From the IMG/VR virus record IMGVR_UViG_3300037502_002431, positions 1-36,918 of that record: a DNA stretch of 36,918 nucleotides. One strand, 5' to 3'. Made by a program: the position numbers and the translations under genes. The first letter of the stretch is position 1. Each line of letters opens with the position of its first letter. The notes under the pieces are model-generated. The model saw only the letters and a program-made list of their open reading frames with translations. It was not told where the DNA came from and ran no database searches. Positions 1 to 36,918 of the stretch are shown piece by piece. Source of the DNA: a virus.

Positions 1-780
1 ATTATCAATGAGAATGAAGAACAAGCACGTGAATTATTTCACGAAATCGTAGTCGAAAAGAGCCGCGAAATCTATGAGTCCATTATGGACGAAGAGATGA
101 TGGAAGCCGAAGATGATGAGGCTGATGCTATCGAAGAAGGTATGGAAGATGGCATGGAAGAAGGCGAAATGGTTGGCCAAGTAGGCGACCTTCTTGACGA
201 AATTAATGCTGAAGAATCAGGAGTAACCGAAGAAGAAGAGGAAGAAGAAGTATTTGACCTCGAAGCAGACGGTGAAGAAGATTTAGGCGATGAAGGTGAT
301 GCAGAAGGTGAAGGCATGGAAGATGCAGTCATTCGCATCGAGGACAAATTAGACCAGTTGATGGCTGAATTCGAAGATATCATGGGCGGTGGCGCAGGTG
401 CTGATGACATGGGTGACGAAGCAGACATGGACATGGGTGACGAAGAAGAAGTTGCTTCAGAAGAAATGATGGAAGCAGTACAACTTCAAAAAGTAAGTGT
501 TACTCACGGTGACAACGGTGTTCAAACAAAGAGCCCAGGCTTACAGAATAGCGGACAAGCAGGAATGGATAGCAAGCCAGTGAAATTCAGTGGTCAAGCA
601 GAAACAGTTCCAACAAGTCCAAAAGGCCCAAGCAATGCATATAGCAAAGGCGAAGGCAATCTTCCAGGAGCAGGTAACTTTAAGAATGCCCCTGGACATA
701 AAGGCGCTGACTTAAGTAAGGCTCCCGCTCCTAAGAAGGGCGATAATGGAGCAAATACTAAGAGCCCAGTTGCGAAGTAA
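1..780 (+). CDS. Prohead core (scaffold) protein, 5'-truncated, T4 gp67/gp68-like position
   Basis: The frame is open from base 1, so the true start lies upstream and 259 residues are visible. The first ~35 residues (ending SREIYESIMDEEMMEAE) look like a helical N-terminal domain. They are followed by a very acidic Glu/Asp/Met-rich stretch (about residues 30-150) and a basic Lys/Gly/Pro/Asn-rich tail. Position directly before the gp21 protease and gp22 scaffold matches the small prohead core proteins of T4-like phages, which fill the prohead and are cut by gp21. A Met-Met-Glu/Ala sequence near residue 155 fits the gp21 cleavage rule (hydrophobic-x-Glu before a small residue). The family is inferred from position, composition and remembered similarity to cyanophage core proteins. 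Similarity to T4 gp67 or gp68 individually is not claimed. Confidence 0.7.
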   Translation: MINENEEQARELFHEIVVEKSREIYESIMDEEMMEAEDDEADAIEEGMEDGMEEGEMVGQVGDLLDEINAEESGVTEEEEEEEVFDLEADGEEDLGDEGDAEGEGMEDAVIRIEDKLDQLMAEFEDIMGGGAGADDMGDEADMDMGDEEEVASEEMMEAVQLQKVSVTHGDNGVQTKSPGLQNSGQAGMDSKPVKFSGQAETVPTSPKGPSNAYSKGEGNLPGAGNFKNAPGHKGADLSKAPAPKKGDNGANTKSPVAK

Positions 781-795
781 GGAAACTGAGAACAA

Positions 796-1431
796 ATGGC
801 TTTGTATCTCAAAGAACATCTAACATTTGACCGCGCAAATATGGTGGTCGAGTCAATGGATGACCATAATGGAAAATCCCTATATATGAAGGGGATTTTC
901 ATTCAGGGTGGGGTAAAGAACGCAAATGAGCGTGTTTACCCCGTTTCTGAAATTGAGAATGCAGTCAATACTCTTAACGAGCAAATTCAAACTGGTTATT
1001 CAGTGTTAGGGGAAGTAGATCACCCAGATGATCTAAAGATTAACTTGGATCGTGTATCACATATGATTACTCAGATGTGGATGGACGGTGCAAATGGATT
1101 CGGTAAATTGAAGATTTTACCAACACCAATGGGCGAGTTAGTAAAAACTATGCTCACTAGTGGGGTCAAACTCGGAGTATCCAGTCGTGGATCAGGTAAT
1201 GTAAACGACATGGACGGCCGCGTCAGTGATTTCGAAATAATCACAGTGGATATTGTCGCTCAACCTAGCGCACCAAACGCATATCCTAAAGCAATTTATG
1301 AGGGCATGATGAATATGAGGCATGGTCATAAGTTGTTGGATATTGCTAAGGACGCTAAAGGTGACAAAAAAGTAGAGAAGTTTCTTAAGGAGGAAGTAAT
1401 GCGCCTCATTAAGGACCTCAAAATCAATTAA
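796..1431 (+). CDS. gp21: Prohead maturation protease, gp21 family
   Basis: A 211-residue protein matching the T4 gp21 serine protease family (MEROPS S80), which sits in the prohead, degrades scaffold and core proteins and trims the capsid protein. The segment GEVDHPDD (His76) carries the expected catalytic histidine and GVSSRGSG (Ser129/Ser130) the catalytic serine block. The nearby DFEIITVDIVAQPSAPNA is also characteristic. Length agrees with T4 gp21 (about 212). The ATG is preceded by an AAGGAAA ribosome site that overlaps the previous stop codon. The gene lies between core protein and scaffold, the order known from T4. Identification is firm. Confidence 0.95.
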   Translation: MALYLKEHLTFDRANMVVESMDDHNGKSLYMKGIFIQGGVKNANERVYPVSEIENAVNTLNEQIQTGYSVLGEVDHPDDLKINLDRVSHMITQMWMDGANGFGKLKILPTPMGELVKTMLTSGVKLGVSSRGSGNVNDMDGRVSDFEIITVDIVAQPSAPNAYPKAIYEGMMNMRHGHKLLDIAKDAKGDKKVEKFLKEEVMRLIKDLKIN

Positions 1432-1443
1432 GGGGAACACAGC

Positions 1444-2553
1444 ATGTTAGATGCTATCAAACCATTACTTGAAAGCGGTTTAATCAAAGAGGATGTTGCT
1501 CAGTCTCTAAATGAGGCATGGGAAACAAAACTCAATGAGGCCCGTGAGCAAGTACGTGCTGAACTACGAGAAGAGTTCGCACAACGTTACGAGCATGATA
1601 GAAGTGTGATGGTTGAAGCCCTTGACAAGATGGTAACAGAAAGTCTTTCAACTGAAATTTCAGAGTTTCATTCAGAAAGACAATCAATGAACGAGGATCG
1701 TGTTAAAGCAAAGTTACAATTGCGTGAACATGCTACTAAGTTTAATGATTTTATGGTAACTAAGTTAGCAGAAGAAATCAAAGAACTACGTTCAGACCGT
1801 AAAGCAATGATGGAAAATCAACAAAAACTTGAGAAGTTCATCGTACACGCACTTGCCCGTGAAATCAAAGAATTCTCACAGGACAAGAAAGCAGTCGTTG
1901 AAGCAAAAGTTAAATTGGTTGCTGAAGGTCGTAAGAGACTGGAAGCACTTAAGCACAAGTTTGTTGCTGAAAGTGCAGAAAGAATCAACAAGATTGTTAC
2001 TCATCATCTCAAAGGTGAAATGTCACAACTTAGGGAAGATATCAAGCAGGCTAAAGAAAATAATTTTGGACGTAAGTTGTTCGAAGCATTTGCAAGTGAA
2101 TTTAGCGTTACTCATCTCAATGAGAAGGCTGAAACTCGCAAGTTAATCGCAACACTTGAACAAAAAGAAAAGCAATTAGCCGAAGCCACTAGCAAAGTTG
2201 CGCAAGCACAAAAGATAGTGGAAAGCAAAGAAAAGGAAGTTCGCATTATTAAAGAGTCAACTCAGCGTGAAAAGGTACTAGATGAACTTCTAGCACCATT
2301 AAACAACGAGAAGGCTCAGGTAATGAAGAGCCTGTTAGAAAGCATTCAGACACCAAAATTGAAGAATGCTTTTGATAAGTATCTACCAGCAGTTCTGAAT
2401 ACTGGCTCAGAAGTAAAGAAGACCGAAAAGTCAACTTTATCTGAATCAGTTATTACAGAGGCTACTGGGGATAAATCTGCCAAGAAAGAAGTTAAAGAAG
2501 ATTTCGAAGGACGTGATAACGTTATCGATATCAAGCGTCTGGCAGGGCTTTAA
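1444..2553 (+). CDS. gp22: Prohead scaffolding core protein, gp22-like coiled coil
   Basis: A 369-residue, almost wholly helical and highly charged protein located where T4-like phages carry gp22, the major internal scaffold removed by gp21 after head assembly. A loosely repeated helical unit (hydrophobic pair, then EI.EL..DRKAM-like) appears near residues 60-82, 100-122, 129-151 and about 180-203, consistent with a rod. A Lys/Glu-rich coiled coil follows (about 225-275), then a Ser/Lys/Glu-rich tail ending IDIKRLAGL. The AAGGGGA ribosome site overlaps the stop codon of the protease gene, suggesting translational coupling. The call rests mainly on position, size and coiled-coil character, which is normal for this fast-evolving protein. 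Confidence 0.85.
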   Translation: MLDAIKPLLESGLIKEDVAQSLNEAWETKLNEAREQVRAELREEFAQRYEHDRSVMVEALDKMVTESLSTEISEFHSERQSMNEDRVKAKLQLREHATKFNDFMVTKLAEEIKELRSDRKAMMENQQKLEKFIVHALAREIKEFSQDKKAVVEAKVKLVAEGRKRLEALKHKFVAESAERINKIVTHHLKGEMSQLREDIKQAKENNFGRKLFEAFASEFSVTHLNEKAETRKLIATLEQKEKQLAEATSKVAQAQKIVESKEKEVRIIKESTQREKVLDELLAPLNNEKAQVMKSLLESIQTPKLKNAFDKYLPAVLNTGSEVKKTEKSTLSESVITEATGDKSAKKEVKEDFEGRDNVIDIKRLAGL

Positions 2554-2585
2554 TTTTTTTAAGACATATTAGGAGATAATTAAAA

Positions 2586-3782
2586 ATGTCAAAAGTTCTA
2601 TTAGAAAGCCGTTGGGACGAGACCAAAGATGCCCTGTTAGAAGGCTTAAAAGGCACTCGCCGCTCAACAATGGGTGTTCTCCTTGAGAACACAAAGAAGC
2701 AGTTACTTGCTGAATCTACAGCAGGTACAACAACTGCAGGTAATATCGCAACATTAAACCGCGTTATTCTTCCAGTTATCCGTCGTGTGATGCCAACTGT
2801 TATTGCTAACGAGTTGGTTGGTGTTCAGCCAATGACCGGCCCAGTTGGTCAGATTCACACATTACGTGTACGTTATGCACAGTCATTGACTGACAACTCA
2901 GCAGCCGCAACATCTGTAACAGCAGGTGAAGAAGCATTGAGCCCATTCAAGATTGCTCAGGCATACTCACGTGTACCATCAGGAACAAGCACAACAAATT
3001 ACTACACTGGTAATGACACTGCTACGCTTGAAGGTAACGGTGGTAAGCAGATCAGCGTACAAATCTTACGTCAGGCTGTTGAAGCCAAATCACGTAAGTT
3101 ACAAGCAAGATGGACATTCGAAGCCGCTCAGGACGCACAGTCACAGCATGGCATCGACGTTGAAGCAGAGATTATGGCAGCACTTGCACAAGAAATCACT
3201 GCTGAAATTGACCAGGAAATCTTGTTGTCATTAGCAACATTAGCATCAACTGAGTTCACATACAACCAGGCAACAGTTTCTGGTACTGCAACTTATGTTG
3301 GTGACGAGCATGCTGCTCTTGCAGTATTGATTAACCGTGTTGCTAACTTGATCGCACAACGTACCCGTCGTGGCGCAGGTAACTGGTGTGTTGTTAGCCC
3401 AGCATCATTGACTGTTCTTCAGTCAGCAACAACATCAGCATTTGCACGTACAACAGAAGGTACATTCGAGGCTCCAACAAATACTAAGTTTGTTGGTACA
3501 TTGAACGGTGCAATGCGTGTATTCGTTAACTCATATGCTCCTGATACACAACCTGTATTAGTTGGTTATAAGGGTTCAAGCGAAACTGACGCAGCAGCAT
3601 TCTACTGCCCATACATTCCATTGATGAGCAGTGGTGTTGTTCTTGATCCATCAACATTCGAACCAGTCGTATCATTTATGACACGTTATGGTTACATCGA
3701 ATTAACTAACACAGCATCATCTTTCGGTAATGCTGCTGACTACGTTGGTGAGATCGCTGTTCAGAACCTTACATTCCAATAA
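2586..3782 (+). CDS. gp23: Major capsid protein, gp23 family
   Basis: A 398-residue protein with strong gp23 signatures: RVILPVIRRVMPTVIANELV, then VQPMTGPVGQIHTLRVRYA, and C-terminal SGVVLDPSTFEPVVSFMTRYG. It forms the hexameric capsid lattice. It is much shorter than T4 gp23 (521 residues) and somewhat short for marine T4-like phages. The N-terminal ~43 residues look like the propeptide removed by gp21: Leu41-Ala-Glu43 followed by Ser44 fits the cleavage rule, and mature protein would begin STAGTTTAG. A strong AGGAG site lies at 2571-2575, ten bases before the ATG. Codons are more G/C-rich than in the following accessory genes, as expected for a highly expressed gene. A hairpin terminator follows. 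Confidence 0.97.
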   Translation: MSKVLLESRWDETKDALLEGLKGTRRSTMGVLLENTKKQLLAESTAGTTTAGNIATLNRVILPVIRRVMPTVIANELVGVQPMTGPVGQIHTLRVRYAQSLTDNSAAATSVTAGEEALSPFKIAQAYSRVPSGTSTTNYYTGNDTATLEGNGGKQISVQILRQAVEAKSRKLQARWTFEAAQDAQSQHGIDVEAEIMAALAQEITAEIDQEILLSLATLASTEFTYNQATVSGTATYVGDEHAALAVLINRVANLIAQRTRRGAGNWCVVSPASLTVLQSATTSAFARTTEGTFEAPTNTKFVGTLNGAMRVFVNSYAPDTQPVLVGYKGSSETDAAAFYCPYIPLMSSGVVLDPSTFEPVVSFMTRYGYIELTNTASSFGNAADYVGEIAVQNLTFQ

Positions 3783-3815
3783 TCAAATCTTCTTTCGGGA
3801 TGGGAAGAACAAATT

Positions 3816-3840
3816 GGGGACTTCGGTCCCCTTTTTGTTT
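3816..3840 (+). terminator. Rho-independent terminator after the capsid gene
   Basis: A perfect six-base-pair stem GGGGAC/GTCCCC closed by a TTCG tetraloop is followed directly by TTTTTGTTT. It lies 33 bases after the gp23 stop codon and before the accessory genes, so it should end the head-gene transcript. Confidence 0.9.
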
Positions 3841-3869
3841 TTATAAGATAATGCTTATTAAATATTGTT

Positions 3870-4526
3870 ATGAACATATTAATAATTGGTGATAGTTGGG
3901 GAACGTCCTCATTATCAAATGACAATACACTAAGCATTGAAAACTATATGTTTTCAAAAGGTCATTATGTTTTTAATAAATCTTTGTTTGGTGGTTCTAA
4001 TATGGACTCAATATCTTCAGGTATTACCTTCCTATATGGAACCAAACACTTATTTAAAACGGATCTAATAGTTTGGATGTTTACAGAAATAACTAGAGAC
4101 AGAAGTAAAATTGATTGGAATAGTGTTAGTAGTTACGATGACGTACTTAAGCAGTTAAGTAACTTAACATATAAGAAAATAATGAAAATGAAAGATTTGG
4201 CTCCCACTGCTAAATGGGCAATAATAGGAGGTCAAGCAGCAGTATATGAACCAAACAAATATGACTGGGCAGATTTATTAGTATATGATTGGAGATCAGA
4301 AATACTAGGAAAAACTTTACCAGAGTCCCAATGCTTAGTGTTCCAAGATTGGCTTTTGCACAATATAAAATTATTTGGTATAGATGTTTTAGAAGAAGAA
4401 ACTAAAAAGTATGAAACTATAATCAAACACATGAAAGACAACAAACGTTGTTTTCCTGATGGAGTTCATCCCAGTAATGCTTTTGCTGAAAAGATTGCTG
4501 AGAGGATATTAAGCACATGTGGCTAA
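3870..4526 (+). CDS. SGNH/GDSL-family hydrolase (probable esterase)
   Basis: A 218-residue protein with the ordered blocks of SGNH hydrolases. Block I is IIGDSWG with the nucleophile Ser9, a Gly-Gly-Ser-Asn near residues 41-44 resembles block II, and FPDGVHPS supplies Asp197 and His200 (D-x-x-H) as block V. Such enzymes cleave ester bonds, typically acyl or acetyl groups on lipids or polysaccharides. The substrate here is unknown; deacylation of a host surface glycan, or a role in lipid change with the neighbouring desaturase, are inferences. There is no signal peptide or membrane segment. No good ribosome site precedes the ATG; instead an A/T element TTAAATATTGTT abuts it. It follows the gp23 terminator, so it needs its own promoter or read-through. 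Confidence 0.75.
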   Translation: MNILIIGDSWGTSSLSNDNTLSIENYMFSKGHYVFNKSLFGGSNMDSISSGITFLYGTKHLFKTDLIVWMFTEITRDRSKIDWNSVSSYDDVLKQLSNLTYKKIMKMKDLAPTAKWAIIGGQAAVYEPNKYDWADLLVYDWRSEILGKTLPESQCLVFQDWLLHNIKLFGIDVLEEETKKYETIIKHMKDNKRCFPDGVHPSNAFAEKIAERILSTCG

Positions 4527-4533
4527 ATAGTAT

Positions 4534-5235
4534 ATGTTCGAAATACTATACACCCTCATAGCAACCCATATTACTATAATATGTGTCACTCTATTCTTAC
4601 ATCGTGGTCAAGCACATAGGGGAATACAGTTTAACCCAATACTAAGTCACTTCATGCGTTTTTGGCTTTGGTTGACAACAGGCATGGTTACTAAAGAATG
4701 GGTAGCCATACATCGTAAGCATCATAGATTTAGCGATGAGTTTAACGATCCGCATAGTCCTAAAGTATTTGGAATATGGCGTGTTTTATTTGGAGGCGTA
4801 TTTCTATATGCTAATGCAGCCAAAGATGCTGACATGGTAAAACAATATGGTGTAGGAACACCTGATGATTGGATAGAGAAAAATCTTTATACAAAGTATC
4901 CATGGTTAGGAATTACTTTGCTATTAGCCATAAATTTACTTTGTTTTTCATATTGGGGATTATTGATTTGGTCTATACAAATGATATGGATACCTTTTTG
5001 GGCTGCTGGAGTTATTAATGGTATAGGACATTATATAGGTTATAGAAACGGTATCACTAAAGATAACAGTCATAATATATCGCCTTGGGGCATTATAATA
5101 GGTGGTGAGGAATTACATAATAATCATCATTTGGATCCTGCTAGTGTAAAACTAAGTCGTAAAAAGTTTGAATTCGATATTGGATATTTTTATTGTGTTA
5201 TATTCAGTAAGTTGAAATTGTTATCGATTAAATGA
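4534..5235 (+). CDS. Membrane fatty-acid desaturase
   Basis: A 233-residue hydrophobic protein with the three histidine boxes of the acyl-CoA/acyl-lipid (delta-9 type) desaturases: HRGQAH (His23, His28), HRKHH (His60, 63, 64) and ELHNNHH (His195, 198, 199). A further GIGHYIGYRN segment precedes the third box. Membrane segments are visible at about residues 3-22, 40-52, 80-93, 124-165. These di-iron enzymes insert double bonds in membrane-lipid acyl chains. It is shorter than many cellular desaturases (about 270-350) but retains all boxes. Lipid desaturases are known in some marine cyanophages, where altering host membrane fluidity is the usual suggestion. The gene starts 8 bases after the SGNH hydrolase and its 3' end overlaps the convergent HNH-like gene. 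Confidence 0.9.
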   Translation: MFEILYTLIATHITIICVTLFLHRGQAHRGIQFNPILSHFMRFWLWLTTGMVTKEWVAIHRKHHRFSDEFNDPHSPKVFGIWRVLFGGVFLYANAAKDADMVKQYGVGTPDDWIEKNLYTKYPWLGITLLLAINLLCFSYWGLLIWSIQMIWIPFWAAGVINGIGHYIGYRNGITKDNSHNISPWGIIIGGEELHNNHHLDPASVKLSRKKFEFDIGYFYCVIFSKLKLLSIK

Positions 5236-5596
5236 TTCTAATATCTGCATCTACTGTCAAGTTTAATATAGATTTTTTACTTACTTTACTTTTCTTTTTA
5301 TAGAGTCTACTACAGTTTGCACACAATGTCATCAGATTCTTTTTTGTTAGATTGTTTTTATTGTTGTCCTTATAAATTAAATCAAGTTGACAACGATCCT
5401 CTGCGACAAATCCACACTTATCACATTTACTTTTCTTTTCTAATAGGTGTTTATATTTAGGACTGTATATACCTTTAGAACAATCAGCACAGTATTTGTG
5501 CCATTTTACAAATCCTTTTTTACTTGTACCATTAGGCTTTGAAAGAGCATTTCTGCAATTGATACAAATGGGTCTTGGTGGTTGTTGAGTTAGCAT
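5228..5596 (-). CDS. HNH-like zinc-ribbon protein with degenerate active site
   Basis: A 122-residue protein with two zinc-binding parts. The N-terminal part has CINC and CADC pairs (about residues 11-44). The C-terminal part has CDKC...CQLDLIYKDNNKNN..NLMTLCANC, which is laid out like an HNH endonuclease. Where HNH nucleases usually have a His-His or Asp-His before the Asp-Gly-Asn segment, this protein has Leu-Ile-Tyr, and after the last CxxC it has Ser rather than His. It may therefore bind nucleic acid without cutting. Similar small proteins recur in T4-like cyanophages. I chose ATG at 5596 because the zinc domain begins soon after it and it carries the same CTAAATAGTAT element as the desaturase gene; an in-frame start at 5644 would add 16 residues. 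The gene runs opposite to its neighbours. Confidence 0.65.
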   Translation of the reverse strand: MLTQQPPRPICINCRNALSKPNGTSKKGFVKWHKYCADCSKGIYSPKYKHLLEKKSKCDKCGFVAEDRCQLDLIYKDNNKNNLTKKNLMTLCANCSRLYKKKSKVSKKSILNLTVDADIRII

Positions 5597-5657
5597 TATA
5601 CTATTTAGAAAAAAGATCCCGTTGGTTCTTTTTTGACTACCCAATATGCTTGTTTAT

Positions 5658-5665
5658 GATAAATA
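5658..5665 (+). promoter_or_regulatory. T4-late-promoter-like GATAAATA
   Basis: GATAAATA lies 28 bases (measured from its first A) before the ATG of the first fibre gene and is followed by a TAAGGGA ribosome site. The T4 late consensus is TATAAATA, recognised by the phage sigma factor gp55 with gp33 and gp45. The same octamer recurs before other fibre genes here. Confidence 0.6.
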
Positions 5666-5686
5666 TGTAATAAGGGAAATAGAATA

Positions 5687-7168
5687 ATGTCAGCAGATCC
5701 ATTCAACAGTATAGCGGGTTACTCCGCAGGTATACCGGCAGTCGCAGTAGTCGATGCCAACGGAAATGTTGTAACTAACGTTAACACCTTAGGTAATGTA
5801 GCGGCCAATGTTTTTTATGCAACATACTATAGATTTGCTAATGGACAGTCGTTCACAGGAGAACCCGGCGGTAACGATACTCAGTTACAATTTAATAATG
5901 CCGGTAGTTTTGGTGGTATACCTAACGTTACATGGAATGGAAACACATTAACTTTAGGAGATGTTGCTAACTTAAATATTTTAGGTGGTAACAACGGCTA
6001 TTTCCTACAAACAGACGGTACTGGTAATTTAACATGGGCAGCAGGTGGTAACGGCGGCGCCGCAGTTCCTGGTGGTAGTAATACACAAGTACAGTATAAT
6101 GATAATGGTGTATTTGGTGGGGATGTAGATTTTGTTTTCGATAAAACTACAAACACCCTTACAGTACCAACAGTAAACGCAGTAAGTCACATTACTGCCG
6201 TTGGGAATATTACAAGTAATGCAAATATTCAAGCCAATGGCTATTTTGTAGGTAATGGTTATTATTTAACAGGCATTGCATCAGATGTAGCAAATTATGT
6301 TATACAGCCAAATCAAAGTAATATTACAAGTGTAGGCAATTTATTATATTTGGATATTACTGGGGATATAACAAGTTCAGGTAACGCTGCATTCTCAGGT
6401 AATATAGTTGCAGGTAATATAAATCTTTCACGTAACGTTTCAGCCGGTAATGCAACATTTGCAAGTAACGTTACCGTTAATGGTAATTTACGAATTAACT
6501 ATCCCGGCAGTTTACGTAGTTTAGCAAACGTTAATTTTTCAGGTTCTCCTAATATTAATTTAGGAACACTTGCTAATATTCATATTTCAGGTGGCGTTAA
6601 CGGGTATGTACTTACAACAGACGGCACAGGTAACTTAACTTGGAGCGCAGGTGGCGGCGGCGGTGGCAACGGAACACCGGGTGGGTCTAATACACAAATT
6701 CAGTATAATGATTCAGGTGACTTTGGTGGAAGCCCTTACTTAACATTTAATGAAGTTACAAACACATTTAATATTGCTGGTAATTTGATTGCTAATTCAA
6801 TTGAAATTGGATCAGGAGTATACAAGTTTTCTAGATCCAATGTATTCTTTGCTACTACTGCAACAATGGCAAATACAGCATTAGTGTCATTAACTGCAAA
6901 TAGTGTGTCTAGTGTTGACTACACCGTGATAGCAACAGATTCAACATCGGGTAACAGACAGGTAAGTAAGTTATCTGCGGTTATGTTTCAAGCAACATGT
7001 AACTATAACGAATATAGTTCATTGAATGTAAATGGTATGGTTGGTAATTTAACAGTGGGATATGATCCAGGAAACATCATTGTTCCTGCATCAGTAACGC
7101 TTTATGTTGAACCGGTTACTACAAACTTGTCAACGTATAAGATACAAATGACAGTTTACGAAGAATAA
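5687..7168 (+). CDS. Tail-fibre/virion structural protein with three PGG-NTQ repeats
   Basis: A 493-residue, Gly/Asn/Thr-rich beta-structured protein of the modular fibre type found in T4-like aquatic phages. A module starting PGG(S/N)(D/N)TQ(L/V/I)Q(F/Y)N(N/D), continuing to a Phe/Asn-x-x-Thr-Asn-Thr-Leu segment, occurs near residues 64, 128 and 342. LQTDGTGNLTW motifs close two of the units. The C-terminal ~115 residues form a distinct beta domain containing VIATDSTSGNRQVSKLSAV, which appears distantly related to the C-terminal domain of the next protein. The N-terminal MSADPFNSIAGYSAGIPAV probably attaches to the virion, and the next gene starts with a similar block (LNSVGGFSVGETPANVILANG). 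It is the first gene of a long fibre series. The exact virion position is not readable from sequence. Confidence 0.75.
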   Translation: MSADPFNSIAGYSAGIPAVAVVDANGNVVTNVNTLGNVAANVFYATYYRFANGQSFTGEPGGNDTQLQFNNAGSFGGIPNVTWNGNTLTLGDVANLNILGGNNGYFLQTDGTGNLTWAAGGNGGAAVPGGSNTQVQYNDNGVFGGDVDFVFDKTTNTLTVPTVNAVSHITAVGNITSNANIQANGYFVGNGYYLTGIASDVANYVIQPNQSNITSVGNLLYLDITGDITSSGNAAFSGNIVAGNINLSRNVSAGNATFASNVTVNGNLRINYPGSLRSLANVNFSGSPNINLGTLANIHISGGVNGYVLTTDGTGNLTWSAGGGGGGNGTPGGSNTQIQYNDSGDFGGSPYLTFNEVTNTFNIAGNLIANSIEIGSGVYKFSRSNVFFATTATMANTALVSLTANSVSSVDYTVIATDSTSGNRQVSKLSAVMFQATCNYNEYSSLNVNGMVGNLTVGYDPGNIIVPASVTLYVEPVTTNLSTYKIQMTVYEE

Positions 7169-7173
7169 TTTTT

Positions 7174-7181
7174 GATAAATA
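7174..7181 (+). promoter_or_regulatory. T4-late-promoter-like GATAAATA
   Basis: A second identical GATAAATA octamer lies in the 36-base gap between two fibre genes, 30 bases before the next ATG (from its first A). A CAGGGGAT ribosome site lies between them. Confidence 0.6.
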
Positions 7182-7204
7182 TAGATAGGACAGGGGATTT
7201 TTAA

Positions 7205-10200
7205 ATGGCACTTAAACCACTAAACTCAGTAGGCGGATTCTCAGTAGGAGAAACCCCTGCTAATGTAATACTTGCTAATGGAGACATTACTGCAAGTGCC
7301 GCAACTTTTAGCGGTAATTTATTAATATCTAATGCTAATGCATCTTGGGGTGTTAAAACTGACAATTTGTATTATAGTAACGGTGTACCTTGGGACTTGC
7401 AGGCTGCAGCCGGTGCCAATTATGAGATTCAATATAATTTAAATGATAATTTTGCTGCCAGCCCAAACTTCACTTTCAATCCCGTAACTAATGTCCTAGA
7501 AGTTGTTGGTAATATTATTAGCACAAATGCTAATTTAGGTAATCTAGTAACAGCAAACTATGTAAACGTTGCAAATCAGATTAATGGTAATGTAGCAAAT
7601 TTCAGTGGTAATTTGACTTCATTAAACGCAAGTCTTGGTAACTTAGCAACAGCAAATTATGTAAACGTTGCAAGTAATACAATTAGTAACAACTTAACAG
7701 TTAATCTTGAGTTAGCAGGCAACACTGCAAATTTTGTTGGCAATGTAGTATTACCTAATTTAACTGTTAATTTAACATTAGCAGGTAATGTTGCAAACTT
7801 TACCGGTAATCTAACAACGGCTAATGCTAACTTAGGTAATCTTGCAACTGCTAATTTTGTAAATGTTGCAAGTAATGTAGTATCAAATAATGTAACAGTA
7901 AACTTAGAACTTGCCGGTAACACAGCAAACTTTAGTGGTAACGTAATTGTTCCAAACTTAACTGTTAATACAACATTGGCAGGCAACGTTGCTAATTTTA
8001 CAGGCAACCTAACCGCGGCCAATGCTAACTTAGGTAATTTAGCGACAGCAAACTTTGTCAATGTATCAAGTAACGTAAATGTTACTAATACGATGCAAGC
8101 AGGCAATGTGCGTACTGATAACTTGTTGTATGCTAACGGTACTCCATGGGACTTCCAAGAAGCAGCCGGAGCAAATACACAGATTCAATACAATATGGGT
8201 AATAACTTTGCGGCAAGTGCAAACTTTACCTATAACGATGCAACACAACAATTTACAGTATTAGGTAATGCTCAGTTTAATAATGCAAACTTAGGTAATT
8301 TAGCAATCGCTAACTACGTAAACGTATCCAATACTCTTACAACTGTTGATGCAAATGTAACAGGTAATCTAACTGCTGCTAATGTAAACTTATCGGGTAA
8401 CTTAGTTGTACCTAACTTAACAGTTAACTTAGAACTAAGTGGTAATACAGCAAACTTCAGTGGTAACGTAATTGTTCCTAACTTGACAGTCAATACTACG
8501 TTGCAAGGTAACGTTGCAAACTTCAGTGGTAACTTAACATCATTGAATGCAAACTTAGGTAACGTTGCAACTGCCAACTATGTAAACGTTGCAAGTAACC
8601 TAACAGTAAATGGAGAGTTCTCAGGTAACACAGCAAACTTTAGTGGTAACGTAATCGTTCCTAATTTGACTGTAAACTTAGAACTAAGTGGTAACACTGC
8701 AAACTTTACAGGTAATATTGTTGCACCTAACTTAGTTGGTGCATTAGCAAATGGTAACAGTAACGTAAAAGTTTATAGTAATGCTAACGTTGAAATTAGT
8801 ATTAATGGTGTAGCAAACATTGCTACATTCTCTGGCAACAGATTATACGTTGTTGGCGATATTGATTCTACAGCAGGTAACATGCTTGCTAATGGCAATG
8901 TAAGTGCTAACGGAACAATAAATGGCGCCAATGCCAATATAACAGGTGAAGGACTATTTGGTAGTGTAAGAACTGCTAATATCAATGCTCCAATTGGCAA
9001 TCTAACAATTAGTGCAGCGGGTAGTAATGAAAATATTATTCTTGTACCAACAGGTACTGGTGCAGTTGACGTAAGTTTAAAGAACATTATTCAACTTGCT
9101 GATCCTGTAAATCCAAGAGATGCGGCAACAAAAGAATATGTTGACAATACTGCACAAGGTCTAACAATTCATACAGCAGTTCGTGTAACAAGTACAACTA
9201 ACCTAAATGCTACATATGCTAATGGTGGTAGTGTATTAACAACTATAGCAATCACTGGCGGCAAGACAATACAGTTTGGTGCGGCTCATGGATTAAGCAT
9301 AGGTGACGAACTTGCATGGGATAACTCATTCAACGGTCTTGTAAGTAACGATCCATATTTCGTGTATAGCACTCCAGCAGCCGATACTATCACAGTTAAA
9401 GCAGGATATTTCGGTGCTGAAGTCACAACATTGACTAATGGTACTGGCTTATCACAGACGGCAAGAGCAAACACTGGTGTTGGTGCAACACTTACCAATG
9501 CAGGTGCAAATGCGGCAATATCTATCGATGGCGTTGCATTAGCATCAACAAATAGAGTTCTTGTTCAAGGTCAAACAAATCAATTCGAAAACGGTATCTA
9601 TACTGTAACAACAGTGGGTAACGGTTCAACTACATGGGTATTGACAAGAGCGACAGATGAAGATACATACAGCCCTGTATCAACAAGCGCATTAGGTTAC
9701 GGCGATTACTTCTTTGTACAAAATGGTAGTAGTTATGCAGGTAGTTCGTATGTATTGACTACACCGGTCGGCGAGATATTGTTTGGATTAACAAACATAC
9801 AATTCAGTCAATTTAGTGCAGCCGGCTCATATAGCGCAGGTAATGGTATTGCAATCACCGGCACAACAATCAGTGCAAACATCGATGGAGTAACTACAGA
9901 TATTGTCGGTGGTAATATCGTTGTTAAATCTAGTGCTAACTTAACAACACCAAATATAGGTGATGCAACCTTCCAAAGCATTACTTGGAACAATGCAGGT
10001 AATGGTAATGTTACTGCAAACAATTTAAGTATCGGTAACATTGCGAATATTACTGGCAACTTAACTGTTGCTGGAAACGTCCAAGTAACTTATGACATTG
10101 ATAGTAATGCTAATATCTATAGCAACAATAGTGATGTAAGCAGTTTCTTAACAGTAGGTGGAAATACTACATCAAATAATATTACATCAAACAATTGGTT

Positions 10201-11056
10201 AAACACAACAAATGCAAATGTAAGTGCTAACCTAGTAACAAGTAATGCTACTGTTAACTTAGAACTTGCTGGCAATACAGCAAACTTCAGTGGCAATGTT
10301 CAAGTAAACAACCTTGATGTAAACTTAGAACTAAGTGGCAATACAGCAAACTTTAGTGGTAACGTAATATTACCAAACTTAACAGTTAACTTAGAGTTAG
10401 TAGGTAATACTGCAAACTTTAGTGGTAATGTAATATTACCAAACTTGACTGTCAACAATAATATTGCAGGTAATACTGCAAACTTTAGTGGCAATATCAG
10501 TGCCGCAAATGCTAACTTAGGTAACTTAGCAACTGCAAACTTCTTTACTGGCACATTGATAAATGGTACAAGTAACGTTGCGATACCGACAACTAATGGT
10601 AATGTCAATATTACAGCAGGTGGTAACACCTCACTTGTAGTAACCGCAACAGGTGGTAATATTGTCGGTAACTTGAATGTTTCAAGTACATTGTTTGCTA
10701 ACGATGCTAATGTAGCCAACGCAATTATATTAGGCAATACCGCAGTATATTGGGCAACCGTAACAACTAGTGCTATTACAGGTAATCAAACAATTGCTAC
10801 ACTACCAACATCAGGTATAACAGGATATGAATTCATTGTTAAGGGTGTTGATAGTACAGGAAGTAAGTATAGTGTTGCAACAGTAACCGCAGTAACAAAT
10901 GGAACATCAGTTGATTATATAACATATGCAACTGCTGCCTTAGGCGGTGCAACAGGTACATTGGCTGTTAATGTTGTAGGTGCAAACGTAGCATTACAAG
11001 TAACTCCTGCAAGTAGCAACAGCACAGTTTGGACAACACAATTTAGAACGATTTAA
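7205..11056 (+). CDS. Giant repeat-rich tail fibre (1283 residues)
   Basis: Two repeat arrays flank a globular module. Residues about 100-520 and 1010-1110 consist of a ~17-20 residue unit of the form (L/T)xVNLELAGNTANFSGNVxVPN, alternating with ANANLGNLATANFVNVASN. This regular spacing of small and beta-favouring residues suggests a long fibrous beta-helix or triple-stranded shaft. Two AAGAN-TQIQYN-type modules lie near residues 75 and 325. About residues 627-895 hold a module beginning DAATKEYVDNTAQGL and containing NRVLVQGQTNQFENGIYTV, shared with two other fibres in the window. The C-terminal ~105 residues resemble the C-terminal domain of the preceding protein and are probably a trimerising or binding tip. 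Receptor-binding tail fibre is the likely role; the partner is unknown. Confidence 0.8.
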   Translation: MALKPLNSVGGFSVGETPANVILANGDITASAATFSGNLLISNANASWGVKTDNLYYSNGVPWDLQAAAGANYEIQYNLNDNFAASPNFTFNPVTNVLEVVGNIISTNANLGNLVTANYVNVANQINGNVANFSGNLTSLNASLGNLATANYVNVASNTISNNLTVNLELAGNTANFVGNVVLPNLTVNLTLAGNVANFTGNLTTANANLGNLATANFVNVASNVVSNNVTVNLELAGNTANFSGNVIVPNLTVNTTLAGNVANFTGNLTAANANLGNLATANFVNVSSNVNVTNTMQAGNVRTDNLLYANGTPWDFQEAAGANTQIQYNMGNNFAASANFTYNDATQQFTVLGNAQFNNANLGNLAIANYVNVSNTLTTVDANVTGNLTAANVNLSGNLVVPNLTVNLELSGNTANFSGNVIVPNLTVNTTLQGNVANFSGNLTSLNANLGNVATANYVNVASNLTVNGEFSGNTANFSGNVIVPNLTVNLELSGNTANFTGNIVAPNLVGALANGNSNVKVYSNANVEISINGVANIATFSGNRLYVVGDIDSTAGNMLANGNVSANGTINGANANITGEGLFGSVRTANINAPIGNLTISAAGSNENIILVPTGTGAVDVSLKNIIQLADPVNPRDAATKEYVDNTAQGLTIHTAVRVTSTTNLNATYANGGSVLTTIAITGGKTIQFGAAHGLSIGDELAWDNSFNGLVSNDPYFVYSTPAADTITVKAGYFGAEVTTLTNGTGLSQTARANTGVGATLTNAGANAAISIDGVALASTNRVLVQGQTNQFENGIYTVTTVGNGSTTWVLTRATDEDTYSPVSTSALGYGDYFFVQNGSSYAGSSYVLTTPVGEILFGLTNIQFSQFSAAGSYSAGNGIAITGTTISANIDGVTTDIVGGNIVVKSSANLTTPNIGDATFQSITWNNAGNGNVTANNLSIGNIANITGNLTVAGNVQVTYDIDSNANIYSNNSDVSSFLTVGGNTTSNNITSNNWLNTTNANVSANLVTSNATVNLELAGNTANFSGNVQVNNLDVNLELSGNTANFSGNVILPNLTVNLELVGNTANFSGNVILPNLTVNNNIAGNTANFSGNISAANANLGNLATANFFTGTLINGTSNVAIPTTNGNVNITAGGNTSLVVTATGGNIVGNLNVSSTLFANDANVANAIILGNTAVYWATVTTSAITGNQTIATLPTSGITGYEFIVKGVDSTGSKYSVATVTAVTNGTSVDYITYATAALGGATGTLAVNVVGANVALQVTPASSNSTVWTTQFRTI
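7510..8740 (+). repeat. Tandem imperfect coding repeats in fibre shaft
   Basis: Short units such as GCAAACTTTAGTGGTAACGT and AACTTAGGTAATTTAGCAAC recur many times with a few substitutions, all in the same reading frame. They encode the shaft repeats NTANFSGNV and NLGNLATAN. A second, shorter block lies at about 10240-10520. The DNA similarity is high enough for repeat-number change by recombination. Confidence 0.8.
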
Positions 11057-11058
11057 TT

Positions 11059-12807
11059 ATGGCATTAAAGTCTTTAAACAGCGATGGTGGCTTTGGATTA
11101 TATAATGGGAATATTGTCATCGATGCAGATGGCAATTTCTCAGCAGCCAACTTAACTGTATCTGGGACTAGTAATTTAGGTCCCATTGCTAATGTTATAA
11201 TTACAGGTGGCAGTAATGGTCAAGTAGTTATAACAGACGGTAACGGCGTATTAAGTTTTACGGATTTAAACGCTACGTCAAATCGTGCTGCGGTGATGCC
11301 ATATTTGATACCTAATGGTGAATCATATATTGTTGAAGAAAACTTTCAAGGGCTTTTTTACGAACCAATAGACATTGAAGGTGAGTTTGAAGTAGATGGT
11401 ATATTAATTGATTTAAGTGGTAGTGCGGGTGCAGGAACACCCGGCGGTAATAATACTCAAGTTCAGTTTAATGATAGTGGTGTTTTTGCAGGTAACGCAG
11501 GATTAACATTCAACAAAACAACCACCACATTTACTACAAATAATTTTGTTGCAACTTCAACTGCTAATTTAGGTGGTGTAGGAAACGTAACAATTACTGG
11601 TGGAACTAACGGACAGTTTCTTAGAACTAACGGTAGCGGTATACTAAATTGGTCAACCGTTGGAGATGCAACAAATGTTCTTTATGTAAGTAAAGATGGC
11701 AATGATGGTAATAACGGTACAACATTAGATAGTGCTAAACTTACTATTGCCGGCGCATGTGCGGTAGCCACATCAGGTACTACTATATTTGTTAAGTCAG
11801 GGGACTATACTGAAACTAACCCAGTAAGTGTTCCGGCAGGGGTAAGTATAGTTGGAGATAATTTAAGAACAGTTACAGTTAGACCAGCAACGCCTACGTC
11901 AGACATTTTTCATGTACGTAACAAATGTTATGTTACTGGTATAACTTTTAGAGACCATTTAAATCCTTCAGCAGCAATAGCATTTCCTAGTGCAGGTGCC
12001 GGCGCAATCACAACAAGTCCATATATACAAAACTGTAGTTCTATAACTACAACAGGATGTGGAATGCGTATTGACGGAAGTTTAGCAAGTGGACTTAAGT
12101 CAATGGTGTTAGATAGTTACACACAATTTAATCAAGGTGGCAAAGGGATACACATTACAAATTCAGGCTATGCTCAACTGGTAAGTATTTTTACTATTTG
12201 TTGTACTATAGGCGTTCACTGCGAAAGCGGAGGACAATGTTCAGTATCAAACAGTAATAATAGTTTTGGTGATTACGCATTGTGGGCTGATGGTAAGAGT
12301 GCGTTACTATATAGTGGTAATGTTGTAAGTTTTCAAAATGGATTAGTTGTTGTTAACAATTTACCACAGCGTCCTGCAGTTAATGATAGTTTTCAATTTG
12401 CAGGTGACACCACTTGGTATACCGTAAAAACTGCCACTGCACTTGCTAGTGGTCAAAGCAGTATAACGTTTGATCAACCTCCCGGTACTACGCCTAGTGC
12501 TGGCGCAGGTGTAAGTTTTTATCAACCAAGTTTTATTAGTGCATCAGGACAAACATTTGAATACGTAGGAACAGGAACTAATATTTTGACAGCCACACCT
12601 AGATTAGGTGGTATTCCAATTCAAGTAAATGAAGTAATACAAGCCAATGGTGGTATTGTGAATTGGACAAGTACTGATCAGTTTGGTGATTTTAGAATTG
12701 GTGCAGGATTAGTTATTAATGAAGAAGCCGGAGTGATTACAGGTACTACATTTGATAAAAGTTTGTTTGCTGTATTAACGCCATATATACTAGCATTAGA
12801 GAATTAA
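11059..12807 (+). CDS. Virion structural protein with right-handed beta-helix domain
   Basis: A 582-residue protein beginning two bases after the previous stop codon, with a start block (MALKSLNSDGGFGLYNGNI) like that of the preceding fibre. A PGGNNTQVQFNDSGVF module lies near residue 127. About residues 207-434 form a pectate-lyase-like beta-helix opening LYVSKDGNDGNNGTT and continuing with GTTIFVKSGDYTE, VPAGVSIVGDNLRTVTV, MVLDSYTQFNQGGKGI and YAQLVSIFTICC. The end (RLGGIPIQVNEVIQANGG) is also conserved in aquatic T4-like fibres as I remember them. Phage beta-helices bind or sometimes cleave surface polysaccharides; I see no catalytic signature, so binding is the safer reading. No strong ribosome site precedes the ATG, so translation is probably coupled to the upstream gene. 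Confidence 0.8.
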   Translation: MALKSLNSDGGFGLYNGNIVIDADGNFSAANLTVSGTSNLGPIANVIITGGSNGQVVITDGNGVLSFTDLNATSNRAAVMPYLIPNGESYIVEENFQGLFYEPIDIEGEFEVDGILIDLSGSAGAGTPGGNNTQVQFNDSGVFAGNAGLTFNKTTTTFTTNNFVATSTANLGGVGNVTITGGTNGQFLRTNGSGILNWSTVGDATNVLYVSKDGNDGNNGTTLDSAKLTIAGACAVATSGTTIFVKSGDYTETNPVSVPAGVSIVGDNLRTVTVRPATPTSDIFHVRNKCYVTGITFRDHLNPSAAIAFPSAGAGAITTSPYIQNCSSITTTGCGMRIDGSLASGLKSMVLDSYTQFNQGGKGIHITNSGYAQLVSIFTICCTIGVHCESGGQCSVSNSNNSFGDYALWADGKSALLYSGNVVSFQNGLVVVNNLPQRPAVNDSFQFAGDTTWYTVKTATALASGQSSITFDQPPGTTPSAGAGVSFYQPSFISASGQTFEYVGTGTNILTATPRLGGIPIQVNEVIQANGGIVNWTSTDQFGDFRIGAGLVINEEAGVITGTTFDKSLFAVLTPYILALEN

Positions 12808-12819
12808 AAGGATACGCAA

Positions 12820-13143
12820 ATGCCATCAGCAATCAATACATTCAAATCATATGCAGTAGATGCGACAACAGTTGGTAATACATTTTATACAACTCCCGCC
12901 GCAACGACAACAATCATATTATTAGCACAAGCAACTAATGTAGGCAACAGTGATGCAAACGTTACTTTTTACACATCGATAAATGGTAACACAGAAATAA
13001 CAAAAGATTTTACAATACCAGTAGGTGATGCAGCAAGTATGCTTACTGGTAAGTTAGTACTGGAAGCAGGAAATTCAATGGGAGTAATTGCAAACGCAAA
13101 CTCTCAAATCAAACTTACAGTGAGTATACTTGAGACTACATAA
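12820..13143 (+). CDS. Small virion-associated beta protein
   Basis: A 107-residue protein predicted to be mainly beta-strand, opening with INTFKSYAVDATTVGNTFYT and closing with LTVSILETT. The middle alternates hydrophobic and polar residues (TIILLAQATN, NVTFYTSINGN, GKLVLEAGNSMGVIAN) like a jelly-roll or Ig-like sandwich. Similar small proteins recur beside fibre genes in T4-like marine phages, as I remember them, without a defined role. A good AAAAGGA ribosome site lies before the ATG. Its TAA stop overlaps the next gene's ATG by one base (TAATG). Probably a virion structural or fibre-accessory protein. Confidence 0.6.
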   Translation: MPSAINTFKSYAVDATTVGNTFYTTPAATTTIILLAQATNVGNSDANVTFYTSINGNTEITKDFTIPVGDAASMLTGKLVLEAGNSMGVIANANSQIKLTVSILETT

Positions 13144-13910
13144 TGGGAACAAATACAGGATTAATTAGCGGTAGAGTCAAAAAGGTCCCAGCGACAAATG
13201 CGGATCCAAACCGTTATAACTGGTTAAACTTACAAAATGCAGAACCTGACTTAGGAGTTCCTACTAGTAATGGTAGTTTTTTCACATCAGACACTAATGG
13301 CAATAGAAGTTGGAGCAATTCATTAACAGTTGTATCTAATACTGTTACTATGACCAATGTGGTCTTAACGGGTACTGCCAATTTAGGCCCCGTAGGTAAC
13401 ATAACGATAACAGGTGGTAGCCCAAATTATGTACTGAGTACGGATGGCGCCGGCAATTTAAGTTGGGCAGCACAAACCGGAGGTGGTGGCACCCCCGGCG
13501 GATTTAATACGTATGTACAGTTTAATGATGCTGGAAGTTTTGGAGGCAGTGGAAAATTTTTATTCAATAAGATTACTAACACACTATCAACCGGAAACAT
13601 AGTCACAGTTGGATCAAATGTTGGTATAAATTTTCAAACAACTCCTGGAAATACGGTTAGTTTCTTAGCACCTCTAACAGCAAATAACGCATCATTTTAT
13701 GTGCCTGAATCAGCAGGTGCATTACAGCAAGTATTAACGATAACATCAAACAGTTCAGTGCAGGGATTGGGCTGGAAAACACTACCTGCGAATTATATAG
13801 ATGTTACTATGAGAGACAATTCAACTTTAACGGTCAATCCTACTATCGTATTAAGAAAATATCCAGTAAGATTACGAAGTGGAACTATCATTAACGTTGC
13901 TACAGTATGA
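13143..13910 (+). CDS. Short tail-fibre/structural protein
   Basis: A 255-residue protein starting in a TAATG overlap with the previous gene. The N-terminus (LISGRVKKVPATNADPNRYNWLNLQNAEPDLGVP) resembles virion-attachment segments of T4-like fibres. It is followed by a LGPVGNITITGGSPNYVLSTDGAGNLSW unit and one PGGFNTYVQFNDAGSF module, both shared with neighbouring fibres. The C-terminal ~50 residues (about 205-255) form a beta domain ending RKYPVRLRSGTIINVATV. It has no recognisable catalytic or lectin domain. The modules make fibre membership likely; its exact place is unknown. Confidence 0.65.
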   Translation: MGTNTGLISGRVKKVPATNADPNRYNWLNLQNAEPDLGVPTSNGSFFTSDTNGNRSWSNSLTVVSNTVTMTNVVLTGTANLGPVGNITITGGSPNYVLSTDGAGNLSWAAQTGGGGTPGGFNTYVQFNDAGSFGGSGKFLFNKITNTLSTGNIVTVGSNVGINFQTTPGNTVSFLAPLTANNASFYVPESAGALQQVLTITSNSSVQGLGWKTLPANYIDVTMRDNSTLTVNPTIVLRKYPVRLRSGTIINVATV

Positions 13911-13911
13911 G

Positions 13912-13919
13912 AATAAATA
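13912..13919 (+). promoter_or_regulatory. Late-promoter-like AATAAATA
   Basis: AATAAATA lies in the 27-base gap before the S74 fibre gene, 25 bases before the ATG. It matches the ATAAATA core seen before other fibre genes, and a GAAGGACAG ribosome site follows it. Confidence 0.5.
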
Positions 13920-13937
13920 GATTGAAGGACAGTAAAA

Positions 13938-16900
13938 ATGGCAAATAAGTATCCGTTAGTAGCAAATTCATCAACATTAACTATTGAGGAAATCCGAAGT
14001 GGTGATACCTTATTGGCCGATGCAATTAACTCTACAGGAAACCTAACAGTAGGGGGTATATCATTTTTAGGTAATGTCGGTTGTGTCAACATTACAGGTG
14101 GTAGCAACGGTCAGTATCTACAAACCGACGGAACAGGTAATTTAGATTGGGCTACTCTAACTGTTAATACTGCAAACATAAGCAATGGCAATAGTAATGT
14201 AGATATTACTTCAAGCGGTGGTAACGTAAGTATAAGTGTTGCCGGCAATGCAAACGTAGTTAATGTCACTGGTACCGGTATGGAAGTAACCGGTAATATT
14301 GTACCAACAGCAAACTTAACATATAGTTTAGGTAATAATACTAACCGTTGGAATAATCTATATCTTAATGGTAATACTATTGTTTTAGGCGATGCTCTTA
14401 TCACAACTACTGCAAATAGTGTTGTTATTACTAATCCTGAAGGCGGCAATTTTACTATTGAAGGTAATGCAAATACAAGCACTAGTGATCTAAGTAATGG
14501 AAATAGTAATTTAAGCATCCTCGCTAATGGTAATCTTACTTTCTCTAGCGCAGGTAATGCAAATGTTCTTGTTATTACAGGAACAGGGACAAACATTACT
14601 GGCACTGCTAATATTTCAGGCAATGCAAATGTAGGCAATTTAGGAGTAGGAAAAGTTGTTGCAACTGCTAATGTTGAAGCACAATATTTTATTGGTAATG
14701 GTAGTCAATTAACAGGTATTGATGCTACTGCTATTCAAAATGGATCAGCAAACGTAAGAACATTTAATAACGGTAATGTAACTGTTAGTGCCGCTGGTTC
14801 AGGTAATATTGTTGTTGTAACAAGTACCGGTGCAAATATAAATGGATATGCAAACATAACAGGTAATGCTAATGTAGGTAATTTAGGTGCTACCGAAGTA
14901 GTAGCAACTACATTAAGTGGAACATTAACTACAGCCGCACAGCCAAACATAACAAGCGTAGGCTCATTGACAAGTTTAACTGTAACGGGAAATGTCAGCG
15001 CCGGCAATGTCAGCGCCGCAACATTTACTGGTAACTTAACTGGTAATGCAAACACAGCCGGTACAGTAACAACAGCCGCACAGCCAAACATAACATCAGT
15101 AGGTACATTAACAAGTCTTGCTGTTACAGGTAATATAACATCCGGTAATGTAAGTGGTACATTAGTAACTGGTACATTGACAACTGGCACACAGCCAAAT
15201 ATAACAAGTTTAGGCACATTAACTTCTGCACTTAGCAGTGGTAATATTACAGCAGAAGGTAATTTGATATCAGATAATGTGATATCAAGAACCGGATTGT
15301 TAACATTATCAGCAAGCGGTAGTAACCAAGACGTTGATATTAAACCAACAGGTACAGGTGTTGTTGATGTTTGGGGTGCAAAAATTAGTAATATTGGCAC
15401 ACCGGTATCAGGTACAGATGCCGCAACTAAGCAATATGTTGATGACGTTGCTCAAGGATTAAACATACATGATAGTGTTGCTGCCGCAACTACAAACACA
15501 CTTGCGACACTAACAAGTGGTACAATTACATATAATAATGGCACAAGTGGCGCAGGTGCCACACTAACAACAACTGGTTCATATACAACAATTGATGGCG
15601 TAAACGTTGCTACTATTGGAACACGTATTCTTGTTAAGAATGAAGCCAATGCCGCACATAACGGTATCTATACGTATACAAGTAGTACTGTAATTACACG
15701 TGCAACTGATTTTAATAGTACACCAGAAGTAGAAGCAGGGGATTTCGTATTCGTAACAGGTGGCTCAACATATGATAACACAGGTTGGGTACAGACCGCA
15801 ACAGTAACAACTATCGGCACAGATAATATTGAGTTTGCACAGTTTTCAGGTGCAGGTACATATCAGGCAGGTACAGGACTTACATTAGTAGGATCAACAT
15901 TTAACTTAAGTAATACTACAGTTACAGCCGCAAGTTATGGTAACGGAGACTATGTTGCTACGTTTACAGTAAATGCACAAGGTCAATTAACTGCGGCAGC
16001 GAATGCCGCAATTACAGCAAACGCAGCCAACTTAACCGGCTCAACGCTTGCATCAAGTATTATCAATTCTAGTTTAACGAGTGTTGGTACATTAGGATCA
16101 TTAAGTGTAACTGGTAATATTAGTGCAGGCAATGTCAGTGCTACTACATTTACTGGTAACTTAAGTGGTAATGCTAATGCCGCAACGACGGCAGGTACTG
16201 TAACAACTGCGGCACAACCTAATATCACATCAGTTGGTACATTAAGTTCGTTGGCTGTCACAGCAAATATTACTGCTGGTAATGTTTATGCGAACAGTGG
16301 AACTATCGGTGGTAGTTTAGTAGCAGGTACATTAACAACAGCGGCTCAACCAAACATAACCTCAGTAGGCACATTAAGCAGTTTAGGTGTGTCAGGTACT
16401 ATCACTGCCGCAAACATTACAGCGAACACGGGTTCATTTACAGGTAATGGTGCTGGGTTAACTACACTCAACGGTAGTAATATTAGTTCAGGAACAATTG
16501 ATCAAGCAAGACTTGCAAATAGTACATTAACATTAGGTAATACAACACTTACACTTGGTGGAACAACTACAACAGTAACTGGATTAACTGGAGTAACTGC
16601 TACAACGTTTACAGGTAATGTTACTGGTAATGTAAGTGGTAGTGCAGGATCTGCAACAACAGCAGGAACAGTAACAACAGCCGCACAACCAAACATTACA
16701 TCGGTTGGTACATTAACAGGTTTAACTGTAAAAAATGCAGGCATAACTGCTTCTATTCATTCTAATAATGATAGTGCTGCTACATTAGAAGTTTGCGGCG
16801 ATACTAGTGCAGGCGCCCAACAAGTCAATGCTACTGTATATGTGGGACAGAGCAGAATATTTGGTGGCGGTATCAAATACAATTCTTCACCTGATACTGT

Positions 16901-17303
16901 AACATTGTTTAGACGAGACAACAATGTTGACACGAATTTTATGACTGTAACCTATAATAGTAGTGATGTAACTTTTGCAGCCGGGGTAACTGCTACTACA
17001 TTGACTGAAACATCAAGTATGGCTCTAAAAGAAAACTTTAGACCAATTGAGAATCCATTAGATACTGTATTAAAACTTGTTGGTCATATCTATGACAGAA
17101 AAGATGGTACATTAAAGGGTGAAGCAGGTCTTGTTGCTGAAGAAGTCGCAGAGATTCTTCCAAACTTAGTTGGATTAGATAAAGATGGTAATCCAGATAG
17201 CGTTAAGTATTCAAGATTGACAGTATATTTGCTTGAATCAATCAAAGTCCTTAAGGACGAAATTGATAGTCTTAAAGGCACCAAACGCAAATCTAAGAAA
17301 TAA
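13938..17303 (+). CDS. Tail fibre with C-terminal S74 self-cleaving chaperone domain
   Basis: A 1121-residue fibre. Repeats dominate: AAQPNITSVGTLTSLxVTGN-type units occur at least six times (around residues 335, 380, 420, 760, 800, 920), and YFIGNGSQLTGIDATAIQNGSAN lies near residue 250. About residues 490-655 hold the DAATKQYVDD...GTRILVKNEAN..HNGIY module shared with two other fibres. The C-terminal ~95 residues, from SSMALKENFRPIENPLDTV, are an intramolecular chaperone of the peptidase S74 type, which trimerises the fibre and then cuts itself off. Ser1026/Ser1027 and Lys1031 sit at the expected cleavage site, and GLVAEEVAEILPNLV and a C-terminal coiled helix (YLLESIKVLKDEIDSL) follow. The mature fibre would end near residue 1025. 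Confidence 0.9.
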   Translation: MANKYPLVANSSTLTIEEIRSGDTLLADAINSTGNLTVGGISFLGNVGCVNITGGSNGQYLQTDGTGNLDWATLTVNTANISNGNSNVDITSSGGNVSISVAGNANVVNVTGTGMEVTGNIVPTANLTYSLGNNTNRWNNLYLNGNTIVLGDALITTTANSVVITNPEGGNFTIEGNANTSTSDLSNGNSNLSILANGNLTFSSAGNANVLVITGTGTNITGTANISGNANVGNLGVGKVVATANVEAQYFIGNGSQLTGIDATAIQNGSANVRTFNNGNVTVSAAGSGNIVVVTSTGANINGYANITGNANVGNLGATEVVATTLSGTLTTAAQPNITSVGSLTSLTVTGNVSAGNVSAATFTGNLTGNANTAGTVTTAAQPNITSVGTLTSLAVTGNITSGNVSGTLVTGTLTTGTQPNITSLGTLTSALSSGNITAEGNLISDNVISRTGLLTLSASGSNQDVDIKPTGTGVVDVWGAKISNIGTPVSGTDAATKQYVDDVAQGLNIHDSVAAATTNTLATLTSGTITYNNGTSGAGATLTTTGSYTTIDGVNVATIGTRILVKNEANAAHNGIYTYTSSTVITRATDFNSTPEVEAGDFVFVTGGSTYDNTGWVQTATVTTIGTDNIEFAQFSGAGTYQAGTGLTLVGSTFNLSNTTVTAASYGNGDYVATFTVNAQGQLTAAANAAITANAANLTGSTLASSIINSSLTSVGTLGSLSVTGNISAGNVSATTFTGNLSGNANAATTAGTVTTAAQPNITSVGTLSSLAVTANITAGNVYANSGTIGGSLVAGTLTTAAQPNITSVGTLSSLGVSGTITAANITANTGSFTGNGAGLTTLNGSNISSGTIDQARLANSTLTLGNTTLTLGGTTTTVTGLTGVTATTFTGNVTGNVSGSAGSATTAGTVTTAAQPNITSVGTLTGLTVKNAGITASIHSNNDSAATLEVCGDTSAGAQQVNATVYVGQSRIFGGGIKYNSSPDTVTLFRRDNNVDTNFMTVTYNSSDVTFAAGVTATTLTETSSMALKENFRPIENPLDTVLKLVGHIYDRKDGTLKGEAGLVAEEVAEILPNLVGLDKDGNPDSVKYSRLTVYLLESIKVLKDEIDSLKGTKRKSKK

Positions 17304-17315
17304 AGGTGGTGCAAA

Positions 17316-18116
17316 GTGGCTACACTAAAGAACACCACAGTCAATGATACAGGATTTATTCTACTTCCTAATGGTACCACTGTGCAACGACCTGCGAGTC
17401 CAACTACAGGTCAAACACGGTTTAACTCGACACTTAATACTGTAGAGTGTTTTTCTTTAGGTAATGTTTGGTCTTATATGCCCAACATTATAACAAGTAA
17501 TAATCTTGTAGCAAGATATGACGCTGGCGAACCCGCTTCGTATTCAGGAACAGGGACAATTTGGTATGATATTTCAGGTAATGGTAATAATGCCACATTA
17601 GTTAACAGTCCAGCATATTCTTCTACATATGGTGGAGGATTTCAATTTAACAAAAGTAATACATACGTCACTCTGCCCACTGGCTTATTGACCGGTACTG
17701 ACTTTACAGTGATGATGTGGATCAAAGGAGATGGTACTACAGCTGCCCAAACAATTTTTTGCAATTATCCTGCTGGCAATTTACAAATGTTTTACGGAGT
17801 ATCATATGTAGGTATGTATTTGGCAAATAGTTCTGCATATGCAGTTGCTGGAACATATTATTCACCTAATATTATTCAATTTACTGCGTTAAGAAGAGGA
17901 AGCGATTTAGAAGTATACATAAACAACACATTAATACGTGTAGGGTCATCTTCATCTATTTTAGGAGGCGCAGTAGCCTTTAGGATGGGAACAAACACAT
18001 CAGGAGGCGAGCAATTTGGTGGAACCATATATACTTGTCAAGTCTATAATAGTGCGTTAACTTCTGAAAAAATTGTTCAAAATTATCAAGCACTAAGAAC
18101 AAGGTTTGGTGTGTAA
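17316..18116 (+). CDS. Adhesin: MATLKN adaptor + LamG-like lectin domain
   Basis: A 266-residue protein and the first member of the adaptor-sharing array. Residues 1-55 are the adaptor (TLKNTTVNDTGFILLPNGTT, then QRPASP). About residues 60-265 form a LamG/concanavalin-A-like sandwich: IWYDISGNGNNATLVNSPAYSS, DFTVMMWIKGDG, LEVYINNTLIRVG and GTIYTCQVYNSALTSEKI are typical of LamG-3 domains, which bind carbohydrates or mediate adhesion. The start is GTG at 17316, preceded by AAAGGTGGT that overlaps the previous stop codon. The GTG is chosen because the adaptor aligns exactly with its ATG-started paralogues. Likely a receptor-binding or virion-decorating protein; the ligand is unknown. Confidence 0.8.
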   Translation: MATLKNTTVNDTGFILLPNGTTVQRPASPTTGQTRFNSTLNTVECFSLGNVWSYMPNIITSNNLVARYDAGEPASYSGTGTIWYDISGNGNNATLVNSPAYSSTYGGGFQFNKSNTYVTLPTGLLTGTDFTVMMWIKGDGTTAAQTIFCNYPAGNLQMFYGVSYVGMYLANSSAYAVAGTYYSPNIIQFTALRRGSDLEVYINNTLIRVGSSSSILGGAVAFRMGTNTSGGEQFGGTIYTCQVYNSALTSEKIVQNYQALRTRFGV

Positions 18117-18117
18117 T

Positions 18118-18735
18118 ATGGCCACATTAAAAAACACTACTGTCAACGATACAGGATTTTTAACACTACCAAACGGCACTACTGCTGAAAGACCCGTAAG
18201 CCCAACAGCCGGAATGTTTAGATATAATACAACATTAGGTATTCCCGAGTGGTATTCAGGAACAGCCTGGGTAAGTGTTAGTCCTGCCGCAGGTACAGCA
18301 GCAGTTTTAACAGGAGTAACTTATACAGTTAGTGGAACATATAGTTCAAATTCACCCCCAACTTATCAATATATGAATGATAATAATGCTAACGGTGCAA
18401 CAAATGGTAATCAATGGGGATCATTAAATACATCATTTGAATACATTCTTGCTGATTTGGGTTCGATAAAAACAGTCACTAAATTGATTGTTGGCTATGA
18501 CTATCTCAGTAACTTACCCGGAGGCTGGGGTACATCATATACTCAAGGAAAAACAGTTCAAACGTCTACAGATAATTCTACTTGGACTACTCAAGCAACA
18601 ACTCCTGTATATGCGGATACTGGTTCTACTAATGGTTTAGTAACAGTAGTGATACCAAACGTTTCTGCAAGATATGTAAGAATGACTAGTGTTAGTTGGA
18701 TATGTACACTAGAGTTTCAGATATGGGGATATTAA
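18118..18735 (+). CDS. Adhesin: MATLKN adaptor + F5/8C-like galactose-binding domain
   Basis: A 205-residue protein. Residues 1-52 are the adaptor (LKNTTVNDTGFLTLPNGTTA, ERPVSP, MFRYNTTLGIPEWY). About residues 60-205 look like a discoidin/F5-8C-type beta-barrel: an ADLGSIKTVTKLIVGYDY strand pair, VQTSTDNSTWTTQ, and the near-diagnostic SARYVRMTSVSW...LEFQIWG ending. Such domains bind glycans or phospholipids at cell surfaces. I place the start at ATG 18118 because it aligns with all paralogues; a four-codon TTG extension is possible but would overlap the previous gene. One base separates it from the preceding stop, and the next ATG follows its TAA directly. Confidence 0.75.
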   Translation: MATLKNTTVNDTGFLTLPNGTTAERPVSPTAGMFRYNTTLGIPEWYSGTAWVSVSPAAGTAAVLTGVTYTVSGTYSSNSPPTYQYMNDNNANGATNGNQWGSLNTSFEYILADLGSIKTVTKLIVGYDYLSNLPGGWGTSYTQGKTVQTSTDNSTWTTQATTPVYADTGSTNGLVTVVIPNVSARYVRMTSVSWICTLEFQIWGY

Positions 18736-18906
18736 ATGTCAACTCTTAAAAATACAATTTTCAATGACACGGGATATCTAGGATTACCTGCAGGTACAAC
18801 TGCACAAAGACCTGCTGGCCCTGTTGCGGGGATGCTGAGATTTAACACTACATTGGGGTATGCTGAAGTTTATACAGGAACTCAGTGGGTTAAATTTGGA
18901 TTATAA
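18736..18906 (+). CDS. Stand-alone adaptor mini-protein (56 residues)
   Basis: This short frame begins immediately after the preceding TAA and ends three bases before the next ATG. It encodes only the shared adaptor: STLKNTIFNDTGYLGLPAGT, then TAQRPAGP, MLRFNTTLGYAEVYTG and WVKFGL before the stop. It therefore contains the whole N-terminal module of its neighbours with no C-terminal binding domain. The conserved spacing and the intact frame argue that it is translated. It may occupy adaptor sites without adding a lectin, or be the remnant of a gene that lost its binding domain by clean recombination. Its tight fit between two genes makes an annotation miss likely. Confidence 0.75.
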   Translation: MSTLKNTIFNDTGYLGLPAGTTAQRPAGPVAGMLRFNTTLGYAEVYTGTQWVKFGL

Positions 18907-18908
18907 TA

Positions 18909-19778
18909 ATGGCAACACTTAAGAACACCACAATCAATGACACAGGATATTTGCAGTTTCCGGTTGGTACTACTGCTCAACGACCTGCAAGTCCAGCCAC
19001 TGGACAATCTAGAATTAATAGTGATACAAACGCATTAGAGGTATATTTAAACGGTGCTTGGACTAATGCCGCTATATACGGCGGAGACGGTACTAGTGCG
19101 GCAAGAGCGGCATTGAGTTCTGTAGCAATCAAACAGGCAAATCCTAGTGCTACTACTGGTTGGTATTGGTTAAATTTAGATGGCACTGCAAGACAATACT
19201 GGGTAGATATGGATTATAGCGGTGGTGGTTGGGTTATGGTTTTAAGTCATTATGGCGGGGTTGCTATAAATGCAGTAACTTATAGTCAATCTACTACAAA
19301 TTATAGTTATATAGGTAGTTCTACACTAAACATAGGATCTAGTAATGTATATGGTTTCTCATTTATGGCAGGTCTAATGGCATGGGATACTATTGCATCA
19401 AGAAATAATAGTGGTCGATATGTTGTTGCAATGACTGCAACATCTGGTGCAGGTCCAACTGCGGCTGCAAGAAGAAGTCGCTGGACATGGAGTGGTTGGA
19501 CAGCATCGTATCAATGGTCTAATGCGTCAGGCTTGACAAACGAAGTTGGTGGAACAACCCCTGGATTATGGTCTTACCATATTGCAGGTAACTATGGTTG
19601 GTCAGCATATGATCAAGGTGTATGCTCTACACAGTATGGAAATGCTCCTTTATGGTATGGTGGATGTTGGGACGGAAGTCCTTGGGGAGGCAATGGCGCA
19701 GGTAATTATGCAAATAATTATTTTTGGACTGGATCAGGTGGAGATTATTATGCATATGGAGCAATATACGTAAAATGA
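18909..19778 (+). CDS. Adhesin: MATLKN adaptor + fibrinogen/intelectin-like domain
   Basis: A 289-residue protein. Residues 1-52 are the adaptor. About residues 70-289 resemble a fibrinogen C-terminal-like/intelectin-like lectin domain: an AIKQANPSATTGWYWLNLDG opening, then QYWVDMDYSGGGWVMVLSH (compare the Tyr-Cys-Asp-Met...GGGWT core of that family). It ends in a Trp/Gly/Tyr/Asn-rich region with NNYFWTGSGGDYYAYGAIYV, reminiscent of the calcium and ligand-binding loops of intelectins. Only two cysteines are visible, close together near residues 239 and 252, so the animal disulphide pattern is not kept. Such domains bind sugars or acetyl groups. The stop overlaps the next ATG as ATGA. The fold is assigned from motifs only. 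Confidence 0.7.
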   Translation: MATLKNTTINDTGYLQFPVGTTAQRPASPATGQSRINSDTNALEVYLNGAWTNAAIYGGDGTSAARAALSSVAIKQANPSATTGWYWLNLDGTARQYWVDMDYSGGGWVMVLSHYGGVAINAVTYSQSTTNYSYIGSSTLNIGSSNVYGFSFMAGLMAWDTIASRNNSGRYVVAMTATSGAGPTAAARRSRWTWSGWTASYQWSNASGLTNEVGGTTPGLWSYHIAGNYGWSAYDQGVCSTQYGNAPLWYGGCWDGSPWGGNGAGNYANNYFWTGSGGDYYAYGAIYVK

Positions 19779-20026
19779 AACCCGTAGTAAATAAACTTAA
19801 AATTACTAAAAACACTAGGGTTCTTACCTCTGAAAGACATTTTGTTTATAAGTTTGAATGGTATAACAATGATACTTTATTATTATCTGAATTAAGACAA
19901 ATTCAGGCATCAGATTTAAATTTACCTATAGAAAGTTATGAAATTCAAGAACTGGTAGCGCACAAAAATATATGTTGTTTTACTATAGATATAAACACTC
20001 TATTGATTGAGGAAGTAGAAGTATAA
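19775..20026 (+). CDS. Unknown small protein within the adhesin array
   Basis: An 83-residue protein starting in an ATGA overlap with the fibrinogen-like adhesin and ending in a TAATG overlap with the glycine-rich adhesin. It lacks the adaptor. The sequence has a basic N-terminus (KPVVNKLKITKNTR), an aromatic core (FVYKFEWYNNDTLLLSELRQ) and alternating hydrophobic strands (NICCFTIDINTLLIEEVEV). I do not recognise it. Tight coupling to both neighbours suggests a fibre-assembly or chaperone role, by analogy with small helper genes beside phage adhesin genes, but this is inference. ATG 19775 is preferred over an upstream in-frame ATG at 19724, which would lie inside the previous gene. Confidence 0.6.
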   Translation: MKPVVNKLKITKNTRVLTSERHFVYKFEWYNNDTLLLSELRQIQASDLNLPIESYEIQELVAHKNICCFTIDINTLLIEEVEV

Positions 20027-21084
20027 TGGCAACACTTAAGAACACTACAGTCAATGATACGCAATTCTTTACATTGCCTGCAGGTACTACGGCACAACGT
20101 CCAGCCAGCCCTGTACAGGGTATGACACGCTATAATACAACATTAGGTTATATAGAATGGTATGATAGTGCAGGAGCAGCATGGAGACCTATATACCAAT
20201 CACCTTCTTTTAGTTTAGATTACTTAGTAGTCGCTGGAGGTGGAGGTGGAGGTGGCGGTTCTAATGCAGGTGGATACACCGGTGGTGGTGGAGGCGGTGC
20301 CGGCGGCATGTTAACAGGTACAATAAGTGGAGTCACCGTAGGAACATCCTATACTGTTACAATTGGTGCCGGAGGTTCAGCCGGCACAACGGGTGCTACT
20401 AATAATAATGGTTCAGATGGTTCTAATTCAGTTTTTAGTACTCAAACCGCAGTAGGAGGTGGAGGTGGCGGATCGGGCGGTGATCAAAATAATGCTACTA
20501 GAATAGGACGAAGCGGTGGTAGCGGTGGCGGATCAGGATACAGATCGTTATCCGGCGGCGCCGGTACAGTCGGACAAGGTAATAATGGTGGTAATGCTGG
20601 ACCTACAGAACAAGGATCGGGTGGTGGGGGTGGTGCCGGTGCCGCAGGTAGTAATGGATCTGATAGTCCGTCTCAATATACAGGTGGAAACGGAGGTAAT
20701 GGCGTAGCAAGTTCTATTACTGGAACAAGCGTAACATATGCAGGTGGTGGCGGTGCAGGTGGATTAGAATCATACGGTTATGCAGGAGCCGGCGGCAGCG
20801 GTGGTGGTGGTGCTGGTGCTGGTATAGGAGGGGCATGGTCTACCAATGCAGTAGCAGGTACTGCTAACAGAGGTGGTGGAGGTGGCGGCGGATCAAGAAT
20901 GGTTAACGGTGGCACTCCCGGCAATGGCGCCAATGGCGGCACAGGTGTAGTGATATTAAAGATTCCTAGTGCATATACAGCAACTTTTTCAGTGGGAATA
21001 ACATCAAGTGTTGATACTGTTTCTGTGCCAGGATATAAAATATATACATGTACTGCCGGTACAGGAACAATTTCATTCAGTTAA
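20026..21084 (+). CDS. Adhesin: MATLKN adaptor + one glycine-rich domain
   Basis: A 352-residue protein. Residues 1-55 are the adaptor (QFFTLPAGTT, AQRPASP, YNTTLGYIEWYDSAGAAW). From about residue 64 (LDYLVVAGGGGGGGG) to 305 (GVVILKIP) lies a glycine-rich domain with runs of Gly separated by short loops. This is the type of phage adhesin domain thought to fold as packed polyglycine-II helices, with the loops contacting receptors. The final ~47 residues (TATFSVGITSS to GTGTISFS) form a beta segment that recurs at the end of the next protein. No signal peptide or catalytic motif is seen. The likely role is receptor recognition at a fibre tip; the receptor is unknown. Confidence 0.8.
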   Translation: MATLKNTTVNDTQFFTLPAGTTAQRPASPVQGMTRYNTTLGYIEWYDSAGAAWRPIYQSPSFSLDYLVVAGGGGGGGGSNAGGYTGGGGGGAGGMLTGTISGVTVGTSYTVTIGAGGSAGTTGATNNNGSDGSNSVFSTQTAVGGGGGGSGGDQNNATRIGRSGGSGGGSGYRSLSGGAGTVGQGNNGGNAGPTEQGSGGGGGAGAAGSNGSDSPSQYTGGNGGNGVASSITGTSVTYAGGGGAGGLESYGYAGAGGSGGGGAGAGIGGAWSTNAVAGTANRGGGGGGGSRMVNGGTPGNGANGGTGVVILKIPSAYTATFSVGITSSVDTVSVPGYKIYTCTAGTGTISFS

Positions 21085-21091
21085 ATACAAT

Positions 21092-23989
21092 ATGGCAACA
21101 TTAAAGAACACAACAGTCAATGATACAGGGTATATTCAAATACCAGTAGGAACTACCGCCCAAAGACCTGCTAGCCCTGCCAATGGTTATATGCGTTATA
21201 ATACAACATCAGGACGTGTAGAGTATTATGATGCTGGATATGGTACTTGGATGAATGTTGAACGTACTGCTGCAGGTACAACTGTTGATGTAGAATATCT
21301 TGTTGTAGGTGGAGGCGGTGCAGGCGGCGGACATAGTAGTGAGCAATATTATAATGATGGAGGTGGTGGCGGCGGCGCCGGCGGCTTCAGAACAGGAACT
21401 TTTTATCCAATAACACTATTCACAAATTTTGCTATAACAGTTGGTGCCGGCGGCGCAAGTAGTGCAACAACTCCTGTAAGTGGAAGTAACAGTATTTTTT
21501 CTGGTATCACATCAGCGGGTGGTGGCGGAGGAGGTGTCGGCGCATGGAGCCCTGCAGGTACAAAGCCAACTGCAAGTAATGGTCAGGCAGGTGGCTCAGG
21601 TGGAGGCACCGCAAATAATTATAACTATCCGCAAGCGTCAGGTGGTGCAGGTAATACACCATCTACAACTCCAAGTCAAGGTAATAATGGTGGTAGTGGT
21701 GGACCAACTGGATATCAAACTGCAGGTGGTGGTGGCGGAGCCGGTACAGTTGGTGCAAACGCAACATCATCTTCATCTGGTACAGGTGGAACTGGAGCAA
21801 CTAGTGCTATAACTGGCGCAGTAGTTTGGTATGCTGGCGGTGGTGGTGGCGGTGGAACTAATGCAGGACAACCTACAGGTGCAGCCGGCGGCACTGGTGG
21901 CGGAGGTACCGGCGGAAATAATGCTGTTGGTGGTGCTACTGGAGGAGCAACAGCAGGTACTACCAACACAGGAGGAGGTGGTGGAGGTGCTGGTGGATAT
22001 ACTAGTCAACTGGCGTATGCAGGAGCCAATGGTGGCTCAGGTATTGTAGTAATAAAATATTTAAGTATATATTATTTGACTTGGGATAGTGGATTAACAG
22101 GATCTACTGTTACTCAAGGTAGTTATAGTACAACAACATTTACTGCTGGAACAGGTGTAGCATTCTTTAGTAATAGTTCCCCATTAAATGTTGATGTATT
22201 ATTAGTTGCCGGCGGCGCCGCAGGTGGAACAAGTTACGGTGATCAGGATACAGGTAAAGGCGGAGGCGGTGCTGGTGGCGTTGTAGTTGGCTCTCAAAAG
22301 AGTTTATTGATACAAACTAACTATACTGTAAGTGTAGGTAATGGAGGAGCCGGCGTTCCTAACGGAAATAATAGTGCAGGCGCAACAGGTAATGCCGGAA
22401 GTAACACAACATTTAGTGCCTTTGCTGTTACCGCAACCGGTGGTGGCGGTGGTGGTCCATCTGATAGCGCCGGCGTAGCAGGTAATGGTGGAAGCGGCGG
22501 AGGCGCCGCAAGTAGAAACGGAGGAAGTTCTGGAGGAACTTCTACACAAGCATCATACTCAGGATGGACTTCATATGGAAATAGTGGTGGTGCTCCAGGA
22601 TCAACTTCTAACAATGCTGGAGGTGGAGGAGGGGGTGGTGCTGGCGCAGCCGGCGCACAAGGTGGTACTACTATCAATAATGCTGTTGGTGGCGCAGGTG
22701 GAGCCGGCGTAAATATTGGTGCAACATTTGGAACATTAATTGGAGATAATGGCTGGGTCGCAGGCGGTGGTGGCGGTGGCTCATATAGTACATCAAGTGT
22801 TTTAGCACAAGCCGCGGGTGGACAAGGCGGTGGAGGTAATGGTACTAGCGCACAAGAATCAAATACTAGCCCTCAACCTCAGGCTAATTCTAATGGCATT
22901 GACGGTATGCCAAATAGCGGTGGTGGTGGCGGGGGTAGTTCTGAAGATGGTCAAGGTTCTCAACCATTAACACCAGGTAGAGGTGGAGCATCTGGATCAG
23001 GTGGTAGTGGAGTTGTAGTACTTAAATATCCTTCATCATACTACGCAATTACTGGTGCAGGGTTAACATCAGAAACTATACCAATAGACGCTAATTATAA
23101 AATTACTAAATTTACCTCTGGTGCAGGAACTATGAGATTTGATGTAAGCCCAACTGCTTCAGCAGAATATATTGTAGTTGCTGGAGGTGGCTCAGGTGGT
23201 GGTCAAGCAGCCGGCGCAAGTTATCATGGCGCCGCTGGTGGCGGTGGTGCAGGTGGTTTTGCAAGAGGTAACTTTGATTTTAATTTAAATGTGCCATACA
23301 ATATTACAATTGGAGCAGGAGGCGCCGGAGCATCAGCGAGTGTAGGTGCATCAGGTAGCAATAGTAACTTTCATACTATATCTTGTATAGGTGGAGGCTA
23401 CGGCGCTAGAGGTACTACAGGACAAGCAGCCGCATCTGGTGGTAGCGGCGGAGGAGCCTCAAGAGAAGCGGCTACTATAGCAACAGGAACAGCAGGTCAG
23501 GGAAATAACGGTGGCGCACAAGGAGCATCAGGCGGGGCTGGTGGAGGAGGAGGCGCAGGTACATATGGTCGTCCAGGTCAAACGTTTGGTGGAAATGGTG
23601 GAACTGGATTCCCAGTCACACTGACCGGAACACTAGCATACTATGCCGGCGGTGGAGGTGGGGGCGGTGGCGGAACAGTTTCAGGATCAGTGGGTGGATC
23701 AGGTGGTACAGGAGGTGGCGGTACTGGCGGAACTAACACAACTAACGGATCAAATGGGACAAACGCTACAACAAATACAGGTGGTGGAGGTGGAGGTGGA
23801 AGTTCAAGTCAGAGTGCATCAAGTAATACTGCCGGGGGAAATGGCGGATCAGGTGTCATTATAATTAAAATACCAAACACTTATACAGCCACTTTTTCAG
23901 CAGGCATCACATCAAGTCTAAGTACATCAATGACTGGGTTTAAAATTTATACTGTTACAGCAGGTACAGGTACTGTAACATTTTCATGA
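21092..23989 (+). CDS. Adhesin: MATLKN adaptor + three tandem glycine-rich domains
   Basis: A 965-residue protein starting at ATG 21092, seven bases after the previous stop. A 28-residue upstream extension is possible but would overlap the previous gene and break alignment with paralogues. Residues 1-55 are the adaptor. Three glycine-rich domains follow, each starting with an aromatic/hydrophobic strand before the Gly runs (VEYLVVGGGGAGGG, VDVLLVAGGAAGG, AEYIVVAGGGSGGG; about residues 68, 366, 690). Each ends with a hydrophobic strand (GIVVIKY, GVVVLKYP, GVIIIKIP; about 315, 639, 920). A ~45-residue beta linker (GLT-rich, ending GAGTM or GTGV) separates them and caps the protein. The threefold repetition suggests internal duplication. 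Receptor-recognition function is inferred from domain type. Confidence 0.8.
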   Translation: MATLKNTTVNDTGYIQIPVGTTAQRPASPANGYMRYNTTSGRVEYYDAGYGTWMNVERTAAGTTVDVEYLVVGGGGAGGGHSSEQYYNDGGGGGGAGGFRTGTFYPITLFTNFAITVGAGGASSATTPVSGSNSIFSGITSAGGGGGGVGAWSPAGTKPTASNGQAGGSGGGTANNYNYPQASGGAGNTPSTTPSQGNNGGSGGPTGYQTAGGGGGAGTVGANATSSSSGTGGTGATSAITGAVVWYAGGGGGGGTNAGQPTGAAGGTGGGGTGGNNAVGGATGGATAGTTNTGGGGGGAGGYTSQLAYAGANGGSGIVVIKYLSIYYLTWDSGLTGSTVTQGSYSTTTFTAGTGVAFFSNSSPLNVDVLLVAGGAAGGTSYGDQDTGKGGGGAGGVVVGSQKSLLIQTNYTVSVGNGGAGVPNGNNSAGATGNAGSNTTFSAFAVTATGGGGGGPSDSAGVAGNGGSGGGAASRNGGSSGGTSTQASYSGWTSYGNSGGAPGSTSNNAGGGGGGGAGAAGAQGGTTINNAVGGAGGAGVNIGATFGTLIGDNGWVAGGGGGGSYSTSSVLAQAAGGQGGGGNGTSAQESNTSPQPQANSNGIDGMPNSGGGGGGSSEDGQGSQPLTPGRGGASGSGGSGVVVLKYPSSYYAITGAGLTSETIPIDANYKITKFTSGAGTMRFDVSPTASAEYIVVAGGGSGGGQAAGASYHGAAGGGGAGGFARGNFDFNLNVPYNITIGAGGAGASASVGASGSNSNFHTISCIGGGYGARGTTGQAAASGGSGGGASREAATIATGTAGQGNNGGAQGASGGAGGGGGAGTYGRPGQTFGGNGGTGFPVTLTGTLAYYAGGGGGGGGGTVSGSVGGSGGTGGGGTGGTNTTNGSNGTNATTNTGGGGGGGSSSQSASSNTAGGNGGSGVIIIKIPNTYTATFSAGITSSLSTSMTGFKIYTVTAGTGTVTFS

Positions 23990-24002
23990 TTGAGGAATTA
24001 AT

Positions 24003-24374
24003 ATGGCACACTATGCATTTTTAGATGAAAACTATGTAGTAACCGAAGTAATTGTCGGTAAAGATGAAAGTAATTTCGATTGGGAAAGACATTACGGGGA
24101 TATTCGTGGGCAACTCTGCAAACGCACTAGTTATAATACTCGCGGTGGTGTACACGTAGAAGGAGGACAACCATTCCGTAAAAACTACGCTGGTATAGGA
24201 TATGTATACGATCCTGTGCGTGATGCATTTTATGAGCAACAGCCATATCCAAGTTGGATATTAAATGAAGAAACATGTTTATGGGAAAGCAGAGTTCCTT
24301 ATCCTGATGACGGTAAACCATACAAATGGAATGAAGAAGAATTGCGTTGGGATGAGTTACCTCCACAACCTTAA
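24003..24374 (+). CDS. Conserved small virion-associated protein (MAHYA.LDEN family)
   Basis: A 123-residue protein opening AHYAFLDENYVVTEVIVGKD, with CKRTSYNTRGGVHVEGGQPFRKNYAGIGYVYD in the middle and a Trp/Pro-rich, acidic end (PYPSWILNEETCLWESRVPYPDDGKPYKWNEE...). From memory this family is widespread near fibre genes in T4-like cyanophages and relatives, with no proven function. The aromatic-rich repeated pattern of the second half suggests a small beta domain. A GAGGA ribosome site precedes the ATG. It sits inside the adhesin array but lacks the adaptor, so it may be a separate virion or fibre-assembly component. Confidence 0.7.
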   Translation: MAHYAFLDENYVVTEVIVGKDESNFDWERHYGDIRGQLCKRTSYNTRGGVHVEGGQPFRKNYAGIGYVYDPVRDAFYEQQPYPSWILNEETCLWESRVPYPDDGKPYKWNEEELRWDELPPQP

Positions 24375-24388
24375 TAAGAGATTAAGAA

Positions 24389-25990
24389 TTGGCTGATTTA
24401 AAAAATACTAATGTTAATGATACTGGGTTTCTGAATTTACCACAAGGTAATACAAGTCAGAGACCGGTTAGTCCCACGCCAGGCACAATGCGTTTCAATA
24501 CACAAACAGGTGTTGTTGAATTTTACACAACGCAGGGCTGGGCAGAACTCACAAGTTTATCAATTAGTAGCATTTCTCCTTCAACATACTCAGGAGCAAC
24601 AAACACAACAATAACAATTACAGGAACTGGATTCTATGCCGGTTGTGCAGCAACGTTGATTAATAGGTCAAATGTTTCATTTACCCCAGGAACAACCACA
24701 GTAAACAATGATACTACTATGACGATTACTACTCCTCAAGCATTTGGGGGCAGTGATTCACCATTATCTATTAGAGTATCAACACCATTGGGATTTTCTG
24801 TAATACTAACAAATTGTTTAATAGCAGGTAATGCTCCGACGTGGGTTACAGGAGCAGGAACAGTTGCAAACATATATGACTCTGCAAGAGCATCTTATCC
24901 AAATATCACATTGTCTGCAACTGATCCTGATGGAAATGCAATTACGTATTCTTTAGTTAGCGGAGCACTACCTACCAATATGTCATTGGGTAGTAATGGC
25001 GTAATTACTAGAACAGGCACAATACCATCAGTTGCAACAACTACAACATATACATTTACTGTTCGTGCTACTGATTCTACCGGGTACACTGCTGATAGAA
25101 CATTTGATATTCTTGTATATGCACCCGTAGTTACTTCATATACAAGTACAGGTGGTTCAACATTTACAGTTCCTACAGGACTTACATCATTAAGAGTTTT
25201 ATTAGTTGCAGGAGGAGGCGGTGGTGGAACTCGGGACGTAGGTGTAAATGCATCAGGTTCTGACGGTGGTGCTGGTGGCGGTGCAGGCGGCATGATTGAT
25301 CATCCAAGTTATCCTGTAACGCCAGGCGCTATATTAAATCTATCTGTTGGCGCAGGCGGTGCAGGTGGTTCATCAGGTATGACACCTGGAGCACAAGGAA
25401 CACCAACTACATTTGATACATTGACTGCTGTTGGAGGTGGTTATGGTGGCGCCGGCCCACTTACTCCTGCAGGAAACGGCGGTCCAGGTGGAAGTGGTGG
25501 AGGCAAAGGTGGAGGTGGTGGAAGCGGAAGCCCAACAGGTGGTGGTACAGGTACACAACCTAGTCAACCGGGTGCCAGTGGAACATATGGGTATGGATTC
25601 CCAGGAGGTAACACTCCAGCATCAGGACCTCCCTATATAGGTGGAGGTGGGGGTGGAGCAGGTGGTGCTGGTAATGTAGGCAATGCCGGTGGTCCTGGAG
25701 TAGGTGGAATAGGAAGAGTTAGTGATATTAGTGGCTCCCCTGCTTACTATGCTGGTGGAGGAGGTGGTGGAGGAAGTGTAGGATCTAATGGGGCAGCAGG
25801 CGGCACAGGCGGAGGAGGAAACGGCGGTGGCACTGGATCAACTGCATCTCCTATATCTAACGGTACCGCAGGTACAATTAATACCGGCGGAGGCGGAGGT
25901 GGTGGTGCAGGATATAATGCATCAGGTGCAAGTCCTGCAGGAGGTGCAGGTGGAAATGGAGCACCCGGAATTATTTTGATTAAATACTAA
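24389..25990 (+). CDS. Adhesin: adaptor + TIG + Ig-like + glycine-rich domains (copy 1)
   Basis: A 533-residue protein with a TTG start at 24389, chosen because the adaptor (ADLKNTNVNDTGFLNLPQGN) begins exactly there; AAGAG lies 8 bases upstream. The domain order is adaptor (1-52), an IPT/TIG-like Ig domain (about 57-147; SISPSTYSGATNTTITITGT), a cadherin/He-PIG-like Ig domain (about 149-247; ATDPDGNAITYSLVSGALP, then TTYTFTVRATDSTGYTADRT), and a glycine-rich domain (about 265-533; LRVLLVAGGGGGG...GAPGIILIKY). TIG and cadherin-like folds serve as rigid spacers or adhesion modules. The glycine-rich end is the probable receptor-contact surface. The next gene is a clear tandem paralogue with the same order. 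Confidence 0.8.
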   Translation: MADLKNTNVNDTGFLNLPQGNTSQRPVSPTPGTMRFNTQTGVVEFYTTQGWAELTSLSISSISPSTYSGATNTTITITGTGFYAGCAATLINRSNVSFTPGTTTVNNDTTMTITTPQAFGGSDSPLSIRVSTPLGFSVILTNCLIAGNAPTWVTGAGTVANIYDSARASYPNITLSATDPDGNAITYSLVSGALPTNMSLGSNGVITRTGTIPSVATTTTYTFTVRATDSTGYTADRTFDILVYAPVVTSYTSTGGSTFTVPTGLTSLRVLLVAGGGGGGTRDVGVNASGSDGGAGGGAGGMIDHPSYPVTPGAILNLSVGAGGAGGSSGMTPGAQGTPTTFDTLTAVGGGYGGAGPLTPAGNGGPGGSGGGKGGGGGSGSPTGGGTGTQPSQPGASGTYGYGFPGGNTPASGPPYIGGGGGGAGGAGNVGNAGGPGVGGIGRVSDISGSPAYYAGGGGGGGSVGSNGAAGGTGGGGNGGGTGSTASPISNGTAGTINTGGGGGGGAGYNASGASPAGGAGGNGAPGIILIKY

Positions 25991-25991
25991 C

Positions 25992-27557
25992 ATGGCTACA
26001 CTTAAAAATACAAACGTAAACGACACGGGATTCTTAAATTTACCTTCTGGTAATACTCTCCAACGTCCAAGTAGTCCAGCAAATGGTGCAGCCAGATATA
26101 ACTCTACCACAAATGCTGTTGAATTTTATACTCCCGGCGGATGGGTAGCATTAACTGCTTTATCTGTAACTGGGGTTACTCCTACAAGTTATAACGGAGA
26201 AAGCGGTACATCATTTGTATTGAGCGGTACAGGATTTATACAAGGAACAACTGTAACAATTCTAAACACTTTAGGAACAACCTACTCACCCGGTACCACT
26301 ACTATAAATAATGGCGGACAAATTACTTTTACAACGCCACAAGATTTTACCGTTGCTGACGAACCTTTAAGTGTTAGAGTAACATCACCTACCGGACAAA
26401 CTGCAACGCTTACCGGTGCAATTGATTGCGGCGGCGCGCCCAGTTGGCAAACTGCTTCAGGAACACTAGCAACAATATATGATAGTTCAAGGGCTACATA
26501 TCCAACTACAATTGCTACATTATCGGCGATTGATCCTGACTCAGGGGCTACAGTAACTTATAGTATCACATCAGGTGCATTACCAACTAATGTTTCATTA
26601 GCATCATCTACGGGAGTTGTTAGTAGAACAGGTACTATCCCTTCTGTAGCCACAGACACAACTTATAGTTTTACAGTAAGAGCAACTGATAATGCTGGAA
26701 ACAATTCTGATAGAACTTTTAATATTATTGTCAAGGCGCCTGTTGTCACTTCATATACAAGTACAGGTTCTGCAACGTTCAATGTACCGTATGGTGTATC
26801 TAGTATGAGAGTACTAGTTGTGGCAGGCGGTGGTGCAGGTGGAACACGTAATAGTGGTACAGGTAGTGGTGGAACAGACGGAGGAGCCGGAGGAGGAGCA
26901 GGTGGCATGATTGATCATCCAAGTTATCCAGTAACTCCTTCAGGCACAGTCCCATTATCAGTTGGTGCAGGCGCAGCAATTAATAACGGCGGTGAATTAT
27001 ATGGTTCAAATGGAACGAACAGTGTGTTTGGATTATTGACTGCTGTTGGCGGTGGTGGTGGCGGAGCAGGACCCGGTGGCCCAGTAGCAGACGGAAGACC
27101 AGGTGGAAGCGGGGGTGGCCGAGGAGGAGGTGGTAGTCCAAGCGGCCCTACAGGTACTGGAACACAACCTAGTCAACCTGGTGATAGTGGAACATATGGG
27201 TATGGTTTTCCCGGTGGAGCGAATCCAAATGGACCTCCCTTTACAGGAGCCGGGGGCGGCGGAGCAGGAGCAGCAGGAACTCCCGGAGGAGGCGGTCAAG
27301 TTGCTCCTGGAGGAATCGGTAGAATTAGCGATATCTCAGGTACTCCAACCTACTATGCAGGAGGTGGTGGAGGAGGGGGTGGTGGCCCAACTACTACAGG
27401 TGCTGGCAACGGCGGTAATGGCGGAGGAGGTGCCGGAAATAGCGGTACCGGTTCAGTGAACACAGGTGGCGGAGGAGGAGGCGGAAACGGGTCTCCTGCA
27501 GGTGGTCCAGGTGGAGGCGGAGCCGGCGGCTCAGGGATTATTATACTAAAATATTAA
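25992..27557 (+). CDS. Adhesin: adaptor + TIG + Ig-like + glycine-rich domains (copy 2)
   Basis: A 521-residue paralogue of the preceding gene, separated from it by one base. Domains follow in the same order: adaptor, TIG (LSVTGVTPTSYNGESGTSFV), He-PIG/cadherin-like (AIDPDSGATVTYSITSGALP), then glycine-rich (MRVLVVAGGGAGG to GSGIIILKY). Long stretches match copy 1 at DNA level, for example the region encoding GMIDHPSYPVTP and TQPSQPG.SGTYGYGFPGG, while loops between Gly runs differ. This pattern indicates duplication followed by divergence in the loops. Its TAA stop overlaps the stop of the convergent oxygenase gene, both lying in the palindrome TTAA. Confidence 0.8.
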   Translation: MATLKNTNVNDTGFLNLPSGNTLQRPSSPANGAARYNSTTNAVEFYTPGGWVALTALSVTGVTPTSYNGESGTSFVLSGTGFIQGTTVTILNTLGTTYSPGTTTINNGGQITFTTPQDFTVADEPLSVRVTSPTGQTATLTGAIDCGGAPSWQTASGTLATIYDSSRATYPTTIATLSAIDPDSGATVTYSITSGALPTNVSLASSTGVVSRTGTIPSVATDTTYSFTVRATDNAGNNSDRTFNIIVKAPVVTSYTSTGSATFNVPYGVSSMRVLVVAGGGAGGTRNSGTGSGGTDGGAGGGAGGMIDHPSYPVTPSGTVPLSVGAGAAINNGGELYGSNGTNSVFGLLTAVGGGGGGAGPGGPVADGRPGGSGGGRGGGGSPSGPTGTGTQPSQPGDSGTYGYGFPGGANPNGPPFTGAGGGGAGAAGTPGGGGQVAPGGIGRISDISGTPTYYAGGGGGGGGGPTTTGAGNGGNGGGGAGNSGTGSVNTGGGGGGGNGSPAGGPGGGGAGGSGIIILKY

Positions 27558-28228
27558 TGTATTGTAGGATATAAACTAAATTGTTCTTCTGAACTTAGTT
27601 TTCTATTTTCTGAACCCATACCCAACAAAGGTCGAGTATCATATTTTAGTTCACGTTTATGACCGTTAGCCATAACATAAAACATAAAAGCACTAATATG
27701 TTCAAATCCTGTATATTTTTGGCGCCAATGATATAGATTATTGCCCTTGTAAATTACTAAATCTCCAGGCTTCTGTATAACCTTTATAATTTTCTTATCT
27801 TTAGTTTCTATTTCTAATGGCCATGGGTCAATGCTTGTGTCCGTATCAATACACAAACTAACACTAAATTCACTACTTGAACGGTCAACGTGTCTAAACA
27901 TTTGACTCCCCTTATAGTAAATCCTAGCGTATGAATACGTTGGATATACTTCTTGCCCTACCGTGTTTTGTACAATATCTTTTATTAACGTATCACTCAA
28001 TGATTCAAAACATAATGGACTATACCAACTGAAAGAATTACGTACCATTTCATCTTCAAATGGATAATCTATTTGTTTAGCACTAGGGTGTTTTATATTA
28101 GGATTATTCTTGTTAGCAGACATTGCTAAATCTCTACTCATTCTAAATTCTCTAGCCAATAGTCTGCACACATCAGGCGATATAGCATTGTTAATTATAG
28201 TAAAATCATCAGTAAAAAAGTTATACAT
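27554..28228 (-). CDS. 2-oxoglutarate/Fe(II)-dependent oxygenase (last gene of cassette)
   Basis: A 224-residue protein of the double-stranded beta-helix oxygenase type. SQMFRHVDRSSSEFSVSLCI supplies the metal-binding His113-x-Asp115. The distal His167 lies in PGDLVIYKGNNLYHWRQKY. The same layout (RHxDR...PGDxxIYKG...HWR) occurs in the third-downstream partner at 30192-30866, so the two are paralogues. These enzymes hydroxylate proteins, nucleic acids or small molecules using oxygen and 2-oxoglutarate. The classical Arg ten residues after the distal His is not seen (His there), so 2-oxoglutarate binding may rely on a different basic residue. ATG 28228 is preferred because AGGA lies nine bases upstream; a TTG two codons earlier is possible. 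It overlaps the carbamoyltransferase gene by eight bases. Substrate unknown. Confidence 0.8.
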   Translation of the reverse strand: MYNFFTDDFTIINNAISPDVCRLLAREFRMSRDLAMSANKNNPNIKHPSAKQIDYPFEDEMVRNSFSWYSPLCFESLSDTLIKDIVQNTVGQEVYPTYSYARIYYKGSQMFRHVDRSSSEFSVSLCIDTDTSIDPWPLEIETKDKKIIKVIQKPGDLVIYKGNNLYHWRQKYTGFEHISAFMFYVMANGHKRELKYDTRPLLGMGSENRKLSSEEQFSLYPTIH

Positions 28229-29894
28229 GTTCAAGTAAGTATCCTAATTCTGGTAAATACAGATAATCTATATTGGACTTTTCAAATGTTTCAATTGCAT
28301 CTTCTACAGTCTCAACAATACAATCACCTGCAAGATTGAAACTAGTATTCAATAAAATAGGGACGCCTGTAAGTTTATAAAATTCATTTAACAAATTGTA
28401 GTAATTACCGTTCTGTTCTTTTTTAAGTGTTTGTACTCTACAAGTATTATCTACATGACATATTCCAGGTACAATAGATGTTTTTGTTACAGGCACAGCA
28501 TACATCATAAATGGACTTTCATTAAGTAAACCCATGTCAAAATATTCATTACAATATTCATGTAATACTGTACCTGCAAATGGTCTGAACCACTCTCTTT
28601 GCTTAACTGTATTCACAATATCTTTTGCATTTGTAACCCTAGGATCAAATAAAATACTACGATTGCCCAATGCTCTGGGTCCAGACTCACTACGTCCCTG
28701 ATAGATTGCTATAATCTTTTGTTTGGTTAATAGTTCAGCAACGATAGTGTCGTTAACCGTTGTTACTTTTGATTTTTTACACAACTGGTCAATATTTGCA
28801 TAATTGTGGTGTAATCCTAAGTATAAACTTGTTTGAGGTTTTTTATTGTAATCTTGCGTAATATGCCTATAACTTAGTTGGGCAGCACCCATACTTGTAC
28901 CTGCGTCACTACTTATTGGCTCTATATAAATGTTCACATCTTTAGGTAGATGTTTTCTATAATAATTATTAGCAACACAGTTTAAAAAGAATCCACCTGC
29001 TAAACAAATATTTTTACACCCTGTTTTATCAATGATACGATATATTTCTTCTAGTACATTTCTTTGACAGGCTTCTTGTAATGCATATGCAAAATTGGCT
29101 TTTATTTGAAAATCATCAGTATTTAAATAAGGAAACCTATCTACAGCCAATCTGTATGTTCTTAAATCGTCATTGTCGTATGTAAAAAGAATTGGATTTA
29201 TTTTACCATCAATGACTATTTGCGGTATATTTTTATCGTGCTTACCATAAGCACTCATACCCATTACTTTGCCTGCATCCAATTCATGAAAACCAAAATA
29301 CTTAGATGTTTTTTGAAATGCTAGTGCTTCACTAGCACAATTAGTCAAATAAATCTTATCTGTTAACTGAAATTCGGCTGCGAAAGGAACATTGACCTTT
29401 TGTTCTACTAGTTCAATTCTATCGGGATATGATGCATGATAGACGCTAGATTGCTCACGACCATACGATCCTTCTTGCAATTTATGGTTATCAAAATGAA
29501 CTTCACTGCCCATACCATCTTTAATAATACATACAGCAGTATCAAAACCGCTGTTATAAAATGACTGTGCGGCATGTAGTTTATGATGGCTAGCCCAATA
29601 ATCATGTACTGTTATTGGGCTAGTATTAAACTTCTTATTAAGATGTTTTACAAAGGTACTATAAGTGTCATCGTTAGAGAATGAATCGACTGTTGTAAGT
29701 GGACCTACTCCGGCTATACTTAAATATTCACAACTATCTATATAGTTTGGTAGTTTATTGAGTACTTGAAACGGGTATGCATCATACTTTATATTAGACA
29801 ATCGTTCATTTTCTAAATGCAATACCGTTTCTCCATTACTTATAATAGTAACAGATGCATTGTGTACTCTATTAACCCCCACTACTGTTGTCAT
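28221..29894 (-). CDS. NodU/CmcH/TobZ-family O-carbamoyltransferase
   Basis: A 557-residue protein with both halves of the family. The N-terminal Kae1-like half has HNAS (11-14), HHKLHAAQSFY (metal-binding histidines 103/107), DGMG (126-129), MGMSAYGK (211-218) and CLAGGFFLNCVAN (297-309). The C-terminal YrdC-like half has SESGPRALGNRSIL (402-415), REWFRPFA (433-440) and LLNTSFN (514-520). The family makes carbamoyl-adenylate from carbamoyl phosphate and ATP and transfers carbamoyl to a hydroxyl on Nod factors, antibiotics, or, in a reported virome enzyme, 5-hydroxymethylcytosine in DNA. All hallmark motifs are intact, so activity is likely. It lies among oxygenases that could create acceptor hydroxyls. 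Length is close to the usual 550-600. The target is not deducible. Confidence 0.92.
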   Translation of the reverse strand: MTTVVGVNRVHNASVTIISNGETVLHLENERLSNIKYDAYPFQVLNKLPNYIDSCEYLSIAGVGPLTTVDSFSNDDTYSTFVKHLNKKFNTSPITVHDYWASHHKLHAAQSFYNSGFDTAVCIIKDGMGSEVHFDNHKLQEGSYGREQSSVYHASYPDRIELVEQKVNVPFAAEFQLTDKIYLTNCASEALAFQKTSKYFGFHELDAGKVMGMSAYGKHDKNIPQIVIDGKINPILFTYDNDDLRTYRLAVDRFPYLNTDDFQIKANFAYALQEACQRNVLEEIYRIIDKTGCKNICLAGGFFLNCVANNYYRKHLPKDVNIYIEPISSDAGTSMGAAQLSYRHITQDYNKKPQTSLYLGLHHNYANIDQLCKKSKVTTVNDTIVAELLTKQKIIAIYQGRSESGPRALGNRSILFDPRVTNAKDIVNTVKQREWFRPFAGTVLHEYCNEYFDMGLLNESPFMMYAVPVTKTSIVPGICHVDNTCRVQTLKKEQNGNYYNLLNEFYKLTGVPILLNTSFNLAGDCIVETVEDAIETFEKSNIDYLYLPELGYLLEHV

Positions 29895-30195
29895 TGTGCA
29901 TTACTTCATGTAATTTATTAAGTTTTCTTATATCTTCGCATAATGTTATCATTGGATATTCTATACCATTTTCTACTGTATATCCTTGAATAACAAAATG
30001 TAGTCCTGCTTTCTTGCAAAAGTCAATAAAAGGACTATCATTGAGATTATACTTAGGCCGTTCAACAACTTCAAACCTTAATTTTACCAATTCACTAAGC
30101 ATAGGTTGTCCACTATCTGCAAGTATATTGGCTATTTCTTCTGCTGCCTTTTTATGGTCATCGTTAATATTTCTATAATCAAATACTGGTATCAT
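29872..30195 (-). CDS. Unknown 107-residue protein in the oxygenase/carbamoyltransferase cassette
   Basis: A small soluble protein with an N-terminal helix (HKKAAEEIANILADSGQPM), a strand with basic residues (ELVKLRFEVVERPKYNL), then FCKKAGLHFVIQGYTVENGI and a helical end. It has no signal peptide, membrane segment or family motif that I recognise. A perfect AAGGAG ribosome site precedes the ATG. The ATG overlaps the upstream oxygenase stop as ATGA, and its 3' end overlaps the carbamoyltransferase start by 23 bases. Such tight coupling suggests it works with these enzymes, perhaps as a substrate or scaffold subunit. That is inference only. Confidence 0.65.
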   Translation of the reverse strand: MIPVFDYRNINDDHKKAAEEIANILADSGQPMLSELVKLRFEVVERPKYNLNDSPFIDFCKKAGLHFVIQGYTVENGIEYPMITLCEDIRKLNKLHEVMHNDNSSGG

Positions 30196-30866
30196 TTTAT
30201 AACTCCTTGATATTTTTTTGGAATACCGATCATTGGTCTTCCGTCATATATATTACGGTACTCGCCGTTTTCATCATTATAATGTATGAATAACTGAGCA
30301 TGATTTAAGCCTAAGAATTTCTCACGCCAATGGTCAACTTCACACCCCTTATAGATAATCATATCACCAGGGCTTAGACTTATCGGCATTCCTTCTTCTC
30401 TATCTTTTGATTCTACTACCATAGGCCATTTATAATCTGGATAAACTTTGGTATCTATATTAGATGTATCGTAGCCTAAACATATCGTAGCAGATATTTC
30501 ACAACTATCACGGTCTCTATGACGTTTAAGTTCCTGATCATATTGATATAGTCTCCAATAACTATAATTTGGCTTTAGTTTCAAATTAGTATATTGTTCT
30601 ACTTCTCCATTTAGCATCATAAGCAATGCGTCCATTAATGGATCACCGTATTTAGAATATGCTCCATATGCTTGTGGATCTTCAAAATTTCCGTCCCAAT
30701 CGGGATCGTAAATCGCTTTCTCCTGGAAACATTTAAAGTCTATTGCCCTAGCCTTGTTAATACAATAAAAATATAGTATTTGGCATGTATCAGGAGATAA
30801 TACATTTCTAATGACTACATACTTGTTTTCATTAAAAAATGCTTGTATATTTTCAATATCACTCAT
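30192..30866 (-). CDS. 2-oxoglutarate/Fe(II)-dependent oxygenase (second gene of cassette)
   Basis: A 224-residue paralogue of the 27554-28228 oxygenase. LKRHRDRDSCEISATICLGY gives His116-x-Asp118, and SPGDMIIYKGCEVDHWREKF gives the distal His179. The end (DGRPMIGIPKKYQG) parallels DTRPLLGMG in the partner. Related proteins occur in T4-like cyanophages, as I remember them, with unknown substrates. I place the start at ATG 30866: it overlaps the upstream stop as ATGA and has AGGAGA (30881-30876) nine bases ahead. An in-frame ATG at 30890 would place that ribosome site inside the gene. Confidence 0.8.
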   Translation of the reverse strand: MSDIENIQAFFNENKYVVIRNVLSPDTCQILYFYCINKARAIDFKCFQEKAIYDPDWDGNFEDPQAYGAYSKYGDPLMDALLMMLNGEVEQYTNLKLKPNYSYWRLYQYDQELKRHRDRDSCEISATICLGYDTSNIDTKVYPDYKWPMVVESKDREEGMPISLSPGDMIIYKGCEVDHWREKFLGLNHAQLFIHYNDENGEYRNIYDGRPMIGIPKKYQGVIK

Positions 30867-31615
30867 TTGAATGGTTCTCCTAACACCCACATAACAAGAC
30901 TGTATCTTTTTCCACTAGTTACGGGGGTAACACAATGAGGTATAAAACTCGGGAACACTATAATACTACCCTGAGGACGTATCTCTGTGCATTCATGTAG
31001 TCTGTCACCGTCATAGTGCGGACCAAAATCAAACTTTAAGTTTCCGCCTTCATATGTATCTGGCACATTTAAGTTAAGAGTCATAGATATTTTTCTAACT
31101 TTACCTACAAATTTTGGTTCTGTAACATAACCTTCTGGCAATCTATCTTTGTTAAATGATTGTTCTGTTACCCCGTAAATGTATCGTTTATAGGCAGCAA
31201 AATGGTCACTACTACCATCACTATGCCAGCCATAAAAATGGTTATTTTCATATACGCTGAACTGTAAATTTTCTGCTAAATCAAACTGCCAGTTCCACCC
31301 CGCTTGACGATTAGCAGTATGTATATATGGGAATAACAAATCATACACCCATTGGTCTTGTATCCAAGATATTTTACTATCTCTGATGTATGGTCTATCT
31401 AAATTCTTACTACGTATTTCTTCAAGGGTCATTTCATTTTGGGGCAAAGCATTAGGCATACTTTGTTTTTCATAACTGCCACCAGTTTTACCGTGTATAC
31501 TTTCCCCTTTGGATTCTAATACAGATATGTTTTTAAGACCCAAATCTATAATCTTTTGACAATCTTCGGCAGAAATCACAGATTTGAAGTAATAATAATT
31601 GTATTTGAGGTTCAT
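30863..31615 (-). CDS. Prolyl-4-hydroxylase-like 2OG-Fe(II) oxygenase (first gene of cassette)
   Basis: A 250-residue protein with the P4Hc/PKHD-type layout. It opens YYYFKSVISAEDCQKIIDLG; ENNHFYGWHSDGSSDH carries His131-x-Asp133; KISMTLNLNVPDTYEGGNLKF is the typical central strand pair; QGSIIVFPSFIPHCVTPVTSGKRYSLVMWV carries the distal His227 and the 2OG-binding Arg237 exactly ten residues later. All cofactor ligands are intact. The family hydroxylates proline or other residues in proteins, or small molecules. It is only distantly like the other two oxygenases of the cassette. ATG 31615 is chosen because family homology starts there; a GTG at 31672 would add 19 unlikely residues. No strong ribosome site is seen, only an AAATAAGTA element just upstream. 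Confidence 0.85.
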   Translation of the reverse strand: MNLKYNYYYFKSVISAEDCQKIIDLGLKNISVLESKGESIHGKTGGSYEKQSMPNALPQNEMTLEEIRSKNLDRPYIRDSKISWIQDQWVYDLLFPYIHTANRQAGWNWQFDLAENLQFSVYENNHFYGWHSDGSSDHFAAYKRYIYGVTEQSFNKDRLPEGYVTEPKFVGKVRKISMTLNLNVPDTYEGGNLKFDFGPHYDGDRLHECTEIRPQGSIIVFPSFIPHCVTPVTSGKRYSLVMWVLGEPFK

Positions 31616-31653
31616 AATGTACTTATTTTCAGTAGACACGGGGATAAAATTAT

Positions 31654-31716
31654 CATAAATACAACATCGCACTCCAAACTTTAAAACAGTAAAACCGATA
31701 AATATAAAGATAAATA
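31654..31716 (+). promoter_or_regulatory. Cluster of three late-promoter-like ATAAATA motifs
   Basis: CATAAATA (31654-31661), GATAAATA (31697-31704) and GATAAATA (31709-31716) point toward the fibre gene starting at 31736; the last lies 26 bases (from its first A) before the ATG. The region is also the divergent gap between the reverse-strand cassette and this fibre, so it must hold promoters for both directions. I see no equally clear motif facing the reverse genes. Confidence 0.55.
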
Positions 31717-31735
31717 CTAGTATTAGGGAAATGAC

Positions 31736-34700
31736 ATGTCATTAATTTTAAAGCAAGAATCGTCAGCAAACGTACCGACACCCCCTGCCGGTAAAGGAAC
31801 ACTATTTTTAAACGCTAGCGACCAAGTAGTCGTTAAGGATTCTGCTGGAAATACTTCTACTTTCCCTACCGTCAGTGCATCAGGTAACACTCAAGTATTT
31901 TATAATGACGCTGGAAGTTTGACCGGTGACGCAAGTTTCACATTTAATAAGACTAACGATACTGTAACAATTGCTAATCTTACGGTTACAGGTACATTAA
32001 GCGCAGGTGACATATCTGTTTCTAGTATTGCAAACGGGAACAGCAATGTAGATATTATTGGTACAGGTGGAAACGTCACAGTAAGTGTTGGTGGAAACGC
32101 AAACGTATTAACAGTTACTGGAACTGATGTTATTGCATCAGGTAATATTACAGCGGCCAATGCTAATTTAGGAAATGTAGTTACCGGTAATTATTTTACT
32201 GGTGTTCTTACATATGCCGCACAACCTAATATTACAAGTGTAGGTACGTTAACAAGTTTATATGTTGGTGCAACATCAAGTAACGTTGATTTTGCTAACG
32301 CAAAAGCAATTGCATCCCAAGACAATGTAGGTAATAGCGCAGCAGACAATATTGGTTTAGTGGGTGAAGGTGTTGCTAACGGCACTAATAGTGCTATCAC
32401 AGGTATTGGTTTATTAGGGCATGCAAGAGTAGCAAACGCTACTAAAGCAACCGGTGTGCAGGGTCAAGCATTTGTAACAAATACAGCAGACACCGGCGCC
32501 GCAGTTGGTATTAGAGGTTACTCAGTAGATACACATAGTGGTGGATACAATATTGGTATCTTAGGTAATGCTATGGGTAGCGGAGTAGGCAATTACGCAT
32601 TTTATATACAGAATGGCGGAATTGCAAGTATTGAAAATGCAACATTTTGGGATTTAACTGACAATTCAAACGCCGCACTTACATTTAGCAGTACAGGTAA
32701 AGCAAATATATTTGGCATTGAAACAACAGATAATGCTGAGGGTATCTTTACATCAGGATATTTAAATGTTGTCGGAAATATTTCAGCAGCAGGTATTAAA
32801 ACAAATAATTATTATTATGCTAATGGTAATCCAGTAGACTTTCAGCAGGCAGCAGGCTCAAATACACAACTTCAATTTAATAACGCTAATGATTTTGGTG
32901 CCAGTGCTAATTTAACCTTTGATACAGCGACAAATCTTTTAAACGTTACCGGCACTGCAAACGTAACAACGTTAAATGCATCTTCAACGATTGGTGCAAC
33001 CGGTAATGTTACCGGTGGAAATATCGTAACAGGTGGACAAGTTAATGCAGTAGGTAATGTAACTGCTGCATATTTTATTGGTAATGGTAGCCAACTTACT
33101 GGCATTGACGCAACAGCGATTCAAAATGGAACAGCAAATGTAAAAACATTTTTGAATGCTAATGTTGCTATTAGTTCAAATGGAAATGCCAACGTTGTTG
33201 TTGTAACTGGTGCCGGCGCAAATGTAACGGGTACGTTAGACGTTACCGGTAATATAACAGCAGGAAATGTTTCTGCATCTGTAGGCGCATTTACTGCAAA
33301 CTCTTCAGCAAATAATTTTAATGCAACAACTCATGTTACCGCAGGTAATGTTTATGCTAATAGTGGTACAGTTGGAGCAACTACAGGAACATTTACCGGA
33401 AACGTAAGTGCAGGTAATTTAAACGCAACTACTGCTGTAGTCGCAAGCACATTAACAAGTAACGTTTCAACAGGTACTTCACCATTAACAGTAACAAGCA
33501 CAACACGTGTTGCAAATCTTAATGTGAGTTATGCAAACGTAAGTGATTTTGGTGTAGTCACCGCACAATCAACCGGTGCGTATTATCCAATATTTGTTAA
33601 TGGTAGTTCAACTGCTAATTATGCACTTGCAGCCAATTCAGGCTTTAGTGCTAATTTAGCAAACGGTGGTCTAACAGCAACAACGTTTATTGGTAACTTA
33701 GATGGTAACGTATTAGGTGCATTAGCAAACGGCACAAGTTCATTAAGTATTCCTGCTAGTGGTGGCAACGTCAACATTAGTGCAGCCGGTAATGCAAACG
33801 TATTCACTGTAACAGGTACAGGTGCAAACGTTACAGGTACATTAAATGCTACAGGTAATTTAACAACAGGTGGAGTATTAACTGTAAGTGGTACAGGAGT
33901 AAGCAGTATTGCTGGCAACTTGGATATGACCAGCAACAACATTATCAATCTTGCAACACCTGTCAATTCAACCGACGCTGCAACAAAACAATATGTTGAT
34001 GACGTTGCTCAGGGCTTACATACACATGATAGTTGTAATGCAGCCACAGATGGTACACTGGCTACAATATCAGGTGGTACAGTTACATATGATAATGGCA
34101 CAAGTGGCGTAGGAGCAACTCTAACTACAACTGGATCATATACAACTATCGATGGTGTAACACTATCAAACGGTATGCGTATCCTTGTCAAGAACGAGGC
34201 TAATAGCGCACACAACGGTATCTATGACCGCACAAGTTCAACCGTATTGACACGTTCAAGTGACTTTGATACTCCAACTGAAATGGCAGGTGGAGACTTT
34301 ACATTCGTCACAGCCGGTACATTATATGACAATACAGGTTGGGTAATGACTGATCCAGTCACTACAGTAGGCACAAGTCCTGTACCCTGGGTGCAGTTCT
34401 CAGGTGCTGGCACATATACTGCTGGTACTGGTTTAACATTAACTGGTAGTCAGTTCAGTATCACAAATACAGCAGTCTCAGCAGCCAGTTACGGCAATGG
34501 TGATCGTGTAGCAAGTTTCACTGTAAATGCTCAAGGACAATTGACAGCGGCAAGTAATACTGTTATTACAGCCAATGCAGCCAACTTAACTGGCACAACA
34601 CTTGCTTCAAGTATTGTAACATCAAGTTTAACTACAGTAGGTACTTTAGGCACTTTAAATGTTAGCGGTAATGCAAACGTAGGTAACATAGGCGCAGCCG

Positions 34701-35632
34701 CAGGTGTGTTTACAACTGTGAGTGGAAACGGAAGCGCACTAACTGATCTAAATGCAAGTAATATTAGTAGTGGTACTCTTGCACAAGCAAGATTAGCAAA
34801 TGCATCATTAACAGTTAATGGTCAATCTATTTCATTAGGTGGTAGTGGTACAATTACAGCAAATACTACACAAACATTAACATTTGGTAGTTACTTGACT
34901 GGTACAAGTTTTAACGGTGGAACTGCTAATACTATTGCAGTGGACGCAACTAGTGCAAACACCGCAAGCAAGGTTGTTGCTAGAGATAGTAGCGGTAACT
35001 TTAGTGCAGGTACAATTACTGCAACATTAAGCGGTGCAGCAACAACGGCTGGCACAGTAACAACGGCAGCACAACCAAATATTACATCAGTTGGAACATT
35101 AAGTTCATTAGCAGTAACAGGTAACATTACAGCGGGTAACTTGTCGGTATCAACTGGCACAGTAACATTAGGTACATTAACTACTGGTGGAAACACTACA
35201 GCAGGTACAGTAACAGGTAATTGGACTTTAAGTGCAGGTTCAAGATGGAACGCTACATATGCTGACTTGGCAGAAAAATATGTTGCTGATGCTGATTATG
35301 AGCCAGGTACTGTATTAGTGTTTGGTGGCGAACAAGAAGTAACAATAGCAAATGATTTTGATAGCACACGTGTAGCAGGTGTTGTTACCACAAATCCTGC
35401 GTTCTCTATGAACAATGAATGCATTGGTGATCATGTTGCTGAAATTGCACTACAAGGTCGTGTGCCGTGTAAAGTTGCTGGAACAGTTCAGAAAGGCGAT
35501 CTAATGGTAAGTGGTTCTAATGGTCATGCTGTTGCTAATAATATGGCACGTGCAGGAACTATCATTGGTAAAGCATTGCAAAACTTTACAGGTACAACGG
35601 GTGTAATTGAAGTTGCAGTTGGTAGATTCTAA
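31736..35632 (+). CDS. Giant tail fibre (1298 residues) with C-terminal processing/chaperone-like domain
   Basis: The N-terminus (SLILKQESSANVPTPPAGKG, then TLFLNASDQVVVKDSAGN) is a recurrent virion-attachment segment of T4-like aquatic phages. About residues 180-350 hold a Gly/Ala-rich beta region (IGLVGEGVANG, GVGNYAFYIQNGGIASIENA). YFIGNGSQLTGIDATAIQNG (near 445) and a DAATKQYVDD...GMRILVKNEANSAHNGIY module (about 746-915) match the S74 fibre closely. AAQPNITSVGTL units lie near residues 160 and 1110. From about residue 1175 (YADLAEKYVADADYEPGTVL, then VFGGEQEVTIAN...RVAGVVTTNPAFSMN) a C-terminal domain resembles the self-cleaving G2/IMC-type domains of phage appendages; this assignment is tentative. 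A GGGAA ribosome site precedes the ATG. Confidence 0.8.
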   Translation: MSLILKQESSANVPTPPAGKGTLFLNASDQVVVKDSAGNTSTFPTVSASGNTQVFYNDAGSLTGDASFTFNKTNDTVTIANLTVTGTLSAGDISVSSIANGNSNVDIIGTGGNVTVSVGGNANVLTVTGTDVIASGNITAANANLGNVVTGNYFTGVLTYAAQPNITSVGTLTSLYVGATSSNVDFANAKAIASQDNVGNSAADNIGLVGEGVANGTNSAITGIGLLGHARVANATKATGVQGQAFVTNTADTGAAVGIRGYSVDTHSGGYNIGILGNAMGSGVGNYAFYIQNGGIASIENATFWDLTDNSNAALTFSSTGKANIFGIETTDNAEGIFTSGYLNVVGNISAAGIKTNNYYYANGNPVDFQQAAGSNTQLQFNNANDFGASANLTFDTATNLLNVTGTANVTTLNASSTIGATGNVTGGNIVTGGQVNAVGNVTAAYFIGNGSQLTGIDATAIQNGTANVKTFLNANVAISSNGNANVVVVTGAGANVTGTLDVTGNITAGNVSASVGAFTANSSANNFNATTHVTAGNVYANSGTVGATTGTFTGNVSAGNLNATTAVVASTLTSNVSTGTSPLTVTSTTRVANLNVSYANVSDFGVVTAQSTGAYYPIFVNGSSTANYALAANSGFSANLANGGLTATTFIGNLDGNVLGALANGTSSLSIPASGGNVNISAAGNANVFTVTGTGANVTGTLNATGNLTTGGVLTVSGTGVSSIAGNLDMTSNNIINLATPVNSTDAATKQYVDDVAQGLHTHDSCNAATDGTLATISGGTVTYDNGTSGVGATLTTTGSYTTIDGVTLSNGMRILVKNEANSAHNGIYDRTSSTVLTRSSDFDTPTEMAGGDFTFVTAGTLYDNTGWVMTDPVTTVGTSPVPWVQFSGAGTYTAGTGLTLTGSQFSITNTAVSAASYGNGDRVASFTVNAQGQLTAASNTVITANAANLTGTTLASSIVTSSLTTVGTLGTLNVSGNANVGNIGAAAGVFTTVSGNGSALTDLNASNISSGTLAQARLANASLTVNGQSISLGGSGTITANTTQTLTFGSYLTGTSFNGGTANTIAVDATSANTASKVVARDSSGNFSAGTITATLSGAATTAGTVTTAAQPNITSVGTLSSLAVTGNITAGNLSVSTGTVTLGTLTTGGNTTAGTVTGNWTLSAGSRWNATYADLAEKYVADADYEPGTVLVFGGEQEVTIANDFDSTRVAGVVTTNPAFSMNNECIGDHVAEIALQGRVPCKVAGTVQKGDLMVSGSNGHAVANNMARAGTIIGKALQNFTGTTGVIEVAVGRF

Positions 35633-36380
35633 ACCCCTCATATCTATTCTAACCTTTTTATTATTATTCCTATCTAATGGAATAAAGGCTGATCCATTAC
35701 CTAACGTAACCGCACAAGCCTGGTTAGTAGCAGACGAATTTGGAAAAATATTAGATGGTACACATACTAATGAAGTACGTAGTATTGCAAGTATTACTAA
35801 ATTAATGACTGTTATGGTAGTATTAGATAGTAACGTTTCACTAACTGAAACATTACCTAAACCATTGTACAACAGAAAAGTAAACAGGCAAACACTAATA
35901 GATTTGGCTATTGTTAAATCTGACAACAATGCTGCCAAAATGCTATGTGACACGTATCCATATGGCTATCTTGATTGTATTACAGCAATGAATGCTAAAG
36001 CAGAAAAATTACAAATGTATAAAACAAGTTTTGTTGATGCAACAGGATTAATGAATGACAACGTTAGCACAGCAGAAGATTTAGTTAAATTAGCAAAGGC
36101 TGCAAGTGATTATAAAATAATTGTAGAAGCAAGTAATAAAAGCCATATAATATGGCCGCAAACTAAAACTACAAAGCCAATACAATATAACAATACTAAT
36201 ACTCTTGTAGGTAAAGGTTATGATTTTATTGTAAGCAAAACAGGCTTTATCAGCAAAGCAGGTGGATGTATTGTTTTTATTATTAATACTGTTCGTGGTC
36301 AGAGAACAGTTATATTGCTAGGTAGTAAGAATACCAAAACAAGAATCCCTGAAGCATTCCTCATATCATCATTATACTAA
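35607..36380 (+). CDS. Exported D-alanyl-D-alanine carboxy/endopeptidase (peptidase S11)
   Basis: A serine penicillin-binding-type enzyme with all three active-site motifs: Ser62-Ile-Thr-Lys65, Ser105-Asp-Asn107 and Lys211-Thr-Gly213. These enzymes trim or open peptidoglycan peptides in the periplasm. A signal peptide is visible: basic residue, hydrophobic ISILTFLLLFLSN, then a GIKA-DP cleavage site. At 257 residues it is the catalytic domain only, closest in size to PBP7-like endopeptidases, without the C-terminal anchor. No ATG is available before the motifs; TTG codons at 35607, 35613 or 35619 could start it, all inside the fibre's last codons, so translation is probably coupled. Likely roles are lysis help or cell-wall change during infection. 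No separate holin is seen nearby. Confidence 0.85.
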   Translation: MKLQLVDSKPLISILTFLLLFLSNGIKADPLPNVTAQAWLVADEFGKILDGTHTNEVRSIASITKLMTVMVVLDSNVSLTETLPKPLYNRKVNRQTLIDLAIVKSDNNAAKMLCDTYPYGYLDCITAMNAKAEKLQMYKTSFVDATGLMNDNVSTAEDLVKLAKAASDYKIIVEASNKSHIIWPQTKTTKPIQYNNTNTLVGKGYDFIVSKTGFISKAGGCIVFIINTVRGQRTVILLGSKNTKTRIPEAFLISSLY

Positions 36381-36395
36381 GCATAAGTAGTATTG

Positions 36396-36839
36396 ATGAA
36401 CATTTTCATACTAGATTATTATACACGTTTGCGTGCCTGGCACGACCTTAGAGAAAAAATAAAAAATGCTGACACAAAACAGCAATGTATTGAAGTAGAT
36501 AACTTTTGGCAACAATGCCCAATGGTAACGCACTACTTACACCCAATTGATATACCACAATGGCCTAACCCATGGGAACTTTTAGCAGATAACAATTATT
36601 GTTTATATGCAAGAGGTTTGGGAGTGATTTATACATTGATGTTATTGGGAACAAAAGACATTGACTTTGTTGACGCAAAAGACGATAATAACGAAGATGT
36701 GGCATTAGTCCTTGTTGATAACGCAAAATATGTATTGAATTACTGGCCAAATACGGTAGTAAATAACTGTCTACAAGACTTCACCATAATGAAACACCAT
36801 GATGTTTCACCACTAATAACCAAAATAGGCAAACCATGA
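36396..36839 (+). CDS. Conserved T4-like phage protein of unknown function
   Basis: A 147-residue protein opening MNIFILDYYTRLRAWHDLRE. It has EVDNFWQQCPMVTHYLHPID, then PQWPNPWELLADNNYCLYARGLGVIYTLML, and a C-terminal NAKYVLNYWPNTVVNNC. The WPNPWxLLxDNxYC block looks familiar from unnamed proteins of T4-like marine phages; no function is known to me. No signal peptide. ATG 36396 is preferred over the TTG just before it. Its stop overlaps the next ATG as ATGA, placing it in one unit with the probable ribonucleotide reductase gene. Confidence 0.65.
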   Translation: MNIFILDYYTRLRAWHDLREKIKNADTKQQCIEVDNFWQQCPMVTHYLHPIDIPQWPNPWELLADNNYCLYARGLGVIYTLMLLGTKDIDFVDAKDDNNEDVALVLVDNAKYVLNYWPNTVVNNCLQDFTIMKHHDVSPLITKIGKP

Positions 36840-36918
36840 AAATATATGTTACTAAAAGAAACGGCAATAAAGAAATTTTAACATTAGAAAAGTGGCAAGC
36901 GCAAGTAGCAAAAATATG
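36836..36918 (+). CDS. nrdA: Start of a probable ribonucleotide reductase large subunit (ATP-cone), truncated by window end
   Basis: Only 27 residues are visible: KIYVTKRNGNKEILTLEKWQ and AQVAKI. The V-x-K-R-N/D-G opening followed by a basic/aliphatic helix is the usual start of the ATP-cone regulatory domain of class I ribonucleotide reductase alpha subunits, which make deoxynucleotides. T4-like phages commonly carry this gene. The ATP-cone also occurs in NrdD and NrdR, so the exact member is open. It starts in an ATGA overlap with the previous gene. Confidence 0.55.
   Translation, partial: MKIYVTKRNGNKEILTLEKWQAQVAKI

Follow-up and report, generated by a model that had tools for sequence, protein, structure and literature searches.

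The locus raises the question of what a phage would modify with three 2OG oxygenases and a predicted O-carbamoyltransferase (CT), encoded together with a small partner protein and next to its adhesin genes. In the window, i.e. the whole stretch of 36,918 nucleotides analyzed here, the following features bear on the answer:

30863-31615, minus strand: g1, PKHD/P4H-like 2OG-Fe(II) oxygenase, 250 aa (PF13640; HxD...H...R intact)
30192-30866, minus strand: g2, predicted PHD-fold 2OG oxygenase of the family called here FC (PHROG 2954, labelled ferrochelatase), 224 aa
29872-30195, minus strand: g3, conserved partner protein (PHROG 10937), 107 aa
28221-29894, minus strand: g4, predicted TobZ/NodU-type CT, 557 aa (both Pfam halves and motifs)
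27554-28228, minus strand: g5, second predicted PHD-fold 2OG oxygenase of family FC, 224 aa (motif and predicted fold)
25992-27557, plus strand: adhesin, the proposed substrate, 521 aa (PF21722, PF05345)
26757-27554, plus strand: PF21722 (Gly_rich_2) domain of this adhesin (40% Gly, 8.3% Pro)
26847-26905, plus strand: CT-linked adhesin motif R-N-x-G-x3-G-G-T-D-G-G-x-G-G-G-A-G-G
24389-25990, plus strand: second glycine-rich adhesin, 533 aa (PF21722), beside the 521-aa adhesin

The five genes and their predicted products

All five ORFs (g1-g5, minus strand, 27554-31615) are present in the window and, counted with ATG starts (31615, 30866, 30195, 29894 and 28228), they overlap by exactly the 4, 4, 23 and 8 bases given in an earlier, sequence-only reading of this DNA. 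Longer GTG or TTG starts are available for g1, g2 and g5, with an upstream context no better than that of the ATG starts. A chance origin of the cassette can be dismissed, since motif-conserving homologues occur in many contigs.

Regarding the oxygenases, the same reading had counted three enzymes with an HxD...H motif, which is indeed in place in all of them, while for g2 and g5, lacking a Pfam family, the assignment depends on this motif and on the predicted fold. In g1, the iron triad (H131-D133...H227) and the 2OG-binding Arg (R237, at H+10) are conserved in the alignment, the protein matches PF13640 (E 3.5e-12), and its profile matches PKHD hydroxylases in the PDB and, weakly, prolyl 3-/4-hydroxylases. 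The iron triads of g2 (H116-D118...H179) and g5 (H113-D115...H167), two paralogues sharing 31% identity, belong to an HxD...H motif invariant in 23 of 23 aligned sequences of their family. This family has no conserved Arg or Lys about 10 residues after the distal His and carries an invariant Arg at H+2 (R169) as well as R102. Neither protein matches a Pfam family at E<0.1, hence no ferrochelatase domain, and their profile gives chance matches only against PDB sequences. The structure predicted for g5 is confident (AF2 pLDDT 89) and adopts a double-stranded beta-helix fold for which Foldseek retrieves PPHD and PHD2 from the PDB, with the Pseudomonas putida prolyl hydroxylase PPHD on top (E 2e-10, probability 1.0). 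From the invariant motif and this modelled fold, g2 and g5 are assigned as 2OG oxygenases whose predicted fold is nearest to that of protein prolyl hydroxylases, and the label "ferrochelatase" (PHROG 2954) is a mislabel. Sequence identity between the cassette oxygenases and PPHD, PHD2 or the PKHD hydroxylases (YbiX/PiuC) that g1 resembles by profile is only 13-18%.

The product of g4 combines a C-terminal PF16861 domain (E 2.1e-59) with an N-terminal Kae1-like PF02543 domain (E 3.9e-18), both above cut-off, and contains the motifs VHNAS, HHKLHA, SSDAG, GRSESGPRALG, REWFRPFA, HVDNTC and LLNTSFN. Its active-site motifs (HHxxHA, SSDAG, GPRALG, FRPFA and NTSFN) align with those of solved relatives and are invariant among phage homologues, so that g4 shares both the two-domain architecture and the active-site motifs of TobZ, GdmN and NodU. 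On sequence grounds, it belongs to the TobZ/NodU superfamily and is a predicted O-carbamoyltransferase. The earlier assignment to the NodU family thus stands for the superfamily and the intact motifs and falls for NodU proper, as g4 scores 132 bits against a cut-off of 1000 for the NodU equivalog. The known substrates of TobZ, GdmN and NodU are antibiotics and the Nod factor, whereas the gene context of g4 points to a protein adhesin. The substrates known to us for members of this family are small molecules, glycans and 5hmC, and none is a protein.

For g3 (AF2 pLDDT 86), a search of the PDB with the model yields nothing similar in fold at E<0.1, and the sequence finds only weak chance matches there. 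It occurs together with the oxygenases in loci L008, L029-L031, L037, L052 and L080, as well as in ACG-2014b and S-RIM50, and is proposed to be an accessory or adaptor protein.

Conservation and linkage to a glycine-rich adhesin

The sequence-only reading took the five genes for one system and named homologous loci without such co-occurrence as a refutation; the cassette genes do recur together across contigs, so that the reading withstands this check. In loci L008 and L009, whose CT is 58% identical to g4, the order is OX-FC-g3-CT-[OX]-FC, and near variants of it are found in L024, L029, L030, L031, L037 and L052. The gene set, with its overlapping genes, is retained at 50-58% protein divergence. 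Relatives in IMG/VR were collected by an alignment-based scan, from which the best 80 of 400 relatives were used; an IMG/VR scan with g4 alone had given no matches, its patterns being specific to the window. Pelagibacter phage Mosig has, next to its FC gene, a gene 51% identical to g1. Cyanophage DNA was considered as the identity of the window itself and rejected, because the nearest relatives of the major capsid protein are those of jumbo T4-like phages.

Relatives of the cassette are also present in cultured cyanophages. S-CAM8, S-TIM4, P-RSM4 (judged from its search matches alone), S-SSM5 and S-MS29 encode a homologous CT (52-55% identity to that of the window), FC-type and other 2OG oxygenases, and a PF21722 adhesin convergent with the CT. 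In these phages the CT is divergent from the oxygenases, whereas in the window all five genes are co-directional. In S-TIM4, for which virion LC-MS/MS data exist (PMC6224464), the CT-convergent adhesin is ORF_41, and Lys and Arg are scarce in its glycine-rich domain. The cyanophage counterparts are annotated as unrelated AMGs, as "ferrochelatase", as "DNA endonuclease" or as hypothetical, and in the literature searched we found no joint function proposed for their CT, oxygenase and fibre genes.

The 521-aa adhesin, which comprises an anchor N-terminus, an Ig-like domain and a C-terminal glycine-rich domain (PF21722, E 3e-17, plus PF05345), converges tail-to-tail with g5 over a 4-base overlap, and its position next to the CT unit is kept in relatives. 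The second adhesin (PF21722, E 4e-12), whose C-terminus is 66% identical to that of the first, is a possible further substrate. Within the clade formed by the window's CT and its relatives, the unit containing the CT is nearly always tail-to-tail with a PF21722 glycine-rich adhesin, the junctions consisting of a 3-53 bp overlap or of 0.9-1.9 kb where FC/OX genes intervene, and all CT-convergent adhesins tested by Pfam contain PF21722. The linkage spans two phage lineages (major capsid proteins 36% identical, CT 55% identical) and is specific to one glycine-rich domain type across differing adhesin N-termini.

Among 47 dereplicated CT loci in which both states are known, 18 have FC and the adhesin, one has FC only, none has the adhesin only and 28 have neither; the corresponding Fisher p of 4e-12 ignores kinship, which makes p-values too small, and is not accepted at face value. 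On the CT tree, FC and the adhesin never change separately; the 2-3 independent pairs in which they change jointly agree in direction with the count of loci and are too few to reach significance. A sub-branch of the same clade (L032-L038) is without adhesin and oxygenases, and in L033 the CT adjoins glycosyltransferases and an epimerase, which implies that the CT is able to work in a glycan setting.

The adhesin motif matches once in the window and in none of 100 shuffles. Over 2.9 million IMG/VR contigs it was found in 23 stretches, 23/23 on CT-carrying contigs, and records that have PF21722 and no linked CT gave no match even with up to 2 mismatches. As the motif was built from CT-linked adhesins, recovering those adhesins is circular; the informative part of the scan is that no motif contig is without CT and that 3 of the 23 stretches lie on contigs newly found by the scan, in each of which a CT was then verified. 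Among whole phage records, the distance to a PF21722 domain shrinks as FC homologues become more similar to the cassette family (Spearman -0.86), and each of the ten best homologues has such a domain within 3.6 kb. A universal FC-adhesin linkage is rejected, as far homologues lie among replication or nucleotide genes (replication genes in S-CAM22 and P-SSM7). Finally, CT-linked glycine-rich domains contain 3.1 Pro-Gly per 100 aa vs 1.5 in others (p 4e-6, uncorrected). Pro-Gly counts separate the two groups better than raw Pro content, which is only partly specific as a marker, since the glycine-rich domains of HTVC023P, and likewise G015, have a high Pro content but no linked CT.

Candidate substrates of the cassette

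On the basis of the genes, motifs, folds and conserved linkage described above, we propose that the five genes may form a modification cassette for the adjacent adhesin. The three 2OG oxygenases would hydroxylate its C-terminal glycine-rich tip, most plausibly at prolines of Pro-Gly motifs, and the TobZ-type CT would put carbamoyl groups on the new hydroxyls, or partly on native Ser/Thr/Tyr, possibly with the help of g3. Such a decoration may protect or tune the receptor-contacting tip. We infer the substrate, the order of the steps, the residue and the benefit, and give this hydroxylation followed by O-carbamoylation an even chance of being correct; other acceptors that the CT could use instead are a sugar or native Ser/Thr/Tyr residues. 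A more specific version, in which a hydroxylated proline (or other residue) would carry an enzymatic protein side-chain O-carbamate and the adhesin and enzymes would move between lineages as one module, is put forward tentatively. We know of no organism with such a modification.

The mimivirus lysyl hydroxylase/glucosyltransferase L230 (PMC9546862, PMC5802723) is a precedent for a virus-coded hydroxylation and subsequent decoration of a structural protein, and a Chlorella virus P4H is a further precedent for viral collagen hydroxylation, as cited in PMC9301287. The viral collagen systems use a Gly-X-Y substrate to which a sugar is added, whereas a carbamoyl group is proposed here; they work alike and are not homologous as systems. 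In Pfam, the adhesins match Gly_rich_2 and no collagen family.

NodU-type enzymes are established sugar carbamoyltransferases, and the oxygenases and CT might modify sugars, i.e. LPS or exopolysaccharide precursors or a fibre-bound glycan, leading to an altered host surface or a carbamoylated sugar. Consistent with this, the CT lies in a sugar cluster in HTVC008M, next to glycosyltransferase and epimerase genes in L033 and, within the fibre region of S-CAM1, with heptose-kinase, phosphoheptose-isomerase and nucleotide-sugar-epimerase genes; pelagimyophage host-recognition clusters contain many LPS genes (PMC7029224). However, the window, L008, L009, L024, L029 and S-CAM8 have no glycosyltransferase or sugar gene next to the CT, and glycan-type CT loci have neither FC oxygenases nor the adhesin motif, which makes a sugar substrate for the cassette unlikely. 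The host-recognition region is known for its hypervariability and its many accessory genes (PMC7029224). Unrelated ones, here metabolic oxygenases and the CT, might gather there and recombine along with adhesin modules without acting on them. Cyanophage 2OG oxygenases are many and scattered, with N/2OG metabolism or DNA repair as proposed roles (PMC3037559, PMC9602691, PMC9146016), and the independent trait changes on the CT tree are few. Against such hitchhiking, which we consider rather improbable, stand the linkage to one glycine-rich domain type and not to fibres generally, with varied adhesin N-termini and in two lineages, and the retention of an overlapping gene set despite its divergence.

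Phage DNA had been named as the alternative target, in which case base hydroxyls made by an oxygenase or a hydroxymethylase would be carbamoylated. Indeed, a virome enzyme of the same superfamily yields 5-carbamoyloxymethylcytosine in vitro (MetaGPA, PMC8670742) and, like g4, is viral, TobZ-type and proposed to act on an enzyme-made hydroxyl. Its modified contigs are marked by co-occurring thymidylate synthase-family genes (PMC8670742), whereas g4 is linked to an adhesin and oxygenases. PF00303 (thymidylate synthase/dCMP-hydroxymethylase) was found neither in the window, G004 and G028 nor in seven complete phage records; because four complete CT-bearing phages (S-CAM8, S-TIM4, S-MS29 and S-SSM5) are without this family, the DNA reading is weakened. 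The oxygenases moreover appear prolyl-hydroxylase-like by fold and profile, and no Tet_JBP match was obtained, a weak point as the control of that search also gave no signal. DNA hypermodification is hence very improbable. The adhesin target preferred by the sequence-only reading is, for its part, much strengthened by the PF21722 linkage and the motif, as is the cassette itself by its conservation.

An auxiliary role of the CT in pyrimidine biosynthesis (as pyrBI, aspartate carbamoyltransferase) has next to no probability: the family assignment of g4 (PF02543 and PF16861, TobZ/GdmN-type structures) refutes this identity, aspartate carbamoyltransferase not being matched. Nanhaivirus ms29 is, judging by its name, presumably S-MS29, whose CT (55% identical to g4) is a candidate for a gene printed under that label. 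The label has been printed for two cyanophages (PMC9146016; PMC10436341, the latter for Nanhaivirus ms29).

Relevance for marine phages

In marine T4-like phages, 2OG oxygenase genes are one of the most frequent kinds of accessory gene, with a role so far guessed (nitrogen sensing, DNA repair), and the linkage described here supplies a concrete candidate substrate, the glycine-rich tail-fibre tip, in cultured phages. This points to a chemical decoration, by the phages, of the structure with which they touch their host. If true, abundant marine phages would depend on enzymatic post-translational chemistry to recognize their hosts, a new type of protein modification would be added, and genes long ascribed by guess to metabolism or DNA repair would be explained. 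This would matter for sequence-based host-range prediction, because an unmodified recombinant adhesin may behave unlike the real one. Of note for annotation, the phage-database labels "ferrochelatase" and, in some cases, "DNA endonuclease V" conceal 2OG oxygenases.

Gene content and conservation of the cassette

All five minus-strand ORFs of the cassette, g1 to g5 (27554-31615), are present in the window, and the overlaps of 4, 4, 23 and 8 bases claimed by the sequence-only reading match exactly with ATG starts. A further 4-base overlap joins g5, tail-to-tail, to a gene on the opposite strand:

25992-27557, plus strand, adhesin gene, convergent with g5

The protein encoded by g4 (hereafter CT) has the two-domain architecture and the motif set of TobZ/GdmN-type O-carbamoyltransferases, and g3 encodes a small conserved protein with no recognisable fold found. 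A cyanophage carbamoyltransferase has been published as a pyrimidine-biosynthesis gene (PMC9146016, PMC10436341), a reading that we rejected for g4 because the published name denotes a protein family to which g4 does not belong. Regarding the oxygenases, g1 belongs to the 2OG oxygenases of PF13640, and its profile matches PDB entries for PKHD hydroxylases and, at a weak level, for prolyl 3-/4-hydroxylases. The paralogues g2 and g5 match no Pfam family and are labelled 'ferrochelatase' in PHROGs (FC family). Across 23 aligned FC members the HxD...H triad is invariant, and position H+10 lacks the conserved Arg that normally binds 2OG; the first structural matches of the g5 AF2 model (pLDDT 89) are P. 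putida prolyl hydroxylase PPHD and PHD2 (E 2e-10, probability 1). Triad and model matches thus identify FC as a predicted 2OG oxygenase of prolyl-hydroxylase fold. The PHROG 2954/3531 'ferrochelatase' and PHROG 274/2297 'DNA endonuclease' labels cover 2OG-oxygenase-like proteins including g2/g5, another example being S-CAM8 10485-11000 (locus L002; PF13640, E 2e-11), and the published heme/iron account of pelagiphage 2OG-ferrochelatase neighbours (PMC9599517) depends on the 'ferrochelatase' label.

Relatives of CT are present in 144 phage records, chiefly of cyanomyoviruses, at up to 55% identity, and in about 400 places in IMG/VR, of which the best 80 were analysed. The co-occurrence of the five genes, proposed earlier as a check, was recovered: with OX denoting other 2OG oxygenases such as g1, the order OX-FC-g3-CT-(extra PF13759 oxygenase)-FC is retained in L008 and L009 (CT 58% identical), and variants are kept in six further loci (L024, L029, L030, L031, L037, L052). 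In S-CAM8, S-TIM4, S-SSM5 and S-MS29, a 2OG-oxygenase bank, FC included, lies divergent from CT.

Linkage to a glycine-rich adhesin

Throughout the window's CT clade, where the contig is long enough, a CT or CT-FC unit, with or without OX, converges tail-to-tail on a glycine-rich protein gene, except in the L032-L038 branch and in L080-L083, whose adhesin is co-directional and 5.7 kb from CT. The PF21722 (Gly_rich_2) tip domain is present in 9/9 CT-linked adhesins tested, and their N-terminal anchors differ. Among isolated phages, S-CAM8-type adhesins (at least 45% cover) occur in exactly 12 records, those with a close CT. After dereplication, 47 CT loci could be scored for both FC and glycine-rich adhesin within 3 kb: 18 had both, one FC only, none adhesin only and 28 neither. 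The CT tree offers 2-3 independent comparisons, and in these both traits change at once.

Glycine-rich domains adjoining CT share the motif R-N-x-G-x3-GGTDGG-x-GGGAGG. Every one of the 23 stretches returned by an IMG/VR scan lies on a CT-bearing contig, including three new contigs on which CT was verified afterwards; the motif is absent, even allowing two mismatches, from PF21722-bearing phages without linked CT. In whole phage records, FC similarity to the cassette family predicts PF21722 proximity (Spearman -0.86), the ten best homologues all being within 3.6 kb of this domain and distant ones located elsewhere.

The window (a 36.9-kb fragment) encodes a major capsid protein with 65-68% identity to those of the jumbo T4-like phages Vibrio 2.275.O, Sinorhizobium Phosso and Pseudomonas PA5oct, 75-78% to the L008 and L029 contigs, but only 36% to S-CAM8. 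As the CTs of the window and S-CAM8 are nonetheless 55% identical and the tip motif is common to both, cassette and tip accompany each other in two phage lineages that are far apart, consistent with their exchange as one unit. The head genes at 1-3782 (prohead protease, major capsid protein) have their nearest relatives in PA5oct, Phosso and Vibrio 2.275.O, so the fragment probably derives from a large phage outside Kyanoviridae.

Several neighbouring features deserve mention. Behind a common MA(T/D)LKNTxxNDTG anchor, the products of the adhesin-gene array at 17316-27557 differ at the C-terminus, which is LamG-like, F5/8 type C or, in several of them, PF21722 glycine-rich; the array resembles a repertoire of interchangeable receptor-binding tips. 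A long fibre at 13938-17303 ends in a Peptidase_S74 intramolecular chaperone domain. Envelope-directed accessory genes flank the fibre region: a fatty-acid desaturase (4534-5235), an SGNH-like protein without Pfam match (3870-4526) and a D-Ala-D-Ala carboxypeptidase (PF00768, 35607-36380).

Candidate targets of the proposed modification

We consider it somewhat more likely than not that the adhesin is the target of at least some cassette enzymes. The full hydroxylate-then-carbamoylate reading is more tentative, ranging from doubtful to an even chance according to how strictly the residue is named. Collagen-type prolyl 4-hydroxylases prefer the sequence Pro-Gly. Pro-Gly density is 3.1 per 100 aa in CT-linked glycine-rich domains versus 1.5 in others (p 4e-6, kinship ignored), and this doubling, together with the prolyl-hydroxylase fold, is suggestive of proline as the putative modified residue. 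Pro-richness is not confined to CT-linked domains, however: HTVC023P domains, beside FC/OX genes and without CT, are also Pro-rich, as is contig G015, without linked CT.

Phage DNA had been offered as an alternative substrate, and a viral 5hmC carbamoyltransferase has been reported; that enzyme co-occurs with thymidylate synthase-family genes (PMC8670742). A PF00303 search was negative for the window, for two long related contigs and for seven complete phage records, of which four carry the cassette; this counts against DNA modification. A Tet_JBP search gave no match, its control being uninformative. Sugars are a live alternative as CT substrates, since the L032-L038 side branch has neither adhesin nor oxygenases and the CT of L033 adjoins glycan genes. 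S-CAM1 (L089, 8004-12206) encodes a 39% identical carbamoyltransferase inside its fibre region, accompanied by genes for a heptose kinase, a phosphoheptose isomerase and a nucleotide-sugar epimerase; this group may be a glycan-directed equivalent of the cassette.

Tryptophan halogenase genes adjoin adhesins bearing the CT-linked motif or belong to the same 2OG-oxygenase clusters (L029 16069-17535, PF04820 E 5e-94; L107 3282-4751, by sequence resemblance only; L091 1-1478 and L138 418-2019, as annotated), suggesting that halogenation may be a further adhesin modification.
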